A stretch of 64,000 bases of DNA from a virus. Position numbers and translations under genes: made by a program. Shown here piece after piece: positions 1-64,000 of the stretch. Each line of letters opens with the position of its first letter. The first letter of the stretch is position 1. The stretch lies in the IMG/VR virus record IMGVR_UViG_3300005289_000016, positions 212,033 to 276,032 of that record; one strand, 5' to 3'. The notes beneath the pieces were generated by a model that was not told the origin of the DNA, made no database searches, and saw nothing but the letters and a program-made list of their open reading frames with translations.

Positions 1-222
1 GAAGTCACCCTGGCTCGTGCCTCTACCTCCAACTTCGTGACTGAAGACCAGCACACCCAGTTGCTGGCAGCTCGTGAGTCGGCTAAGACCAACAACGAGA
101 CCCAGTCGGCTACCATCATTCGCTTGAGTGATGAACTGGCTCAGAAGAACGCACTGATTGCAGAGCAGGAACTGTTGATCCAGTCCTTGGCTGCACAGAT
201 CCCTTCTACCCCAGCACCATGA
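1..222 (+). CDS. C-terminal part of an unknown coiled-coil protein (partial)
   Basis: The frame is open from the first base, so the gene begins upstream of the window and only its last 73 codons are seen. A GTG at 37 lies inside this open frame and has no convincing ribosome binding site, so it is probably not the start. The visible part is rich in Glu, Gln, Leu and Ala with heptad-like spacing (SDELAQKNALIAEQELL), which suggests a coiled coil, and it ends in a Pro/Thr-rich tail. No function can be assigned. It converges on the helicase gene, with a perfect hairpin between them. Confidence 0.6.
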   Translation, partial: EVTLARASTSNFVTEDQHTQLLAARESAKTNNETQSATIIRLSDELAQKNALIAEQELLIQSLAAQIPSTPAP

Positions 223-230
223 CACACGGC

Positions 231-262
231 ATACAGGGCAGGCCACTTGGCCTGCCCTGTAT
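231..262. terminator. Bidirectional hairpin terminator between convergent genes
   Basis: A perfect 12-bp stem (ATACAGGGCAGG with its complement) closes an 8-base loop between two convergent stop codons. The outer arms extend to CATA and TATG, as in several other terminators of this window. Confidence 0.8.
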
Positions 263-266
263 GCTG

Positions 267-1838
267 CTATGCCGCCATTGCTTCGTTCATCTCTTCGATG
301 TCGTTCCAAGCCATCCCACCACCTTGGGAGTTTGGTCTGCCACCGATGATCTTGTAGCTCAGGTCCTCCTCCAGATGGTAGTCGTACATCACACCGTACA
401 TTGGGTTCGGGTTGAACTTGAGTACGAAGTACTTGTGCGCTTCTGGCGTAGGCTCCACCACACCCCGGTGTTTGCCCCACAGGTACTCGATGTACGCGCC
501 ATCGTTAACCACTTGCTTGTTGACGTAGAACTCCCAATCCACCTCGGTGTCCAGCTTCTTACACCCTTGGTAGTAACCACCGCCCGGCATGTCCCGAATG
601 AACTTGGTGGGGTTCATCCGCTTCTCTTCCTTGGCTTGGGTCGAGAGTTGGTGTGCCGTGACTTGCAAGATCTTCTCGGCAGACGTGTATTCACGTGTCC
701 GTTTGTACAGGTCTTGCAGGTCGTCGCCGGTAGCCCCTTGTACGCAACCGTCCTTGCTGAACATAGCGAGGTAGTCGACGTACGATGCGCAGACTTCAAA
801 GCCTTTGGCCTTGTACTGCTCCAGGTGCTTGATGTACTTGGCGTAGGTAAACGAGGAACCCTTGATCCGGTGGATCTCAACGAACCAACCACGAGCCTGT
901 AGCTTCTCGATGACGTAGGCGGTAGCTTCTGCTGGGTCGAGACCCTTGACAGAGACAGCCATGCCCAGTTCGAGTTGCTTGAGGATGACGTAGATCTTCT
1001 GAATGATGATCGGTACGTCGTCTTCTGTCGAGTAAAGAAGGCACAGAGGTTTCTTCTCAGGGTCGAACAGGAACGGATCGTTGAACAGACAGGTGCCAAG
1101 GAACAGGTCGAGCAAGGTGCCTGACTTGTTGTTGTGAGGCAAGGCGTTGACCAAACCAAACTCACCCCGGCGTCCACCACCTTGTACACCCATCATGCGG
1201 TTCAGCGCTTTGAAGGGGAACTTGATGATGCCGTCGATGCTAAGGGATTTGTTCATGTCCTCGAACGCGGCAGTTACCGACGTTGGGTCATTGAAGTTGA
1301 CGCTGGTAATGAATGCGGGGTCAATCCGCTCTTCTGTCTCCATGTCGACCGACAAGAGGTCTTGCGCAGTCTGTAGTACGAAGGTGTCCCAGTCTTCAAC
1401 CTCGGCTTCGTTGAACGACAGGGTGTAGGATGCTTTCTTGACAATCTCGTGCAGCTTCTCCCGGTTCTTATAGCGACGCATCTCCCGAGAAATATCGTTG
1501 ATGTGCTTACGTACAACCGACTCATCCGGGTACTTGCGGATGACTTTATCGAGTGCTTTATAAGTCACGTCATCGGACTGGAGATTCATCCGAATACGCT
1601 GCATCAGCATATCCGGCTCATATCTCTGTGAACCACCGCTGTTCAACATCTCCAGAACAGTGGAGCGCAAATTCGACAGGATGTTCCTCCCGTCGCCGAT
1701 GTCGCCGATGTTTTCGGGTAGCTTGATCTCGCTCAACATTGAACGGATCATTGATGCGTTACTCGAACTGTACCCCTCGATTTGACTCTCGAGGTACAAC
1801 AGGGTAACAGACTTGACTAGGAATAACTTGATGTCCAT
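267..1838 (-). CDS. DnaB/gp41-like replicative DNA helicase
   Basis: Likely replicative helicase that unwinds DNA at the phage fork. The C-terminal half looks like a RecA-fold SF4 helicase: a P-loop-like segment ALPHNNKSG (about residues 232-240), a Walker B region YVDYLAMF (about 353-360) matching the DnaB DYLQL motif, and TAHQLS (about 394-399) matching the DnaB SQL sensor. The N-terminal 200 residues are all-helical and unrecognised. The Walker A is odd: Asn replaces the usual Gly before the Lys-Ser. I prefer the ATG at 1838 (MDIKLFLVKS) over the upstream in-frame TTG at 1850. The gene is divergent from the next one with under 30 bp between starts. A general RecA-fold ATPase is the alternative. 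Confidence 0.7.
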   Translation of the reverse strand: MDIKLFLVKSVTLLYLESQIEGYSSSNASMIRSMLSEIKLPENIGDIGDGRNILSNLRSTVLEMLNSGGSQRYEPDMLMQRIRMNLQSDDVTYKALDKVIRKYPDESVVRKHINDISREMRRYKNREKLHEIVKKASYTLSFNEAEVEDWDTFVLQTAQDLLSVDMETEERIDPAFITSVNFNDPTSVTAAFEDMNKSLSIDGIIKFPFKALNRMMGVQGGGRRGEFGLVNALPHNNKSGTLLDLFLGTCLFNDPFLFDPEKKPLCLLYSTEDDVPIIIQKIYVILKQLELGMAVSVKGLDPAEATAYVIEKLQARGWFVEIHRIKGSSFTYAKYIKHLEQYKAKGFEVCASYVDYLAMFSKDGCVQGATGDDLQDLYKRTREYTSAEKILQVTAHQLSTQAKEEKRMNPTKFIRDMPGGGYYQGCKKLDTEVDWEFYVNKQVVNDGAYIEYLWGKHRGVVEPTPEAHKYFVLKFNPNPMYGVMYDYHLEEDLSYKIIGGRPNSQGGGMAWNDIEEMNEAMAA

Positions 1839-1864
1839 TCTTTGTCCCAAGAGGGTGAATACTG

Positions 1865-2410
1865 ATGTACAACATCAAACTGGTCATTGTGCCCGCATGG
1901 CTCGACCTCATTATGAAGGAGCTGGGCATCACGAACGATGATCTTGCAGACTGGGAGAAACTTTCAGGCATACTATCGCCGAGAGATCTTTTGATTTACA
2001 AGATGGTCAATTGGAACGCTGGTGAAGTGCTGGCGAAGCTGCCAGGCAGCAACCAGGAAGTGGCTAGCAGGCTCGTTGATGTGCTTGCCGTGGCCACTCC
2101 AGTGCCGACTCTGGAAGAACGTGCCTTCACTGCGAACCAGGAAATTGACACCTGGATCTACGGCGCTACCTGCACTCGTGACAAGGAGCAACAGCTCTAC
2201 GCTGAAGCTTACATGTCGGACAGTGAGGTATTGTGTGTAAGGCTGATTCCGTTCAGCCGTGCTTCTGACACTTTGAAGAATGAAGGCAAGACTCTCTCTG
2301 AGAAGATCGCCCACATTCTTTACAGCCGAGTTGGTTTGCAAGCGGCCGCACAGACCGGTGCTTTCAAACAGTATGTAAAGGAAATTCCTTTTAACTCGGT
2401 ATTGTATTGA
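1865..2410 (+). CDS. Unknown 181-residue protein
   Basis: Not recognised. ATG at 1865 follows an AGAGGGTG ribosome binding site. The protein is mostly helical by composition, with a hydrophobic N-terminus (MYNIKLVIVPAWLDLIM) too polar overall to be a clear membrane anchor. It lies between the divergent helicase gene and the capsid gene and is read in the capsid direction. No catalytic motif is visible. Confidence 0.6.
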   Translation: MYNIKLVIVPAWLDLIMKELGITNDDLADWEKLSGILSPRDLLIYKMVNWNAGEVLAKLPGSNQEVASRLVDVLAVATPVPTLEERAFTANQEIDTWIYGATCTRDKEQQLYAEAYMSDSEVLCVRLIPFSRASDTLKNEGKTLSEKIAHILYSRVGLQAAAQTGAFKQYVKEIPFNSVLY

Positions 2411-2416
2411 GACCCG

Positions 2417-2515
2417 TGCAGTAAAAAACTGCAATGGTATGCAAAACTTGCGAATGCGCTGAGCGATGATAAAGAGACCTCAGTATGCCTCGCAGTAAAT
2501 CGCAGCGCGCGCTGC
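2417..2515 (+). promoter_or_regulatory. Structured leader upstream of the capsid gene
   Basis: The 125-base leader between 2411 and 2535 holds a 6-bp hairpin with an A5 loop (2417-2433) and the self-complementary GCAGCGCGCGCTGC (2502-2515). A TATG lies at 2439-2442, between the two structures; TATG is the core reported for phiKZ late promoters. The strong codon bias of the downstream gene implies high expression, so a promoter or mRNA-stabilising structure here is plausible. This is inference from sequence only. Confidence 0.35.
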
Positions 2516-2535
2516 ATATTCCGCGGAGAAACACA

Positions 2536-4794
2536 ATGAGCGTAGTAGGTAAATCGGCTCGCACCAGTCAGCAAACGCTGAATGCGCAGGCCACAGCCAT
2601 TCAAGAGAAATTCAAGCAGGGCGGCATCGTTGGTAACAGCGCGATTGCCTCCATGGAATCCTTGACCACCCTGGACCACGAAAACCTGTTCGCCTCCATG
2701 GAATCGGCCGTGCTGTCCATCGGCGAAACCGTTTCGATGGAAGCGCTGGGCGACTTCGGCCTGAACGCCGCTGACCTGACCCGTGCTCAGAAAGACGCCA
2801 TGGGCGTGATCGCAATGGCCGCTCTCGAGCCAGGTGACTACGCTCGTCGCGCTCTGGGTGCCAGCGACATGTCGGCTCCGAAGACCGGTACCGTGGTTTC
2901 GGTTGAATCCATGGGCGACTTCGACTTCCAGGAGAAGGCCAACCCTTCGATGGAAGCGTTCGACAACTCGAACCTGACCGACTTCATCGGTCTGTCGATG
3001 GTTTACAACCAGAAAGCGGCCAAGCAGGGCGAGTTCGCTGAAGCGTTCTACCGCACTGTGATCCTGACTCCGGAACAAGGCGGCGCTGACGTCACCATCC
3101 GTAGCCACCTGGTTCTGAACCACTTCCTGCACAACACCCGCGGCGACCACGCCGATTTCAAACAGCGCCGTCTGCTCGAAGCTGCGATCAACTACAAGAT
3201 CCTGGCTGACCAGTCGACTACTCTGGTTCCTGAAATCCACGACGGCAACAAAGACCTCTTCGTCGCTGAAAGCGTCGTTGAGCCACGTTCCGTTGAACTG
3301 GGCAACCGTACCGTCACCACTTCCGCCCTGCTGATCGGCAAGCGCGTGAACCTGGTGGGCCTGGCTCAGAACAGCCTGGTGAAGATCGCTGGTCAAGCGA
3401 ACCAAACCGATGCTCTGGACCGCGCCGTTGGTCTGAAGACCCTGTACGTCCGTAAGGGCGATGCTGACGTTCTGGCATTCGACGTCGAAACCCTGCCTCG
3501 CGCTGCCTTCATCAAAGGCAACCAAGGCCTGGCTCGCGAACTCGAGCTGAACTTCCGTACCAGCTCCTTGCAGCTGAACGCGAACAGCGTCAACTACAAG
3601 GGCGAAGTGCTGACCAACCCGATCCTGAAGCAGATCGTCGACGGTGACTACCGTGTGACTCTGGCTGTTACCGTAACTGGTAACGTGGACACCGAGAAGG
3701 CCAACGCCACCGTCAACGCCGCACCGATCGTTGTCGACAAAATCGTCAACGCTGCTGGTGAAGTGCTGGCTCTGGACAAAGCGGGTCCTGGTAAGGACAT
3801 CGCCGACGCCCTGGCTGACCTGGTCATCATCGGTTGGGAACCGAACGCTCGCCTGTCCAACGCCAACCGTCGTCTGCGCGGTCTGCAACTGAACAGCTCC
3901 GAGTACACCGAGCGTTACCCAGTAATGCTGGGCAGCCCGTTCTCGATCCCGAGCCCGCTGCAAGAAGCTCGTGGCATGGCCGACATCGACCTGCTGGTTA
4001 CCGCTGCGCGTCTGCGTAACGACAACATGGCGATCACCACCCTGCTGCGCTTCACCGACGGCCTGAGCCGCTGGAAGTTCCTGACCGACGCCATCAACTC
4101 TGACGACCTGCTCCCAGAAGTTGAAGGTATCGCTCGCTTCCTGGTCAAGCCATGGTACCGTGAGCGCGACCTCGACCTGCGCAAGCTGGTTGTGTCCCTG
4201 CGTTCGTACGACCGCGTTCAAGACGTTCAGGCTGCTCTGGCCAACGTTCTGCGTAGCGACATCCAGGACTGCATCCTGGAATCCAACTACAAGACCGCGC
4301 TCGATGCGTACACCGGCTACACCGGTGAGAAGGTCCACGTTCTGATCGGTTCCGATCCGAAGACTGCCTCGTACATCATCACCACCGGCGACAGCCGTAC
4401 TCTGGGTGACGACATCACCTTCGAGAAGGTGTCGGCAGTTGACCAGCGTATCCGCAAGCAGATCTTCTGGACCTTCAAGCGTCAAACCGAAGGCCTGGAC
4501 CCTCTGAACTGCGGTACTCACTTCTGGATTCCAGAGCTGATCTCCCACGTGAACGTATCGCGTGACGAGACCCAGATCCGCGAAGCCATGGTTCAGCCGC
4601 GTAACCGTCACGTTAACCACCTGCCGATCTTCGGCAAGATCAACGTGATCGGCCTGGACGAAGTACTGTCGGAGGGCTGGCACATCCCAGTTGCCACATT
4701 TCCAGTTACCGGTGACGACACCACCGGTGGAGAAGGTGGCACTGACCAGCCTGTTGCCCCAGGTGATACCGGCAATGGCACCACCCAGCCTTAA
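2536..4794 (+). CDS. Major capsid protein
   Basis: Probable major head protein, 752 residues, close to the length of the phiKZ major capsid protein. The codon choice is the most uniform in the window (CTG, ACC, GCC, GGC, CGT), a sign of very high expression. I chose ATG 2536 because GGAGA lies 7 bases before it; an upstream in-frame ATG at 2485 has a weaker site. The N-terminus carries five S-x-E sites, ending at about residues 41, 56, 69, 124 and 140 (four S-M-E and one S-V-E). That matches the S/A/G-x-E cleavage rule known for the phiKZ head protease, so the first 140 residues are probably a propeptide. The C-terminus ends in a flexible Gly/Thr/Pro-rich tail. The capsid call rests on bias, size, cleavage sites and context, not on a searched alignment. 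Confidence 0.75.
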   Translation: MSVVGKSARTSQQTLNAQATAIQEKFKQGGIVGNSAIASMESLTTLDHENLFASMESAVLSIGETVSMEALGDFGLNAADLTRAQKDAMGVIAMAALEPGDYARRALGASDMSAPKTGTVVSVESMGDFDFQEKANPSMEAFDNSNLTDFIGLSMVYNQKAAKQGEFAEAFYRTVILTPEQGGADVTIRSHLVLNHFLHNTRGDHADFKQRRLLEAAINYKILADQSTTLVPEIHDGNKDLFVAESVVEPRSVELGNRTVTTSALLIGKRVNLVGLAQNSLVKIAGQANQTDALDRAVGLKTLYVRKGDADVLAFDVETLPRAAFIKGNQGLARELELNFRTSSLQLNANSVNYKGEVLTNPILKQIVDGDYRVTLAVTVTGNVDTEKANATVNAAPIVVDKIVNAAGEVLALDKAGPGKDIADALADLVIIGWEPNARLSNANRRLRGLQLNSSEYTERYPVMLGSPFSIPSPLQEARGMADIDLLVTAARLRNDNMAITTLLRFTDGLSRWKFLTDAINSDDLLPEVEGIARFLVKPWYRERDLDLRKLVVSLRSYDRVQDVQAALANVLRSDIQDCILESNYKTALDAYTGYTGEKVHVLIGSDPKTASYIITTGDSRTLGDDITFEKVSAVDQRIRKQIFWTFKRQTEGLDPLNCGTHFWIPELISHVNVSRDETQIREAMVQPRNRHVNHLPIFGKINVIGLDEVLSEGWHIPVATFPVTGDDTTGGEGGTDQPVAPGDTGNGTTQP

Positions 4795-4846
4795 CCCGTA
4801 AGGGCCAAAGGTAAAGTGGCGTCAGCGCTAGTCGCTGAGCGTTAAA

Positions 4847-4878
4847 CATAAAGGCGGGGCTTCGGCTCCGCCTTTATG
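4847..4878 (+). terminator. Rho-independent terminator after the capsid gene
   Basis: A 14-bp stem (CATAAAGGCGGGGC) with one G-T pair is closed by a TTCG tetraloop. The outer arms are CATA and TATG. There is no long T-run, but the stem itself ends in TTTATG. Confidence 0.8.
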
Positions 4879-4922
4879 CTGTATGTCTGGATGCTGGCTC
4901 GGTGCTATCACGTTGAAGCTGT

Positions 4923-4951
4923 TTTCAGCAATACATTATTTACGTGAGCAA
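4923..4951 (+). promoter_or_regulatory. Candidate phage promoter motif, copy 1
   Basis: TTTCAGCAATACATTAT followed by TTACGTGAGCAA lies about 50 bases before the next start codon, just after the capsid terminator. The same motif recurs at 24380 and 58325, each time ahead of a plus-strand gene after a transcriptional break. It probably marks a phage promoter class. Confidence 0.55.
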
Positions 4952-5001
4952 ACACGGGTAATAAAATACACGTGTAAATTTTTAATAAAGAGCCAACCTA
5001 T

Positions 5002-6132
5002 ATGGACGAGTTCTCACGTATCGACAGTGCGTATCAGCCGAAGCGTATAGACACCCAGAGACATCACCTAGCTAAGACGGCGCTGCCGTTTCAACATAAG
5101 GCAGCCAGTCGCATTCGGTTGGCAAGTCGTCAGCATGAGAACGGTATCAAAGGTTCACCGATGGTTACGGTGTCGTACTTCAATTACATGGAGCGCGACA
5201 TTATAGTGACCAGTCGGGATGGCTCCAGTGTTGTGGTGCCTCCTGTCGGGAACTTCTCGGCCGATGAGTTCATTGTCTGCGTGACTCACACCATGCCCAA
5301 GGAGTCGATGGAACGGGCACTGGACATTTTAAAGAATCGTGCCAATCCTGATGAGCGAGAATGTCAGTATTGGATTCGTGCCTACGAGGCAGCGCTGTAC
5401 AACAACAAGTCTCATCATGTTGTTGCTGCAAGCGTGGAATACATCATTTACTTCCGGGATATTCAGGACGCCGGTGGGCGTTGCTATATGCCGGATGTCG
5501 ATCTTCTGGTGGAGTGGTTGGCAGAGCACGGGGCTGTGCATCCGTTTGACAAGATCAAGCGCGATGAGGCCACGCTGCAATCCATTGCACCGGGTGTCGG
5601 TGAGGCAACCTTCGTCTTCATGATCAAGGCTGTCGACAACGCACAAAGCGTTCAGCGGGCTACCCGTTACATTAACCTAGGTGGCGATGTCTTTATGATC
5701 CCGATCGAACGGGACCTGAAGTATCAGACTGGCATTCACATCGTCAGTCGGTCACCGATCAAGAATGGTGAAGCGGTGTCCGATGTTGTTCATCGGTCAT
5801 TCACTTTCGAGGAGGCGGACGAGAAACTGAGTCTTCACCGGACCATTGAGGATGCCCACACGGGCGGTCCACTCAATGACATGGCCAAGACAATCATTGA
5901 AAGAGAAACGACCGTTAAGAAAGTCGAAGAAGTAAAGTTACGCAGTGAGCAGCTCGGGGCTGATGCCGAACTCCAGCGCCTGCGTAATGAGGGGGCACTG
6001 ACGAAGGCTCAGCAAGATAAAGATGCCGCAATGCGGCGCAACTATGTCGAGTGGGCCAAGACAACAGTCGCTCTCCTAGGGGCGGCAATAACCATTTATG
6101 GGATATTGTCTAAGCTTAAATCCGATAAGTGA
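5002..6132 (+). CDS. Unknown protein with C-terminal coil and membrane segment
   Basis: A 376-residue protein of unknown function, second gene after the capsid gene. The middle part is mixed alpha/beta. Residues about 290-345 are charged and helical (ERETTVKKVEEVKLRSEQ, then KAQQDKDAAMRRN), like a coiled coil. They lead into one hydrophobic stretch (TTVALLGAAITIYGIL) before a basic tail, so it may be anchored in a membrane at its C-terminus. The ATG follows TAAAGAG. The conserved promoter-like motif lies about 50 bases upstream and the next gene begins 10 bases downstream. Confidence 0.6.
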   Translation: MDEFSRIDSAYQPKRIDTQRHHLAKTALPFQHKAASRIRLASRQHENGIKGSPMVTVSYFNYMERDIIVTSRDGSSVVVPPVGNFSADEFIVCVTHTMPKESMERALDILKNRANPDERECQYWIRAYEAALYNNKSHHVVAASVEYIIYFRDIQDAGGRCYMPDVDLLVEWLAEHGAVHPFDKIKRDEATLQSIAPGVGEATFVFMIKAVDNAQSVQRATRYINLGGDVFMIPIERDLKYQTGIHIVSRSPIKNGEAVSDVVHRSFTFEEADEKLSLHRTIEDAHTGGPLNDMAKTIIERETTVKKVEEVKLRSEQLGADAELQRLRNEGALTKAQQDKDAAMRRNYVEWAKTTVALLGAAITIYGILSKLKSDK

Positions 6133-6142
6133 AGGCGTTCCA

Positions 6143-7795
6143 ATGGACGACAGACTATTCGAATTCTCACACCGCAAGCGTGCACCTGAATTCAATCAGG
6201 ACGTGGTGAAAGGGATTGCCTGCAAGGATGTGCCCGGTGCTCAGCGGTACGTCGATAGCATCATCCGGTGCGGGGAGAAGCAGTATCCCGAGGGGTTCGT
6301 ATATGAGGGCAGTGAGCGCTGTAATCCACTGGAGGAGTACAACGTAATTACCCGCGCACGAGCTGGTAACAACCGGATCTACGATATTGCTCGCAGTTCA
6401 GTGTTTCTGGTGAAGTACAAGTTTTCGTTGCACGGGAAAGACTTGCACCCAATGTACATGTACCTGCCTTTCGTGCATCAGGCAGGCATGCTCTACATCT
6501 CCGGTAAGCAGTTTGCAATTGCTCCGGTGATGGGGGATAGAGCATTTGAGATCGACGAGAACAGTGTGTTCATCCGGATTCCTCGGGCGCCGATCAGCTT
6601 TAACCGTGAAAGCCACACGATCATGATTGATGGTGTTCGTGAAAAGGCTGACGTGGTCTACTCGCAACTGCACAACAAGGGTGGCAAGAAGTCGCGGAAC
6701 CGCAGTGACCTGATTCGTTTGGGCCATGTGCAAAGTTCGCTGCCTCACTACCTGTTCTGCAAGTACGGGATGTACGGGGCGTTCGAGAAGTACACGGGCA
6801 CCCGTCCAATCATCATGAAGAAGGAAGACTACGACGCCGAGAAGTTCCCTTCGGAGCACTGGGTCGTTGTGTCCTCTCACGGCGCGCCACCCGATGGGAT
6901 CAACCCTCGGCGTAAAGGCAGCTACGCCCTCCATGCTACCCAGCTCATCATGCTGGTAGACCGTGGGGCGTGGACCGACATGACCAAGTCGTTCGCTGCG
7001 GGCTTCTTCTATGTAATCGATCACTTCCCTGAGTTCGTAACTGAACCTGCCGAGCTCGATGAGACTTGGTGGTGGTGCGTCTTCATGGCGTTCATCCAGT
7101 GGGGTGAAGGTAACAACTACGGTCGTCTGGTAGAGGATGTCGAAACTCACCTCAAGTCTCTCGACAGCTATGTCGACCAAGAGACGGTCAAGACCTTGCA
7201 AGAGGTCCAGGTGAACTGTAAGGATCTGTACGATCTGATGGCGTACATCATGCGCGAGATGCGCTCGATGCTGGAGAACAACCGGGGCAAAGAAGCCAGC
7301 TTGTACAACAAGCGTCTGGAAGTTCTGCGTTATCTGCTTCGTAACATCAATAACAGCATGTTCGAGTTCTTGTTCAAGATCACCGGCAACAGCAAGAAGG
7401 TCCTTCAGCCGAAAGAGTACGAGGACATTCTGCGGAAGTATTTCAACCCTTGGCTGATTCATGGCATCAGCTCAGCAGCTGAGCATCCAGAAGTCAGTTC
7501 GGTATCCAATCCGAGCGACAATATGTTCTTCAAGGTCACCTCGGTGATCGTCCAGCAGACCGATACACACGGTCGTGGGAAGTCCCAGGATGCCAAGCCG
7601 ATTGGCCCCACCATGTACTTGGACTCTTCCTTTGCCGAAGTAACTGGCTTTGGTGTGTTGCCCAAGTCGACACCGATTGGCAACAACCGGTTCAACCCAT
7701 GTGTGAAGCTTGACCCGGAGACACGCACCACCGTGCCAAGTCCCGAGCACCAACCAGTCCTAGACGGTGTACAACGTCTTATTCAACGCGTTTAA
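6143..7795 (+). CDS. Possible RNA polymerase beta subunit, N-terminal piece
   Basis: A 550-residue protein. Two regions recall the N-terminal half of a multisubunit RNA polymerase beta subunit. One is YISGKQFAIAPV followed by IRIPRAPISFN, similar in layout to the beta INGxERV segment. The other, near the end at about 493-515, is LDSSFAEVTGFGVLPKSTP then GNNRFNP, comparable to HPSxxGRxxPxxTPxGxN. phiKZ carries such a beta fragment (gp123) three genes after its capsid gene, which is the same neighbourhood. ATG 6143 is chosen over 6098 because 6098 would overlap the previous gene and GAAGGCG precedes 6143. Similarity is by eye and weak, so another virion protein cannot be excluded. Confidence 0.45.
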   Translation: MDDRLFEFSHRKRAPEFNQDVVKGIACKDVPGAQRYVDSIIRCGEKQYPEGFVYEGSERCNPLEEYNVITRARAGNNRIYDIARSSVFLVKYKFSLHGKDLHPMYMYLPFVHQAGMLYISGKQFAIAPVMGDRAFEIDENSVFIRIPRAPISFNRESHTIMIDGVREKADVVYSQLHNKGGKKSRNRSDLIRLGHVQSSLPHYLFCKYGMYGAFEKYTGTRPIIMKKEDYDAEKFPSEHWVVVSSHGAPPDGINPRRKGSYALHATQLIMLVDRGAWTDMTKSFAAGFFYVIDHFPEFVTEPAELDETWWWCVFMAFIQWGEGNNYGRLVEDVETHLKSLDSYVDQETVKTLQEVQVNCKDLYDLMAYIMREMRSMLENNRGKEASLYNKRLEVLRYLLRNINNSMFEFLFKITGNSKKVLQPKEYEDILRKYFNPWLIHGISSAAEHPEVSSVSNPSDNMFFKVTSVIVQQTDTHGRGKSQDAKPIGPTMYLDSSFAEVTGFGVLPKSTPIGNNRFNPCVKLDPETRTTVPSPEHQPVLDGVQRLIQRV

Positions 7796-7813
7796 TATCC
7801 AGCTGGAGTCATC

Positions 7814-9745
7814 ATGAGTAACGATTTCGTCAACTTCATCTACGATCGTACGGTCGATTACATCGAGAACCGTGCGCCGGACAATGAACTGCGTGAAGCC
7901 TACGCAAACTACATGTCCAAGGGCAACTGGAACAACAACGAAATGGCCAACGTCGTGGAGGTGATCGCGGTCATCGCCGAGGACGAGCTGCGTAGTTGCC
8001 GTTCCACCCGTGAGGAAGAAGCGTGCATCCGTGATGTCGTCATGACCTGCGTCGATGCCAACTGCGGTTCCTTCGGTCTGTCTGATCGCCAACTGGCGAA
8101 TGCTGTTCCCGATGAAGTCTACACCGAAATGAAGCGTGCAGATGCCAAGTGGAACGACATTCTCAATCGTCTGTCGGGCAATACCCGTGGTGGTGGCCGT
8201 AACGAGCGCTCTACTTCCCGTAGTTGGGGCGGTGGTAGTGCTGGTGCAAGCCGCAGTGTGTTTGATCGCGGTAACCAGTACGGCGAACGCCGTAGTGCGT
8301 TTGACCGCAGCGAGCCTCGTGAGGAGCGCGCAAGCAACAGCGTGTTCGCAGGCCGTGATGTAGGTGGTCGTAGTCCGGTATTCGATCGTCATCAGGATGA
8401 GCGAGACCGTGCTCAAGCTTCTCCACCACGTTCTGCCTTTGCCCACACCCGTGAGCGCCCACCAGCGCCAGAGCCGGTTCGTCGTGAAGAGCCAGCCCGT
8501 CAACCTGAGCCGGTACGCGAAGCACCGACCCAGGAAGGTCCGGACATGAATCTGGAACGTCCGTACGACGACTTCTGGATGAAGGGCGAGAACTGGCAGA
8601 TCGCTCACCGCTCCAAGTTCGTATGGAGCTGGTCGCCGAAACAACAAACCCGCCGTGCGTACGATCCTGATCAAGAAGTCCGCTTCCTGGTCAAGGGCGT
8701 CGACGGTCAAATCCGAGAGGAGTTCATCGCAATGACCGACGATCTGGTCGAAGAAGCACACGCCATCCGGGCACACCAACGTCCGAACCGGACCCGTACC
8801 ACCACCGAACGCGTAGAAGGCGACGACTTGTTCGAAGGTAAGGATCTGGACGTTGTGGATCTGGACGCGCTGCAAGTAACCAAGCATTACGCTGCCAAAG
8901 AACTGCTGCAAGAGCTGGACATCACCAGCCCGTACATCTCCGAGCAAGCGATCTCCGTCGCAACCCTCGAAGAAGCCGCAGTCCGTGTAGCAGGCGACGC
9001 GACCAAGAACGAAGGTGACGTCACTGCCACCAACAACATCATGTCCGTCCAGTTGGCTGGCGATGCACTGAGCATCAAGGCGCTGGAATCGATCAAGGCC
9101 ATCGGCGTGAACGAAGGCGATCTGCTGCAATTGCAGAAACGTCTGAAGTCGCTGCGCGGCACTCTGGCCGAAAACGTGATGAACTACCTGGACAAGCATT
9201 TCACCCAGGAAGTGAACTCCGCACTGGGTGACCAGTTCGGTCTGGCCAAGCCACGCATCGAAAGCTTCGTCGAGGACTTCGAAGACCTGCTGAACTGCAA
9301 CACGTTCAAGAAGCAAGGTCAGGCGTACGCCAGCCAGTTCCTCAGCCGTACCCGTATCCTCCTGGCTTCCATGCAGTACCTCACCGAGGACGACCTGCGT
9401 GAAGAGTTCCTCGAGTGCACGGATCTGCTGCAACCTGGCGAAAACGATCCTGAGGCCTACACCGAGTTCCGCAAGAACATGGTGGTGCTGTTCAAACCGG
9501 TAGCGATGGTTCACATCAAGCTGCTGGCTGAGCAATTGGGCTACATCGACAATGAAGTACGTGTACCTCGCCGCACTGGCGAAGGCGCTGATCCAACCAT
9601 GGTCGACATCCTGAACGGACTCTACGCCATCGGGCGTAAGACTGCCGGTGCAGGTCGTGTGTACGTGGTGTCTGCGGACAACCTCGTCTTCGAACTGGTG
9701 CCGATCAGTGGCGCACGTGACATCATCGGTATCCGTACCGTTTGA
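7814..9745 (+). CDS. Unknown protein with Arg-rich linker and S-x-F-D-R repeats
   Basis: A 643-residue protein, probably virion or transcription related from its position. Residues 1-120 form a helical domain with several Cys. Residues about 123-245 are a disordered Gly/Arg/Ser then Pro/Glu/Arg linker. Five short related motifs sit in the linker: RSVFDR at 147, RSAFDR at 160, NSVFAGR at 175, RSPVFDR at 186 and RSAFAH at 206. Residues from 245 on form a folded C-terminal domain. The repeated aromatic motif looks like a set of docking sites for a partner. Codon bias is strong. The gene follows 6143-7795 by 18 bases and likely shares its transcript. Confidence 0.6.
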   Translation: MSNDFVNFIYDRTVDYIENRAPDNELREAYANYMSKGNWNNNEMANVVEVIAVIAEDELRSCRSTREEEACIRDVVMTCVDANCGSFGLSDRQLANAVPDEVYTEMKRADAKWNDILNRLSGNTRGGGRNERSTSRSWGGGSAGASRSVFDRGNQYGERRSAFDRSEPREERASNSVFAGRDVGGRSPVFDRHQDERDRAQASPPRSAFAHTRERPPAPEPVRREEPARQPEPVREAPTQEGPDMNLERPYDDFWMKGENWQIAHRSKFVWSWSPKQQTRRAYDPDQEVRFLVKGVDGQIREEFIAMTDDLVEEAHAIRAHQRPNRTRTTTERVEGDDLFEGKDLDVVDLDALQVTKHYAAKELLQELDITSPYISEQAISVATLEEAAVRVAGDATKNEGDVTATNNIMSVQLAGDALSIKALESIKAIGVNEGDLLQLQKRLKSLRGTLAENVMNYLDKHFTQEVNSALGDQFGLAKPRIESFVEDFEDLLNCNTFKKQGQAYASQFLSRTRILLASMQYLTEDDLREEFLECTDLLQPGENDPEAYTEFRKNMVVLFKPVAMVHIKLLAEQLGYIDNEVRVPRRTGEGADPTMVDILNGLYAIGRKTAGAGRVYVVSADNLVFELVPISGARDIIGIRTV

Positions 9746-9759
9746 TGAGCGTTAGGTAG

Positions 9760-9811
9760 ATGGGGGCCTCCGGGCCCTCATTTATTATGACTCTCTTCAT
9801 TTTTTCTTTTG
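9760..9811 (+). terminator. Rho-independent terminator
   Basis: A 9-bp stem (ATGGGGGCC with GGCCCTCAT, one G-T pair) closes a TCCG loop. It is followed by TTATTATG and then a T-rich run (TTCATTTTTTCTTTTG). Confidence 0.75.
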
Positions 9812-9833
9812 CTCAAATGCAAGGATACGGATC

Positions 9834-10490
9834 ATGAATGCAAAGACGGTATTGGCAACTGTCCTCAACCCTCCTGTAACCACCTCTCTGGAGGCGTTAG
9901 CCCCTGCTGCCGGGCAGACTGTCAAGGAACGGGAATACGAGATCTACGGACGCGTAGACGACCTTGCAGCGATGCAGGCGGGTGCTCGTGGTAAAGAGTA
10001 CCAAGAACAATGGGGCATGCCGTGCGACTTCGGCAAAGACGCTGGCATCTTCGGCAGCATCCGTGTTCGGATGACTCGTGAAGGTGAGGGCGAAGGTGCG
10101 ACTGTGAAGTACGAGCAGACCATCAAGGAGAAGCAGCCTGATGGTAGCGATGAGAACGAGATCGAGATCGGTGAGGCTACCTTCAACATCTTCTCGCGGC
10201 TGGTGCCCAACGGTTTGGTGAAGACCCGCTACTTCTTCCCGCTGGAAGGCACTGAGCACGAGCTGCAAGTCGATGTCTTCAATGATGCCGACGGTAAGCA
10301 GTGCAATGTGGTGAAGATCGATCTGGAGGTCCCTGAGGGCATCTCCGTCGGTGAGATCAAGATCCCGTTCAAGATCGAGATCACCCGTGTCATCAAACCG
10401 GGCAAGAAATCGGCAGAGGACTCGGAGTACGTGCGTGACTTGTTCGCCAATCACTACGAAATCCCGAACCCGCAGCATAAACGCAAGTGA
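9834..10490 (+). CDS. CYTH-domain-like protein (possible triphosphatase)
   Basis: A 218-residue protein with the layout of the CYTH (triphosphate tunnel metalloenzyme) fold. It has EREYEIYGR (32-40) like the ExExK strand, IRVRM (76-80) with the paired Arg, TVKYEQ (90-95) with the strand Lys, KTRYFF (130-135), and ELQVDVF followed by KIDLEV (about 143-166), which matches the paired acidic strands that bind metal. Members hydrolyse triphosphates such as thiamine triphosphate, RNA 5' ends or polyphosphate; which one applies here cannot be told. It stands alone between two terminators. Call made by eye from motif order. Confidence 0.55.
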   Translation: MNAKTVLATVLNPPVTTSLEALAPAAGQTVKEREYEIYGRVDDLAAMQAGARGKEYQEQWGMPCDFGKDAGIFGSIRVRMTREGEGEGATVKYEQTIKEKQPDGSDENEIEIGEATFNIFSRLVPNGLVKTRYFFPLEGTEHELQVDVFNDADGKQCNVVKIDLEVPEGISVGEIKIPFKIEITRVIKPGKKSAEDSEYVRDLFANHYEIPNPQHKRK

Positions 10491-10493
10491 CGG

Positions 10494-10537
10494 CATAGAG
10501 ACCCACCAGCCTGTTTAAGGGCTGGTGGGTCTCTATG
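10494..10537. terminator. Bidirectional terminator, perfect 18-bp stem
   Basis: CATAGAGACCCACCAGCC and its exact complement enclose an 8-base loop, between convergent stop codons. The outer arms are CATA and TATG. Confidence 0.85.
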
Positions 10538-10542
10538 TTGGA

Positions 10543-10755
10543 TCACGCGGTCGGAGACGGCGTATTCATCAGCGAGAGCAACGTATCGAGCAGCTTGTTA
10601 ATCAGCTCGAGGTTGATGCTACGCCCCTCCTTTAACGCAGCGATACACTCCACTGCGAAGGAGCCCACTACCAGTACAAGAATGGCAATGACGATGTAAG
10701 TGGTGAAGCCAGGCTTCTTGACGGCCTGTACCGGGGTGGCGCTTTCTTCGTCCAT
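10543..10755 (-). CDS. Small single-span membrane protein
   Basis: A 70-residue protein. The start is ATG 10755, placed 4 bases after GGAGG; the longer frame to 10815 lacks such a site. A polar N-terminus is followed by one strong membrane segment (YIVIAILVLVVGSFAVECIAAL), then an amphipathic tail. Its start overlaps the stop of the preceding membrane gene, so the two are translationally coupled. Size and topology fit a holin or antiholin, but nothing specific proves it, and the endolysin lies 17 kb away. Confidence 0.55.
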   Translation of the reverse strand: MDEESATPVQAVKKPGFTTYIVIAILVLVVGSFAVECIAALKEGRSINLELINKLLDTLLSLMNTPSPTA

Positions 10756-10757
10756 GA

Positions 10758-11222
10758 TTAACCTCCAAGGGAAATGCCGAAGACTTTCCATAGAGCGCTG
10801 AACAACTCGCCCCAATGGAAATCACGATGGGCTGCCAGGTTGGAGATCATGATCGCACCCATTGACAGTGGCAGAACCACCAAGAATGCAGATGTCATGA
10901 ACTGTGGAGTGAGCACAGCACGCCGCAACGCGGCAGTGTCGTCGAGAGTCGCTGACTCCCCTTCATGCTCAATGACCATCCCGCCCCCCGCGGGAGTGGC
11001 CACGCAACGGCGGGTAGGATCGAGCTTAGCCCGAAGTACCAGATCACGTTGTTCAGCAGGGAGAGAATCCAGGGCGGTAGTGACATCCATGCCAGTGGAA
11101 TCTTCCGTGATTCTGTTCGCTTCATCGACGAACAGGTTTACCGTGTCTTTAACGACGCAACCCCATGGGAACGCTTTTAAGGGAGTGTTTCCCAAGACCT
11201 TTATAACGTCAGACATAAGCAT
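10758..11222 (-). CDS. Membrane protein of unknown function
   Basis: A 154-residue protein. The first 105 residues are soluble and acidic. They are followed by a hydrophobic stretch (FMTSAFLVVLPLSMGAIMIS), and a second weaker one near the C-terminus (ELFSALWKVFGISLG). TGAGGA lies 8 bases before the ATG at 11222. It is directly coupled to the downstream 70-residue membrane protein, so the two may form one complex. Not recognised. Confidence 0.5.
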   Translation of the reverse strand: MLMSDVIKVLGNTPLKAFPWGCVVKDTVNLFVDEANRITEDSTGMDVTTALDSLPAEQRDLVLRAKLDPTRRCVATPAGGGMVIEHEGESATLDDTAALRRAVLTPQFMTSAFLVVLPLSMGAIMISNLAAHRDFHWGELFSALWKVFGISLGG

Positions 11223-11239
11223 GACGTATTCCTCACAGG

Positions 11240-11836
11240 CTACTTCCTGAGGAACCCGGTCGCTTTTCGAATCGCTTCACCGTGTGCAACTGCTACGGCT
11301 ATGGCATCGTACTCGTGTTCCGTCAGGGTGTGTTTATCAATGTCCTTGTTGTAGCTAATGTTGGTCATGGCAAGGACGCAATCTTTGATCACGACCTTCT
11401 TCATGGTGAACTTTCCCGACTTAGCTGGTTGGACAGCACGCTTAGCTTCGCCTGGAGATACCCTGTAGATGTCCCGCCCCGAATGATCCTCTACCGCTTG
11501 ACGGATGAAGATCATCATCTCAGTCAACGTTTCGAAACTCTGGACACGCCGAGGCATGAAGAACGGAGTCTCTACAGCGACTGCATGTGGGTTATGGTAT
11601 CGCAATTCTCGACGGACACAGTCCTGAAGGGTGTTTTGTCTGGCCCATCTCGCACCATGAGAAACTACGTTCCCTTCGTGACGCGAGATGAGCTTTTCTG
11701 CCACGAACGTGTCTTTCGCCACGACGTGATAGTGACCCAGCCTAAGGTCGAGAAGAACAATCACCATCCCGAGCATGGACGAGCCATTATCGATCGCCAT
11801 GATCTTGTAGATGTATGAATCGTCTTGGTACTTCAT
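11240..11836 (-). CDS. RuvC-like Holliday junction resolvase
   Basis: A 198-residue RNase H-fold nuclease of the RuvC/poxvirus-resolvase type, expected to cut four-way DNA junctions during recombination or before packaging. The acidic residues fall in the right order: D16 in IMAIDNGSS (first strand), E89 in AVAVETPFF (fourth strand), and E175/D177 in the helix LTEHEYDAIAVAVAHGE, which is the usual HxxD-type end of the family. Its length is normal for RuvC-type enzymes. It sits in a minus-strand block with virion proteins, 17 bases before the membrane gene. Confidence 0.7.
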   Translation of the reverse strand: MKYQDDSYIYKIMAIDNGSSMLGMVIVLLDLRLGHYHVVAKDTFVAEKLISRHEGNVVSHGARWARQNTLQDCVRRELRYHNPHAVAVETPFFMPRRVQSFETLTEMMIFIRQAVEDHSGRDIYRVSPGEAKRAVQPAKSGKFTMKKVVIKDCVLAMTNISYNKDIDKHTLTEHEYDAIAVAVAHGEAIRKATGFLRK

Positions 11837-11865
11837 TGTCTCACCTTAGGCGTCCGCCATTTAAC

Positions 11866-12780
11866 TTAGACAGCCAGCGACGTACCGGATGGACCGGTCG
11901 AAGCATTACCGCCGAGAAGCGACATGGTTACAGTTGGGATCTGACCTGTTGCCAACAGGGGCTGTACAGCGCCGACTTCAAGGTTGAAGTCAAAACCTTT
12001 GCTGTTGAAGATCAATTCATAGTGGCCGGAGATGATTGCAGTGATCTGCGCACCAATGGCTTCTTTGAACGACACAGTGCCTGCCGAGGTATTGATGGAG
12101 ACGTCAGCCATGACCGCGGTGCAGAAACCGAACTCAGAGATGATCGCCATGCGGCGGTCGCCAAAGAGGATTTCAGCCACGTTGTACATTTCGGCAACGT
12201 CTTGCTCGGTGAATGGCATTGGTACGATGGCCGAGGTGGCCAGGTACTCGTTGCTGGTGGTGACTGCTTCGTTGTTCGGAATCGCTGCCGGTGTAGGCGA
12301 CAGGTTCTGCTCGGTGTAGACGTACTCTTCGATCTCGGTCTGATCGTCGACCACAGTACGCTTGGTCATCTTCGGCACAACGCCGGCCATGCTCAGGCGC
12401 TTACCGTAGTAGGCGTAGTAATTGACGTTGTCGACCGTGATCATTTTGCGCAGGCAGTACTTGGTACGTTCGCCGGCGGTGAGGTCGTCGTTGATCGGAC
12501 GGATCACGAACGGCAGGTGTTTGAACAGACCTGCGTCGCCCGAGCTGTGGTCCAGGATGTCGGACAGCGGGATGTCATTCGGCCCCATGGTGTAGGCGTG
12601 ACCGCCGATACCGATGGTGTAGAACTGAAGCGTTGGGCGCATGCTCGGTTGGAGCACGGCGGACGCCTGAATGTCGAACTTCTGGTTCAGGGTCGTGTTG
12701 TCGAACTTCTCGAAAGCAGTGCCCAAGAAGTTGGACACCTGGAGATAGTTCGACAGCTGTGTCGGGACGATCTTTTGCAT
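11866..12780 (-). CDS. Probable virion protein, unknown role
   Basis: A 304-residue protein with strong codon bias and beta-rich composition: many Thr, Val and Ile, few Lys, and a Gly/Ser-rich end. It is flanked by other virion-like genes. It may be a tail tube or other abundant structural protein, but I see no diagnostic motif. The ATG at 12780 lies 53 bases after the stop of the upstream gene, and GGCCGTCCC before it is a poor ribosome binding site. Confidence 0.5.
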   Translation of the reverse strand: MQKIVPTQLSNYLQVSNFLGTAFEKFDNTTLNQKFDIQASAVLQPSMRPTLQFYTIGIGGHAYTMGPNDIPLSDILDHSSGDAGLFKHLPFVIRPINDDLTAGERTKYCLRKMITVDNVNYYAYYGKRLSMAGVVPKMTKRTVVDDQTEIEEYVYTEQNLSPTPAAIPNNEAVTTSNEYLATSAIVPMPFTEQDVAEMYNVAEILFGDRRMAIISEFGFCTAVMADVSINTSAGTVSFKEAIGAQITAIISGHYELIFNSKGFDFNLEVGAVQPLLATGQIPTVTMSLLGGNASTGPSGTSLAV

Positions 12781-12833
12781 GGGACGGCCTTTATGGTCAG
12801 AAAGAAATACGGTTCATACGATAGCGTAAGGAA

Positions 12834-13844
12834 TCACTGGTCTTGGATCGGCAGGTTGTCGATCCGCTCACGACGCAGCCACGAGTCACGGTTGTAGTAA
12901 CCGATGATCCATTGCCCGCGGATATTCGAGCAGTACTCGTCAGCGAATTGAACGATCAAGATGTTGGACACCTTCGGATCGTTAATGTAAACCTCGCCCG
13001 TGTTCAAACCGTTGTAAACCACTTTCGTACCGTAGAGGTTGAAAGGGTTCTGGTTCTGCGTGAATACCCAGTCGTCGCCAGTAATGGCCTTCGCCGTGTC
13101 CACGATCCACTTGTCCACCAGATCACCCGGCTTCAGGTTCTTCATGACGTAGTCATGGTCCACGAAGCGGTTGTTAGGGAGGATCATCTCAGCCGGCATC
13201 TTGTGATGCTCCTCTGGACCCAAGTAACGCAGGACTTCCAGAGTGGTCTTGATGTTGCGATCGAGGAACTCAACGGCTTCCCGGATGTAGACGTGGATCT
13301 CACCGACGTAGACCGGATGCTCTGGCTTCATCTTGATGACGAGGTTGTAAGCAATCGGTTGTACGAAGTCGGCGCAGGCGTCGGTTTCCAGGATGGAGCC
13401 CATGTGCGTACGGAACAGTACTTCATTCAGACTCACCTCGAGGAACTCAATGGTAACGAGTTCTTTGTCGAGATAGAGACCATACTGTTCGCTCAAAGCT
13501 TTCAAAATAACTTCGTCGGTTTGGTCGGCGCAGTAGATAACGAAAGGCACGCTGATGAACTGATCCTGAATCACGCGGCGGCGGTACGTCAGCTGTGCTG
13601 ATTTGCGCCAGCCGGATTCAGGGGTCGGAAGGACTTCAATGCCGGTCAGGGTACCTTGGGTAGGCCGGACATTATTGTAGTCGTTCAAGTGTTGCACGTT
13701 GATCTGGGGCTCAGGCTCCGAGACCGGATACGGGAGACCGAACGTCACCTGCCACGGCTCAATGGCCGTTTGGTTCGTGGCGTTCAGGATGTCCAGCATC
13801 AATTGTTTGGCGGGCTTGTTGTACCGCACTGGACGGACGTACAT
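12834..13844 (-). CDS. Probable virion structural protein
   Basis: A 336-residue protein of unknown function. ATG 13844 (MYVRPVRYNK) is preferred over 13886 because GAGGTGACC lies just before it and it avoids a 34-bp overlap with the upstream gene. Alternating beta-type segments and many aromatic residues suggest a neck or baseplate component. It is in a run of four co-directional genes ending next to the portal gene. Confidence 0.5.
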   Translation of the reverse strand: MYVRPVRYNKPAKQLMLDILNATNQTAIEPWQVTFGLPYPVSEPEPQINVQHLNDYNNVRPTQGTLTGIEVLPTPESGWRKSAQLTYRRRVIQDQFISVPFVIYCADQTDEVILKALSEQYGLYLDKELVTIEFLEVSLNEVLFRTHMGSILETDACADFVQPIAYNLVIKMKPEHPVYVGEIHVYIREAVEFLDRNIKTTLEVLRYLGPEEHHKMPAEMILPNNRFVDHDYVMKNLKPGDLVDKWIVDTAKAITGDDWVFTQNQNPFNLYGTKVVYNGLNTGEVYINDPKVSNILIVQFADEYCSNIRGQWIIGYYNRDSWLRRERIDNLPIQDQ

Positions 13845-13852
13845 GGTCACCT

Positions 13853-14296
13853 CTAGGCTTTCTGGATGGTCATCTGCCCATACCACCGCAGCGAGTTAGG
13901 AGACGCTCGCAGGATGGCGTTGGTGGGCGTAAGGACCACGGATTCAAAGTCCGACTCATCAAAGACGATGCCGGTGCGTTGCGTGATGTGACGAGCCACG
14001 TCATGACTGACCACCTCACCGAAGTAGTCCATGATGAACGGCCGGGGAAAGATGTCAGCCAAGTTCAAGCGCTTGACGGAGATGTCTCCGCTGCCACTGA
14101 ACCGGTTCTCCTCGGCGTTGGGACGCTGCTCCAGTGCTTTGATGCGAATGGTCAGGTCTGCACCGTTACTGCTCACCACCTGATCGAAACCAACGAACCG
14201 AGGGTTGAGCTGCGTGCCGTGCACATCGTTGAATGCAATCAGCAGTGCCTGATACGGAGGGTACGTGAGAAGCTGGTCAAGGGAGAAGTTCGCCAT
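13853..14296 (-). CDS. Unknown protein, probably virion-associated
   Basis: A 147-residue protein, not recognised. It lies between two probable virion genes with 8-base and 2-base spacers, so it is part of one operon. No signal peptide, membrane segment or catalytic motif is visible. Confidence 0.5.
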   Translation of the reverse strand: MANFSLDQLLTYPPYQALLIAFNDVHGTQLNPRFVGFDQVVSSNGADLTIRIKALEQRPNAEENRFSGSGDISVKRLNLADIFPRPFIMDYFGEVVSHDVARHITQRTGIVFDESDFESVVLTPTNAILRASPNSLRWYGQMTIQKA

Positions 14297-14298
14297 AA

Positions 14299-15285
14299 TC
14301 AGATCGCCTTATAGTCGATGGTCAACTCGCCAGTGAAGCGCAGGTTGTCGTCTTTGAAGGTGATCGTCAGTGTCTCTACTTCGCCAACCGGGACGTTCGT
14401 GTAGGTTTGACTGATCACGTCTGCCACGGCTATCGGGAAGCCTGTCTGCAACGCCACCTGCTGCACCATGTACAGCGTGGTTGGCTTCGACGGACCCTCT
14501 ACCAAGAACTGTGCCCCGTTCTGACTCCAACCGAAGTCGTACCGTGTATAAACCAGATCCACCGACCCCAAGTAGTAACCGTCACCTGTAGCAGTGGCGG
14601 TGATCTTGGTATTGTCGTACTGGTAGCCGGAGATCTTCTCAGGCACACCGAACGATGTCAGGGCTGGTTCCAACGGATACAGTAAGGTTGGGCCGTTGTC
14701 CGAAGCCATCTGGTCCAGCAAGCGTGTCTTCGGATCGTTACTGAAGTAGCCAACGGTTCTGAAGCCTACCAAGGTCGTGTCTTTGATGACGTCGACCAAT
14801 TGACGCTGCTTAGGCTTGATGGTGAACGACGTTCCACCGTACAGCAGGAACTGACCCGGGTTGACCGTGATGGTCTGGCTCCCCACGACAGTCACTGGTG
14901 CATCGGCCACTTGCTCCGAACGGTCGTAGAGACCATTGGAGGTCAGGAAGATCTGCATCAACTTGCGAGTGGTGGTGGGCAGGTCCGCACGGATCGTGGT
15001 GCCAAAGCGGGCTTTAAGTGCAGCCATGGCCAGCCGACGATAACGAATGGTTTGCTCACCTGAGTGTGGCCAGAGTGACACGTGAGCTTTATCACGAGCC
15101 ACCTTGACCGGAGTCGTAGCGTACTGAGCGTCTGTGGGGTCCGCCGTGACTGCTCCACGCTCAAAGCCTGACGGATCAACGTCTTTCTTGAGCAGGGTGC
15201 TCAGGAGGCGTTCGAACGCCTCCTGGTCGGACTCCTGAAGCGCAGTCAGGGACAACTGCGTTCCATTAAGGGTTTGTGAAGGCAT
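14299..15285 (-). CDS. Probable virion structural protein
   Basis: A 328-residue protein. ATG 15285 (MPSQTLNGTQ) is chosen because AGGA lies ahead of it; the longer frame to 15357 would run deep into the upstream gene. It still overlaps that gene's end by 20 bases. The C-terminal two thirds are beta-rich (for example VGEVETLTITFKDDNL), as in baseplate or tail completion proteins. Function unknown. Confidence 0.5.
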   Translation of the reverse strand: MPSQTLNGTQLSLTALQESDQEAFERLLSTLLKKDVDPSGFERGAVTADPTDAQYATTPVKVARDKAHVSLWPHSGEQTIRYRRLAMAALKARFGTTIRADLPTTTRKLMQIFLTSNGLYDRSEQVADAPVTVVGSQTITVNPGQFLLYGGTSFTIKPKQRQLVDVIKDTTLVGFRTVGYFSNDPKTRLLDQMASDNGPTLLYPLEPALTSFGVPEKISGYQYDNTKITATATGDGYYLGSVDLVYTRYDFGWSQNGAQFLVEGPSKPTTLYMVQQVALQTGFPIAVADVISQTYTNVPVGEVETLTITFKDDNLRFTGELTIDYKAI

Positions 15286-17455
15286 CGCTTTGAGTCCTGT
15301 CGAATAGATCAGCGATTGGCTTGGTTGGCATGGCTGGGATAGTGATCGACTTGCCATTGAGGCTTGCCAGATCTACACCAGGTTGGGTCACGACGCCGAA
15401 GAGGGTGCCCAATGCTACGCCGTGTTGCAGGAACTGGTTCAGTCCTGACAACTCGAACTTCAAGCCAAGGTCCACGCCCATGTCGTGAGCCGAATGCTGG
15501 TCCATGGTTTGGATGGTTACGCCACTGACATCAATCAGCTTGTGCAGCTTGGCCTTCCCGTAGAGTTCCATTGGGAGCGCTAGGGTGGCCGGGAGCCGCA
15601 TGTCGTGAGCAGTGTGTCCGCCAGTGTTGTGCCAACGGATGTGCCCCCAGTCAAGCATGACCACGGCGTCTTCGTTGATCTGCTGGATGTACTGCACGCT
15701 GTACGAAGACAGTTGCGACATGATGTTCAGCATGGCTTTCTGGATGTCTTGCAAGGTCAGTGAGGTTCTCAACTGCAAGCCAGTGGCCTGGTTGATTACC
15801 GACAGCATGATCTCGTCCAGTTCAGCCGGAGAATACCCTTCGAAACTCAAGCCACGGTCACGCAGCCACGTCGGGTAGTTCTGACCATGGTCCATGTCGA
15901 CTGGCATGTCAGCATAGAAGCGGTTGGTCATCAACTGCATCTCAGCGTACGTCCACAAGTCTTCCCGGAAGACGTACAGATCGCGGTGCAGAAGCATGCG
16001 TTTCTGAATGTCTTGGCAAACCTTGAGGAAAGCATCCACGGAGACATAGCTGGTGATGTCGACGTTGTCCTTCAGAGCGGCTCTGATGAACTTATCGGAC
16101 ACATTGGCCCGGGTGGTCATACTGCGCAGCTCATCGAACTCAGGCAACGGCATGCGCCGCACCCGCTTGGCTCGGATCTGAGGGATCTCCACCATGTCCA
16201 CGCCTAACCGAAGCATGTACAGGTACTGGTAAACGAGGAATGCTTCCTTCATCGACAGCTTGAAGCTCTCTCCGCCGTTCGGAAGCTGTAACGTGAGCAC
16301 CGTTTTATAGATGCCAAGGTCCGCAAAGTAGATCCACTGGTTCAACAACACATCTGCCAGCGTGTAAGGCTCCGATTCCTTCATGTCAAGCACGTTGGAC
16401 TCGAGAACTTTGGTGTCCACTTGAGCACTGAGGCTCCGAACAGCCGCTGCCGGGATGTACTGCTCAGCGTATTCCTCTTCGCCGACGTTGGAACGGGCCA
16501 ACTTGCGCTGAAGGTCCAGCATTTGACGCGTGTTTTTGAGATCGAGACCCAACGCTGATGGGATACCGTTGATCGAGGTCCGCATGTACTGGATCTGCGG
16601 GTCGAAATCAGTGGTCACGTTGCCATCGTTCTGCTGCAAGGTGTATTCAGCGACCGGGAAGTTACGCTCGGTCATCACATTGCCGACTAATTCACGGAAG
16701 ATCTCGTCTTTACCGTTGTTACGCATGATGTAACGGATGTTCCGGTAGAAATAAAGCCGTTGGAACTCGTTCATCTGGGTGTAGTACTGGTCCAGCGGCC
16801 CAAACGACGCCAAGTAGCGACGAATGTGGTAGCTGTGTACCTGAGGTGTGTGGCAGTTCTGAGTCCGGAGGCTTTTAATAGCTCCCGGCATGGCCATAAA
16901 GAGGATACCCAACCGCGCAGCCGTGAAAAGGCTGTTGTTGATGCGGTAATCGTCCTGTGCCCAACGTGTAAACTGTGCTGTGATCCAGTCTTGCAGCTTT
17001 GGAATCAGGTTCGTCTCACGCCCTTCAACCAACGAAGAGTCAAAATAGAGAATACTATGATCCGGCGCGGCAATTGCCGTGGCCATATCCACCGGGCTCA
17101 AAATCCCGTGGATCAACATGTCCTGAGTCGGGTACTTGGTGATCAATTCGGTGTAATACCGAGAGCCGTATTGGTACTCACGCCAAGTGGCTCGGTGGAT
17201 GTCCATATTTTCACGTGTGAAGTCGATTTCCTCATGAGTATCCATGGAGGTGACTTTCATCAACGTATCGGTCGGGTGATACTGACCATTCAGATTGAGG
17301 TAATACTTCCAGGTCTCTGGTGCGTCGTCGAGAACCTCTTTTCCAAGAGCCGACACGCGTCCATTGATGACCTGACAAGTAGCCTCATCTTTCACCACAA
17401 GAGTGGCGGCCAGTTTGGTCACCGACTCGTGATAGATCTGATAAAGATTACTCAT
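15266..17455 (-). CDS. Large probable virion protein beside the portal gene
   Basis: A 729-residue protein read divergently from the portal gene, with 34 bases between starts. ATG 17455 (MSNLYQIYHES) follows CTGGAAATC; the frame extends to 17614, but that would overlap the portal start. The protein is mixed alpha/beta with many Tyr, Met and Gln and no enzyme motif. Size and position fit a tail or neck structural protein. Confidence 0.5.
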   Translation of the reverse strand: MSNLYQIYHESVTKLAATLVVKDEATCQVINGRVSALGKEVLDDAPETWKYYLNLNGQYHPTDTLMKVTSMDTHEEIDFTRENMDIHRATWREYQYGSRYYTELITKYPTQDMLIHGILSPVDMATAIAAPDHSILYFDSSLVEGRETNLIPKLQDWITAQFTRWAQDDYRINNSLFTAARLGILFMAMPGAIKSLRTQNCHTPQVHSYHIRRYLASFGPLDQYYTQMNEFQRLYFYRNIRYIMRNNGKDEIFRELVGNVMTERNFPVAEYTLQQNDGNVTTDFDPQIQYMRTSINGIPSALGLDLKNTRQMLDLQRKLARSNVGEEEYAEQYIPAAAVRSLSAQVDTKVLESNVLDMKESEPYTLADVLLNQWIYFADLGIYKTVLTLQLPNGGESFKLSMKEAFLVYQYLYMLRLGVDMVEIPQIRAKRVRRMPLPEFDELRSMTTRANVSDKFIRAALKDNVDITSYVSVDAFLKVCQDIQKRMLLHRDLYVFREDLWTYAEMQLMTNRFYADMPVDMDHGQNYPTWLRDRGLSFEGYSPAELDEIMLSVINQATGLQLRTSLTLQDIQKAMLNIMSQLSSYSVQYIQQINEDAVVMLDWGHIRWHNTGGHTAHDMRLPATLALPMELYGKAKLHKLIDVSGVTIQTMDQHSAHDMGVDLGLKFELSGLNQFLQHGVALGTLFGVVTQPGVDLASLNGKSITIPAMPTKPIADLFDRTQSDAFTNP

Positions 17456-17489
17456 CGTTCGATTTCCAGACGGATATATAGAGGTAAAC

Positions 17490-20400
17490 ATGACTGACGA
17501 AGTACGGCGGTTTACGAGATTCGCTACGAACCGTTCTATTCCGAACGAGGTCAAGGCAGCTATCTCCAAACTCGGTGCCGATCCCCATGGACCTGGTAAC
17601 CAACGCAAAAACATGCGGCTACCCGATGGTCGTGTGCTGGCTCACGTTGCCAACACGACCATCGGTAACATCCGCGATGCTCGCAACTTGTTCCAAGTCT
17701 TGCCGGACATGGACTATGCGCGACAGATCGTCAACTCGGCAACGATCTCCCCGGGTGACTTGACCGACACCAAGGTTCTGTACACGATCAAAGATGCATC
17801 CATGGATAGCAACCTCTCTGGGCCTCTGCTCAGGAAGGTACAGGAGTTCTTCGATAATTCCTATAGGATTAGGCCGCTGCTGCAACCGATCTTGAACGAT
17901 GTATTGTTCGAGACAGGTAGCTACCCGATCCTCATTATGCCGGAATCCTCGATCGACCGAATCATCAACGCCGACAACTATGGTGGCGTGTCGATGGAAT
18001 CGGCAGTGGAGACTCTGGACGGTCACCTGCGTCAGGAAACTGATGACAAAGGTAACTACGTGCCATGGGGTATCTTGGGTAACTCCGGTAATGCTCCAGC
18101 CAAGGTCGACAGCTACACCGGTGTGTCGTTTGAAAGCCTGTCGTTCGGCCATGACCGTACCATCGGTAACTGGGATGGTGAAGTCAAGGTCTCCAACTTC
18201 AAAGTCAGTCTCGAGCAGTTGCTGGTTGACGTAGAAGAGAACAAGGAAGCCCGAACCAAGCTGACCGAAGCGAGCACCAAGCTGGTCAAACTGGTGGAAG
18301 GTAAAGGTTCGACCATTCAGGTGACAGACAACCTGTCCATCCTGAAGCGTCCGATGGTCGTGGATGCCAAACGCAAGATCGCAGTACGTCGTATCTACGG
18401 TGGTAAGCTGCATCAGCGTGCATCGCTTGAGTCTCGTGCTCAGAGCGGTGATAAAGAAGCCATGCGCAACTTGGCGGCCGTTGAACGCAGCATGTACCAG
18501 AAGCGTCGCTACCAGCACGTTCCGGTGCAGCCGCTGCTGACTCACGCTCAGACTGGCATGGACACCTACGGTCACCCGCTGGTCATGCACCTGCCATCTG
18601 AATCGGTCATCCCGATCCACGTTCCAGGCAACCCGTCTGAGCACGTCGGCTACTACGTCATGCTCGACATCGACGGTAACCCAATCAACATCGCGGACCA
18701 ATCGTCGTACATCGATGACATCCGTTCGCAGATGAACAACGTCGACAGTTATGCTTCTCAGATCATCCAACAAGCCCGCCGGGGCTTCGATGGTTCGGGT
18801 GGCATGCAGAACGAGATCGTTGATGAGCTGGGTAAAGTCTACTCCGATACCGTAGAACGTGATCTGTTGGCACGTCTGCGCAGTGGTGCTCTGTCGGGCA
18901 ACTACGAGCTGGGTAAGACCGAGAACATCAACCGTATGATGTTTGCTCGCCACATGAAAGGTCAGAAGACCGTCATGTTGTTCGTTCCGCCAGAGATGAT
19001 GACCTACATCGCCTTTGACTACAACGAATTCGGCGTTGGTAAGTCGGTGCTGGAAGACGGCAAGATCCTCGGGTCGATCCGTGCTTCGATCATGTTGGCC
19101 AACACCCTGGCTACTCTGAACAACGCTGTCGGTGGCAAGACCATCGAGATCGAGTTGGACCCTGAAGATGAAGACCCAGTGTCGACGGTGGAGTTCATGC
19201 TCTCCGAACACGCTAAGGTTAACAGCCAAGGCTTCAGCAAGATCATCGGCTCTACCCACCCGTTGGGCTTGGCCGATCAGATCCAGAACCATGGTGTGAA
19301 CGTGGTGGTCTCCGGTAACAGCCGGTACCCTGAAACCAAGTTCAACGTCAACCAGCGCGAAGGGCAGAACAAGCCAGTCGATGCTGATTTCGAAGAAACC
19401 ATGCGTCGTCGTCACATCCAGATGTTCGGTCTATCGCCGGAGGTCATGGAAGGTATCAACCAGACTGACTTTGCAACCACGGTGGTTCAGAACAACCTGA
19501 TGCTGTTGAAGCGGGTGATCCAGAACCAAGAGAAGTTCGAGCCGTTCCTGACGGACTTCGTACGCCGTTACGTGTTGAACTCGGGGATCTTCCTGACCGA
19601 GATGCGTCAACTGATTACCGACAACAAGCAGTACCTGCCAGAGCACATCACCCAAGACCCGGCACTCAGCGGGGACGAAGGGCTGCAAGTGGACGCGTTC
19701 CTTTACGAGTTCATCGAAGCACTGTGCGTTGGTCTGCCAGCTCCAGAAGTGGGCGACATCAAGAAGTCCATGGATTCCTTCGATGCCTACTCCGAAGCGT
19801 TGGACAAGGTCATCGACGCCTACCTCAACGAAGAGATGTTTGCTGCGGATACGTCCATCGGCATGGAAGAGCTCATTCCAAACATCAAAGCCGTTGTCAA
19901 GGCGGAGTTCCAACGTCGCTGGCTGCGTCACAACAACGTCATGCCAGAACTCGATGTGTTCAACACGGTCACCGAAGAAGAAGGCTCTCCAGTCTTCGAT
20001 CTGCTGGAGGCTACTGTCGAGCATGTGGACGGTCTCAACAACTCGATCTCCGAGTACGTCAAGCGGGTGGTTAAGGCTGCCAAGCGTCGTGCGAAGGTGC
20101 TGGAGAAGATTGCTACCGAGAAGGCTGACTTGGAAACTGCGAAGAACTCTGCTACTGATGCTGCTACTGGCGGCGATGGTGGTCTGGGCGATGGCACTGA
20201 TCCGACGTTGGATGCAGATCCAAACGCCGATCCTAGCCTGGACGGTGGTGACGGAATGGACTTCGACACTGATCCGAATGCCGACCCAGATGCAGATCCT
20301 GATCTGGCTGATCCAAACGCAGATCCAGATGCCGACCCGAACGCTGACCCAATGGCGGACTTGGATGCCGATCCTGACGCGGACCCGGCAGATCCAGATG

Positions 20401-21395
20401 CTGCTGACCCTAATGCCGATCCGGCAGCAGAGTTGGGTGATGCGTCTGACGTAGCGACCCTTGATGCTCCTGAGGGTGGTGAGGCTGCTGATCCTGCATT
20501 GGCAGACGTTGATGCACCGGTTGACCCAGATGCTGATCCTGACGCGGCTCCAGAGGTTCCTGATCTGGATGCTGAGCCAGGTGAACCTACTGATCCGGAT
20601 CTGGACATTCCAGGACCAGACGCAGAGCCTGCTACTCCAGAGGCACCAGCAGAACCGGATGCTGACGCACCGATCCCTGATGTAGAACCAGATGCTGAAC
20701 CTGCACCTGAAGTCGACCTTGACGCCCCTGAGCCAGAGGCCGATGCAGCCGCTCCTGATGCAGAACCGGTTGATCCGGACACTGCTCCTCAGGATGGTGA
20801 TGTAGAAGCTGTACCTGACACCACGCTGGGCGGTAACAACCTTGATGTAGCGGATCTGGATGCTGCGGACACTGCTGCTGCTGAGGTTGATGCTGAGAAC
20901 CCAGACTTGGCTCCTGAGCCACCTGTGGAAGAGACCGCTGATGCTGAACCTGCGGAGCTGGACATCCCTGACCCAGATGCTGAACCGACCGACCCTGTCG
21001 ATCCAGAAGCGCCTGTAGAAGAGGAACCAGCTGAGGTTGATCCTGATGCCCCAGTGGTAGAAGACACTGATCCGATAGATCCGGATGCAGAGCCTACTGA
21101 CCCCGTTGATCCTGACGTGGACCCAGTAGACCCTGTTGATCCAGTCGATCCTGATGCACCGGTTGAAGAACCAGAGCCTGAGGATGGATCTGATCCAGTA
21201 GAGCCTGCTCCTGAGGTAGATCCGGATGCCGATCCCGATGCTCCAGTAGTTGAGGAGGAAGAGGAGGAATCCGAAGAGGATAAGGAAGCCAGCAAGAATA
21301 AGCGTAAAGCTGATGCGGCTATCAAAGCGCTGAAGCTCCCTAACGAAGGGGGCATTCTTGATGGACTGCCTGACAACCCTGCACCTAAGGTGTAA
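17490..21395 (+). CDS. Portal protein with a very long acidic C-terminal tail
   Basis: Residues 1 to about 880 look like a large-phage portal, the dodecameric ring for DNA entry and exit at the capsid vertex. The core includes a segment like that of T4 gp20-type portals (RASIMLANTLATLNNAVGG, then IEIELDPED) and RHIQMFGLSPEVMEG. From about residue 890 to 1260 the protein becomes an extreme Asp/Pro/Ala/Glu/Val repeat (DPNADPDADP-type units). It then ends in a Glu-rich stretch and a short Lys-rich tail. Known portals of this kind are near 870 residues, so the tail is an added module. Two S-x-E sites at about 168-170 (SME) and 213-215 (SFE) could be head-protease sites. Codon bias is high. Confidence 0.7.
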   Translation: MTDEVRRFTRFATNRSIPNEVKAAISKLGADPHGPGNQRKNMRLPDGRVLAHVANTTIGNIRDARNLFQVLPDMDYARQIVNSATISPGDLTDTKVLYTIKDASMDSNLSGPLLRKVQEFFDNSYRIRPLLQPILNDVLFETGSYPILIMPESSIDRIINADNYGGVSMESAVETLDGHLRQETDDKGNYVPWGILGNSGNAPAKVDSYTGVSFESLSFGHDRTIGNWDGEVKVSNFKVSLEQLLVDVEENKEARTKLTEASTKLVKLVEGKGSTIQVTDNLSILKRPMVVDAKRKIAVRRIYGGKLHQRASLESRAQSGDKEAMRNLAAVERSMYQKRRYQHVPVQPLLTHAQTGMDTYGHPLVMHLPSESVIPIHVPGNPSEHVGYYVMLDIDGNPINIADQSSYIDDIRSQMNNVDSYASQIIQQARRGFDGSGGMQNEIVDELGKVYSDTVERDLLARLRSGALSGNYELGKTENINRMMFARHMKGQKTVMLFVPPEMMTYIAFDYNEFGVGKSVLEDGKILGSIRASIMLANTLATLNNAVGGKTIEIELDPEDEDPVSTVEFMLSEHAKVNSQGFSKIIGSTHPLGLADQIQNHGVNVVVSGNSRYPETKFNVNQREGQNKPVDADFEETMRRRHIQMFGLSPEVMEGINQTDFATTVVQNNLMLLKRVIQNQEKFEPFLTDFVRRYVLNSGIFLTEMRQLITDNKQYLPEHITQDPALSGDEGLQVDAFLYEFIEALCVGLPAPEVGDIKKSMDSFDAYSEALDKVIDAYLNEEMFAADTSIGMEELIPNIKAVVKAEFQRRWLRHNNVMPELDVFNTVTEEEGSPVFDLLEATVEHVDGLNNSISEYVKRVVKAAKRRAKVLEKIATEKADLETAKNSATDAATGGDGGLGDGTDPTLDADPNADPSLDGGDGMDFDTDPNADPDADPDLADPNADPDADPNADPMADLDADPDADPADPDAADPNADPAAELGDASDVATLDAPEGGEAADPALADVDAPVDPDADPDAAPEVPDLDAEPGEPTDPDLDIPGPDAEPATPEAPAEPDADAPIPDVEPDAEPAPEVDLDAPEPEADAAAPDAEPVDPDTAPQDGDVEAVPDTTLGGNNLDVADLDAADTAAAEVDAENPDLAPEPPVEETADAEPAELDIPDPDAEPTDPVDPEAPVEEEPAEVDPDAPVVEDTDPIDPDAEPTDPVDPDVDPVDPVDPVDPDAPVEEPEPEDGSDPVEPAPEVDPDADPDAPVVEEEEEESEEDKEASKNKRKADAAIKALKLPNEGGILDGLPDNPAPKV
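20160..21275 (+). repeat. Degenerate Asp-Pro-Ala coding repeat in the portal gene
   Basis: About 370 codons of short degenerate units based on GATCCxGATGC (Asp-Pro-Asp-Ala), with Glu-Pro and Val-Asp variants. Synonymous codons vary between units, so it is not a fresh tandem expansion. Confidence 0.85.
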
Positions 21396-21403
21396 CTGAA
21401 TAG

Positions 21404-21425
21404 GGAGGAGCCTTCGGGCTCCTTC
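21404..21425 (+). terminator. Hairpin terminator after the portal gene
   Basis: A 7-bp core stem AGGAGCC closed by TTCG, extended by G-T and G-C pairs, is followed by TTATG. Confidence 0.7.
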
Positions 21426-21480
21426 TTATGTTGTCTCTGTAATTTAATCCGAGTCGTCCTGATCCTCTGAGTAATTTCGA

Positions 21481-21522
21481 AATGCTATAAAAAGCATTGT
21501 CGGAGTGTAGCGGAGACAATGC
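21481..21522 (+). promoter_or_regulatory. Mutually exclusive hairpins in a 5' leader
   Basis: AATGCT (21481-21486) can pair with AGCATT (21493-21498). The same GCATTGTC (21494-21501) can instead pair with GACAATGC (21515-21522). Only one pairing can form at a time, as in attenuators or RNA switches. It lies in the 186-base gap before the small membrane-protein genes. Confidence 0.4.
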
Positions 21523-21581
21523 GCTAGCGGAGGAGCGAAGCGACGACCTCTCTTATTCTTTATAGTGAACTGGGGACAAGG

Positions 21582-21794
21582 ATGATTAACATCAACATCG
21601 TAGCTGACATCCTGTTACTCATTGCATTGGCCATCAGTGCTGGGTGCAGTGCGTGGGTAGATGGTTACGTCAAACAAAAGAAACTAGAGGCTGTCACCGG
21701 AGCAGCTACCTTTGCCAGCACGTTACAGCTCCTCTTGTGTCTCATGCTCGTTGCCAAGATTGCAGTCCAGTTATCGCAAGGGGGTATCCGATGA
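21582..21794 (+). CDS. Small membrane protein with two spans
   Basis: A 70-residue protein. Two hydrophobic segments (IVADILLLIALAISAGCSAW and TLQLLLCLMLVAKIAVQL) are joined by a short charged hairpin (DGYVKQKKLE). GGGGACAAGG precedes the ATG. Its stop overlaps the next ATG (ATGA). Function unknown. Confidence 0.6.
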   Translation: MININIVADILLLIALAISAGCSAWVDGYVKQKKLEAVTGAATFASTLQLLLCLMLVAKIAVQLSQGGIR

Positions 21795-22006
21795 ACTCTA
21801 TCGGCATGATCATCATGTTGGTATTCTGTTGTCTCATTCATCAGCACTTGGGTCGTTTAATCCGGTTGCTGAACTATACCCACATCCGAGAGGAGATGAG
21901 ACCTCTGCGCGGGATACGGTTGGTGATGGCAGGGTTCATCATTACCTATGCTGTATTGCTGATTAGACGTCATATCGACTTTGTTAACTTGGAATTCCTG
22001 TTATGA
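21791..22006 (+). CDS. Small membrane protein with two spans
   Basis: A 71-residue protein starting with MNSIGMIIMLVF. It has a hydrophobic N-terminus and a second span (VMAGFIITYAVLLI) with a basic loop between them. It is coupled by ATGA overlaps to the genes on both sides, so the three small genes form one operon and their products may act together. Not recognised. Confidence 0.6.
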   Translation: MNSIGMIIMLVFCCLIHQHLGRLIRLLNYTHIREEMRPLRGIRLVMAGFIITYAVLLIRRHIDFVNLEFLL

Positions 22007-22314
22007 GTGAAGCCGTCAAGCAAGAACTGAAGCGCATTGATGCTGAGATCGCTTACATCGACAAGATCATGTTGGCTATCCGTGAAGCGGCTGAAGAGAA
22101 GCGCCGCACCATGCACACCAAGCACCTAGAGTTCTGCCCGGATTCTCATCAACTCATGGAGCGCTTGGAGATCAAACGGGATGGTCTTCGGTCACGGCGT
22201 AGAAAGACTGAGATCTTCGAGGACATGCCTGAACGAAGGGCTGCTCTACGAGGTATCGCCGGCGCCCCTGCTCCAGTAGACGAACCTCCAGCCTCCCATT
22301 TCGTCATTCTTTGA
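22003..22314 (+). CDS. Small coiled-coil protein
   Basis: A 103-residue charged helical protein (KQELKRIDAEIAYIDKIML...) with a Pro-rich tail. It is the third gene of the ATGA-coupled set after two membrane peptides, so it may be their cytoplasmic partner. Function unknown. Confidence 0.6.
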   Translation: MSEAVKQELKRIDAEIAYIDKIMLAIREAAEEKRRTMHTKHLEFCPDSHQLMERLEIKRDGLRSRRRKTEIFEDMPERRAALRGIAGAPAPVDEPPASHFVIL

Positions 22315-22351
22315 ATTCTACTCAAAAGAATCTTGGCCCTACATCACTCTA

Positions 22352-22383
22352 GTGTCAACGATCGTTGCGATGTCTGTTGACAC
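22352..22383 (+). other. Hairpin in a gene-poor gap
   Basis: GTGTCAAC pairs with GTTGACAC (8 bp), with a smaller ATCG/CGAT stem inside. It stands alone in the gap between 22315 and 22566, which otherwise shows no convincing gene. It is followed by CACCCACAAT, a 10-mer that recurs before the gene at 22924. Confidence 0.45.
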
Positions 22384-22566
22384 CCACAATGCACAGTAAA
22401 CCGGAGCAAGTGGTAAATAAATACTACGTCAGGTAATGATGTAGGAGAAGGTACCAGTCTCCGAAGGCAGCATCAGGCGCGCGGTCTGGCAATAGCCACC
22501 GCCCCTGACTGCCAATATGCCGTCGTGCAAAATCGTTCCTCTATCAGACACTATGGGAAGACCATT

Positions 22567-22761
22567 ATGGTAAATGCCGTAGAACCACGTCGCCGTAGCA
22601 GTGATCAGATTGTCGACACCATTTATGATGATCACTTGAAAGAAATGGAGATCAATAGCCCCGCAGCCCTCTCCCTTGTAAGACGGCTGTTGCAGGACTC
22701 TGTAGTCTTTCCAGTGACCTCCCCTAACCGTTACGGTAAACCGCTGCAACCAACGACGTAG
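22567..22761 (+). CDS. Small unknown protein
   Basis: A 64-residue reading frame with GGGAAG 6 bases before its ATG and codon choice like its neighbours. It begins MVNAVEPRRRSSDQI and is charged and helical. An overlapping minus-strand frame (22429-22749) is also open, so the coding strand is not certain. The plus strand is preferred because of the ribosome binding site and the direction of the neighbours. Confidence 0.4.
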   Translation: MVNAVEPRRRSSDQIVDTIYDDHLKEMEINSPAALSLVRRLLQDSVVFPVTSPNRYGKPLQPTT

Positions 22762-22844
22762 GCCCTACCCGTTCTAATCACACGCTAGACTCGTTAACGC
22801 AGTCTCCTTTTAGCGATACCCCAGTCACCTGCCATGTTGCGGGT

Positions 22845-22882
22845 CTACTCCCCATCTCCTAAAAGAGGATGATGGGGAGTAG
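22845..22882 (+). terminator. Terminator-like hairpin
   Basis: CTACTCCCCAT pairs perfectly with ATGGGGAGTAG (11 bp), with TCCT/AGGA extending the stem inside. There is no T-run after it, so it may be a processing or leader structure for the gene at 22924. Confidence 0.45.
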
Positions 22883-22923
22883 GGGTATGTCTCTTTCACC
22901 CACAATAAACTAGGAGTAACACA

Positions 22924-23577
22924 GTGCACGTCAACCTTTATACCGACACGGAGTTCAACAGTGGAGGCGGTAAGCTGCTCTCTGCTGCTATGGTGAGCAG
23001 TCAAGGCCATCGTTGGTACGAGGCGATCCACCTGCCGGAAGATGTGAAGCTGGACTACTGGCCCAAGCATCACGTGATCCCGGTACTGGGCAAGGCACAG
23101 ATCACCCGGGATGCGATGTTGGAATCCCTGCTTCAGTTCCTCTGCCAGTTCGACAGTGTCACACTGGTGATCGACAACAACACTGACGCTAACCACTTCG
23201 CCAAGCTGTTTGAAGAAGTCAAAGCACCTGTGTTGATCGACATGTTGTTTGTTCGTCCTACCAAGGCGGTCAAGCACGTGTCCAAAGTCCCACACAACGC
23301 TCTCAGCGACGCTTACGGCTTGATGGAAGCGGTACTGGGGTCAACGGTGGTCGATCAACGTGGCGTCTCACCACGGGCCGTTTATACGGCTCTTGAACAA
23401 CGTCGTCTGGGTCTCAATGTCATCAACAGCGAATTCAAGTTCGTGGACCTTGATGCCAACGGCGATGTCATCGTAGAAGTCTTCCCTGTGAAGACCAGCA
23501 ACCGCACCACAGTAGATCGTTGGACCGATAACTACAATCACGCTATCGGTTCGATCCTGCTCACCCTACCCGCATAA
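22924..23577 (+). CDS. DEDDh 3'-5' exonuclease, RNase AS-like
   Basis: A 217-residue protein with the DnaQ-fold acidic motifs: D8-x-E10 in LYTDTEFN (Exo I), D84 in LVIDNNTDANHF (Exo II) and H124...D129 in HNALSDAYGL (Exo III, DEDDh type). Its size and the TDTEFN opening resemble RNase AS-type enzymes, which trim RNA 3' ends, more than DNA polymerase proofreading domains. The start is GTG, with AGGAGTAAC before it. It would act in the cytoplasm on RNA or small oligonucleotides. The substrate is inferred from the family. Confidence 0.65.
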   Translation: MHVNLYTDTEFNSGGGKLLSAAMVSSQGHRWYEAIHLPEDVKLDYWPKHHVIPVLGKAQITRDAMLESLLQFLCQFDSVTLVIDNNTDANHFAKLFEEVKAPVLIDMLFVRPTKAVKHVSKVPHNALSDAYGLMEAVLGSTVVDQRGVSPRAVYTALEQRRLGLNVINSEFKFVDLDANGDVIVEVFPVKTSNRTTVDRWTDNYNHAIGSILLTLPA

Positions 23578-23595
23578 CCACCTCGGAGCACCATC

Positions 23596-24315
23596 ATGCA
23601 AAACCCAGAAGCAATCACCACTCGCGTCGACCTCGTTGCCCAACCACCCTTCAAGAAGCAGCCTCCATCGCTTCCTCGCATTAACTACGACCAGACCCTG
23701 TACTCGCTGCATGTACAGTTCGAATGGCAAGGTTACTGTGTGCGCTTTATCGGCTACCTGTCGCCGGGTACCCAGTACACCAACCAACGCAAACTCGATC
23801 CAGCCATCAACCTGATCCTGACCCGCCTGATCGTCAATGACAAGGCCGGGAAATTCATCGAGGGATTCAATGAAGATGCTCCGCTGATGAAAGCATGGAA
23901 CGGTGACAAGCTGGTGTCAGTCGGTCAGATGTGCGATGAGCTGGGCATCGGTGACGAGCACATCAACATCTTCCTGCAACCGGGCAATCTCAGCGGTTGG
24001 GGTCTGAGCAAAGACTACGAGGACACTCCAGAACACAACGCCTTGGTCGAATTGCATGAGCAGGTAATCCCTCTCATGTTCAAATGCGGTCTGGGTGCAG
24101 TGAAGCTGCGGTGTGAAGACGGGCAGGTGGCGTTACTGGACATGTACCCTCTGGGTCTGTCTCAAGGCGACATGCCAGGGTTCTGCAAAGCCATGGTAAA
24201 GCTGGCGGGTAAACGTAATCTCACCATCCGTGCACATGGCGCTGGTGGTTCGACCTTCAAGCTGAACGAAGGCGAAAACCAGATCGTTCAGACATTCGCA
24301 TCCTTCGCGATGTGA
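23596..24315 (+). CDS. Unknown 239-residue protein
   Basis: Not recognised. A Pro-rich N-terminus (about 30 residues) is followed by a mixed alpha/beta domain. It is 18 bases after the exonuclease gene with a GGAG ribosome binding site, so the two are co-transcribed. A strong terminator follows. Confidence 0.55.
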   Translation: MQNPEAITTRVDLVAQPPFKKQPPSLPRINYDQTLYSLHVQFEWQGYCVRFIGYLSPGTQYTNQRKLDPAINLILTRLIVNDKAGKFIEGFNEDAPLMKAWNGDKLVSVGQMCDELGIGDEHINIFLQPGNLSGWGLSKDYEDTPEHNALVELHEQVIPLMFKCGLGAVKLRCEDGQVALLDMYPLGLSQGDMPGFCKAMVKLAGKRNLTIRAHGAGGSTFKLNEGENQIVQTFASFAM

Positions 24316-24322
24316 CATAAAG

Positions 24323-24356
24323 GCCTAGGGGTAATCCCCTAGGCTTCTTTTTTCTT
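24323..24356 (+). terminator. Rho-independent terminator
   Basis: A perfect 9-bp stem GCCTAGGGG with loop TAAT is followed by TTCTTTTTTCTTTG. CATAAAG flanks its 5' side. Confidence 0.85.
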
Positions 24357-24379
24357 TGTTTAAATGCGATTCGAATTTA

Positions 24380-24408
24380 TTTCAACAATACATAGTTACA
24401 GTGAGCAA
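24380..24408 (+). promoter_or_regulatory. Candidate phage promoter motif, copy 2
   Basis: TTTCAACAATACATAG followed by TTACAGTGAGCAA lies right after the terminator and about 45 bases before the ATG at 24455. It aligns without gaps to copy 1 over 29 bases. Confidence 0.6.
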
Positions 24409-24454
24409 GGAGAATAATCTACCTGCCAATACTAACCTTGTAAGGAGTTACACC

Positions 24455-25012
24455 ATGGAAGCTAAACAAGCCGCTGTTCTGGGTGCCGGTGCTGTTGCAG
24501 TTGCTGGCCTGGGCTGGATGACCAAGCGCTTCTTGCAGAAGCGTGCAATCAAGAAAGCCATCACTCCTGCGGTAGTAGAGACTGCCAAGGACGCTGTAGA
24601 CATGTCCCGCCTCAATGCAAACAACCAGCTGATCGCTACGCTCAAACAAGCTGCTGCCAAGAAAGCAGCCGACATGAGCCCGCTGGAGAAATGCTTCGAT
24701 GCCTGGTACACCCGTATCGACACCCTGCTGGATTTCGATCCACGCTGGAAGAATGGCACCGGTTACTTCAACGGCGCTATGACTGTCGGTCTGGCCAATG
24801 GCAACATGGCGAAAGCCACTGGTGATTGTGGTCGTCGTCTGATCATGATCGGTACTGAGCACGGCACCGCTGTGTTCTTCGAGCGCTACACTCTGGGCCA
24901 TGGTCCATTCGTAGTCGTTCACAACACTGCCAGTCAGTTCCGGGAAGAACTCCCGAACGGCAGCCTGAGCGTTGAGCAATTCAACGACTTCCTCACCAAG
25001 CACATGAAGTAA
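24455..25012 (+). CDS. Membrane-anchored unknown protein
   Basis: A 185-residue protein. ATG 24455 follows TAAGGAG; the longer frame from 24356 would start inside the promoter region. It has a hydrophobic N-terminal stretch (AAVLGAGAVAVAGLGWM), then a basic segment (KRFLQKRAIKK), so it is probably inner-membrane anchored with a cytoplasmic domain. It is the first gene of a small-gene operon driven by the motif at 24380. Function unknown. Confidence 0.6.
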   Translation: MEAKQAAVLGAGAVAVAGLGWMTKRFLQKRAIKKAITPAVVETAKDAVDMSRLNANNQLIATLKQAAAKKAADMSPLEKCFDAWYTRIDTLLDFDPRWKNGTGYFNGAMTVGLANGNMAKATGDCGRRLIMIGTEHGTAVFFERYTLGHGPFVVVHNTASQFREELPNGSLSVEQFNDFLTKHMK

Positions 25013-25021
25013 GGAGAGTTC

Positions 25022-25129
25022 ATGAAGAACATCCTCATCAGTGTGGCAACCATCCTTGCCATCCGGGTTGCAGTAGACGTCTACTGCACTTCCAGCTTCC
25101 GCAAGAAGCTGCTGGCCCGTAACTCTTAA
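25022..25129 (+). CDS. Tiny membrane peptide (35 residues)
   Basis: Starts MKNILISVATILAIRV, with AGGAGAG 4 bases before the ATG. One hydrophobic helix is followed by a basic tail (FRKKLLARNS). It resembles the 38-residue peptide two steps downstream in size, pattern and topology, so the pair may be a duplication. Function unknown. Confidence 0.55.
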   Translation: MKNILISVATILAIRVAVDVYCTSSFRKKLLARNS

Positions 25130-25136
25130 TAACCTC

Positions 25137-25154
25137 GGGGGTGGCAACACCCCC
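25137..25154 (+). other. Intercistronic hairpin
   Basis: GGGGGTG and CACCCCC enclose GCAA. No T-run follows. It separates two tiny membrane-peptide genes and may tune RNA stability or partial termination. Confidence 0.5.
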
Positions 25155-25171
25155 AACCCAGGAGAAACAAC

Positions 25172-25288
25172 ATGCGTGAATTTCTTATCGCTGCTGCTGT
25201 AATCGTGACTGTCAAAGTCGTCGTTCATGTATCGCTCAATGCGATCGCCCGCAAGTGCTTCGAAACCCAAGCACCGGCATCCCGCTAG
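25172..25288 (+). CDS. Tiny membrane peptide (38 residues)
   Basis: Starts MREFLIAAAVIVTVKVVV, with CAGGAGAAACAAC before the ATG. Like the 35-residue peptide upstream, it has a charged second residue, one hydrophobic helix and a basic tail with Cys. Function unknown. Confidence 0.55.
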   Translation: MREFLIAAAVIVTVKVVVHVSLNAIARKCFETQAPASR

Positions 25289-25301
25289 TTGTATCAATCT
25301 G

Positions 25302-25323
25302 GAGGCTCTTCATCGAGAGCCTC
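25302..25323 (+). other. Intercistronic hairpin
   Basis: GAGGCTCT pairs with AGAGCCTC across a 6-base loop, with no T-run after it. Confidence 0.45.
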
Positions 25324-25367
25324 TACATGATCCAATTACCCTACCCAGTATCATCGGAGATACAACC

Positions 25368-25910
25368 ATGAAAGTATTCACCTACAACCCTACCGCTGCA
25401 TGCGTCTCCCTGTCCCGCGTTGGTAAAGTCCGCGGTCTGACCGTGGAGTTCTCCCGGGGTAACGATGTAACCTTCCGTCGTCATGGTGCCGGTTACGAGC
25501 TGACTCGTATCAACCAAGACTACAGCTTCAACCTCTTCATGTTCACCAGCTCTGTTGATGAGTTGACTCATGACGAGAACGTGATGTTGGTTGCAGCGAT
25601 GCTGTGCCTGAACATCCATCAAGTAAAAGTGGGCTCCGAGCTGATCACCCTGGGTTCACCTACTGGTGTCATCCACACGATCATCATCGACAGCCCAACC
25701 CCACAACCAGTGCGTCATGCATCTGGCTGGGACAAGGCTAAAGAGTTCGGCGTAAGCGGTCACCGCAAAGCTGAGTCTCCTCGCCACACCCGTACCGCTG
25801 TAGAACCACTCCCATTGCCGAAGACCAAGAAAGGTTGGTTGGCACTGGGCGCTGTAGCTGCGCTTACTGTGGGTGCAATCGTACTCGCCGCAGCCGTAAC
25901 TGAAGAATAA
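25368..25910 (+). CDS. Unknown protein with C-terminal membrane anchor
   Basis: A 180-residue protein. ATG 25368 follows a CGGAGATACAACC site. A soluble N-terminal domain of about 115 residues is followed by a Pro/Arg-rich linker and a C-terminal hydrophobic helix (LALGAVAALTVGAIVLAAAV) ending in acidic residues, which is a tail-anchor topology. It belongs to the small-gene operon that begins at 24455. Not recognised. Confidence 0.55.
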   Translation: MKVFTYNPTAACVSLSRVGKVRGLTVEFSRGNDVTFRRHGAGYELTRINQDYSFNLFMFTSSVDELTHDENVMLVAAMLCLNIHQVKVGSELITLGSPTGVIHTIIIDSPTPQPVRHASGWDKAKEFGVSGHRKAESPRHTRTAVEPLPLPKTKKGWLALGAVAALTVGAIVLAAAVTEE

Positions 25911-25935
25911 CTAACCCGCACCTAGGAGTCGCAAC

Positions 25936-26316
25936 ATGTCTCAAGTAATGACCGTAAACCAGATCCGCATCCAACTGGCTGTCCGTACCGCATGGGAAGA
26001 CAAGATCCATGGTGGCGTATCGAAATGCATGCAACAGATCAGCGCAAGCTTTGCTCGCAAGATCAAAGGTGAAAGCGACATGACCTTCCGCCATAAGGCG
26101 CTGGGTGAGATCGTCAAACGCCTGAATATCAACAGCATCCCTAAGGACGCCAAGCATGCCTTGGCTGCCCTGGATGTCTGCGACAAGCTGCCACGTGAAA
26201 TCATCGGCAACAAGCTCGATGGTATCGCGTTCAACAGCGACGAGATGGCCATGAAGCTGGCTGACATCGCCTGGGAAGAAGGCGCTAAGCACGGCCTCGA
26301 ACCACACGTCTACTAA
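25936..26316 (+). CDS. Unknown 126-residue helical protein
   Basis: Helical and Lys-rich with no membrane segment and no recognised motif. An AGGAG site precedes the ATG. Member of the 24455-26540 operon. Confidence 0.55.
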   Translation: MSQVMTVNQIRIQLAVRTAWEDKIHGGVSKCMQQISASFARKIKGESDMTFRHKALGEIVKRLNINSIPKDAKHALAALDVCDKLPREIIGNKLDGIAFNSDEMAMKLADIAWEEGAKHGLEPHVY

Positions 26317-26327
26317 GGACTGCCACC

Positions 26328-26540
26328 ATGTGCAACAAATGCAGACCCCCTGTTACTGCCGCGTACTTCATCGACGACAAAGGTAACAAACGCGACATCA
26401 GCGAGCTCTCGCAAGTCATCGACGAGGTGGTGTTCCCTAAGCCGACTCCCGAACAGGCAAAAGCGTTCGAAGAGTTCTACGAGGCCATGAAGGACCATCC
26501 ACCGACACACGTTTACGCGTTGGATATACCCGACGAGTAA
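26328..26540 (+). CDS. Small protein with an N-terminal CxxC
   Basis: A 70-residue acidic protein that begins MCNKCRPP. The single CxxC may bind a metal or be redox active, but no second pair is present. It is the last gene before the terminator at 26550. Function unknown. Confidence 0.5.
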   Translation: MCNKCRPPVTAAYFIDDKGNKRDISELSQVIDEVVFPKPTPEQAKAFEEFYEAMKDHPPTHVYALDIPDE

Positions 26541-26549
26541 CACCATTAA

Positions 26550-26579
26550 GAAAAGAGCCTTCGGGTTCTTTTCTTTTTC
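26550..26579 (+). terminator. Rho-independent terminator
   Basis: A 10-bp stem GAAAAGAGCC with loop TTCG runs into CTTTTTCT. Confidence 0.85.
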
Positions 26580-26596
26580 TAACCAAGGGAATCAAC

Positions 26597-27337
26597 ATGA
26601 AACCAGAACGCTTGATCGTAGAGTGCCGAGGCAATCAAATCGGTCTCGAAGAACGCCTCCTCATGCAGCATGCTGAGGCCCACGACATCCCGGTGAAGAT
26701 CTATTACGAGAAGCACATGGCTCGTAACCAGATCCCACTGTCATCCACTGATCTGGTAGCGGGGAGTGTCCCTTTCATCAAGCATGCATTGCGTCAGTTC
26801 GGAAAGGAATTGCCTCCTGAGGATTCTTACCCTGAATGTTTGCACCATCACCTGCACCGAAAGGTTGCAAAGATGGATACGCTGCGAGATGCAAAGAACC
26901 TGATCGACGATGTCGGCTCGCACTTTGTTAAACCCGTCACCCTGAAACGTTTCACAGGCTTTGTCACCTGCGACTCCATGGACCCTCGATTCAATGGGGC
27001 GTCGGATAAAATGCCAGTGTGGGTAGGTAAGGTAGTTGAGTTCGTCAGCGAATGGCGATGCTACGTGGCTAACGGTTGCCTGCTCGATATACGTTTTGCC
27101 GATCATGGCGGGGATCGTAAGATCAAGCCTAACCGCGGCATCATCCTAGATGCTGTACGTGACCTGACAGAGTGCGCAGCGCCTGCCGGTTACGCGGTGG
27201 ACTTCGGTGTACTGTCTACTGGGCAGACTGCTCTGGTTGAACTCAACGATGGATTCTCCATCGGTGCGTACGATGGCATTGAACCTGGCATCTATTGGGA
27301 AGTCATCCAAGCCCGTTGGCAAGAGCTGATTGGCTAA
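26597..27337 (+). CDS. ATP-grasp family protein
   Basis: A 246-residue protein with the order of an ATP-grasp fold: FVKPVTLKRFTGFV (about 113-126, the nucleotide-binding strand and loop with Lys), EWRCYVANG (about 151-159), and VDFGVLSTG then LVELNDGFSIGAYDG near the end (catalytic E-x-N). Such enzymes join a carboxylate to an amine using ATP. Compact phage and bacterial versions have been proposed as peptide ligases. It has its own terminator and lies beside the modification locus at 28-41 kb on the opposite strand, so a functional link is possible but unproven. Confidence 0.6.
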   Translation: MKPERLIVECRGNQIGLEERLLMQHAEAHDIPVKIYYEKHMARNQIPLSSTDLVAGSVPFIKHALRQFGKELPPEDSYPECLHHHLHRKVAKMDTLRDAKNLIDDVGSHFVKPVTLKRFTGFVTCDSMDPRFNGASDKMPVWVGKVVEFVSEWRCYVANGCLLDIRFADHGGDRKIKPNRGIILDAVRDLTECAAPAGYAVDFGVLSTGQTALVELNDGFSIGAYDGIEPGIYWEVIQARWQELIG

Positions 27338-27345
27338 GCGGCATA

Positions 27346-27388
27346 AGAGGGAGCCCTAGGGCTCCCTCTCACGTCTTTCTTTTTTCTT
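27346..27388. terminator. Terminator between convergent genes
   Basis: AGAGGGAGCCC and its exact complement form an 11-bp palindrome, followed on the plus strand by CTTTCTTTTTTCTTTG. Confidence 0.8.
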
Positions 27389-27390
27389 TG

Positions 27391-28116
27391 TTACGCCACC
27401 CGAAGGTTGTTCGGGTGCAGGCCGTCCACGTACTTCTGAGCCACCTTGGCAGCAGCTTCAGCTTTGGTGATCAGACCATCGCGGTTGGCATCCAGGCCCT
27501 TGTTCTGAAGGTAGGCCTTGGTCTTGGTGTTCGCTTCACTGAACAGCACGTAGTCTTCAGGCTTGCCCACAGCAGTAGGTAGAAGTATCCTCATGTAGAT
27601 GTCACTGAGGGTCTTCAACTTGCCAGTGTACGGCTTGAAGAAGTTGTAGACGTAGTCGAGTTGTTGCTCGGCAGTCATCTTCAGCAACGCAGGGAGCGAG
27701 GTCTTCGAATCCTTCGCTGCCGCAGCGCCGAACTGAATCAGACCGTAGTACGGAGCACCTGCACCGTTGGCCACGGTAGGACTGAAGGTACCACCGGTCT
27801 CGAACGCCATGCAAGACATCAGCGTATCGGTACCGTCCCATGGCAAGGCCAGATCGGTAGCGATCTTGTTGGTCTTGCGCAGGAACTCATCGGAGACCTT
27901 GGCAGACCACGCAGGAGCCTTGCAGTAAGCGAACAGGGTCGCATTGATACCATCGGCAGCCGTCGATGGCTTCGACATGTTCACGGCCTTACGGCGAGCG
28001 TTCAGGAAGGCACCGTGGGATGCCCCACCCCAGATACCGTCGATGACGCCAGCGTAGAAACCCAGCGCTTTGAGGTTACGCTGAAGTTCCTTCAGTTGTT
28101 CTTTAGTTGCCGCCAT
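27391..28116 (-). CDS. Endolysin: PG-binding plus transglycosylase-like domain
   Basis: A 241-residue lysin for cell-wall degradation at the end of infection. The N-terminus (about 5-45; LKELQRNLKALGFYAGVIDG) is a peptidoglycan-binding repeat domain. The central and C-terminal part looks like a lysozyme/transglycosylase domain, with a likely catalytic E106 in MAFETGG and the YYGLIQFG motif. The domain order matches phiKZ gp144. Unusually, residues 209-220 (DANRDGLITKAE) form a perfect 12-residue EF-hand calcium loop. No signal peptide is seen, so a holin is needed. It is the last gene of the minus-strand block that starts with the tail fibres, so it is expressed late. Confidence 0.8.
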   Translation of the reverse strand: MAATKEQLKELQRNLKALGFYAGVIDGIWGGASHGAFLNARRKAVNMSKPSTAADGINATLFAYCKAPAWSAKVSDEFLRKTNKIATDLALPWDGTDTLMSCMAFETGGTFSPTVANGAGAPYYGLIQFGAAAAKDSKTSLPALLKMTAEQQLDYVYNFFKPYTGKLKTLSDIYMRILLPTAVGKPEDYVLFSEANTKTKAYLQNKGLDANRDGLITKAEAAAKVAQKYVDGLHPNNLRVA

Positions 28117-28750
28117 TGTTGATACCCTCGAGGTAGGCTTGCATGGCCGGGTAGCAGTCCCGGAGTTTGGCGAAGGAGTAGTTGCTCATCTGCGCCTGGA
28201 TCATCTGGTCATCACGACCCGTCAGACGCCAGTCAAAGCGAAGACCTTCTTGCACCAGAGTCAGAGGGGTGTTGGCACCGGCCTCGTACTTGGTGATGTG
28301 GACCGCGTTGGCGTAATCCCACGGCGACTTCTGTAGCAGACGCCATGCCGCAGAGCTGGCCACTTGTTCCGCCGATTCCTGAGCAAAGGACAGCAGGGAC
28401 ATTGGCTCAGCCAGCACCTTGTTGTTCAGGAAGTCGTTGACGATGGCATCTTCAAGGTACAGCAGCTTAGGCGTGATGGTGCCCTTGGTGCGGAAGTACA
28501 GCTTGGTGATACCTGGACGCTGGCGAGGGATGTACGGTTGAACATCACCGCCCAGATGCGGAGCAGGTTGACCTTCTGGCCACCATTCGATGGTGTAGCC
28601 GACGATGGCGTATTGCAGATCGCTCAGGTAGTTGAAGACAGTGGCGTCTTTGATGCGGCAGTTGGCACGCAGTTGCACACCGGAGTTGTCCAGCAGGCGA
28701 ATGGTGCGGAAGTGACCGCGGTCCGGACCTGTGTAGAGTTCGTCAGCCAT
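28103..28750 (-). CDS. Unknown protein between oxygenases and endolysin
   Basis: A 215-residue protein, not recognised. It is rich in aromatic residues and Arg and has a beta-type N-terminal half. It overlaps the endolysin start by 14 bases and follows the oxygenase 28753-29304 with a 2-base gap, so it is in the same transcript. It could be a substrate or a structural protein; nothing in the sequence decides. Confidence 0.5.
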   Translation of the reverse strand: MADELYTGPDRGHFRTIRLLDNSGVQLRANCRIKDATVFNYLSDLQYAIVGYTIEWWPEGQPAPHLGGDVQPYIPRQRPGITKLYFRTKGTITPKLLYLEDAIVNDFLNNKVLAEPMSLLSFAQESAEQVASSAAWRLLQKSPWDYANAVHITKYEAGANTPLTLVQEGLRFDWRLTGRDDQMIQAQMSNYSFAKLRDCYPAMQAYLEGINNGGN

Positions 28751-28752
28751 GG

Positions 28753-29304
28753 TTACGCCTTGAAGTGGAAGTCATTGATCAGCGACAACCGCAGTTGCGC
28801 AGGGTTAGCAGCAACGCTGTGCTGGATGTAGCTCGGCATCAGCCACAAGTCACCAGCTTTCGGCGAGATGTAGTGTTCGCCGAAGTGCGAGTCACGCACA
28901 GCACGCGGATAACCACGCGATGCATTGAAACGCGGGTCGATTAGCGACATGCCGGCTTGGGAATCTTCCGGGTAGTACACACTGGTCAGGCAGGAGTTGC
29001 CATGTAGGTGTGCACTCAGACCTTCCTGATGATCGAAGGCCTTGCCGAAGGTGTCGATCATGACTTCTTTCGGCATGACGTTGAAGATCTTCTGGATGTA
29101 GTCTTCGGCCACAGGACGCAGGATCACGTCACGGAAGTGAGTCAGGGCCGGGAACATCTCAGGGGTGATTTCCAGCGGAGTCTGCGAGTTCCGAGGGGAC
29201 ATGCAGTGCAGCTGATGGATCTCATCAATGAGGGCCGCGTTATCCACTTGGTCCAGCAGATTGACGTGACCGATCTCGATTTTCCATGGTTGGAAGAGTT
29301 TCAT
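28753..29304 (-). CDS. 2OG-Fe(II) oxygenase-like protein, copy 1
   Basis: A 183-residue protein with the pattern of small phage/bacterial 2-oxoglutarate and iron dependent oxygenases: an HLHGNSCLTSVYYP strand with iron-binding His, a DPR turn, then PKAGDLWLMPSYIQHSV with the distal His, and LRLSLIND with the 2OG-binding Arg. Members hydroxylate proteins or small molecules. It is one of three adjacent paralogues and is read late with the endolysin. The likely role is side-chain hydroxylation in the radical SAM locus (inference). Confidence 0.65.
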   Translation of the reverse strand: MKLFQPWKIEIGHVNLLDQVDNAALIDEIHQLHCMSPRNSQTPLEITPEMFPALTHFRDVILRPVAEDYIQKIFNVMPKEVMIDTFGKAFDHQEGLSAHLHGNSCLTSVYYPEDSQAGMSLIDPRFNASRGYPRAVRDSHFGEHYISPKAGDLWLMPSYIQHSVAANPAQLRLSLINDFHFKA

Positions 29305-29318
29305 TGAACGTCCCTATG

Positions 29319-29876
29319 TCAGTTGGGGTCGAGGAAGTAATCGTTGACGAAGGAGAGGCGTAGCTCATCCCGAACGGGGTTAACCGAATGCAGGATGTAA
29401 CTTGGGATGATGTACACATCCCCAGCCTTAGGCTCGATCCGGTAGTTACCGAAGTGTCCACGACTGATGTGGCTTGGATAACCACGAGCAGCATTGCCCC
29501 GCGGGTCAACCAAGACCAGACGTGACGCAGCATCAACCGGATACATCACCACAGTCAGACTCGACATAGCGTGGATGTGATGTTCGAGGTCTGCTCCGTC
29601 CTGGATACATACACATTGCGACAAAATGTCGACATCCGCAGCTTCAAGGCTCAGGTCGAACTCAGTGCGAATGTACTCAAGGACTTTCGGAGTGATGCAG
29701 CGATCACGCAGGTCCACCAGATCCGCTACCTCAGGAGCGTTGGGATCAACGGATACGAAGCTGCCGTTGACTTGCATGCTGTTGGCCAAGATAGCACCAA
29801 CGATGAGATCAAGGTCCACCTGATCAGCAATGTTGAACTTACCGATGGTGGTGGTCCAAGGTTGGATACGTTCCAT
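29319..29876 (-). CDS. 2OG-Fe(II) oxygenase-like protein, copy 2
   Basis: A 185-residue paralogue of its neighbours. The same motif order appears: HHIHAMSSLTVVMYP, then DPRGNAARGYP, GHFGNYRIEPKAGDVYIIP, SYILHSV and LRLSFVNDY. Iron-binding His and the distal Arg are kept. Extra Cys in the middle (CVCIQDGAD) set it apart from copies 1 and 3. Three divergent but intact copies suggest different targets or positions on one target. Confidence 0.65.
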   Translation of the reverse strand: MERIQPWTTTIGKFNIADQVDLDLIVGAILANSMQVNGSFVSVDPNAPEVADLVDLRDRCITPKVLEYIRTEFDLSLEAADVDILSQCVCIQDGADLEHHIHAMSSLTVVMYPVDAASRLVLVDPRGNAARGYPSHISRGHFGNYRIEPKAGDVYIIPSYILHSVNPVRDELRLSFVNDYFLDPN

Positions 29877-29878
29877 GG

Positions 29879-30442
29879 TCAGAGATCCGTGATGACGTAG
29901 TATTCGTGCAGCAATGAGAGACGGGTAGCCTCGTCGACATTGGGCACACTGTGTTGGACATAGCTCGGGAAGATCAGCACATCGCCCGCTTTCGGACTGA
30001 CTTTGAAGTTGGCAAAGTGCGGGCTATTGCGCATGCGCTTGGGATAGCCACGACAAGCATTGCCTTTCGGGTCGAACATGACCAACGAATTGGTCGAGTC
30101 GCTTGGGTAGCAGATGGCAGAGATCACAGAGCCAGGATGGTAGTGCGGAAACAGACCTTGCCCTTCAGGAATCCACTTGCCGTTGGTGTCGACGTGGAAT
30201 TCATTGATGTTGAACGCAAAGTGTTCCTTGGCGTACTCCATCACCTTGGGTGTAATGATCCGGTCCCGCATCTCGAGGATGATCGGGAAGAGTTCCCTGT
30301 TCTTGATGACCAGTTGACGATCGTCTTCTCCGTCAGTCATTGCAAACAACGACAGGACTTCATCAGCATACGCTGCCATGTCGAACTGATCGGCTACGTT
30401 GAACCGCACCAATGGAACAGACCACAGGTTGAGTGTTTCCAT
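29879..30442 (-). CDS. 2OG-Fe(II) oxygenase-like protein, copy 3
   Basis: A 187-residue third paralogue, with FPHYHPGSVISAICYP, DPKGNACRGYP, HFANFKVSPKAGDVLIFP, SYVQHSV and TRLSLLHEY. It begins METLNLWSVPLVRFNVADQ, aligned with the openings of copies 1 and 2. All three start with a W and a short strand before a conserved (N/A)xxDQ. It is separated by 2 bases from each neighbour, so it is strictly co-expressed. Confidence 0.65.
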   Translation of the reverse strand: METLNLWSVPLVRFNVADQFDMAAYADEVLSLFAMTDGEDDRQLVIKNRELFPIILEMRDRIITPKVMEYAKEHFAFNINEFHVDTNGKWIPEGQGLFPHYHPGSVISAICYPSDSTNSLVMFDPKGNACRGYPKRMRNSPHFANFKVSPKAGDVLIFPSYVQHSVPNVDEATRLSLLHEYYVITDL

Positions 30443-30444
30443 GG

Positions 30445-30873
30445 TTACTCCGTGAGGGATGCGATCCCTTCCTCAGTGCACTCGAGCAGACAGTACTTGA
30501 CCGACTTGGGAGCCCAGCCGCCTTTGATCCAGTCCGGCATGTCTTTCAACCGTTTTAAGATCGCTTCGTACGTTTCTGGATCGCAACTGTACGGGACGAA
30601 GTACGGGTCCTGATTAAGGAACAGGTCCTTGTCGTCGAGGATGGTCCGAACAGGCAGGTTGTAGAGATCACACAGCGTGAAGGCGTAGATGATGGCCACG
30701 GCGTAACTCTTAGCCGGGTACACCAACGGGAATTCAGCCTTCTGGAAGTACGCCAAGGCGTTCTCTACTAGCTCACCACTTTCGACGAACTCCATCAGGG
30801 AGAAATCGTCAGTGTGCTCGGTGACCAGCAGATTATAGAGCTGCTGGTATTCTTTATAAGGGAGAGTGTGCAT
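30445..30873 (-). CDS. Unknown 142-residue protein in the radical SAM locus
   Basis: The second of two adjacent ATGs (30873) has the better spacing from AGAGGA. It is a helical, Tyr-rich protein with no recognised motif. It overlaps the end of radical SAM gene 1 by 20 bases. It could be a partner or recognition protein for the enzymes around it. Confidence 0.5.
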   Translation of the reverse strand: MHTLPYKEYQQLYNLLVTEHTDDFSLMEFVESGELVENALAYFQKAEFPLVYPAKSYAVAIIYAFTLCDLYNLPVRTILDDKDLFLNQDPYFVPYSCDPETYEAILKRLKDMPDWIKGGWAPKSVKYCLLECTEEGIASLTE

Positions 30874-31918
30874 CATGTTCCTCTTTGGTCATCAGATCCC
30901 AGCGGTTCTTCATGTCGATGAGGCATTTTTCAGAACCCGTTTCTTCCATCAGGCGCTGAACGTCACACCGTGAACAACTATCGAGGAAACAGCAGTCGCC
31001 ACACTCAGGATGTGCACTGTATTTCTCAAGGTTACGGTAGTACGCTTCTTGCCGGTCTGCGATCACAGCTTCGGCAGTCCACGGCTTTGCCAGCTTGAAG
31101 TTGTCTTTGTAGATGGTGAGGTTCTCTACCAACACAATGGTCGAATAGAGGGAGCCGCCACGGTAGGTGAATTCATACCCTTCCTTGTTGCCTGGAATCA
31201 ATGGTACAAATTCAACGGTATTCACACGCTCTTTTGCAAAGTCAGCGAATACCTTCAGATCTCGCTTGAACCGCTCGGCATTCATGATGTTGTCGAAGCC
31301 TTGGCGGGCTGCCACAAAGGGGAACTCAATCACCTTGTGGATACCTTCGCCGAAGTCCATGTAGCGGATCTTCTTGAACGCCTCGTCGCTGAAGTGAGCA
31401 AGGTTACCTTCCTCGACGTTGATGGTGGCATACAGGCGACTGAACTCTGCTTTCTTCATCATGCCTTTGAATCGCGCAAGGCGATCCTTGAGGATGGCGA
31501 CGTATTTGTCGTTGCAGATATTCTTCAAGGTGATGGGTGTGCCAACGTTGACATACTTGCCGGGCATCAACTCATCCATCAACTCAGCGACTTCTTCCAG
31601 ATGGCGATCATGGAGCATCGCCATGTTGATCGTCAGCACTTTAAAGTGAGCAGCGATCTTGCGAAACGATGGGTGGCGCAATACCTGAAACCCGTTGTCC
31701 GCACTGGTAATGTCGGTCGGCCCTAACTTGAGTTCCAGCAGACGGAAGTCGTGGGCTTTCAAGTCTTCGAGCAACGCTTCCAAATCAGCCGTGTCTTCAT
31801 CAGACATGTCGAAGGGAGCGAAGTTCTTCTCGACAGTACAGCCGGGGCAGCTATAGCCACACCCCTTGAGGACTTCCAGACCCAAGTTAAAGGTCTGGGA
31901 TACACGTTCACTGAACAT
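30854..31918 (-). CDS. Radical SAM protein 1
   Basis: A 354-residue radical SAM enzyme. C20-x3-C24-x2-C27 (KGCGYSCPGC) should hold the 4Fe-4S cluster that cleaves S-adenosylmethionine. A C-terminal Cys group (CGDCCFLDSCSRC, then KCLI) suggests extra clusters, as in SPASM or twitch domains. LKLGPTDITSA in the middle and KPWTAEAV near the end are shared with radical SAM protein 2, so the two are a tandem duplication. Such enzymes commonly make C-S or C-C bonds or epimerise residues in peptides. Confidence 0.75.
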   Translation of the reverse strand: MFSERVSQTFNLGLEVLKGCGYSCPGCTVEKNFAPFDMSDEDTADLEALLEDLKAHDFRLLELKLGPTDITSADNGFQVLRHPSFRKIAAHFKVLTINMAMLHDRHLEEVAELMDELMPGKYVNVGTPITLKNICNDKYVAILKDRLARFKGMMKKAEFSRLYATINVEEGNLAHFSDEAFKKIRYMDFGEGIHKVIEFPFVAARQGFDNIMNAERFKRDLKVFADFAKERVNTVEFVPLIPGNKEGYEFTYRGGSLYSTIVLVENLTIYKDNFKLAKPWTAEAVIADRQEAYYRNLEKYSAHPECGDCCFLDSCSRCDVQRLMEETGSEKCLIDMKNRWDLMTKEEHDAHSPL

Positions 31919-32936
31919 ACTGCAACCCCACTAGGCAGTCTTTGATTGACATGTGTTGCATGATCGCGCTGATGCCCTTCTCAGAGCAGCTACTGATGTA
32001 GGGGCACGTCATACAGGGCGTGTCCTTCAAGTACTCCAGAGACGCATCCAGAGCCTTCTGACGCACTGTCAAGAGGTTCTCCATGGTCCATGGCTTAGGG
32101 ATGGTGAACTCGTCGTCTAGGAACGGGCAATCATCCTTCAAGAAAGGCACCCAGTACAGCTTACCGTCGGTGTACAGCAAGTTGCACATGGTCCCAGTGT
32201 CATAATGCAGGTCTGGGTTACGTCGACGTTCATCCTGACCTTCAAGCTCAGAGTAGTACTGCGTGATGCGGTAACTCATGCGCTTGATCTGCTCACTCAC
32301 CATCAGGGTCTTTTGTTTAACCCGACCGTAAGGGATGTTCAGGATGTCATCTTTGTCCACAGGGAACTCAACGTCAAACCCAGCCCGCATGAACTCCTCG
32401 AACTTGTCGTCCACGGTGTCCTGCGTGCAACTGATAACAAAGCCAGCCTCATTCAAGTACGCCGATTGCATGGTGTTCTTGATGTGGGAAAGCTTCTTAC
32501 CCACCATGTTGCCGAACTTCTCATTGCGGAAGAAGTACGGCGCAGCAGGGATCAGGAAGCGGATAGGCTTACCTGGCACTGATTGATCGATCTCAGCACA
32601 CATACTCGTGTACTTGTCCATGTTCGTCTCAAGGAACGCTGCGTTGAACGTCACCTGATGGAACATCTGAGCCATCTCTTGGAACTCAGGATGGGCCATG
32701 ACCTCATCTTTGTTGCTGGCAGTCATGTAGTCGGTAGGGCCGACACCCAGATCGAACGCCACGTAACCTGCTGTGGTCATTTCCGTCAGCAGGTCCTTCA
32801 GGGCAGCGAGGTCATTGACATCACCGCCCATGGCCTTGTCGATCATGCATCCGGGACAGACGTGTCCGCACCCTCGGAATAGATCAAGCGTGATTTCCAG
32901 CCGCTGTCTGTGCTGGACGAAGTGTGGAGATTCCAT
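31908..32936 (-). CDS. Radical SAM protein 2
   Basis: A 342-residue paralogue of protein 1, with C23-x3-C27-x2-C30 (RGCGHVCPGC), LGVGPTDYMTAS, KPWTMENLL and a C-terminal Cys group (CMTCPYISSC, then DCLV). It overlaps gene 1 by 11 bases and the upstream radical SAM gene 3 by 94 bases, an unusually long overlap for this genome. It probably acts on the same kind of substrate as protein 1. Confidence 0.75.
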   Translation of the reverse strand: MESPHFVQHRQRLEITLDLFRGCGHVCPGCMIDKAMGGDVNDLAALKDLLTEMTTAGYVAFDLGVGPTDYMTASNKDEVMAHPEFQEMAQMFHQVTFNAAFLETNMDKYTSMCAEIDQSVPGKPIRFLIPAAPYFFRNEKFGNMVGKKLSHIKNTMQSAYLNEAGFVISCTQDTVDDKFEEFMRAGFDVEFPVDKDDILNIPYGRVKQKTLMVSEQIKRMSYRITQYYSELEGQDERRRNPDLHYDTGTMCNLLYTDGKLYWVPFLKDDCPFLDDEFTIPKPWTMENLLTVRQKALDASLEYLKDTPCMTCPYISSCSEKGISAIMQHMSIKDCLVGLQYVQ

Positions 32937-33847
32937 TGGTCAAGTAACCCCTTGAAGCCGTTACAGGAGTGAGTCAGATCTTTCACCTCCCGAAGATGCT
33001 CAGAGAGGCAGTGACCCATGTAGTTACAGGAAGAGCAGTGACCATTGGTCGTGACTGCTTCTTTTTCTTTGGCACACCACGCAAGGTAACCAGCAACGCC
33101 ATCCACATCGAGGAAGAACTCGTTGTCATTGGCATCGAACTCAAGCACAGCCAGAGAGCCCGTCGGTGTGATGTAGAGGTGATCGTCACTGAAGGCATTA
33201 CGCGTACCTTCAGCCGCCTCTTTCACTTGCCGCTCATTCTCAAAGTAGAACTCTCGCTCAGGGTGTTCAATGACAGCCCAGACGAAACGCTCAAACTCAT
33301 CAAACGGCACGTTCTGGGCATTGGCCTGGTTCGTGCTGTAGGGTTTGATCTCGACGTCCTTTGCATTGGCCAGCATGTTCATGGTCTGCACGAACGTATC
33401 GACGCTCACGGTGTCCAGGAACTTGCGAGAGGCCAACGTCAGGATGGTGAAGGGACGCGTCAGCATGAAAAGGTTGTTCAACACCCGGTCATGCATCTCC
33501 CGTGCTTCAAAGTCATACGACACGCTGAGGTCGAAGTCCAAGTCCTCGGTGATCTCGTTGAGCAACGTGAGGTTCGAGACCAACACGATATCATCCAGAC
33601 CGTACCGGTGCAGGATCTCTTTCATCTCCAGCAGGTACTCGGGAGGCAACAGCAGGACTTCCCCACCGTAGATGTCGATGTGCCCAACGTCATAGTGCTC
33701 AAGGATCTCCAGCAGCCTTTCTTCAAAGACGCCCAAGTCCATGCGTGTCCGATCACCCAACTGCTCTGGTGTGAGATAACAGAACTCACAGCGCAGGTTA
33801 CAGTAGTAAGACGGGTTTACGCTGAGGTTGATTTTTGGCTTAGGCAT
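32843..33847 (-). CDS. Radical SAM protein 3
   Basis: A 334-residue protein with C16-x3-C20-x2-C23 (YYCNLRCEFCYL), a GGE-type SAM-binding turn (DIYGGEVLLLP), and a C-terminal Cys group (HCSSCNYMGHC, then SCNGF) like a SPASM domain. The last 30 residues are Ser/Thr-rich and polar. This tail is encoded by the 94-bp overlap with the next gene and may be a late extension. It is expected to modify a peptide or protein; the substrate is unknown. Confidence 0.75.
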   Translation of the reverse strand: MPKPKINLSVNPSYYCNLRCEFCYLTPEQLGDRTRMDLGVFEERLLEILEHYDVGHIDIYGGEVLLLPPEYLLEMKEILHRYGLDDIVLVSNLTLLNEITEDLDFDLSVSYDFEAREMHDRVLNNLFMLTRPFTILTLASRKFLDTVSVDTFVQTMNMLANAKDVEIKPYSTNQANAQNVPFDEFERFVWAVIEHPEREFYFENERQVKEAAEGTRNAFSDDHLYITPTGSLAVLEFDANDNEFFLDVDGVAGYLAWCAKEKEAVTTNGHCSSCNYMGHCLSEHLREVKDLTHSCNGFKGLLDQWNLHTSSSTDSGWKSRLIYSEGADTSVPDA

Positions 33848-34059
33848 TTGATAAGTTCTCGCTGGTAGGGATTCAATGGAACTCCCATGGAATCCTTCAT
33901 TACATCGAGGAAGTCATCCACGTTCTCGGTGCACCGTTTGATGACGACCTTCTTCAAGACCTCAGGGATCTGAAGCTTGAGTTCGTAGCCCGGTGGGAAG
34001 AAAGCCATTTGATCGACGATCATGGTCAAGTCCTCAGAGAATCGTGGAACCACTTTCAA
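33817..34059 (-). CDS. Small unknown protein in the radical SAM locus
   Basis: An 80-residue, mostly helical protein with mixed charge and two Cys. It overlaps its neighbours by 31 and 26 bases. Its size fits a substrate-recognition (RRE-like) partner or a precursor, but no RRE pattern can be claimed by eye. Confidence 0.5.
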   Translation of the reverse strand: MKVVPRFSEDLTMIVDQMAFFPPGYELKLQIPEVLKKVVIKRCTENVDDFLDVMKDSMGVPLNPYQRELIKCLSQKSTSA

Positions 34060-34240
34060 CTGACTTGGAATGTTTCATAGCCAGTTCATGGATGCTCTTG
34101 CGCAGGTCAACTTCGAAGTCGGCAAAGCCCACCGACGTCATGGTCAGTCCACGAGCCACCAGCTGACGTATGATCGCTTCGCCTTCCCGCTCGAGGGTGG
34201 TGGTAAGTTCTTTCTTCAGTTGTTCATGACCGTATTTCAT
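34034..34240 (-). CDS. Small helical protein in the radical SAM locus
   Basis: A 68-residue charged helical protein (HEQLKKELTTTLEREGEAI...). It lies 2 bases after radical SAM gene 4. It has no Cys or core-peptide pattern, so it is more likely a partner than a substrate. Function unknown. Confidence 0.5.
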   Translation of the reverse strand: MKYGHEQLKKELTTTLEREGEAIIRQLVARGLTMTSVGFADFEVDLRKSIHELAMKHSKSVESGSTIL

Positions 34241-34242
34241 GG

Positions 34243-35331
34243 TTAGCCTTTCGCGATGAGTTGGACAGATTCGTCCACGTAAGGTGTTGGGATCAGGTAT
34301 TCAGTCTGACCGTTCAATTCAATGATGCGAGGAGCCAGCGTCTTCATCTTCTTGCAATGATGTTCAGCCAGACCCAGTCGTTTAGTGTCAGCCACCGTCT
34401 TACGGCAACCGTTGCACACAGGGAACATCGGACACTCGTTACAGGCGTCCTTCATCGACCACAGTTCTTCCTGATTGCGCAGTGGAGTGAAGAACTCACC
34501 CGCCATCTCTTTCTCGAAGTCGATGGGGTACTTGAGGTCGTCACCAAAGGCTCCACAGGAGAAATACTGGTTGCCCGGTTGCAGACTGCGGATACCGCCA
34601 TCGCAATCACGGGACAGAGGGCAGATGGTGTTCTGCGTCGACAGGCGCTTGACCAATTGCTTGGTGTTGAACTCCCACTGCATGAGACCAGCGTCGTAGA
34701 TTTCAAGGTACTTCTCGTACATGTCAGCCTGAGTGTACATGGTCTCAGCGTTGCCCATGGAGACGCCCTTGTTGAGCACCACAGGACCAGAAGCTACCGC
34801 GTAGTTAACCTTGGCCTCTACGCCCATCCGCTGAGCCAGACGCACCGTGTCAAGGACCGTGTGCTCATTGCTCTTATCGACGACTGCAATGAAGTCAGGA
34901 CGATAGCCAATGCGCTCAAGGAACAGATCACTGACTGCCCAGAACTCTTCTTCAGTGAACGGCGTCTTATCGCCCTTGAGGCGTGCATCGCCGTACTGGA
35001 ACGAGGTCGTCACACCCAGACGTGGATGACGGAACAACTCTTCCCACATCTCAGGCTTCTTGTAGAAAGGCCAGAGGTTGCTGGTGAAGGAGATCGACGC
35101 ATCGGACTCCAGACGGTCTAGGATCGCGATCAGGTCCCAGTAATACTGCACAGGCATCATGAGAGGGTCACCGCCGTTAACGATGATGGTGCGCGTCTCA
35201 GGGTACCGTACGATGAACCGTTCCACATCCTCCAGACTCACGACCTCATTGGCGTCATCGGTCAGGTAGGTGCTGGAGCAAAAGGTGCACTTGAAGTTAC
35301 ACCGCTGCGTCGGCTTTAGGATCAGGTCCAT
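34243..35331 (-). CDS. Radical SAM/SPASM protein 4
   Basis: A 362-residue protein. ATG 35331 (MDLILKPTQRC) follows AAGGGG; the longer frame to 35373 lacks a site. C11-x3-C15-x2-C18 (RCNFKCTFC) and VNGGDPLM give the radical SAM core. The C-terminus has a full SPASM layout: C in TICPLSRDC, SCGAF, then CNECPMFPVCNGC and HHC. This is the arrangement seen in anaerobic sulfatase-maturase and RiPP-maturase enzymes. The gene start overlaps a 71-codon gene in another frame. Confidence 0.8.
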   Translation of the reverse strand: MDLILKPTQRCNFKCTFCSSTYLTDDANEVVSLEDVERFIVRYPETRTIIVNGGDPLMMPVQYYWDLIAILDRLESDASISFTSNLWPFYKKPEMWEELFRHPRLGVTTSFQYGDARLKGDKTPFTEEEFWAVSDLFLERIGYRPDFIAVVDKSNEHTVLDTVRLAQRMGVEAKVNYAVASGPVVLNKGVSMGNAETMYTQADMYEKYLEIYDAGLMQWEFNTKQLVKRLSTQNTICPLSRDCDGGIRSLQPGNQYFSCGAFGDDLKYPIDFEKEMAGEFFTPLRNQEELWSMKDACNECPMFPVCNGCRKTVADTKRLGLAEHHCKKMKTLAPRIIELNGQTEYLIPTPYVDESVQLIAKG

Positions 35332-35512
35332 CGGTGTTCCCCTTGTTCTCGTATTTGCCCGTCCAGACACCAAGGTAATCTCGACGGAATTGTTCGTGCT
35401 CTGGACTACGCGCTTCCTCTAACTTCTTACGAAGCCAGGTATCGTCACCCAGCTTACGAGGGAACCGAGGTACACGTGGTAGGCGACGCATTGGTAGGAT
35501 GGGGTCGGTCAT
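35297..35512 (-). CDS. Small basic protein overlapping radical SAM gene 4
   Basis: A 71-residue protein that begins MTDPILPMRRLPRVPRFPRK. It has CTGGAG 8 bases before its ATG at 35512. The N-terminus is Pro/Arg-rich, the middle charged and helical, and the end Asp/Lys/Pro-rich. Its last 35 bases overlap the start of radical SAM gene 4 in a different frame, so the two are translationally linked. A substrate or adaptor role is possible but not shown. Confidence 0.5.
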   Translation of the reverse strand: MTDPILPMRRLPRVPRFPRKLGDDTWLRKKLEEARSPEHEQFRRDYLGVWTGKYENKGNTDGPDPKADAAV

Positions 35513-35572
35513 GGATAACACTCCAGATATATTCATAGGAATGTTTGAGTGAAGTTTTAAATAGCGGACATA

Positions 35573-35593
35573 GGGGAGGGACGAGCCCTCCCC
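35573..35593 (-). terminator. Possible intra-operon terminator or attenuator
   Basis: GGGGAGGG and CCCTCCCC enclose ACGAG after the stop of radical SAM gene 5. On the minus strand it is followed by TATGTCC rather than a T-run, so read-through is likely. Confidence 0.5.
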
Positions 35594-35597
35594 GAGT

Positions 35598-36596
35598 CTA
35601 CAAGACGACTTTGAACATCTCTCGGATAGAGCAGACCTTGGACTTGCTGTCCAAGACCTTGTCGTGCAGGAAACAACGCAGCCCACACCGGGAGTAGTAC
35701 TCGCACTCAAAGCAACCGTAATGTTCCACGAATGCAACCTCAGCAGCGTCCTTGGCAATCAAGCCTTCAGTCTCGTCTAAGATCGCATCCTTACCTGCTT
35801 CAGACCAACAGGTACTGATCACGCCATCCTTGTTGATGATCTTGGTGGAGCGACACGTGGTCTCATTGATCACGTTGTTCTTCCAGTCCTTGATCGGATA
35901 CGAGTTCGGGTACTTGTTGTTCAGCGCAATGTACATCGTGCTGATCAGGTCTTCGTCAGGTTGGTGATGCAGGTACATCTGACTGGGGATGTAATGATCG
36001 AAGTACACATCGTACCGTTCACACATCTCAGCAAACTCCTCGCCTTCTTTACCGTCAAGGAATGTCTGGATGTTCTGTTTGGTGATCACCACGTTGACCG
36101 TCTGGACCAGATCACCCAGCGTCTCGAGGTTCTTGAAGAACAAGGCTCGTTGAGCAGGATTGAATCGACCAGCGGGGTCATAAGACGTGGCCAGCCAGAC
36201 ACGCTCATCAATCACCCGAAGGCGTTCGATAAGGTGCCTGACTCGGTCAGTGTTGTGATAAACGAGGTTCGTGCCAAAGACCAGTTTGATGTGCTTGAAG
36301 TGACTCAAGGCCATCTTGCCGGCTTGGTAGTAAGCTTCGAAGAGTTCGTCGCTCACCTCGTTCATGAACAGTTCACCGCCTGTGAAGTTAACCACCATGG
36401 CTGTGTCTGGATGTGTAGTCGCCAACAACTTAGCAACCTTGTCGATCACTAGATCCCCGTCGAGACCCACTTTGGAATCGTGGTCCTGGTGGCAGAATGA
36501 GCAGCGCATGTTGCACAGCTCGAACAGAATCAGGTGAGCTTCTTTCCACTTACCTTTCTTCTCACGCAGGATGTCTACAACAGGGATCAGGTTCAT
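35598..36596 (-). CDS. Radical SAM/SPASM protein 5
   Basis: A 332-residue protein with C28-x3-C32-x2-C35 (ELCNMRCSFCHQ), FTGGELFMN as the SAM-binding GGE turn, and SPASM-type Cys: CRSTKIINKDGVISTC, then YGCFECEYYSRCGLRCF and KVCSI. The GVISTC segment matches the SPASM iron-sulfur layout well. The ATG overlaps the stop of the upstream gene (TAATG). Expected to be an auxiliary-cluster enzyme acting on a peptide. Confidence 0.8.
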   Translation of the reverse strand: MNLIPVVDILREKKGKWKEAHLILFELCNMRCSFCHQDHDSKVGLDGDLVIDKVAKLLATTHPDTAMVVNFTGGELFMNEVSDELFEAYYQAGKMALSHFKHIKLVFGTNLVYHNTDRVRHLIERLRVIDERVWLATSYDPAGRFNPAQRALFFKNLETLGDLVQTVNVVITKQNIQTFLDGKEGEEFAEMCERYDVYFDHYIPSQMYLHHQPDEDLISTMYIALNNKYPNSYPIKDWKNNVINETTCRSTKIINKDGVISTCWSEAGKDAILDETEGLIAKDAAEVAFVEHYGCFECEYYSRCGLRCFLHDKVLDSKSKVCSIREMFKVVL

Positions 36597-37654
36597 TACC
36601 AGTTCGCTCCCTTGACGCAGTCCTTCAGGACGTCGACTTGTTCCGACAGGATGTACCGCACGAGGTTCTCGTCGTACTTGCCGGAGTCAGCGTTAGGCAG
36701 AGCCAGACGCTTGGCACCTTTGAACATGGTCAGCACCCGCTGCTTCAACACCTCAGGATCAAGGAGGTCTTCATCGGACGTGAGCAACTGATAGACCAGT
36801 CGAGTACGGCCCGCAGTCGGACCCTCGTCGCAATGATCCAACACGGTGATCAGTTCCAGAAGCAGGCCCTTGATCCACACGTCCGTTGGCTTGTTGTCGA
36901 ACAAGTTCGGCTGGAGGAACATGGTGCTGTTCAGGTAGTGGAAGTTCAACGTACCTTCGAACACGCTCTGCCCATTGAGCAGGGTGTTCATGTCAGCACC
37001 GGCGAAGTCCCAGGCTTCCGGGTTGGCGATCTGACGACCCCATACGTCGAGAGCATCGTAGCCGTTGGCCAGCGCGATGCGACGCAGGATGTTCTTCAGA
37101 GTCTTTGGCAGCTTGCCCACACGGTTGTCGGTGAACAGACGCATGATGCGCCATTCCAGCGACAGCGAGTCTGGGTTTTCAGTAACCAGCTCACCGAACA
37201 CTTCCTGATGAGGATCTTCGAACGCGAACAGTTCTTGAACGACCTGCTCGTTGATGGTCACTTCGTTCAGGATGTTGGTGGTCGGCTTGTGCATGTTCAG
37301 CAGCGACACCTGGAAGGTAGCCTTCTTGCAGAGCATGATCCAGCGGAACACGTCGATCGTGACGTTAGGCATTACTGCCTTGACCAACATGGTGTACAGG
37401 CGCAGGTAGGTCTGACCGTCGACGTAGACGAACACCTTGTCGTCTTGGCTGAAGATCTTGTCGAACAGGTCCTTGAACACATCGCCTTCAAGCGCGTCCA
37501 GAGACACCGCATAGCCAAGTTGCTCAGAACTCTCCTCGTACTCCGCCGGGTGATACTCAAAGCCCACACGTGGACTGATGGTGGCGTACGGAATACGCTT
37601 ACGTGAGATACGGGATTCGATCTCGACGTAGATTCGGTCACGCAGATGGTACAT
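36596..37654 (-). CDS. Unknown 352-residue protein in the radical SAM locus
   Basis: ATG 37654 (MYHLRDRIYVE) follows GGAGATTGAAC; an in-frame TTG lies 6 bases upstream. The protein is large, mostly helical, Leu-rich and without Cys clusters or enzyme motifs. It sits directly between radical SAM gene 5 and the SCHSNCH-bearing gene, overlapping the latter by 17 bases. It may be a scaffold, a virion component or a modification target. Confidence 0.5.
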   Translation of the reverse strand: MYHLRDRIYVEIESRISRKRIPYATISPRVGFEYHPAEYEESSEQLGYAVSLDALEGDVFKDLFDKIFSQDDKVFVYVDGQTYLRLYTMLVKAVMPNVTIDVFRWIMLCKKATFQVSLLNMHKPTTNILNEVTINEQVVQELFAFEDPHQEVFGELVTENPDSLSLEWRIMRLFTDNRVGKLPKTLKNILRRIALANGYDALDVWGRQIANPEAWDFAGADMNTLLNGQSVFEGTLNFHYLNSTMFLQPNLFDNKPTDVWIKGLLLELITVLDHCDEGPTAGRTRLVYQLLTSDEDLLDPEVLKQRVLTMFKGAKRLALPNADSGKYDENLVRYILSEQVDVLKDCVKGANW

Positions 37655-38480
37655 GTTCAATCTCCTTGACCGTCTTGTTCATCTGCTCAACAAGAGCATT
37701 GAACTGTTCAGGGACTTCCTGACCGATCAAGGCCATGAAGAAAGGGTTGTTCTGGTGAGCGAAGAACGCAAACAGGTTGGCCCCAGCGAAGCAGTATTCG
37801 TTGAAGAACAACTTGTTCCAGTTCCAATCGCTCTCTTCGATGCCCATGCAGACCAACGGGAAGTTGTCATGAGCAATCAACTTGACGAAGTTCAGACCTA
37901 CGAGGCCTTCTTCTTCATCTTGCGGGTAGTTCAGGACTTCTGACTTGAGGTCTTCTTTGCACTGGAAGGCATAAAGCGGCAACGAGTCCAGACGCCGGAG
38001 CCACAGGTCGACGAGGTCGTAGTTGGCTTCGATGAATGGCACTGGATCGAATGGCAGACTGAACGGTTTCCCGGTAGCCGCCAAGATCACGTTGATGGCC
38101 AACTCTTCCAGATCGCTGATGCTCACCAGTACAGTGGACTTGAGATAAGCCACCAGCAGGTTCTGCATGATCGTCTGGTCACCGAACTTCAACCGTACGG
38201 CGATGTTCAGGTTGGACAGGTACGTGATGAGCGCAGCGTCCTTCAGCCGACTGTTGTCAAGGCTGATGTGGAACTCTACGTTCTCGGTGAATTTGCGTTT
38301 TAAGTCGATGACCGGAATCGGTGCAATGGTCTGGATGACCACCAACCCATCGGGCTGTACGACTACTGTTGATGGCTCTTTGGGCAAGTCGTCAACAGAT
38401 GGTTCTTTGGACATGCGAGATCCTCCCCACATTGGGTTACTACGGCCGGCATTAGCGTGACAGTTAGAATGGCATGACAT
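37638..38480 (-). CDS. Unknown protein with N-terminal SCHSNCH segment
   Basis: The frame from ATG 38480 gives 280 residues and begins MSCHSNCHANAGRSNP, with TAGGAG before the ATG. A second in-frame ATG at 38414 (MSKEPSVDDLP) has a strong GGAGG site of its own. So two products are likely: a long form with the Cys-His segment and a short form without it. The body is a soluble alpha/beta protein of unknown function. The SCHSNCH segment repeats the C-terminus of the gene just upstream, and an 18-base identical DNA repeat encodes both. Confidence 0.55.
   Translation of the reverse strand: MSCHSNCHANAGRSNPMWGGSRMSKEPSVDDLPKEPSTVVVQPDGLVVIQTIAPIPVIDLKRKFTENVEFHISLDNSRLKDAALITYLSNLNIAVRLKFGDQTIMQNLLVAYLKSTVLVSISDLEELAINVILAATGKPFSLPFDPVPFIEANYDLVDLWLRRLDSLPLYAFQCKEDLKSEVLNYPQDEEEGLVGLNFVKLIAHDNFPLVCMGIEESDWNWNKLFFNEYCFAGANLFAFFAHQNNPFFMALIGQEVPEQFNALVEQMNKTVKEIEHVPSA
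38457..38474. repeat. 18-bp direct repeat encoding CHSNCH, copy 1
   Basis: GTGACAGTTAGAATGGCA is identical to 38553-38570. On the minus strand it encodes Cys-His-Ser-Asn-Cys-His near the N-terminus of the 37638-38480 product. Confidence 0.9.
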
Positions 38481-38531
38481 GACGAACTCCTAATGAACAT
38501 CAATACATACCAAACTAACTAGCAGTGTCTT

Positions 38532-39071
38532 TTAACGACGACCACGTGCGCAGTGACAGTTAGAATGGCAACTGGTGTGGCAGATGACGTTCGATACTGC
38601 CAACGGGCTGGCACGGCAGTAGGCGTTGTAGTAGTTCCACAACTCATCGCAGCTTGACTGGAAGTTACTCAAGTCCAGGATAGCGCCCTTATAAAGGGTC
38701 GACAGCGGCGCCGCCGAAGCAAAGTCACCAACACCGTACGCCGAGTTAGCCACCGCAGTACCGTCGTAGATCAGTTGGTTACCGAGCTGATAGTGCGACC
38801 GGTAGATCAGGATACGCATCAGACGGATGTTACCGAAGACGTTTGCGAAGTTACGCAACACAGCCTTGGCCTGCGCAGCGGCAGGAGCACCCGCTTGGAA
38901 GTTACCAGCCCCTACTGTTTCAGCACGGCCGTTGGTATCGCCGTAGAACCAGCCTGGAATAGATCCGGCTGGGTAGCTGTTGGTACCCCACGAGATACCA
39001 GAATTGCATCGAGCCCGGATACGCGCCATGGCTTCAACGCCCATGCGGTTCCGTGTAAGTACTTCGGCCAT
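38532..39071 (-). CDS. Cys-His-repeat protein, candidate modification substrate
   Basis: A 179-residue protein. Residues 1 to about 160 are Gly/Ala/Asn/Tyr-rich and look folded. The last 16 residues are CHTSCHSNCHCARGRR, a four-residue repeat CHxx followed by a basic end. This resembles the core region of a ribosomally made, enzyme-modified peptide: an upstream leader-like part, a short repetitive Cys core and several maturases. It lies directly between radical SAM gene 6 (1-base gap) and the gene that opens with the same SCHSNCH. It might also be a virion protein whose tail is modified. No family is recognised. Confidence 0.6.
   Translation of the reverse strand: MAEVLTRNRMGVEAMARIRARCNSGISWGTNSYPAGSIPGWFYGDTNGRAETVGAGNFQAGAPAAAQAKAVLRNFANVFGNIRLMRILIYRSHYQLGNQLIYDGTAVANSAYGVGDFASAAPLSTLYKGAILDLSNFQSSCDELWNYYNAYCRASPLAVSNVICHTSCHSNCHCARGRR
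38553..38570. repeat. 18-bp direct repeat encoding CHSNCH, copy 2
   Basis: Identical to 38457-38474, in the C-terminal CHxx repeat of the 38532-39071 product. Confidence 0.9.
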
Positions 39072-39072
39072 A

Positions 39073-40107
39073 TCACACCTTTAGAATCAGGTTGGATTGT
39101 TGATTGCGACCCGAGAGGTAACGCAAGGTGTTCTTCAGTCCACCGCACCGCCCACTCTGCCATGGCAGACGGTGGCAGTCACCGCCGCACAGGTCAGACA
39201 CGTCGCACGCAAGGCATTCATCTGCCCAAGTCAACTCCTTGGCGATTTGCTCCACACGACCATCGGACTTGAGGAAGACTTCTACCCCCTCATCCATTTT
39301 GGCATGATGCAGTCGAGCAGCCGAATTCGGGCAGCCAGACAAAGAGCCGTCGGAGTTGATGGTCACCAGATTCTGCTCACAGTTGCGGCAGTTGGTGTCC
39401 ACCTTGACTACGTTGTTCTTCAGCTTCTCCTCGATGATGTCGAGGGTCTTGATCTTGTACGTTGGGTTGCGGGCCTTATACCGGTGGTACAGTGCGAGGT
39501 ACCAGTTGTCTTGCTCTTCGTTGTCCGGGAAGATCGACATGTTGACTTCAGCGTTACCGTCAACTGTCAGGCGCTCCAGAGACACGTCATCCACCGCGAA
39601 GCTGTCCAACTGGTCGAGCAGCCAGTCAGGGGTGGACTTGATCAACTCACGGCTCACAGAGACCTTCAGGGCAATGTGCACGCCATGACTGCGGAGCAAC
39701 TCAAGGTTGTTCTTCCACAGGTTGAATTGTTTCTCGTTACTCCATCGAATCCAGTGATCCCAGCTGGTGCCAATAACGCTACCGAAGTAGTCCTTGATGA
39801 AGTCGAGGTGAGCATCCGTGATCTTGAAAGTCAGGTTGCTGTTCGCACACATCGAGACATGCGGGTTGTCGAAGAAGTTATCGGCGTACCGCTTCAGCTT
39901 TTCCAGAGGTACGAGGAACGGCTCACCGCCATGGAACTCCATGTGGTAATGCGTACCCTCAGGGTACTTGGACATGAACTCTTTCACCCAGCCCGCAGTT
40001 GCATCGGGATCGAACTGGGTCTTGTCACCGTTCTTGCCATTGGTAAAGCAATGCTTGCAGTCCAGATTGCAGGAACCAGTGGTTTTGACATAAATGGTTT
40101 TGTTCAT
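39073..40107 (-). CDS. Radical SAM/SPASM protein 6
   Basis: A 344-residue protein with C13-x3-C17-x2-C20 (GSCNLDCKHCFTNG), the FHGGEPFLVP SAM-binding turn, and a complete SPASM region: CRNCEQ, LSGCPN, then CLACDVSDLCGGDCHRLPW and GRCGG. This is the clearest peptide-maturase-type enzyme of the six. It is transcribed immediately before the CHxx-repeat protein, which makes that protein its most likely substrate. Confidence 0.82.
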   Translation of the reverse strand: MNKTIYVKTTGSCNLDCKHCFTNGKNGDKTQFDPDATAGWVKEFMSKYPEGTHYHMEFHGGEPFLVPLEKLKRYADNFFDNPHVSMCANSNLTFKITDAHLDFIKDYFGSVIGTSWDHWIRWSNEKQFNLWKNNLELLRSHGVHIALKVSVSRELIKSTPDWLLDQLDSFAVDDVSLERLTVDGNAEVNMSIFPDNEEQDNWYLALYHRYKARNPTYKIKTLDIIEEKLKNNVVKVDTNCRNCEQNLVTINSDGSLSGCPNSAARLHHAKMDEGVEVFLKSDGRVEQIAKELTWADECLACDVSDLCGGDCHRLPWQSGRCGGLKNTLRYLSGRNQQSNLILKV

Positions 40108-40108
40108 G

Positions 40109-40621
40109 TTAAAGCTTCTTCTCTAGGAACTGCTCCAAGCCAAAACTCAGCATGATGGAGCTGTCAACGTTGATGGCCCGATGGTAGGTACCGCGAGGGA
40201 TGAATAGCGAATCCCCAGCCGACAGTTCTACCTGCCCATCTGGAGACTCAAAGACTTTGCGACCCTGGACCATGTAAATGATCACATCGTCGGGGTCGGT
40301 ATGCATGGTGAAGCTCTTCGAATCCTTGGGGGACAAGAAGAGATGACAGGACACAGGACCGTTGTGGTTAAAATGTCTGCCCAGTCGACGACATTCCTCG
40401 AACATGATGAAGTTCAACCGCTCAAAGCCTTCGACCTTGATGGGTTTGGTTTCACCATGCTCGAGGTAGTCGAGAGGACTCAAGGCCCCGTACGACTTGT
40501 CGTTCTCGATGTACTTGACCAACTGCTGCTCGTACGGATGAGGACTGTCGAAGAAACGGTCGAGTCCCAAGGATGCCTCGGTGATGCCGATAAACTCGTG
40601 ATCGTCCAATCTCTTCAACAT
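40109..40621 (-). CDS. Cupin/JmjC-type oxygenase-like protein
   Basis: A 170-residue protein with a double-stranded beta-helix: FTMHTDPDDVIIYMVQG supplies an H-x-D iron motif, then LSAGDSLFIPRGTYHRA supplies the third His. The H-x-D...H triad and length recall small JmjC/cupin-4 protein hydroxylases, rather than sugar-type cupins. It lies 1 base before radical SAM gene 6 and 24 bases after the tail fibre gene, so it opens the modification locus. Likely a protein side-chain oxygenase (inference). Confidence 0.6.
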   Translation of the reverse strand: MLKRLDDHEFIGITEASLGLDRFFDSPHPYEQQLVKYIENDKSYGALSPLDYLEHGETKPIKVEGFERLNFIMFEECRRLGRHFNHNGPVSCHLFLSPKDSKSFTMHTDPDDVIIYMVQGRKVFESPDGQVELSAGDSLFIPRGTYHRAINVDSSIMLSFGLEQFLEKKL

Positions 40622-40645
40622 GTGAACCTCATCGGTATAAGTCAG

Positions 40646-42091
40646 TTAGTCTTGCCACAGCGCAGGCCATACTTGACGCCACGCACCACCGCCCCAGATG
40701 TAGACCCCAGATCCGTTCCAGTGCACCGAGCAGTCAAAGCCTGCTGCGTTCTTCGGAGCGTAGCGGGCATCGTGGTCAGCCGAGTTCAAGTGATCGAACA
40801 TGGCGCCTGCCGTGAGCAGGTAACCATCGGAGTTGACGGTTCGGCCACGGGTGATGGCGTTAGGGATGTTACTCAGGCCCACTTGTGTTTTAGTCACGTT
40901 GTGCGGGTTGCTGTAGTTCTGGATGTGGCTGTTGAGCAAGGTGCCTGCGATAGCAGTGATCGCGTCCTTGGTTCGAGCCGGCGTCATGAAGCGGTCCGTC
41001 AAGATACCCGCTTCCGCCTCAGCTTTGGTGGCTGTCTGGAAGTTGTCTACCAGACTGAGTCCGACTTGAGCTTTGGTGGTGTTGTGCGGGTTGTTCTTGT
41101 CGTTGACGTGGTTCTGGATCAACGTACCGGCATGCACCATGATTGCTTGGTACACACGCAACGGCGTCATGAACACATCGTTGGCCGTCCCACCTTCCGC
41201 CTGTGCCTGTGTGGCAGTCAGGAAGTTGTCCACGTTACCAAGTCCGACTTGGGCTTTGGTCACGCTGTGTGGGTTGTTCTTCTTGGCTTCGTGAGCATCC
41301 ACGAGTTCCTGAGAGATCCGGTTGGCCAAGATCGACACGAGTGTCGGAGTCATGTAGCGGTTAGCCACCACACCTGCCAGGGCTTCAGCGTTCGACGCGA
41401 TCTGATAGTTCTCAACCAGACCCAAACCGACCTGAGCTTTCGTGGTCTTGTGTGGGTTGTTGAAATCGTTCAGGTGAGCATCGACCTTGTCGTCCACGGC
41501 ATCGATGTTCGCTTGCAGCTGGTCACGGATGATCTGCATCTGCTGACGCAATTCATCGTGAGACGCTTCATCACCTACCAAAATGGCGTTGGTGATCCGC
41601 TCCAGTTGCCACACGACGTATTCCCACCCGTAGGTATCGCCGATGTCGTGGATGTGCGGAGCAGGCGGATAAGCGGTAGGACGACCAATGATCGAACCCC
41701 ACTTGATCGGACGCTCATCGAGGTTAACCTGTTCGAGCAAGTCAGCCAGCGCTGCCAAGTTCCAGGAGTACTCGCCACCCACAACCTGATAGCTGATCTC
41801 GACCGTGATCGGAGCCTGCAACTTGATGACGACCGCACACTGCACGTCCTTACCGCTTCGCAAGGAAGCCTGAGAGAACGGCTGTGCCAGTACAAAGTCA
41901 TCAACCGGTACCAGCGGGAGGCCAGTGTCCACGTTGATGATGGTAAAGGAGCCGGTGTAGAACGGGCCTGCCTTGGGTACGAACACTCGTGCGGTATTCG
42001 TGGTGATTTCCCGTCGCTCACCGACAATCAAGTTCGTCGGTGACGTACCGTCTAGATCAAGAGGGTACTGGATAATCGGTGGTACACTCAT
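40646..42091 (-). CDS. Tail fibre protein with NPH-TKAQVGLG repeats (fibre 1)
   Basis: A 481-residue fibre for host recognition. The N-terminal part (about 1-165) is homologous to that of the next fibre gene (PLDLDGTSPTN, RVFVPKAGPFYTG) and probably attaches to the baseplate. Four repeats of about 66 residues follow, each with NPHxxTKxQVGL, then A-rich helix, then a FMTP-type end. The C-terminus is short and aromatic (SVHWNGSGVYIWGGGAW) and may be the receptor-binding tip. It is transcribed just ahead of the radical SAM locus. Confidence 0.8.
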   Translation of the reverse strand: MSVPPIIQYPLDLDGTSPTNLIVGERREITTNTARVFVPKAGPFYTGSFTIINVDTGLPLVPVDDFVLAQPFSQASLRSGKDVQCAVVIKLQAPITVEISYQVVGGEYSWNLAALADLLEQVNLDERPIKWGSIIGRPTAYPPAPHIHDIGDTYGWEYVVWQLERITNAILVGDEASHDELRQQMQIIRDQLQANIDAVDDKVDAHLNDFNNPHKTTKAQVGLGLVENYQIASNAEALAGVVANRYMTPTLVSILANRISQELVDAHEAKKNNPHSVTKAQVGLGNVDNFLTATQAQAEGGTANDVFMTPLRVYQAIMVHAGTLIQNHVNDKNNPHNTTKAQVGLSLVDNFQTATKAEAEAGILTDRFMTPARTKDAITAIAGTLLNSHIQNYSNPHNVTKTQVGLSNIPNAITRGRTVNSDGYLLTAGAMFDHLNSADHDARYAPKNAAGFDCSVHWNGSGVYIWGGGAWRQVWPALWQD

Positions 42092-42124
42092 GGAGGAACT
42101 CCATCATCCGAAAAGTTCATAAAC

Positions 42125-42155
42125 GACACACCACGTGGGTTAGACGTGGTGTGTC
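42125..42155 (-). terminator. Hairpin between the two tail fibre genes
   Basis: GACACACCACG pairs perfectly (11 bp) across a 9-base loop. On the minus strand GTTTATGAACTTTT follows. It could lower transcription from fibre 2 into fibre 1 and the downstream locus. Confidence 0.65.
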
Positions 42156-42161
42156 TCAGGA

Positions 42162-44552
42162 TCAGGCGAACAACGGCATGGAGGCGTCGATGACTGTGAT
42201 CAGTTCGTCGCACATCTTGCCAATGGAGTCGTCCACCTTGGCCGTGGTAGAGGCCGGCGTCATGATCAGGTTGGTTGCAGTACCGGTAATCGCTTGAGCG
42301 TTGGTCGCCGCCGCGTAGTTCGGCACACTGCCCAACCCTACTTGCGCCTTGGTCACGGCCTGAGGGTTATCGCGACGAGCGTCGAATGCCTTCAGTGCAG
42401 CAATTTCAGTCGCAGGGTCGGTGACGACCGCCGGGTAGACGATGTTGGCCGGTTGAACCGTAATGAGGTCAGACACCTCATCCCACACTGGGAACGTCGC
42501 CGCTACAAATTTCTTGTAGGTCAGCTCCGTGATGCACAGGCGGTTACGGGTACCGGTTGCCTTCAGCCAGATTTCCATCTTAGCCGAGGTATCCGTCCCT
42601 ACCGACACGACACCGATCTCGATCGGCTTGTCGCCCTTGGACAATTGGGTTACCCGCATGCCTTTAGGAATCATCAAGAACGGACCAGCTCCGTCGATGT
42701 TGTCATACACCGCACCAATCTCAACCAAGAGCGTGTGGTGCTGGAACTCGCCCAGTGCTTCGTCATCACGACCGCCAGTGATCATCAACGTGACGTCAGC
42801 GGTTTGATCGGATGCCGAGTGAGACAGTTCACCCAACTTGACCCAATGAGTCGGAGGCAGAACCTCAGTCCCCGAGCCGTTGTCGAGCATCGGCATTGGA
42901 GGGACGTCTGTCTGGATCGACGCACCAGAGACCGCACTGTTAATGTCAGCCTTTACTTCAGGGTAGGTCTTGCCATCGAACTTATCGGTGTCAGCTGCCT
43001 TACCACTGAGGATGTCGGCTTTGGCTTGCGGGTAGTTCTTACCGTCGAACTTCAGCGCGTTACCGGCGTCGATGGTCGCGATCCAAGCCTGCAATTGAGC
43101 CTGGGTCAGGTTGTAGACACGGCTGGAGTTAGCCGCAGTGCCATTGACATCCAAGCGCCCGTTGATCAGATCATCGATCTCTTGTTCGGTGTACGTGCCC
43201 ACCTGCGCCGCAGTAACATGGTGCGGGTTGGTGTAGTCCGTGACGTGCGCGTTGGAGCTGTCACCCACCAGTTCGTTGATCGCGTACCGGACAGCCAGAG
43301 GCGTCATGTAACGATCGTTGGCCGTAGCCGCACGAGACTCAGCTTCAGTAGCCACCGCGTAGTTCTGGACAGAGCCCAGTCCGACTTGGGACTTAGTCAC
43401 GCTGTGTGGGTTGTTGAAGTCCTGAACGTGGTCCTGAACTCCCGAACCGACAGTCTGGCTCAATACGTAAGCCAGCAGACGAGGTGTGATCACACCCGAG
43501 TCGTCCACACCAGACAAGGCTGCCGGGTTGGTCGCGATGCCGATGTTCACCACGTTACCCAGACCGACTTGGGCCTTGGTTGTTTGGTGAGGGTTGTTCT
43601 TGTCCGCGATGTGGTTATCGAGTTCGACCCCGACAATCGCTTCGATCGCTTCACGAGTCCGCAGGGGAGTCATGTAACGGGCGTTGGACGAACCAGCCTC
43701 TGCTTCAGCCTGAGTGGCCAATGCAAAGTTCTGCACACTGCCAAGGCCGACTTGAGCCTTAGTGGTCTGGTGCGGGTTGTTCATGTCCGCCAAGTGCAGA
43801 TTAAGCGCTGCGGTGGACACGGCGTCAATCAACTGCTTAGTACGCAGAGGCGTCATAAAGCGGTTGTTAGCCACACCAGCCTGAGCTTCACCAACGGTAG
43901 CCGTCGGGAAGTTATCGACCAGTCCCAGCCCTACCTGAGCCTTGTTGACTTCGTGTGGGTTAGCTTTGTTGGCGATGTGGTCTGCCAAGCCCCCGGCGTT
44001 CTTTTGAAGGATCGCCTTTTCGATGTCATCCAGCTCGTCGACCACTTCCGACATGCCGACGAAGTCGTCAATGTTGAAGTCGTGGTTGACCACCGGGAAT
44101 TCACGAGGCAGTTCGACCACCTGTTCCCAGTTCGCAATGCGCGGGTTGAACGCCACGTTAAGCAGAAGCTCGTTGAACTTCTGATCGTCCAATACCCAAT
44201 CGTCACCGATGGTCTGGTACTCCATGCGGAGTTGACCTTCAAGGTTACGATCGTAGAACGTAATGGCGCCGTAGACCGGCAAACCAATGGTATGAGACGC
44301 GTAAGCGAAGTGATAGCCGAAGTTGAAGTGCTCGCCCTCATTGAGGGGAGTACCCAAGGCTGGGTTGTTGACGTTGGCACCCTGCGGATACAGTCGCAGT
44401 TTCACGCTGTCAGCATAAAACGGACCGCTACGCGGAATGATGTAATAGTGATCGAACGTACCTCTCGAACGAATCGATTGGGTTTCGGTCACCTTGTTTG
44501 TTGCCGCGACACCCGTCGGATCGAAAGGGTATTGTGGAAGGACAGTACTCAT
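42162..44552 (-). CDS. Tail fibre protein with NPH-TKAQVGLG repeats (fibre 2)
   Basis: A 796-residue paralogue of fibre 1. An N-terminal attachment domain (YPFDPTGVAATN, YYIIPRSGPFYAD) is followed by five NPHxxxKAQVGLG-type repeats. Then come a spacer with two Y-P-x-x-K-A/V-D-I repeats, a beta-domain of about 140 residues, and a final NPQAVTKAQVGLG repeat at the C-terminus. The extra beta-domain may be a receptor-binding or trimerisation insert. It is the first gene of the minus-strand block that ends in the endolysin. Confidence 0.8.
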   Translation of the reverse strand: MSTVLPQYPFDPTGVAATNKVTETQSIRSRGTFDHYYIIPRSGPFYADSVKLRLYPQGANVNNPALGTPLNEGEHFNFGYHFAYASHTIGLPVYGAITFYDRNLEGQLRMEYQTIGDDWVLDDQKFNELLLNVAFNPRIANWEQVVELPREFPVVNHDFNIDDFVGMSEVVDELDDIEKAILQKNAGGLADHIANKANPHEVNKAQVGLGLVDNFPTATVGEAQAGVANNRFMTPLRTKQLIDAVSTAALNLHLADMNNPHQTTKAQVGLGSVQNFALATQAEAEAGSSNARYMTPLRTREAIEAIVGVELDNHIADKNNPHQTTKAQVGLGNVVNIGIATNPAALSGVDDSGVITPRLLAYVLSQTVGSGVQDHVQDFNNPHSVTKSQVGLGSVQNYAVATEAESRAATANDRYMTPLAVRYAINELVGDSSNAHVTDYTNPHHVTAAQVGTYTEQEIDDLINGRLDVNGTAANSSRVYNLTQAQLQAWIATIDAGNALKFDGKNYPQAKADILSGKAADTDKFDGKTYPEVKADINSAVSGASIQTDVPPMPMLDNGSGTEVLPPTHWVKLGELSHSASDQTADVTLMITGGRDDEALGEFQHHTLLVEIGAVYDNIDGAGPFLMIPKGMRVTQLSKGDKPIEIGVVSVGTDTSAKMEIWLKATGTRNRLCITELTYKKFVAATFPVWDEVSDLITVQPANIVYPAVVTDPATEIAALKAFDARRDNPQAVTKAQVGLGSVPNYAAATNAQAITGTATNLIMTPASTTAKVDDSIGKMCDELITVIDASMPLFA

Positions 44553-44696
44553 TTATGCTCTCCGTGGGATCTCCATCGGTTCAGGTGCCGCTTGGAAAAG
44601 GGACCGTGAATTCTTTGAGTCATTACTTAAAAACAAAGCTTGTCTTATATTGAATATCAGACAACTGGCATACCATTATCGTGGGAGACTCGATAA

Positions 44697-45992
44697 ATGT
44701 ACGAATACCAAGGCGCTTTGGTCAAACACCGAAAGCCTGACGTGAAATTCGAGGAAATGAACGTCAGCTCTATCTCGATAAAGTCGCTGATGCGCATTTA
44801 TGCCGAAGTCTACTTGATCCTCACTCACCCGGTCTTGGGTGTGAAGCACACCCTCAAGTTGTCGGACGTAGCGCCTCAGTTGGCCACCGTGCTCGACACC
44901 GTGACTGTGGGACAATGGCTTGTCAGTAACGGCAACTTGACTCTGCCTACGGTGGAAGGTGTGCCCAAGGCCACTACCCATACCGCCTTGGCTCGAGATG
45001 CTTGGCAGGCAGGTTACAAGCTGGACCTCGCCCTGCCGATCGGGTCTCCGTTCAACGATGCATTGGATTCGGATAAGACCGACATCTGGTTGCGTCGTGA
45101 CCTCGAAGCAGATGCCGCCCAAGAGATCGACATTGACTACGTCGATCTGCAACGTCATTGCTTGGCCACTGTGAACGGGCTTGTGCACCGGATGGATGCG
45201 GATAAGGACGGGGCGTACATCAAGGATGGCGGGACTACCTTCCGTCGTTCTCAGGACGCCATGGTTGGTTTGATCAGCTTCAAGAACTTGGGCCGAGTGC
45301 ATACTGCCTCGATCACCCCGGACATGATCTACCAGCCAGACAACACGAAGCTGTATTCCAACAACTTCTACGTCAAGGTTCCGTTCGACACCAGTGACAA
45401 GGTGATGGGCATTGTCATTGGCGGTTATCTGCATCTGTCCTCGAGTGACCTCAAGGTCATCGGCAGCAACTCGATGAAAGTCGACATGCGCCGTATCCCG
45501 TTCCTTGAGCGGTACATGGTGTCTCGCTACCTGATGGACCAGACGAACATGGAACGGTTCCATGAAGCGTCCCCCAACAGTACGCTGGACTACGACCTGC
45601 AAGGGTTCTACAGTAACGAGTGCATGCTTGAACTGTTGACTCAGAGCCAGTCGTTCATTGTGGGCATTGAAGTCGATCATCTGGTGACCAACATCATCAC
45701 CACGGGTCGCACTCACTTGCCAGGACGGTTCTACCTTGACGAGCGGCCACTGTGGCCACTGCGTACGGAACTGGGTCTGATGCCTTCTTACCTGCAAGAG
45801 GAAGAGAACGGCATCTGGGTCCTCCGGGTCAACAACAACCTGCATCAACACCGGTTCATGAATACCCGCGATTACACCTTGCAACCCAAGGTAGATGAAA
45901 AACGGGTTTCGTCTGAACCACAAACCTTTGCTCGTGGTGACCTGGTCCAATGGAGCACGTCCACCGTCGAAATCAAAGTGCCGGTTGAGTGA
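44697..45992 (+). CDS. Probable virion structural protein
   Basis: A 431-residue protein with no enzyme motif. ATG 44697 follows GTGGGAGACTCG. It is divergent from fibre 2 across a 144-base gap and convergent with the spike/PAAR pair. These neighbours suggest a tail or baseplate part. Function unknown. Confidence 0.5.
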   Translation: MYEYQGALVKHRKPDVKFEEMNVSSISIKSLMRIYAEVYLILTHPVLGVKHTLKLSDVAPQLATVLDTVTVGQWLVSNGNLTLPTVEGVPKATTHTALARDAWQAGYKLDLALPIGSPFNDALDSDKTDIWLRRDLEADAAQEIDIDYVDLQRHCLATVNGLVHRMDADKDGAYIKDGGTTFRRSQDAMVGLISFKNLGRVHTASITPDMIYQPDNTKLYSNNFYVKVPFDTSDKVMGIVIGGYLHLSSSDLKVIGSNSMKVDMRRIPFLERYMVSRYLMDQTNMERFHEASPNSTLDYDLQGFYSNECMLELLTQSQSFIVGIEVDHLVTNIITTGRTHLPGRFYLDERPLWPLRTELGLMPSYLQEEENGIWVLRVNNNLHQHRFMNTRDYTLQPKVDEKRVSSEPQTFARGDLVQWSTSTVEIKVPVE

Positions 45993-45995
45993 CAA

Positions 45996-46029
45996 CATAG
46001 AGGAGGAGGGATGCCCTCCTCCTCTTATG
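45996..46029. terminator. Bidirectional terminator
   Basis: A 12-bp stem (AGAGGAGGAGGG) around an ATG triplet, with outer arms CATA and TATG, between convergent genes. Confidence 0.8.
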
Positions 46030-46034
46030 CCGGA

Positions 46035-46301
46035 TCACGGGATGTACATGTCTGCCGAACCAGAAGCATCATCGTTACAGGTGGCTTTGCTGGTAGCGCG
46101 TGTGACAGGAATACCGTCAATCTTGAACCAAGGACTGCCGTTGGCAATTGCTGGTCCAGCATGAGCTCCTGCACCATGTCCTGCGACACCATCACCCACT
46201 ACGGACATCGCCCTGCCATTCCATGTCCAGTTGGGTTTCCCCGGACCTGTGATGACACCGCCTGCCGTATCGACACCAACCAATGAGACTTTGTTACCCA
46301 T
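46035..46301 (-). CDS. PAAR-domain spike tip protein
   Basis: An 88-residue protein with the PAAR layout: SVVGDGVAGHGAGAHAGPAI, then GSPWFKIDGIPVTRA, and a Cys/His set (H in GHG and AHA, C in KATCND) able to bind one metal ion. PAAR proteins cap the central spike of contractile tails and pierce the outer membrane. The start overlaps the stop of the spike gene (TAATG), so the tip is made with the spike. Confidence 0.75.
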   Translation of the reverse strand: MGNKVSLVGVDTAGGVITGPGKPNWTWNGRAMSVVGDGVAGHGAGAHAGPAIANGSPWFKIDGIPVTRATSKATCNDDASGSADMYIP

Positions 46302-47098
46302 TAGCTACCTCCATCGAAGCGAGGAGTTTTGAGGGTCGTGCCTCCGCCCTGTAGCGTGAAGATACTGCCACCCCCATTGAGGGTGATCTTCTTGGCTTTG
46401 ACATCGACGTTCGCATCAGCGGTCAAGCCGATGTTCTTCGGAGCGTACCCATTGATGTCCTGCTTGTTCAGCTCAAGGAACGCACCCAGCATGTTCTTGA
46501 GAAGGATGTGGGTGTTCTTGGTATCAAACAGGATGTGGTTACCTTTGTCGTCTTGGATAACGATCTTGCCAGATGCCATGTCGAACTGTACGTCGTACGT
46601 GCAGAACTCACCATTCTTCTTGCTGGTGCTCAGGGTGATCATCTTCTTGTGAGAGGACCACTCAATGAAGTACATGTTCTCTGGATCGTTACCGTCCTGC
46701 CCTTCGTTAGGGTTGGCGTTGATCCCAAAGACCACCGTTTCCAAACGACGCAGGTGATCATCCAGACCAAAGACCCGCCAGTAGTACTTTTCGTTACTGC
46801 CGAACTGGTAGATCTTGATCCGTTCACCACGGCGGATGTTCGGTGGGGTTTTACGGTTGCTGTCGGGTATCCATGTTGCTGGATGGTTACCGGACACGAA
46901 GGCTACACCACTGCTTTCTTTACCGTCACTGTTCTGGTGATCGTATTCCATGGCATCGACGCGATCCACGGTCTCACCGTCTTGAAAGCCAAGTTTCTCA
47001 TGGGGGTTCACCATCAATTCGACGGACCCCAACTTGAGGTTTTCAGCCGCGGTGCCAACGGCCACCAAACGGAACATACTGGCGGAGTTATCCTGCAT
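46301..47098 (-). CDS. Central tail spike protein (gp5/VgrG-like, no lysozyme domain)
   Basis: A 265-residue protein. ATG 47098 follows AGAGG; a GTG at 47104 is the alternative. The N-terminal half resembles an OB-fold hub (RRGERIKIYQFG, then YYWRVFGLDDHLRRLE). The C-terminal part is a run of short beta strands (KIVIQDDKGNHILFDTK, ADANVDVKAKKITLNGGG), as in the triple-stranded helix of T4 gp5 C-terminal spikes. There is no lysozyme domain. It forms the needle carrying the PAAR tip. Confidence 0.65.
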   Translation of the reverse strand: MQDNSASMFRLVAVGTAAENLKLGSVELMVNPHEKLGFQDGETVDRVDAMEYDHQNSDGKESSGVAFVSGNHPATWIPDSNRKTPPNIRRGERIKIYQFGSNEKYYWRVFGLDDHLRRLETVVFGINANPNEGQDGNDPENMYFIEWSSHKKMITLSTSKKNGEFCTYDVQFDMASGKIVIQDDKGNHILFDTKNTHILLKNMLGAFLELNKQDINGYAPKNIGLTADANVDVKAKKITLNGGGSIFTLQGGGTTLKTPRFDGGS

Positions 47099-47163
47099 AG
47101 ACACCTCTTGTTAAAATGAAACACTGCGACCTATCCTACAGAATTAGGGGAAGGACCTAGCTA

Positions 47164-49647
47164 ATGTTTATTTCTGAATTGGTCTTACACCGCTGTAAGC
47201 GTTTTTATCTAAAGGGGATTGACACCCTAAGGATCAACCCAAGCCTCAAGACCCAGATCATCCTGGGTACTAACGGTTCGGGTAAGTCGAGTCTGCTCAA
47301 GGTAGGGTTCAGTGTCCTACCGGGCGATAAGGACGACTTTGAGAAGGGTGGCTACAAGTACATCAAGGTGCTGAACAACGGTCGGGTCTATGAGTTGCGT
47401 AGTGATTACTCAGGCAAGGCCATGTCGCACAGTTTCAAGGTTTGGATCAACGATGAAGAGTTCGAAGAGCTGAACGAGGGCCACACCGGTGCCGTCCAAC
47501 GTGAACTGGTGCGTGAACACTTCGGCATGACCAGTGATCTGCACAGTGTCCTGACCGGGCAACTGAAGTTCACTGAGATGACAGCTATCCAACGTCGTGA
47601 GTGGATCACTCTGCTCTCCTCTGCGGACTTCGATTACGTCATCAAGCTGCACGGTCGTATCAAACGTGCCGTACGGGACACCGCAGCCGTCATCAAGCAC
47701 CTCTCTGGTCGTCTGGTTAGTGAGACAGTCAAGAAGATTGACGATGTAACCTTCCAGAACCTGCGTCAGCAGTCGGCAGACGTGTACAACAAGCTGATGA
47801 AGCTCCATCAGCACTCCAAGCGTGACGGGTTGGCTCCAAGCTTTGCCCATTACGAGCGTGAGTACCATGAATTGCTGTCGGACATCGACGGTCTCTTGCA
47901 ACGAACCAAGTATCTGAAGGGTTCTGCTCCAGGGATCGTCAAGGACGTCGACAACGAGGCTGTCGTCCAACTCAAGGATAGCCTCAAGTCTCGTGTGCAA
48001 ATGCTTGAGGCGGCCTTACAGGAGGTCTCAGAGCGTCATCACGAGATCGACAAGCAACTTCATGACATGTCCGAGCTGGAGGAGATCAATCCGAAGGAAT
48101 TGGCGGACATGATCACTGCTCTCTGCGACCAGAGACAGGAACTGATCGCTAAATTCCGTCTGGTTAAGGAAGGGCATCGCATCCCGGTCAGTGAGTACTG
48201 CTTCCCGATCATCAATGAAGTGATGAACCTGCTCCATGGGGTCAACATTCAAGATGACACGTACCTTGACCGTACCGTGTACGCCGCCAAGCAGCGCGAA
48301 TTGGCCGAACATCAGAACAACATGATGAAAGGGCAGTCACGGATCGGGGAATTGGAGTATCGCCTCGAACATATCCGCAACTGCAAGTCCACTCAGTGCC
48401 CGAACTGCAACCATTCCTTCAAGGAAGGGGTCAATGCCAGTGAGGAAGACGAGATTAAAGCCTCGTTGTCCAAGGGTTACTCCTTCCGCACCTCGGTGCA
48501 GGAGAAGATTGACGACATCGTCAAGTGGATCAATGAAGCGAATGCCGCTGGTGAGGGATTATACGCTCTCCAACAGATCCGTGATCGCAATCCTGACCTC
48601 GATGAGCTGTGGCAAGTCATCAACATCAACGGTGGCTTCCGTTTAGGGCGTGCACAGATCCCGTTGTGTACCCAGTTCATGGGTGACGTACGGACCAACA
48701 TGGCCATTGCGGACCTTGAGCGGGAATTGCACCCGCTGCGGGAACGTGAAGCAGCTTTGGCGAAGATGGACAAGTCGGGTCACCTGCGTGAAGTGGCCAA
48801 CTCCTTGGGTGATCGGGTCATTGACCTCAAGACTCACCTCATGGATGCTCGTGAGACCTTGAAAGAGGTAGAGCAATTCCATGCCCGCATGACCGAGGCA
48901 CGTGAAATCAGCAAGACCATCGAGATGGGCATGACTCGCCTCGATGAATTGATGACCAACATGACCAAGTTCGTGGCGGTGGAGGAAGTAGAGGCACAAG
49001 TCAAGCGTCACCAAGTGCAGTTGGGCATGCTGGAACAGTCGTTGGCTGAGGCTGAAGTCCAGATGGGCATCATCAATGACCTGAACCGGTCGCTGGACGA
49101 TGCTCGTGCTGAAGAGGAAGCGCTGATTCAGTTGGAGAAACTCCTGTCTCCTAAAGACGGGATCATTGCCGAGCAGATCATGGTGTTCATTAACACCTTT
49201 ATTGCTGGGATCAACGACGTCATTGCTAAGGTATGGGGTTACAACCTTGCGTTGGACACCTGCAACCTTGAAGGCGGTGAGCTGGACTACAAGTTTCCCA
49301 TCTACGTTCACTCCTCGGACAACACCATCCCGGACATCAAGTACGGGTCGGACAGTCAGGTCGACATTGTCAACCAGGCATTCATCTTGGTGGTGTACAA
49401 GTTCCTTGAATTGCAGCACTTCCCGCTGTACCTCGATGAACTGGGACGGACGTTCGATGAAGTCCACCGTCTGAACCTCACTCTGGCCATCAAAGAACTG
49501 ATTGACGACGACACCTACTCACAGGTGTTCTTCATCAGTCACTCCTTCGAGAGTCAGAACAGCTACCCTAACAGCCAGCTTGTGGTCATTGATGATTCAC
49601 ACGTCTCGCTGAAGAGGTCGTACAACGAGCATGTGGAGATTACGTGA
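47164..49647 (+). CDS. SbcC/gp46-like recombination ATPase
   Basis: An 827-residue SMC-type ATPase, the large subunit of an SbcCD/gp46-47-type nuclease for DNA end processing. ILGTNGSGKSSLLK (about 36-49) is the Walker A. Long coiled coils flank a zinc-hook C412-P-N-C415. The C-terminus holds LYLDELGRTFDE (Walker B and D-loop) and VFFISHSFE (H-loop). The expected LSGGQ signature is not seen; YGSDSQVDIVNQAF stands in its place. The partner nuclease subunit is not in the window. Confidence 0.8.
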   Translation: MFISELVLHRCKRFYLKGIDTLRINPSLKTQIILGTNGSGKSSLLKVGFSVLPGDKDDFEKGGYKYIKVLNNGRVYELRSDYSGKAMSHSFKVWINDEEFEELNEGHTGAVQRELVREHFGMTSDLHSVLTGQLKFTEMTAIQRREWITLLSSADFDYVIKLHGRIKRAVRDTAAVIKHLSGRLVSETVKKIDDVTFQNLRQQSADVYNKLMKLHQHSKRDGLAPSFAHYEREYHELLSDIDGLLQRTKYLKGSAPGIVKDVDNEAVVQLKDSLKSRVQMLEAALQEVSERHHEIDKQLHDMSELEEINPKELADMITALCDQRQELIAKFRLVKEGHRIPVSEYCFPIINEVMNLLHGVNIQDDTYLDRTVYAAKQRELAEHQNNMMKGQSRIGELEYRLEHIRNCKSTQCPNCNHSFKEGVNASEEDEIKASLSKGYSFRTSVQEKIDDIVKWINEANAAGEGLYALQQIRDRNPDLDELWQVININGGFRLGRAQIPLCTQFMGDVRTNMAIADLERELHPLREREAALAKMDKSGHLREVANSLGDRVIDLKTHLMDARETLKEVEQFHARMTEAREISKTIEMGMTRLDELMTNMTKFVAVEEVEAQVKRHQVQLGMLEQSLAEAEVQMGIINDLNRSLDDARAEEEALIQLEKLLSPKDGIIAEQIMVFINTFIAGINDVIAKVWGYNLALDTCNLEGGELDYKFPIYVHSSDNTIPDIKYGSDSQVDIVNQAFILVVYKFLELQHFPLYLDELGRTFDEVHRLNLTLAIKELIDDDTYSQVFFISHSFESQNSYPNSQLVVIDDSHVSLKRSYNEHVEIT

Positions 49648-49988
49648 TGAAGATTCACGAACACACGGTGCAGTTCTTCATCGGGGCTGCCACCATGGGA
49701 GAGGGCACAGGTAAGTGGTCTGCTCCAGGGCGTGACTTGACTTACCTGTACCGTCGGCAGTGGGCACCGGGCCGTTGCTGCTCCATTGAACCCAGTGTAG
49801 CCGAGTGGATACAGTTCGGCTGCATGGTCGGTTACGTGGAAGGGCAAGGCATGCGCTTGATGCACGTGAAAGACTTCGCCCAACACTTCGGTGAAGGTCG
49901 ATTGGTCAAACTCCTGTCCAGTTCTCCAGGTACCTACCTGAAAGAATCCAAGGATGAGATCCTCGACACGTTAGGCTGTCCACGGTGA
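49647..49988 (+). CDS. Unknown 113-residue protein
   Basis: The ATG at 49647 shares a base with the stop of the SbcC-like gene (TGATG), so the two are coupled. It is a small alpha/beta protein with four Cys and no recognised motif. It may assist the nuclease complex, judging only by coupling. Confidence 0.5.
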   Translation: MKIHEHTVQFFIGAATMGEGTGKWSAPGRDLTYLYRRQWAPGRCCSIEPSVAEWIQFGCMVGYVEGQGMRLMHVKDFAQHFGEGRLVKLLSSSPGTYLKESKDEILDTLGCPR

Positions 49989-49993
49989 TGCGA

Positions 49994-50025
49994 CATAGAG
50001 AGCGGGCCTAGGCCCGCTCTCTATG
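49994..50025. terminator. Bidirectional terminator, 32-base perfect palindrome
   Basis: CATAGAGAGCGGGCCT followed by its exact complement, between convergent genes. Outer arms are CATA and TATG. Confidence 0.85.
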
Positions 50026-50028
50026 CTG

Positions 50029-51384
50029 TCAGTCCAGCGTTGGCTCGCCGGTGCTGTTGCCTTCCAGGGTTGCATCGGTCGCAGAGTACTTCGACGCCAC
50101 GATCAACTGGAACCGGTCCACGGTGCAGGAGACGTACAGCACGCCTTCACGTACCAGACGCGAGAACTTCACTGGGATGGCCGAGTCCGGAGTCATGTCT
50201 TCTGCCACTGCCAACATCTCAGCGAGGGTCAGAACGAAACGACGGGTCTCAGGGTTCATCCGCATGAAGTCGAGGCTGGTCGAGTCCACGTTGATGTAGT
50301 CGTAGAACCGTTGGTCGAAGCTGATGATACCGTCACGGTTGTGAGGTCCGCCAGTCACGGCCACGCTGATTGCCTTGTGGCTTGCGCCGAAGACTGTCGC
50401 GTTACCATCGATGTAGGTGTCGGTGTAACCTTCACCACGCACCAGACGGATCAGCTCTGCCTTGCCGTAGTTGAAGTTCACGTACGAGGCGTACAGGCCC
50501 GACTCCAGTTCCCGGTTGGGGATGGAGTACTTGTTCCACATCGGCACGAACACGAATTCGGTCGAGGTGAAGATCTCTGGGAAGATCGCAGCCCATTCGT
50601 CCTTGGTATGGGTCGAGTGAGCCAGGATGTAATCGCGCAGGGCTTCCTTGATGGCGTCGACGTTGTTACCGGCGATACCATAGACCATCGGGGTCCAGTA
50701 GGTAGCAATGCGACGAGTCTTGTCCGCAGGATCAACCGGGTCGAACCACTCGTACATTGGACCACTGATGAAGGACTCAGGGTACTTCTCACGAATCGCC
50801 TGAACCTTCTCCATCTTGAGGTCGTGGGTCTCAGCAGCGAGTGCAGAGATCACAGCTGTACGGCCCAAGAAGAACACGTCCAACTCTTCAACAGGCGGCA
50901 CCACTTCGATGTGGTACTCGTCGTATTGTTGCTCGAACACGTCAGACGAGAACCACAGCTTGTACTGGAGTTCGTCGTTGGCAATGTCACGGATCTCGAT
51001 CACCGTCGGCATCCAGATGCCCGGAGTCGCTTGAACCATGGCGCCAGTGGTGTAGATCGAGTACTTGGCATTCCAGCGCTGCACAAAGGCTACGCGGAAG
51101 GATTCGCTGCTCGAGTTGAACTTGTTGGCCAGTGCCGATTCGTAGGCCCACTTACAGACAGCCAGCAGGTCCTGAGCCACGATGCCATTGACTTGTTCTT
51201 CTACGTTGTCACGCTTGCTCGAGAAGGCAATCAAGGTGTAGCCCGGGGAGGCTGCCGAGTTCAACTTCTCTTTGTTTCGCCCGTAGGTAAAGCCACGATC
51301 AGACAGTTCCCCGATCGGTGCCACGATGTCGACCGTGTTGTCAATCAACGCGGCGATTTGGCAAAATGCCTTGAGTTTATACAT
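50029..51384 (-). CDS. Probable virion structural protein
   Basis: A 451-residue protein. ATG 51384 (MYKLKAFCQ) follows GGAGATAGAC; an in-frame start at 51414 is less well placed. Mixed alpha/beta with many Tyr, Phe and Val and strong codon bias, so probably an abundant structural protein. Stands alone on the minus strand between two plus-strand operons. Not recognised. Confidence 0.5.
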   Translation of the reverse strand: MYKLKAFCQIAALIDNTVDIVAPIGELSDRGFTYGRNKEKLNSAASPGYTLIAFSSKRDNVEEQVNGIVAQDLLAVCKWAYESALANKFNSSSESFRVAFVQRWNAKYSIYTTGAMVQATPGIWMPTVIEIRDIANDELQYKLWFSSDVFEQQYDEYHIEVVPPVEELDVFFLGRTAVISALAAETHDLKMEKVQAIREKYPESFISGPMYEWFDPVDPADKTRRIATYWTPMVYGIAGNNVDAIKEALRDYILAHSTHTKDEWAAIFPEIFTSTEFVFVPMWNKYSIPNRELESGLYASYVNFNYGKAELIRLVRGEGYTDTYIDGNATVFGASHKAISVAVTGGPHNRDGIISFDQRFYDYINVDSTSLDFMRMNPETRRFVLTLAEMLAVAEDMTPDSAIPVKFSRLVREGVLYVSCTVDRFQLIVASKYSATDATLEGNSTGEPTLD

Positions 51385-51467
51385 GTCTATCTCCGTGCTG
51401 ATTGCCACGTACACTATGACAATCGTTAAATAAAACTCGGAACGTCCATACCATTTTAGGGAATAAG

Positions 51468-51905
51468 ATGATAACGCTCTTTAAGGTGCTCAAAGCGCTC
51501 TTCCGCTTCATCCGGGAGATTTGGTTGCGCGATCGTACCTTCCGGCAGTTTGTCCGAGAGAACCTTTCCTTAATCGTTACGACTGTAGGTTTCGTGATCA
51601 TGACCCTCATGTTCATTCACGTTTACTTCATCGTGACGGATCAAGAAGATGTGATCGCTGAGCACGAACGTGCCCAGGCTGCCATGAAGAAGGAGATAGA
51701 GGAACAAATCCCGTTCCTCACCGAACGCATGAACTGGTACCGGGATCGGTATTACGAACTCAAATCCAAACCTCCTGCACAACCTGCCACCACGGGGCCA
51801 CCAGTGCCCCAGAAACCTCAACCAAAACCGCCGGAAGAAAAGCCGGCTGTGATCCGCCCGCCAAACAACGATCTCACCGAACGTTGGAAGCGGCTTAGCC
51901 AATAG
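51468..51905 (+). CDS. Inner-membrane spanin-like protein
   Basis: A 145-residue protein. It has a basic cytoplasmic N-terminus (1-32), one membrane span (about 33-56), a charged helical stretch (57-95) and a Pro-rich periplasmic end (98-135). This is the usual topology of Rz-type i-spanins, which fuse the inner and outer membranes in lysis. A small lipoprotein gene follows 8 bases later, as expected for the o-spanin. An AGGGAA site precedes the ATG. A role as another membrane-tethered factor remains possible. Confidence 0.5.
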   Translation: MITLFKVLKALFRFIREIWLRDRTFRQFVRENLSLIVTTVGFVIMTLMFIHVYFIVTDQEDVIAEHERAQAAMKKEIEEQIPFLTERMNWYRDRYYELKSKPPAQPATTGPPVPQKPQPKPPEEKPAVIRPPNNDLTERWKRLSQ

Positions 51906-51913
51906 GTTCAACC

Positions 51914-52285
51914 ATGATGATTGCTGATTTAGTGAAGGGAAGCAAGATTTTCCATCTGGGCTGGATTTGCGTGTTCCTTGGATCGTGCACGTACATACAG
52001 ACAACAGACAACCGCACTATGATGTTCTCGTTTGAGTTGCCCGCTGACGAGGCCAAACCTACCTGCGGTGAGTTCAAACGCACGGTCTACCTGCAACACG
52101 TTCGCCCTGCATTCCCCAAGGTAGACATCTCCAAGCTCACCCCGGAAGAGGTCAATGACGTCCTGCTGGCTCATGCTGAGAAAGTCAAGGCGTACATGGA
52201 CCATGAAGAACAGTATCTGCGGGAAGACATCTCGCGGCACAATACCAGATGTGCTCGAAATACCAGCAATGTTTTTCAGAAATAA
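51914..52285 (+). CDS. Lipoprotein, possible o-spanin
   Basis: A 123-residue protein with an N-terminal signal and lipobox FLGS-C25, so it should be lipidated and probably sent to the outer membrane. The mature part is helical and charged. Together with the upstream i-spanin-like gene it would form a two-component spanin. It is longer than typical Rz1-type proteins and not Pro-rich, which lowers confidence. Confidence 0.45.
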   Translation: MMIADLVKGSKIFHLGWICVFLGSCTYIQTTDNRTMMFSFELPADEAKPTCGEFKRTVYLQHVRPAFPKVDISKLTPEEVNDVLLAHAEKVKAYMDHEEQYLREDISRHNTRCARNTSNVFQK

Positions 52286-52343
52286 TCCGGTGTATAACAT
52301 GAGCACTGTGACGAGTGCCAACATTACTACAAGGGTGCAGTAA

Positions 52344-53843
52344 ATGACGGATGTTAAGGAAAGCCCAGCATCCGTCGGGTACAATGGGGTTCTGTACGCC
52401 GACGGTGGGTTTTATAGCAATGAACGCGCTGGGGGGTGGGGTTTACACGGTTACGTGTACACAGCGGACTCGTTGCCGGATAAAGCCCGTGGAAGTGGTG
52501 TGCCTGGTTCGACACCAACGGCCAATGGCTACTCCGACACGAAGGATGAGCAAAAGGCCGTCAATATCCTCAATTACATCGACAGCTTCGGTGGGGTGCC
52601 TAAAGCAGGCAGCAACAACCACACTGAGCTTCTTGCCGCTAAGGAGGCACTGACTTACGTCCTTGAGAAGGGACTGAATGAAACGATCATCTACTCGGAC
52701 TCCGAGTACGTGGTCAAAGGCGTGAACAAGTATCTCGACACCTGGAAGAAGGCTGGGTTCAGAAAGCCAGATGGTGAAGAGCGGGCTAACAAAGCCGATT
52801 GGTTGGCTGTGGACTCGTTACTGACCCAATTGCGGGACAGGAACAACAAAGTCACCCTAGCGTGGATCAAAGGTCACAACGGCCACACTGGGAATGAGAA
52901 GGCAGACGGTTGGGCTGGTAAAGGCAACAGTCTGGGCCTCAACGGTTACAACCTGACGTACAAGTTGGAAAACCAGCCGGAAGGGTATTGGAAGGCAACC
53001 AGTACTTACAACCGGATGTTTGATCAGCCCAAGTGGTATTTCAGTTCCGATGCAATGGAGCGCCGTGTCTCAAAGGACGGTCGCCACGTTTACTGGACTG
53101 GTCAGCATGGTGATGATGAAGACATCGCCAAACCACAATCCGACTCCAGCAACGCCGTCCTCTATCTCAAAGAGGAAGTCGAAGTCCTGGAAAAGGTACG
53201 TGGACACTTCGTGAAGATGGACAGCAGTCAAGTAGGGCATCTGTTCGTAGGCGCCCTGCGCAACATCCTGAACGCCGGTACCACCGAAGACATCATGCGC
53301 TTCGGCATGGACGTGCTCAGGCGTAACAAGGCCAACTGGAGTCTCCAGACCGAGAAGAAGATGCCGGTCATTCACCACGTCACGCCTACTGGGCTGTCCT
53401 ACTACAACGTAGACAACCTGGAATGTATGACCGTGATCCTCGACCAGTTCATGGAAGGGGATAAGTCGGTGATCTGCACCGATTTGACCGACCTACTATA
53501 TGAAGCCGTGGAAAAGAAGGCAGTGGTCACGCGCAAGTTGCGCAAGGAAATCACCTCAGCGGTGAAACACCTTGATGTGAACGTGGATTACAACACTGGC
53601 TTCGCCCGCGAGCTGAGGGCGATGGACGAGGTCCCGACGACGAAGACGAAAGTCCGACTCATCGTGGGTTCCGACATCATTGGTCGAAATGCGCTGTCGG
53701 CGCTCGCAGATGTAGTCAAGCGAGTGGTGGCCTTGACCTGGCGTGAATCTGATTCGGTGATCCGTTACGCAACTATTATCGAGACAGAGCACGACATTGG
53801 AATCTGGGCCAACCCGTTCGGCAATTTCAAACTTGTGAACTAA
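52344..53843 (+). CDS. RNase H with a long C-terminal domain
   Basis: A 499-residue protein whose first 200 residues are RNase HI. D20 in LYADGG, E95 in NNHTELLAAKEAL, D119 in YSDSEYVV and D188 in the segment GHNGHTGNEKAD are the four metal-binding acids, and H178/H181 are also present. It would remove RNA primers or R-loops. About 300 further residues form an unrecognised domain. phiKZ also has an RNase H near its RecA-like gene, which fits this neighbourhood. Confidence 0.8.
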   Translation: MTDVKESPASVGYNGVLYADGGFYSNERAGGWGLHGYVYTADSLPDKARGSGVPGSTPTANGYSDTKDEQKAVNILNYIDSFGGVPKAGSNNHTELLAAKEALTYVLEKGLNETIIYSDSEYVVKGVNKYLDTWKKAGFRKPDGEERANKADWLAVDSLLTQLRDRNNKVTLAWIKGHNGHTGNEKADGWAGKGNSLGLNGYNLTYKLENQPEGYWKATSTYNRMFDQPKWYFSSDAMERRVSKDGRHVYWTGQHGDDEDIAKPQSDSSNAVLYLKEEVEVLEKVRGHFVKMDSSQVGHLFVGALRNILNAGTTEDIMRFGMDVLRRNKANWSLQTEKKMPVIHHVTPTGLSYYNVDNLECMTVILDQFMEGDKSVICTDLTDLLYEAVEKKAVVTRKLRKEITSAVKHLDVNVDYNTGFARELRAMDEVPTTKTKVRLIVGSDIIGRNALSALADVVKRVVALTWRESDSVIRYATIIETEHDIGIWANPFGNFKLVN

Positions 53844-53853
53844 GGGCTCGGCT

Positions 53854-54234
53854 ATGTACCGATCTGTTGCGATAAACCAATCACACGGATTTTGGGTCTC
53901 TATCAAGCGGACATTGTTCGTGGTGAGTCTCTACTTCCGTCTGATTCGGAACTACGACCCTGACGATTCCCTACTCGCAGAGTTCAACAAGCTTTTCTAC
54001 CTGGTCAATGACCCGCGGTCCCTTTCCTTCCCAGCCATGGCGGCTCGGGTGCTTTGGAAAGGACCAAAGATCGATCAGGTAGTGAAGTGCTGCGATGACG
54101 GTGATTACAAACAGGCGGTGGAACTGGTGTATGGAACAATGCCCAAGTGGTTACGCTACCTGGACAGGGAAACCATGTGCCGCGACGTTGAACGCGTTCT
54201 TCGTCAATCGCAGCACCACGAAAGATTGGCATGA
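53854..54234 (+). CDS. Unknown 126-residue protein
   Basis: Follows RNase H by 10 bases with an AAGGG site. Basic and helical; a weak hydrophobic stretch (TLFVVSLYFRLI) is not long enough for a clear span. Not recognised. Confidence 0.5.
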   Translation: MYRSVAINQSHGFWVSIKRTLFVVSLYFRLIRNYDPDDSLLAEFNKLFYLVNDPRSLSFPAMAARVLWKGPKIDQVVKCCDDGDYKQAVELVYGTMPKWLRYLDRETMCRDVERVLRQSQHHERLA

Positions 54235-54239
54235 CGCAG

Positions 54240-54280
54240 CATAGATGGGAGGGACTCGTGCCCTCCCATCGACCTTTATG
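54240..54280. terminator. Bidirectional terminator
   Basis: A 10-bp stem GATGGGAGGG / CCCTCCCATC with a 7-base loop. Outer CATA (54240) and TATG (54277) can also pair across an internal loop. Confidence 0.75.
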
Positions 54281-54287
54281 CGCGGTG

Positions 54288-55118
54288 TTATTTTTTCAGT
54301 TCTTTGACGCTGTCTTTCAGTGCTTCGGAGAACTGACGGATACGGAACAACAGCACGCCGTAGGATTCCATTTCCTTGGCGATCTGTAGAGTGATGTCGA
54401 TCAGCTCTTGAACGCCGGCCTTCGAGACGCGGGCATTGCTTTCAACGTACGGCATGAGCTTCTCGGACAGCTCCATGGAGCGCTGTACCGCTGCCAGCGA
54501 CTTGGCCGCAGGGTGGGCTTTGTCCTTGGCGATCGCGTCGTTGATGTTGTTGTGCACGGCGCGGATGTCAGCACCACGTTCTACCACAGCACCGAGGGTG
54601 CGGGTGATGTTGTTGCTGTTACCGTCGAAGTAGTTCTTGCCGATGTCGACCATGGTGCTGGTGAGCCCCAGATCGGTCGGACCGCTGTAACCAATGCCGG
54701 AGGCCGATTCCAAGAGCACTGGATCGTTTGCCAACTGGCCCAAGGTCTCGTTGAAGCAACGGATCATGTATTCGGTTTTAACCGCACGACCCATGGCATC
54801 GTTCAGCAATGCCGAGTAAGGCAGCCACAGACCGATGAAGCCTTCAGGAACGATCACGTTCTTGTTAGCAGCATCGACGAAGCCGACCTTGCCTACGAAC
54901 GAATCCATGTCACTGGAGAACAGCTTGACGCCGGCCAGGAATGGCAACTTCATAGCGTTGAAGAAGGTACCGGCACGTTTGAAGAACTGACCGAAGCGTT
55001 GCTTCGAGTCAATGGTGAAGGTGGGTGCGGAGGCGTGTTCCATGGAGATGACACGTGCAAGGTTCTGCAAGTCTTCCATGGAAACGGTGTCGAGGGCGGT
55101 TTGGTAGTCGGTGGTCAT
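54288..55118 (-). CDS. Probable internal head protein with propeptide
   Basis: A 276-residue, mostly helical protein. ATG 55118 is 8 bases after GGAG; the ATG at 55124 is too close. The N-terminus has two S-M-E sites at residues 13-15 (TVSMED) and 25-27 (VISMEH), like those in the capsid protein. So the head protease probably removes a short propeptide. In phiKZ an inner-body protein gene (gp153) also lies next to the RecA-like gene. It is divergent from that gene here. Confidence 0.55.
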   Translation of the reverse strand: MTTDYQTALDTVSMEDLQNLARVISMEHASAPTFTIDSKQRFGQFFKRAGTFFNAMKLPFLAGVKLFSSDMDSFVGKVGFVDAANKNVIVPEGFIGLWLPYSALLNDAMGRAVKTEYMIRCFNETLGQLANDPVLLESASGIGYSGPTDLGLTSTMVDIGKNYFDGNSNNITRTLGAVVERGADIRAVHNNINDAIAKDKAHPAAKSLAAVQRSMELSEKLMPYVESNARVSKAGVQELIDITLQIAKEMESYGVLLFRIRQFSEALKDSVKELKK

Positions 55119-55199
55119 CCACATGGCTCCGTGTTAAAAGAAAGTAGTTTTTCATATCGTTTGCGCACAACCGAACCTCTTTCAGATGGAAATGAGTCA

Positions 55200-56765
55200 A
55201 TGTCTAACAACCCTTTTGCCATGTTCAAGAAGGCTCCGTCGATTCGTCCCATGTGGAACATCGGCGCGCTCTTCGACATCCAGACCGGTAAGTATTACAA
55301 GGGCAAGCACGGCGAGTCGATCCTGTGTGGTGGTCTCAACCACTTCACCGGCGTAGCTGGCTTGCCCAACATGTTCAAAACGGTGATCTCGCTGTTCCAG
55401 CAAGGTTCCGTAATGAACAGGGTCTCACTGGCCATTATGATGGCGCATGACTCAGAGAATACGCTGTCACCCGGCCGTATCATGAACGTATTCCGTCAGT
55501 TCCCTGAACTGTTCGGTATCGATCTGGTCGAGAGTGGCCGTCTCCTGTTCACCGACGCAACCGTGTACAACGGTAACGAATGGTGGAACGTCATGCGCGA
55601 GTACGGTGAAAGCCGTCGCAAAGACAAGTCGATCCTGATCACCACCCCGTTCGTTGACGAGAGTAGTGGCGAACTGATCAAGATCCCAAGTCCTACCCTG
55701 TCGTTCCTCGACTCCTTGTCTGGTCTCCAGACTGAAGGTGTCATGAACATGTACGACAAGGGCGACATCGGTAACAAAGAGCTGAACATGGTGGCCATGA
55801 AGGCTGCCGGTGCAAAGAGCCAGCTCATCGACCAAGTGACGTCGGTGACCAGTGGCTCCGGTCTTCTGCTGACCATGACTGCGCACGTTGGTCAAGAATA
55901 CCAGCTCGACATGTACAAGCCGAACGTGAAGCGCCTGAAGTTCCTCAAGGGCGACTTGAAGATGAAGAAGGTCCCAGAGAACTTCTCCTTCCTCACGGCC
56001 AACTGCTGGTACTGCGTGTCCCTCCAGCCTCTTCTGGATGGCGACAAGCAGCCTGAATACCCACGCGATGACGAAGACGATCTGAAAGGCGATACCGACC
56101 TGATCTGCATCACGTTGGTGAACCTGCGTGGCAAGTCCGGTCCATCCGGCATTCCGTTCGAAGTGGTGGTGTCTCAGTCCGAAGGCCTCAAGCCAGAGCT
56201 GACTGAGTTCAGCTACTGCAAAGGCTTCGAGTACTTCGGTATCTCGGACAAGGACGGTAACAAGGCGAAGGGTAAACCGAACTTCCGCCTTGATCTGTAC
56301 CCGCAACAGAACCTGACCCGTAAAACGGTCCGTACCCTGCTGGAAACCGATTCTCGTCTGGCTCGCGCCATGAACATCACAGCCGAGATGTGCATGATGC
56401 GTAACCTGTGGCACGATCTGGAAGAGGGCCTGCTGTGCACTCCGAAAGAACTGTACGACGACATCGTCAAAGCAGGCTACGACTGGGATCTGCTGTTGGA
56501 CAGCCGTGGCTTCTGGCTGCCGTTGGAAGAGAAAGGTACCTACGCCGACTTGCCGTTCCTGTCGACCATGGACCTGCTCAACATGCGTGCGGGCACTTAC
56601 CGTCCGTACTGGTACGATGCAGCCGTCAAGGCCAAGGGCATCGCTACCAAGGCTGTAGAAGTTGCTGCCGGTAAACCTTCGGAACAGCCTGATCTTCCGA
56701 AGCCGGTAACTGGTGCCGATCTGTTGAAGAAGATCGCTGCCCGTCAGGAAGCGAAAGTTTCCTAA
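55200..56765 (+). CDS. RecA/UvsX-like recombinase
   Basis: A 521-residue RecA-fold ATPase for strand exchange or repair. GLPNMFKT (54-61) resembles the T4 UvsX P-loop (GPSKSFKS) more than bacterial RecA. TLSFLDSLSGL (about 166-176) is the Walker B. LLLTMTAHVGQEYQLD follows as the sensor and L2-like region. ATG 55200 follows GGAAATGAG; the frame is open far upstream, but only by chance over the opposite-strand gene. It is longer than T4 UvsX by about 130 residues. Confidence 0.65.
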   Translation: MSNNPFAMFKKAPSIRPMWNIGALFDIQTGKYYKGKHGESILCGGLNHFTGVAGLPNMFKTVISLFQQGSVMNRVSLAIMMAHDSENTLSPGRIMNVFRQFPELFGIDLVESGRLLFTDATVYNGNEWWNVMREYGESRRKDKSILITTPFVDESSGELIKIPSPTLSFLDSLSGLQTEGVMNMYDKGDIGNKELNMVAMKAAGAKSQLIDQVTSVTSGSGLLLTMTAHVGQEYQLDMYKPNVKRLKFLKGDLKMKKVPENFSFLTANCWYCVSLQPLLDGDKQPEYPRDDEDDLKGDTDLICITLVNLRGKSGPSGIPFEVVVSQSEGLKPELTEFSYCKGFEYFGISDKDGNKAKGKPNFRLDLYPQQNLTRKTVRTLLETDSRLARAMNITAEMCMMRNLWHDLEEGLLCTPKELYDDIVKAGYDWDLLLDSRGFWLPLEEKGTYADLPFLSTMDLLNMRAGTYRPYWYDAAVKAKGIATKAVEVAAGKPSEQPDLPKPVTGADLLKKIAARQEAKVS

Positions 56766-56827
56766 TCATCTGAGGCCGGTGTGCGCAAGCCGCCGGCCTC
56801 TATCCCACAATCCTTGGAGACACTCTC

Positions 56828-57112
56828 ATGAGCAACTCGATTGTGTCCGCCGTCGTTGACATGCTGGCGGACCGTAACCCTAATGCAGCCACTCGTTTCG
56901 CCCGTGACTTCACTGTCCGTGCTGATGACGAGCGCGCTGAAGTGCGTGAGCTGAATCGCTACTGGCGTAATCAGCTGACCCGTCTTCATTCCAGCACCAT
57001 CTCGGCACGCACCTGCCTGGTGGACGACATCATGCCACGTGATTGGCTGCGCCATTTCGAACAACTGGTGCTGCCAACGATCGTCTCGCACGATCTCCCT
57101 ACTGTTCACTGA
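56828..57112 (+). CDS. Unknown 94-residue protein
   Basis: Charged helical protein with a CTTGGAGAC site before its ATG, in the operon after the recombinase. Not recognised. Confidence 0.5.
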   Translation: MSNSIVSAVVDMLADRNPNAATRFARDFTVRADDERAEVRELNRYWRNQLTRLHSSTISARTCLVDDIMPRDWLRHFEQLVLPTIVSHDLPTVH

Positions 57113-57122
57113 GGAAAGCTAG

Positions 57123-57824
57123 ATGGCCAGTCGTCAAGAAGTCACCGCGTTCATCGTAGGCTCCATTGCGGAGATTATTCCGGGTGACACCTACAATAGC
57201 GACCTGACCAAGAAACGCCTGGACGCGATGTCGGATGAAGAGTTCGATGAGTACGTTCGCGCTCTGGCGAAGCCAACGACTGAAGAAGGGATTGCGACGC
57301 AGGAAATCCTGCCGTTCTACTCTCCTAACCTGAAAGATCCACGGATCACAATGCCTAACCTCTTGAAGGTGGCAGACCTGATCGGCTTTGAGTTCTTTGA
57401 ACAGCTCTGGCTGACAGACCCGCAAACAGGTCGGGTTTTCCTTACCCCACAGAAGTATCTGGTTATTGACATGACCGTACGGCGTCAGGCTCAGATGCTC
57501 ACCAAGAAGTCTTCGATCCCAGAGAACTCCCGCCACGTCGATGAGATGTCAGGCCAGGTGACCGGTAAATCGAAAGGCTCCAAAATTTCGTTCCCTGAAC
57601 TACAGGCACAGCTCGCCCAAGGGCTTGAGCACACCCTGATCGAAGAGATCAAGGTGCGAGGCGGTGACCGTGCCGCACAGGTAGAGTTCGATCGTCAGTT
57701 GATCGAGCACGGGGAAGCCAGCATCGTCGATGTGACAGCAGGCGGTGGTGTTACCAAATCGACTTCGACCGTCGGCATCCTCTTGCGGGGCATGATGATC
57801 GATACAGACATTGACGAGGTTTAA
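57123..57824 (+). CDS. Possible RNA polymerase beta subunit, C-terminal piece
   Basis: A 233-residue protein. LTDPQTGRVFLTPQKYLV (97-114) parallels the DGRTGExF...YMxxL segment of bacterial beta. SGQVTGKSKGSKISFPEL (143-160) parallels the TGQPLGGKAxxGGQRxGEME segment that precedes the beta C-terminal helix. VRGGD (178-182) stands near the position of KSDD. phiKZ splits beta in two genes and places a beta C-terminal piece (gp149) near its RecA-like gene (gp152), as here. The match is by eye, but the motif order is convincing. Confidence 0.55.
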   Translation: MASRQEVTAFIVGSIAEIIPGDTYNSDLTKKRLDAMSDEEFDEYVRALAKPTTEEGIATQEILPFYSPNLKDPRITMPNLLKVADLIGFEFFEQLWLTDPQTGRVFLTPQKYLVIDMTVRRQAQMLTKKSSIPENSRHVDEMSGQVTGKSKGSKISFPELQAQLAQGLEHTLIEEIKVRGGDRAAQVEFDRQLIEHGEASIVDVTAGGGVTKSTSTVGILLRGMMIDTDIDEV

Positions 57825-57829
57825 GCAAG

Positions 57830-58318
57830 ATGGCAACAAGCGCTGAAACAGACCGCAGTACTCTGGAAGGGTTGAATGAAGCCTTGCGTAAGTGGGCGTC
57901 CCTACAGTTCAACGATCCCACCAACTCGATTCTTGGGTTGAAGGAACATATCCTGGGCAACGATCTGCCGCAGTTGCGGCGTGTGCGGTGGTACGCCATG
58001 CACGATGAGGTCCATGCTACGGAACTGTGGATGCGCTACATGGAGAACGAGGAGCTGGAAGGCGAAGTGCGAGAAACAGTGTTCGACTTCTACGTGACAG
58101 GCTCCTCGTTCATCTGGCTGAACAACCCAGTAGCCACTGCGCAGTACGAAGCGTTCATCACGCACCTGTCCACCAACCTCTCGTGGATGGCTCGTTGCAC
58201 GCTGGTGCCTACTGACATTCGTCAGCACGTTGCCAAACAGGAGCAGATCGAAACATTCCTCAAGGGCAATCACTGGGCAGTGTTCCTGATCCTGCTTTCG
58301 ATGCTGGATCTCCAGTAG
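57830..58318 (+). CDS. Unknown 162-residue protein
   Basis: Starts 6 bases after the previous stop, so it is co-translated with the RNAP-like gene. Mostly helical, Trp- and Glu-rich, with a hydrophobic end (AVFLILLSMLDL). Not recognised. Confidence 0.5.
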   Translation: MATSAETDRSTLEGLNEALRKWASLQFNDPTNSILGLKEHILGNDLPQLRRVRWYAMHDEVHATELWMRYMENEELEGEVRETVFDFYVTGSSFIWLNNPVATAQYEAFITHLSTNLSWMARCTLVPTDIRQHVAKQEQIETFLKGNHWAVFLILLSMLDLQ

Positions 58319-58324
58319 TCTTTA

Positions 58325-58352
58325 TTTCAGCAATACATTATCATTGAGACAA
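58325..58352 (+). promoter_or_regulatory. Candidate phage promoter motif, copy 3
   Basis: TTTCAGCAATACATTATC followed by ATTGAGACAA lies only 4 bases before the ATG at 58357. If it is a promoter, the leader would be very short; the TTGAGA part may double as the ribosome binding site. Confidence 0.5.
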
Positions 58353-58356
58353 TACC

Positions 58357-59175
58357 ATGCAATCATCCAGTGCCTTCAACCTCATGTTCGATGCGGACGC
58401 GATGTTTGACACGCGCATGGCGACGTTGCTGAGAATGCGGGAAGACATACCCAAAATCCTCCCGCTGCAAGCCTACCGCAAACGCACGATGGACGATTGG
58501 GAAACCCTCACCGGTGGACTGATTACCAACGAGGCGTTCAAAGAGCGTTATGCCCAGCGCGACATCTTCACCCTTCGTCGCAGCATCATCACAGGGATGG
58601 TGCCGGTCTTGATGAACTATATCGACAGCCTGAAGGAGCGATTCTTCCGGGGTGTCGATATCAGCTCTATCTCGGTCGACATCAATACCTGGCCGTACAC
58701 TCTCCCGGGCCCGATTGCAGATTCTGTCCAGAACTGCTTGAGGGTCTTGCTCCCGGCTTATGTCAAGATCAACATCATGCACATGGAGCCTGCCCGCATA
58801 ACGCCAACATTCATGAAGGCGCACTATAACGGCTGGGTCACCTACGACCTCGACGCTTGGATGAAACTCCATGAGGAAGAGCTCTTAGGTGTGCCGGTGA
58901 ACGAACTTGCGGTCATAACCCCCAAGCTCTTTTTGAAAGAGCCTGGGAGTTTTGAATTGGGCGAGGGCGAAGTGTTCAGCGGGATGGACAAACACGGGCT
59001 GCTCGAGTTGATCATGGAGGACTACCTCCACATCGAGCACGTTCCCGTGTCTGACTTTTGTTTCCTGTTGCCGAGGACTTACAAGCTGCCTGATGAGGAA
59101 GAAGATGAACCTGATCCTCAGATGTCGTCTTCTTTCTCTTCGCGGAAAGCACGTTCGGAAGCTTCCACAGACTGA
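58357..59175 (+). CDS. Unknown 272-residue protein
   Basis: An alpha/beta protein with a Met-rich start and an acidic, Ser-rich end. The last 58 bases overlap the end of the convergent gene 59118-59660. It has its own upstream copy of the conserved motif. Not recognised. Confidence 0.55.
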   Translation: MQSSSAFNLMFDADAMFDTRMATLLRMREDIPKILPLQAYRKRTMDDWETLTGGLITNEAFKERYAQRDIFTLRRSIITGMVPVLMNYIDSLKERFFRGVDISSISVDINTWPYTLPGPIADSVQNCLRVLLPAYVKINIMHMEPARITPTFMKAHYNGWVTYDLDAWMKLHEEELLGVPVNELAVITPKLFLKEPGSFELGEGEVFSGMDKHGLLELIMEDYLHIEHVPVSDFCFLLPRTYKLPDEEEDEPDPQMSSSFSSRKARSEASTD

Positions 59176-59660
59176 ACGAAGTCGTCGTAGTTGACAGGCT
59201 GAGTGCCTTGGGTGGTGAGGTCTGGAACCAACTGCACTTCCGGCAACACCGGAATGGCACGCTGAGTGATAGGGGCCATGCTGGCCACTTCCACAGCAAA
59301 CGGATTCTTGCCACCCAACATGCGCAGCAGTTCGTTGCTGGCGTTGGCGAGTCGTTCCGATTCGTTGATAGCCGATTCTTCCACGTCGATCTTCCGCGTG
59401 GTGAGTGCGGCTTGGTCAAGGTCACGCAACAGTTGCATGTTCAGGCTGAGTTCTTTGTCGTCTTCAGGAATACCCTTAGCGAACCGACTCTTGAGGATTC
59501 TCAAGCGGATGCCTTGGGTAGTCTTGATCACTTCACTGGGATCTACAGACTGATTGATATGGATAGGGGAACGGTCGGGTCCCAGATATTCCCCGTCTTT
59601 AACAGGGTCCATATCGTCTCTAGCGAGGAATTCGCCTTCGAGCGGATTGATAGAGTTCAT
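59118..59660 (-). CDS. Unknown 180-residue protein
   Basis: Acidic, with a helical middle (LSLNMQLLRDLDQAALTTRK...) and a Pro-rich part before a charged end. Lone minus-strand gene between two plus-strand genes, overlapping one of them tail to tail. Function unknown. Confidence 0.5.
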   Translation of the reverse strand: MNSINPLEGEFLARDDMDPVKDGEYLGPDRSPIHINQSVDPSEVIKTTQGIRLRILKSRFAKGIPEDDKELSLNMQLLRDLDQAALTTRKIDVEESAINESERLANASNELLRMLGGKNPFAVEVASMAPITQRAIPVLPEVQLVPDLTTQGTQPVNYDDFVQSVEASERAFREEKEDDI

Positions 59661-59724
59661 AGCTCCACTCCGTTAGGAAAAGGTATAGGTTCATAGGATC
59701 AGTGGTGCGAATAAGGGCCCACGC

Positions 59725-60204
59725 ATGCTCAAGCAATTTATCGCCTGGTGTCGGCGTAAAGAACCAGAGCCTCTAGAAGGCGAAAACATCTACGAAACCC
59801 TCCTCAACCAACTGGAAGACATCCATGAAATAGCCAAACGAGAGTTCAACCTACCCAAGACACGTTCCGTGCTTTTACAGACGGCTACAGTCAACCTAGA
59901 GGACCTGTCCGACTACTTGATCGACGCATCCGTAACCATTACCAAAGGCGATTCGCTTTCCGGTAGATGGGCCACACGGGAATTTCGGTACGAGTTAGGC
60001 ACCCTCGAATCATTTATATCTGAGGCTAATGCACTGGTCCATCCAATCGATTGGGTGATCCACCATAAGCTGTACATCGTGAAGTTGCTGGATGCGTTCC
60101 TGAAAATGGATAGCGCTGATCGTGACTACTACCAACGTAAATGCAACTTCGTAGTCGAAGACCTTCTTGCCTTGCTGAAAGCTAGTCGGGAGTGCCTGAG
60201 ATAA
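59725..60204 (+). CDS. Unknown 159-residue protein
   Basis: Helical acidic protein. ATG follows an AAGGGCCCACGC leader. First of three co-directional genes up to 61430. Not recognised. Confidence 0.5.
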   Translation: MLKQFIAWCRRKEPEPLEGENIYETLLNQLEDIHEIAKREFNLPKTRSVLLQTATVNLEDLSDYLIDASVTITKGDSLSGRWATREFRYELGTLESFISEANALVHPIDWVIHHKLYIVKLLDAFLKMDSADRDYYQRKCNFVVEDLLALLKASRECLR

Positions 60205-60222
60205 CCACCCAGGAATCACATC

Positions 60223-60819
60223 ATGAGTAAAGAACAAGTTCGCATGATGAACGACGACGATAAACTGATCAAGGAAGCGGGAAACCCGCTCACCAATCTG
60301 TTTCGTCGTGTTCTGAAGGAGATGCGTGTTGAAACCCAGTCGTGGAACCGGCGACTGACAACGTTCCTTCAGAGCCCTCTTTCCCGTGTCCCCAAGAACG
60401 CTAAGGACATTGGCCAAGAGCGCAATAACTTCAACCGAGCTATTGCGAAACGTCACATCACGTTCAAGACCTTCCAGAAAGCCATCCAGATTTTGGGCCC
60501 GCTCAAGTATTCTATGAGCATTACCATGATCATGCGCGATGGTAAAGAGGTAACAGTGTCGACCGGGATGATCAACAACCCTTATTCGCAGATCGATTCG
60601 CTTAACGCGGTCGTGACAGGAAAAGGATTGAGTCCGGAACACGACAACGTCAATTACGACGAAGACACTGATGCCGACATCACTGACGAAGCTGTTGATG
60701 AAATGATTCATCAGATTCCAAGTCCGGTGTATCCAACTCGCAGCCCCGAACAACGTGCGCGCCTTTCCCGAGTCTTCTCGAGCGCATCCAGCACGAAACA
60801 ACCACCAGTCGAAGACTAG
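60223..60819 (+). CDS. Unknown 198-residue protein
   Basis: Basic N-terminal half, a short beta segment (SMSITMIMRDGKEVTVSTG), an acidic stretch and a Ser/Pro/Arg-rich end. Nothing diagnostic. Probably co-transcribed with its neighbours. Confidence 0.5.
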   Translation: MSKEQVRMMNDDDKLIKEAGNPLTNLFRRVLKEMRVETQSWNRRLTTFLQSPLSRVPKNAKDIGQERNNFNRAIAKRHITFKTFQKAIQILGPLKYSMSITMIMRDGKEVTVSTGMINNPYSQIDSLNAVVTGKGLSPEHDNVNYDEDTDADITDEAVDEMIHQIPSPVYPTRSPEQRARLSRVFSSASSTKQPPVED

Positions 60820-60860
60820 CGGTTCTCGGTCGTCTACCTAGTTATAACAGGAACAGTGCC

Positions 60861-61430
60861 ATGTCTACTGACACCCCAGCGAAAACTCAGAGCAACCTCC
60901 CCTACAAGCCGGAGGACGATGGTGTAACTCACATCAACGTCTACACTCGCGGTGCGACCACTTTGGGTCGAGGTCTGAGCAACCTCTCCGAATGCAACAT
61001 TGACCACCCGTACTTTGGCCACTTCCGCACACTGGAAGGCCTGTGGTTCTACATGAAGACCAATTTCAAGGACGACCAGTTCCGCATCCTTAAAGGCGTT
61101 GCTGCACGAGATCTCGGCAAGCAGATGCCAACGGAACCGTATCCACTGTTCAACAAGATGTTCAAGTTGGGCATGTTGGTGAAACTGGAGCGCAACCCTG
61201 CCCTTCAGCAAGAGCTGATCGCCAACGATAAACCGCTGGCCCACTACTACTCGTACGGTGGTGGCAAGAAGATCATGCAACTGGATCGTCACCAGTGGCA
61301 GCTCGACTTCTGGATTCTGCTGCGCAGCACCTTGATCAACACCGGCTCGCTTGACTTGATTCGTCAGGAGCTGGAAGAGTCGATCAAGTACCACCTCGAC
61401 AACCCGAAGAGTCCAAAGGTTGCTGAGTGA
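60861..61430 (+). CDS. NADAR/YbiA-like protein
   Basis: A 189-residue protein with the signature order of the NADAR family: GRGLSNLSECNI (37-48, the LSN motif), FRTLEGLWFYMK (55-66, with the conserved Glu and Lys), then RDLGKQMP (83-90). NADAR proteins cleave N-glycosidic bonds of riboflavin intermediates or remove ADP-ribose from nucleic acids. In phages they have been linked to defence against ADP-ribosylating toxins. Only the motif order supports the call, and the expected length is similar. Confidence 0.5.
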   Translation: MSTDTPAKTQSNLPYKPEDDGVTHINVYTRGATTLGRGLSNLSECNIDHPYFGHFRTLEGLWFYMKTNFKDDQFRILKGVAARDLGKQMPTEPYPLFNKMFKLGMLVKLERNPALQQELIANDKPLAHYYSYGGGKKIMQLDRHQWQLDFWILLRSTLINTGSLDLIRQELEESIKYHLDNPKSPKVAE

Positions 61431-61437
61431 TTGACCG

Positions 61438-61482
61438 CATGAGGGCCTTCGGGTCCTCATGACATCCACTTTCTTTTTTCTT
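61438..61482 (+). terminator. Rho-independent terminator
   Basis: A 10-bp stem CATGAGGGCC with loop TTCG and one G-T pair, followed after 10 bases by TTCTTTTTTCTTT. Confidence 0.8.
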
Positions 61483-61496
61483 TGTCCGAGGCTGAC

Positions 61497-62504
61497 ATGT
61501 CTTTGATCTCTACTCCGTTTTTCAAGACGGACAAAACCGAGAAGCTGGAGGCGGTTGACTCCTACGACATCTCGAACACACGCCCCATCAACAAGGTCTA
61601 CGATGCAGCCAAAGACGGGGCAAAGAAGCTCTACGATCAGGTAGGCGGTCGTCAAGGTCTGGCCAACGGGATTCAGAACCTCGTCAGTGCTAAGGTCTCC
61701 GGAGCTACGGGCAAACAAATGCTCGAGGCTGGTCTGGGGATGTTTGGCACCAGCACCATGGGGATTCTCAAAACGGCGGGTAACGGCATCTTTGATAAGG
61801 CTGCCGAATTCATCGACATGAACCCTGAGACGGTCAGCAAGATCAAGGGCACGGGTGAGCAACTGTTCAACCGCCTTGAATATGGTGATCCGTCTGACCT
61901 GTCCAACTACGGTGAGCTGGCTACGCTCATTGGTGGACTGACGGGCCAAGAGCAGTTTGCTGAATACGCCAACATGGGTATCGAGTCGGCAGTCTGGGGT
62001 TCTGCAATCTCTAGGACCATCGAGTACGGTCAGTACAACTACATTGGTGACGTCAAGGAATACATTGACCCAGCCGTCTACCAACAGGCGCTGGTATACA
62101 GCGTTCCCATGGTGGCCAGCAGTGGGTCATTGGAAGCCCTGAAAGAACTGATGAAGCAGATGACGCCTGACGTCATCATCTCGACCAAGCCTGACTTCAT
62201 CAAGACCTTCATGGGACAGTTCAAAGTCCCAGCAGAACTGACAGTGACCCGTGAAGCCTACGCGGTTGATCTGGTCGATACGCTGACTAGCCTTCAACCT
62301 GGCTGGTACACGTACCAACGTCAAGCCGATGAGTCCATCGTGGATCTCTCCTGCCTCTCTGTGGGCACTGCTGACGCCTTGAACCTGCTTCAGCTTCATC
62401 CAGTGTTGAGTCGGTATGCAATTGCTGCTCCGTACGCTCAGGAACTCACTGTGGAAGATGTCATCCGCAAACAGTTCCCCTTGATGGTCATGAACCTGTC
62501 CTAG
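61497..62504 (+). CDS. Probable virion structural protein
   Basis: A 335-residue protein. ATG 61497 (MSLISTPFFK) is chosen over an in-frame TTG at 61482, which lies in the terminator's T-run. Gly/Ala-rich helices in the first 110 residues suggest a membrane-active or tail-internal segment. It is convergent with another virion-like gene. Not recognised. Confidence 0.5.
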   Translation: MSLISTPFFKTDKTEKLEAVDSYDISNTRPINKVYDAAKDGAKKLYDQVGGRQGLANGIQNLVSAKVSGATGKQMLEAGLGMFGTSTMGILKTAGNGIFDKAAEFIDMNPETVSKIKGTGEQLFNRLEYGDPSDLSNYGELATLIGGLTGQEQFAEYANMGIESAVWGSAISRTIEYGQYNYIGDVKEYIDPAVYQQALVYSVPMVASSGSLEALKELMKQMTPDVIISTKPDFIKTFMGQFKVPAELTVTREAYAVDLVDTLTSLQPGWYTYQRQADESIVDLSCLSVGTADALNLLQLHPVLSRYAIAAPYAQELTVEDVIRKQFPLMVMNLS

Positions 62505-62511
62505 CGAACAT

Positions 62512-62540
62512 AGAGCCCGGGGAATTCCCCGGGCTCTTTT
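62512..62540. terminator. Terminator between convergent genes
   Basis: A perfect 11-bp stem AGAGCCCGGGG with loop AATT, then TTTT on the plus strand. Confidence 0.85.
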
Positions 62541-62546
62541 GCCGTG

Positions 62547-63995
62547 TCACTGACGATCGGTAGCTTGACCGAAGGCTTTCCAGACTTCGCCCGTCATACC
62601 AGACATTGCCCACATGGCGCCACGTTCTGGCGACACGGAGTCGTCGAACGCTGCCTGTTGGCGTGCCAATCGAACAGCCCACTTACGCAGGGCGTTGATC
62701 TCAGCTTCCAGCGGAATGCCTGCCAAGATGGCCAAGTAGTCCGTGTAGTTGTTATCGTCGTCGTACGTCGAACCCAGCATGGCTGAGGAGACCGCTACGC
62801 CGGTTTCACCACCTGTGGAGGCTGTCCCACCGCCCAGCCACGAAACGCCTGCACCGACGCCGTAGCCTGCGGCTTGGATGATACGGTCAGAGATCTCGAA
62901 CGCAGGGTTCAACGGCATGTTCACCGCAGTGGACAAGTCAAGCAAGCCCAACTGGATGTCGATGCCCAAGAAACCACCGGTGTTGTTCCAGCCCACGTCA
63001 CCCACACCACGCGTAATGGTCAGGCTGTCGACAATTGCCAATCGAGAGTGAGCCCGCCCTTGAGCGAAGTACTCAACCAGGAATGGAGAGGTGTGCGACT
63101 GCTTACCAGTGGACAGTGGTACCGACATTGCGAACAGACAACACATCGGCAAGATCAGGTTCTGCAAGCGCGACAGTGGATCACCGTACGGCGAACGCAG
63201 TGGGATGTTCAGAGAGAGTTTGTTGAACTCAGCACTGGAGCTGTCCCAGACCTTCGGGATGTCGACGTAAGCAGAACCTGCCAACTGTGCCAACCCTTGG
63301 ATACCGATGCCTTGACCGACGCCTGTAGCAAAGTCTTTCACCGCGCTCAATGCACCGGCCACGATACCCGAGCCTTCAATGTTGCCGTCGAACATACTGA
63401 ACCGCGTCTCACGTGCCGAAGCCGAGATGCTGTTGATCTGCCCTTGGATCGAAGGTTCTTTGGTGCCGTTGCTGAACGATTCGGTTTGAGTGCCAGTGTG
63501 GTCAACACGGAAGCTGACGAACTCGGAGGCCATCTGGGATTCCGACTTGAAAGCGCTTTTGGTTCGAGCCCACAGGCCTTCATCCATACGCCCAGTCTTC
63601 TCCACGACCGCTTCGTTCTTGGTGTCTGCCTCGGAGATCTGACCCATCATCTCAGAGTTCTTCCAGATGTCCACGTAGGCTTCGTAACTGGTGTCGATCT
63701 TGTTGACGATGGCGTACACATCACCCATGTCTTCGCCGTAGAGCCGCTTCTTGAACACCTCACGCATTTCTGCTTTGTTGGTGATCTTGTTGAGCTGCTT
63801 GTCCAGCAACTGACGACGGTGATTGACCAGCTTCTGTCCACGCTGAGCCACGGCGAACACGTCGATACCACCGTTTGCGCGGTAGATAGACGGGATCAAC
63901 TTGTGGTACGCATCGACGTCCAACTGATCCATCCCGTTCTCCTTCTCGTAGAGCGCCTTAGCGCCCTCGTAGATAGGTCGAGGGATGATGCCCAT
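62547..63995 (-). CDS. Probable virion protein, may continue past the window
   Basis: At least 482 residues. The frame is still open at the right edge, so the ATG at 63995 may not be the true start. The N-terminal 200 residues are helical and charged. The rest is Gly/Ser/Ala-rich with a hydrophobic, Cys-containing stretch (LILPMCCLFAMSVPL) and Gly-rich loops, as in tail or baseplate proteins. No enzyme motif. Function unknown. Confidence 0.5.
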   Translation of the reverse strand: MGIIPRPIYEGAKALYEKENGMDQLDVDAYHKLIPSIYRANGGIDVFAVAQRGQKLVNHRRQLLDKQLNKITNKAEMREVFKKRLYGEDMGDVYAIVNKIDTSYEAYVDIWKNSEMMGQISEADTKNEAVVEKTGRMDEGLWARTKSAFKSESQMASEFVSFRVDHTGTQTESFSNGTKEPSIQGQINSISASARETRFSMFDGNIEGSGIVAGALSAVKDFATGVGQGIGIQGLAQLAGSAYVDIPKVWDSSSAEFNKLSLNIPLRSPYGDPLSRLQNLILPMCCLFAMSVPLSTGKQSHTSPFLVEYFAQGRAHSRLAIVDSLTITRGVGDVGWNNTGGFLGIDIQLGLLDLSTAVNMPLNPAFEISDRIIQAAGYGVGAGVSWLGGGTASTGGETGVAVSSAMLGSTYDDDNNYTDYLAILAGIPLEAEINALRKWAVRLARQQAAFDDSVSPERGAMWAMSGMTGEVWKAFGQATDRQ

Positions 63996-64000
63996 GTTCG

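Follow-up and report, generated by a model that had tools for sequence, protein, structure and literature searches.

The window, by which we mean the whole 64,000-nucleotide stretch of DNA analysed here, comes from a 276-kb virus record related to Pseudomonas phage DT01 (75% DNA identity across 56% of the region searched). Reading along its minus strand, two tail-fibre genes (44552-42162 and 42091-40646) are followed by a cupin/JmjC-like gene, a radical SAM gene (rSAM1), the gene for the CH-tail protein that is the subject of this report, genes X and Y, three more radical SAM genes (rSAM2, rSAM3 and rSAM4), genes for two divergent CxxxCxxC proteins and a 143-aa protein, and 2OG oxygenase genes. 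The features are as follows:

42162-44552, minus strand: second tail-fibre/virion structural protein, also with NNPHxxTKAQVGLG repeats (PHROGs)
40646-42091, minus strand: tail-fibre/virion structural protein adjoining the cassette on its upstream side; it carries NNPHxxTKAQVGLG repeats and matches phrog_2163 (virion structural) and tail PHROGs
40109-40621, minus strand: cupin/JmjC-like Fe(II)/2OG-type oxygenase, 170 aa (Pfam JmjC_2 37.9 bits, Cupin_2 38.3 bits)
39073-40107, minus strand: rSAM1, SPASM-type radical SAM enzyme, 344 aa, inferred to be the principal tail-modifying enzyme
38532-39071, minus strand: CH-tail protein, 179 aa, a globular body of about 162 aa plus a C-terminal tail
38535-38582, minus strand: the C-terminal tail CHTSCHSNCHCARGRR, made up of three CHxx units and RGRR; inferred to be the target of modification, disordered in the model
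38415-38480, minus strand: optional N-terminal extension of X, MSCHSNCHANAGRSNPMWGGSR, a second CHxxCH copy with its own AGGAG
37638-38414, minus strand: gene X, phrog_20767, conserved downstream partner with no function assigned and no PDB relative
36596-37660, minus strand: gene Y, 354 aa, conserved in the cassette, no function assigned and no PDB relative
35598-36596, minus strand: rSAM2 (FELCNMRCSFCHQ), radical SAM enzyme (PF04055 28.7 bits, phrog_1802)
34243-35331, minus strand: rSAM3 (TQRCNFKCTFCSS), radical SAM enzyme (PF04055 45.8 bits)
32843-33847, minus strand: rSAM4 (SYYCNLRCEFCYL), radical SAM enzyme (PF04055 36.7 bits)
31908-32936, minus strand: rSAM5, divergent putative radical SAM protein with CxxxCxxC and a C-terminal CxxC...C, no Pfam match
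30854-31918, minus strand: rSAM6, divergent putative radical SAM protein with the same features as rSAM5; the DT01 orthologue was annotated as radical SAM by its depositors
30445-30876, minus strand: 143-aa conserved cassette protein, phrog_20737
29879-30442, minus strand: 2OG-Fe(II) oxygenase (PF13759, 49.5 bits)
29319-29876 and 28753-29304: further OG2-profile matches

The residues of the CH-tail protein up to its stop are ...VICHTSCHSNCHCARGRR, and its DT01 orthologue, QTH80265.1, is 47% identical. A preliminary description, made from sequence alone, had pointed to the CHxx-repeat C-terminus and basic tail of this protein and to a single base separating its gene from the SPASM-type gene at 39073-40107; both observations held, the open reading frame and tail being confirmed. 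What it overlooked is a second CHSNCH copy at 38480 on the minus strand, beginning MSCHSNCHANAGRSNP and in frame with the next gene. This extension and the tail coding sequence have 18 identical bases in common. Gene X has a separate start at 38414 with GGAGGA, besides the in-frame opening from the extension; M[ST]C-type starts are found at the same position in five close relatives, four of which open into X. The extension might be a second, N-terminal substrate or the remnant of a duplication.

The CxxxCxxC of rSAM1 (C13/C17/C20) and its SPASM-type cysteines (C240, C243, C259, C298, C301, C307, C311 and C321) are invariant in 14 diverse relatives, and the enzyme meets both the criterion of a radical SAM fold motif and that of C-terminal SPASM cysteines, with matches to PF04055 (E 1.2e-6, 29.2 bits) and to the SPASM model TIGR04085 (25.7 bits) that lie slightly below the respective cut-offs of 29.5 and 27. 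We note that rSAM5 and rSAM6 have an invariant CxxxCxGC and invariant C-terminal cysteines; they are termed putative because a fold shared with rSAM1 could not be shown, the comparison by hhalign having aligned the C-terminal Cys region alone at 5.8% probability. In the cupin/JmjC-like protein H107, D109 and H147 are conserved in every one of 150 relatives, and K122 in 146, which meets the criterion of an H-x-D...H facial triad with a 2OG-binding lysine, and its JmjC_2 match exceeds the Pfam cut-off over a short stretch only. This spacing of H/D/H and Lys fits FIH-type JmjC oxygenases. Solved relatives of the protein include the histidyl hydroxylase MINA (E 4e-5), with other cupins, such as quercetinase, scoring better. 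Protein hydroxylation by this enzyme is itself an inference, and the His- and Arg-rich tail is at most a plausible substrate.

These genes constitute a conserved cassette that is common to many large and marine phages and to some predatory bacteria. Profiles built from the window genes find matches at as many as about 200 loci and at none of the 120 loci used as controls. After iteration the profiles for the four main rSAM genes overlap, and class was assigned by best score. The recurrent order is CUPIN - rSAM1 - TAIL - X - Y - rSAM2 - rSAM3 - rSAM4 - P143 - 2OG, with 4 to 8 radical SAM-type genes plus the JmjC-like enzyme per cassette, and it recurs in records that range from short marine contigs to Agrobacterium phages of 490 kb, with certain genes absent or relocated at some loci. 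As a separate observation, two successive genes within the radical SAM cassette of phage S13 (gp77 and gp78; L003, 12903-14080) are annotated as dihydrofolate reductase.

The tail was searched for as a DNA pattern for CHxxCHxxCHxxRGRR, with neither frame nor stop required. At least 119 viral stretches matched, as did 18 stretches in 85k prokaryote genomes, and in all recovered open reading frames but one the motif starts exactly 16 residues ahead of the stop. The one exception, from Burkholderia (L129), is a chance match; it and the matches in Pseudacidovorax and Neobacillus are not confirmed as tail proteins. Across 171 distinct tail proteins the Cys and His in every unit, as well as R-4, R-2 and R-1, are invariant or nearly so; X2 varies freely, and X3 is in most cases S, N or A (S in 448, N in 55 and A in 23 of 533 units). 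The fixed residues are encoded variably, with serine specified by TCN as well as AGY codons and every codon for Cys and for His in use, and selection is therefore on the peptide and not on the DNA. This rules out a DNA-level repeat or recombination site, where codons would not be free to vary at fixed residues. Chance is likewise rejected as an explanation of the tail by the recurrence of the motif across records and its fixed position at the stop, and a metagenomic artefact is ruled out by six isolates that carry the cassette.

Isolate tails are CHTSCHTSCHSARGRR in Pseudomonas phage DT01, CHSSCHTSCHGSRGRR in Burkholderia phages FLC8 and SURPRISE13, CHSSCHASCHNSRSRR in Agrobacterium phage Atu_ph07 and CHTSCHASCHSSRSRR in Sinorhizobium phage Phosso; Burkholderia phage FLC6 has a match at the place equivalent to that in FLC8 and SURPRISE13. 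Atu_ph07 and Phosso (L142 and L143), like some other loci, have RSRR instead of RGRR, and Ser replaces this Gly in 5 of the 37 unique tails found at loci selected by rSAM1 (see below). The number of units also varies: there are two at L283 (CHSNCHINRSRR), usually three, four at L286 and L287, from which RGRR is absent, and long tandem arrays of CHSSCHSNVPV type at L278 (5037-5720) and L282 (5036-5740), with 13 and 14 CH dipeptides in the protein, respectively. A variable unit count fits the expectation for a repeated core.

The bodies to which this near-invariant tail is attached are folded domains of 100 to 350 aa that fall into nine groups with no mutual BLAST similarity at E<1e-3. The two largest groups are connected by profile comparison, mostly through the C-terminal helix and tail, and the fold of the Atu_ph07 body resembles that of the window model (TM 0.59 by query). 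AlphaFold gave the window body a mean pLDDT of 91.5 (about 90-98) and the last residues about 53, so that the body is predicted to be confidently folded and the tail disordered, as expected for a presented substrate tail; a second body type was modelled as helix, beta-hairpin and helix, followed by a low-confidence tail. Fold searches of the PDB with both body models gave no match, no sequence relatives of the body, X or Y were found in the PDB, there is no family for the tail proteins in Pfam or NCBIfam, and the marine-type bodies have no relatives among 50,697 isolate records. With the whole window tail protein as query no related loci were found, since the tail is conserved on bodies that diverge; searching by DNA pattern overcame this.

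The pairing of the tail with radical SAM genes was assessed from both sides. Whole-record searches found PF04055 proteins in 49 of the 50 viral records that bear the tail, and 45 of these encode at least three; of 50 random viral records, picked by means of an unrelated 15-base pattern, 6 had such proteins and only one had three or more. Conversely, to avoid choosing by tail, an alignment of 14 diverse rSAM1 proteins was used to select 343 viral relatives, of which 80 were kept and 72 were informative, having at least 1 kb downstream; a CH-tail protein adjoins rSAM1 at every one of these 72 loci, with the three-unit pattern in 71 and two units in the other (L283). The four-unit loci L286 and L287 come in addition to these 72. 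The pairing is thus shown to be obligate in this sample, with the caveat that many of the 72 loci are closely related. An exception is found among tail proteins with QLRTFDK bodies, where another CxxxCxxC protein adjoins the tail pair and the rSAM1-type gene is located at a distance of about 5 kb. The preliminary description had proposed a search for CHxxCHxNCH beside radical SAM genes in other genomes, which is strongly positive in both directions, and had named the absence of any radical SAM association as grounds for refutation, which these counts exclude. Distances between rSAM1 proteins and between bodies are correlated (Mantel r 0.68, 0 of 5000 permutations, 73 dereplicated loci), a correlation that could equally come from vertical co-inheritance alone. 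The phages closest to 332-Vera are DT01 and Klebsiella phage Eowyn (PMC12390700); Eowyn has neither PF04055 nor any CHxxCH DNA match. One random control record (G094, 47 kb; locus L217) has seven radical SAM genes without a CHxxCH match, and is possibly another radical SAM-rich element or host DNA.

PHROGs labels the window genes upstream of the cassette as virion structural and tail fibre, and the same is found in jumbo phages; elsewhere the tail gene lies directly 3' of fibre-like genes of 2824 aa (L100), 1076 aa (L026) and 698 aa (L069). The CH-tail protein accordingly meets the criterion of location in a tail-fibre module. The cassette also occurs in Bdellovibrionota MAGs, where it sits among chromosomal genes (read from the sequence as cbb3-oxidase-like at L379 and ribosomal protein S20-like at L386) with partner genes as in the phages. 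Genes for peptidase-S74 fibre chaperones are found near the cassette at L378 (15956-17143) and L386 (6655-7692), the L378 protein having a type-IV-pilin N-terminal methylation motif. Bdellovibrio uses S74 phage-like fibres on prey (PMC10769870), and the S74 genes near the cassette in predatory bacteria are an independent hint of a fibre role.

Several further observations concern these bacterial genomes. Beside each of the two S74 genes lies a gene for a smaller protein ending GRHWV(K/Q)VK. A B12-dependent radical SAM protein near the cassette at L379 (1569-3281) has similarity to KedN5-type C-methyltransferases (84.5 bits, below the cut-off), which suggests additional methylation. In a Bacteriovoracia-class genome (G171, L363), an open reading frame of at least 519 aa (1471-3030, minus strand) ends in seven CH[DNS]A units plus CVSGGSH and adjoins a SPASM-type radical SAM gene of another subfamily (118-1458, minus strand); this pair is conceivably a parallel CHxA system. 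Several matches in the Bacteriovoracia search were low-complexity sequence.

At this stage the bond made by rSAM1 is not predicted, because its curated matches split across three chemistries: it is about equally near to sulfatase maturases, cyclophane formers and thioether-forming maturases, all of them far below cut-off. No named rSAM RiPP maturase family was matched among the NCBIfam equivalogs, and the best curated score, 51.4 bits where the cut-off is 349, comes from the model for sulfatase maturases, with a sulfatase maturase also among the solved relatives. H-x-S/N is compatible with the three-residue ring topology of cyclophane enzymes. A thioether would accord with the invariant Cys of the tail, and its final unit is similar to a formylglycine site.

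On this evidence we consider it likely that the CH-tail protein is a fibre-associated structural protein whose C-terminal tail undergoes RiPP-like maturation, the modification and its chemistry being unproven. This supports the earlier reading of a Cys core beside a SPASM maturase as a RiPP precursor, in that an adjacent maturase and a repeated C-terminal core are both present, and the remark that the leader is far longer than usual held, the body being a folded domain. The suggestion of a modified structural protein is supported by the position after tail-fibre genes and by the globular body with a disordered tail, modification in vivo remaining an inference. In the mechanism that we propose, the protein would most likely be a fibre-tip or adhesin-type subunit, its conserved body would serve as a very long “leader” presenting the flexible tail, and the tail, (C-H-x-S/N)n-R-G-R-R, would be the substrate of the dedicated cassette. 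Here rSAM1 would abstract hydrogens within the CHxS/N units to give cross-links or oxidations, for which we would favour a His-x-Ser/Asn three-residue cyclophane-type ring over a Cys thioether, and the latter over conversion of Cys to formylglycine. The JmjC-like enzyme would hydroxylate His or Arg of the tail, rSAM2-4 and the 2OG oxygenases would modify the tail further or else the adjacent fibres, and attachment or penetration would rely on the resulting rigid, oxidised or metal-binding tip. That modification occurs at all, the residues and bonds concerned, the presence of the protein in the virion and its role in attachment are inferred; no mass spectrum or virion proteome covering any such protein was found in the literature searched.

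There are several alternative explanations. For instance, the tail, as the C-terminus of a fibre subunit, might simply bind metal (Zn, Fe or Cu) and carry no modification, with the radical SAM enzymes acting on other targets such as the fibres or X/Y. Alternating Cys and His are well suited as metal ligands, HxH motifs bind iron in the tips of T4 gp37, and the cassette adjoins fibre genes; however, we consider this unlikely, since the pairing of tail and rSAM1 is obligate even when loci are chosen by rSAM1 alone, one tail is found on unrelated bodies, and metal binding accounts for the Cys and His but not for the kept X3 (a non-ligand, S/N) or for RGRR, itself not universal. Alternatively, the protein might be the precursor of a released peptide, i.e., a classical RiPP such as a bacteriocin or signal that is cleaved and then secreted or freed at lysis. 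A SPASM enzyme next to a Cys-rich repeated C-terminus is typical for RiPP precursors, and in one Bacteriovorax MAG the cassette has genes for ABC transporters nearby. Against this, no peptidase or exporter is seen within the phage cassettes, no GG-type cleavage site precedes the tail, the conserved and confidently folded body is much larger than leaders, and the gene sits inside a tail-fibre module, which together make release very unlikely.

A different possibility is that the radical SAM genes serve host metabolism, as auxiliary metabolic genes (AMGs), or DNA modification, and that their neighbourhood with the CH tail is incidental; a Baltic virus study, for instance, listed the radical SAM gene ahbD among AMGs and termed its function speculative (PMC9301287). 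This is made extremely unlikely by a gene order that is kept, and a tail co-occurrence that is near-perfect, over very divergent phages, by the lack of any match above cut-off to metabolic radical SAM equivalogs and by chromosomal cassettes that retain the same partners. Lastly, rSAM1 might act like an anaerobic sulfatase maturase and convert a tail Cys to formylglycine, leaving an aldehyde through which covalent attachment could take place. The final unit, C-H-x-S-R, does resemble the sulfatase-maturase motif C-x-[P/A]-x-R, Arg-4 is nearly invariant, and the best curated match and a solved relative are of this type, but the model score is far below its cut-off, only the third Cys has Arg at +4 (and L286 and L287 lack it), and the conserved His and S/N are left unexplained, so that we regard this possibility also as very unlikely. 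Maturation of the tail on a fibre-associated protein remains the reading that we prefer.

With regard to known systems, one close likeness is to rSAM/SPASM RiPP systems (the cyclophane formers YhhB, AmcB and FxsB, and the ranthipeptide enzyme PapB), in which a SPASM enzyme likewise adjoins the gene for a C-terminally repetitive protein, and whose maturases, with the sulfatase maturases, supply the curated matches of rSAM1. The CH-tail system differs from these in its folded body of 100 to 350 aa in place of a short leader, in its phage tail-module location and in the number of its radical SAM-type genes together with a JmjC-like enzyme. The His-Xaa-Ser (Hxs) system of Haft and Basu, with HxsA and its partners HxsB/HxsC, also combines C-terminal H-x-S repeats with radical SAM enzymes, and H-x-S is found in 448 of 533 units here, but the CH-tail unit is C-H-x-S with an additional invariant Cys, a period of 4 and an RGRR end, and the criterion of HxsB/HxsC orthologues in the cassette is not met (HxsB model TIGR03978, 26.6 bits against a cut-off of 370). 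The JmjC-like protein shares with JmjC protein hydroxylases (MINA/NO66/YcfD type, FIH) the cupin fold, the H-x-D...H and a Lys 15 residues past the first His; it differs in being a small stand-alone phage protein with better scores to other cupins. Phage tail-fibre tips and the MAT fibre adhesins of Bdellovibrio (PMC10769870) are comparable as attachment fibres shared by phages and predators, with an S74 chaperone, and fibre or S74 genes adjoin the cassette or are found close to it; a radical SAM or CH-tail component is unmentioned in the text of that work.

The same or similar genes are present in jumbo-phage radical SAM clusters that have been reported before: six radical SAM genes were noted in DT01 (PMC8541153), 332-Vera has eight within its structural cluster, which was termed “highly unusual” (PMC12390700), and radical SAM genes are mentioned for FLC6 and S13 (PMC8066314, PMC11898562). 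The bearing passages of these papers propose neither the CH tail as a substrate nor a function for the clusters, and no description of the CH tail or of its pairing with radical SAM genes was found in the full-text literature searched, which did not cover subscription papers and bioRxiv.

The cassette thus looks, in what we infer to be the likely case, like a previously undescribed system for the chemical modification of an attachment-protein tip. A bolder reading, which we would not yet back over its alternatives, is that phages and predatory bacteria share one multi-enzyme radical SAM cassette that builds a cross-linked, hydroxylated Cys-His tip on attachment fibres; this would be the first radical-SAM-matured virion protein, with a structural adhesin and not a free peptide as the final product of a RiPP-like chemistry.

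Phage radical SAM and 2OG-oxygenase genes are usually filed as auxiliary metabolic or DNA-related, and for many such genes the cassette suggests a specific protein substrate and a place within the attachment machinery. From it we predict that a virion protein carries a new post-translational modification, both in hundreds of environmental phages and in six isolated ones, and it links phage adsorption with the fibres of predatory bacteria. If several enzymes do modify a repeated CHxS/N unit, the system would also offer a source of new peptide chemistry.
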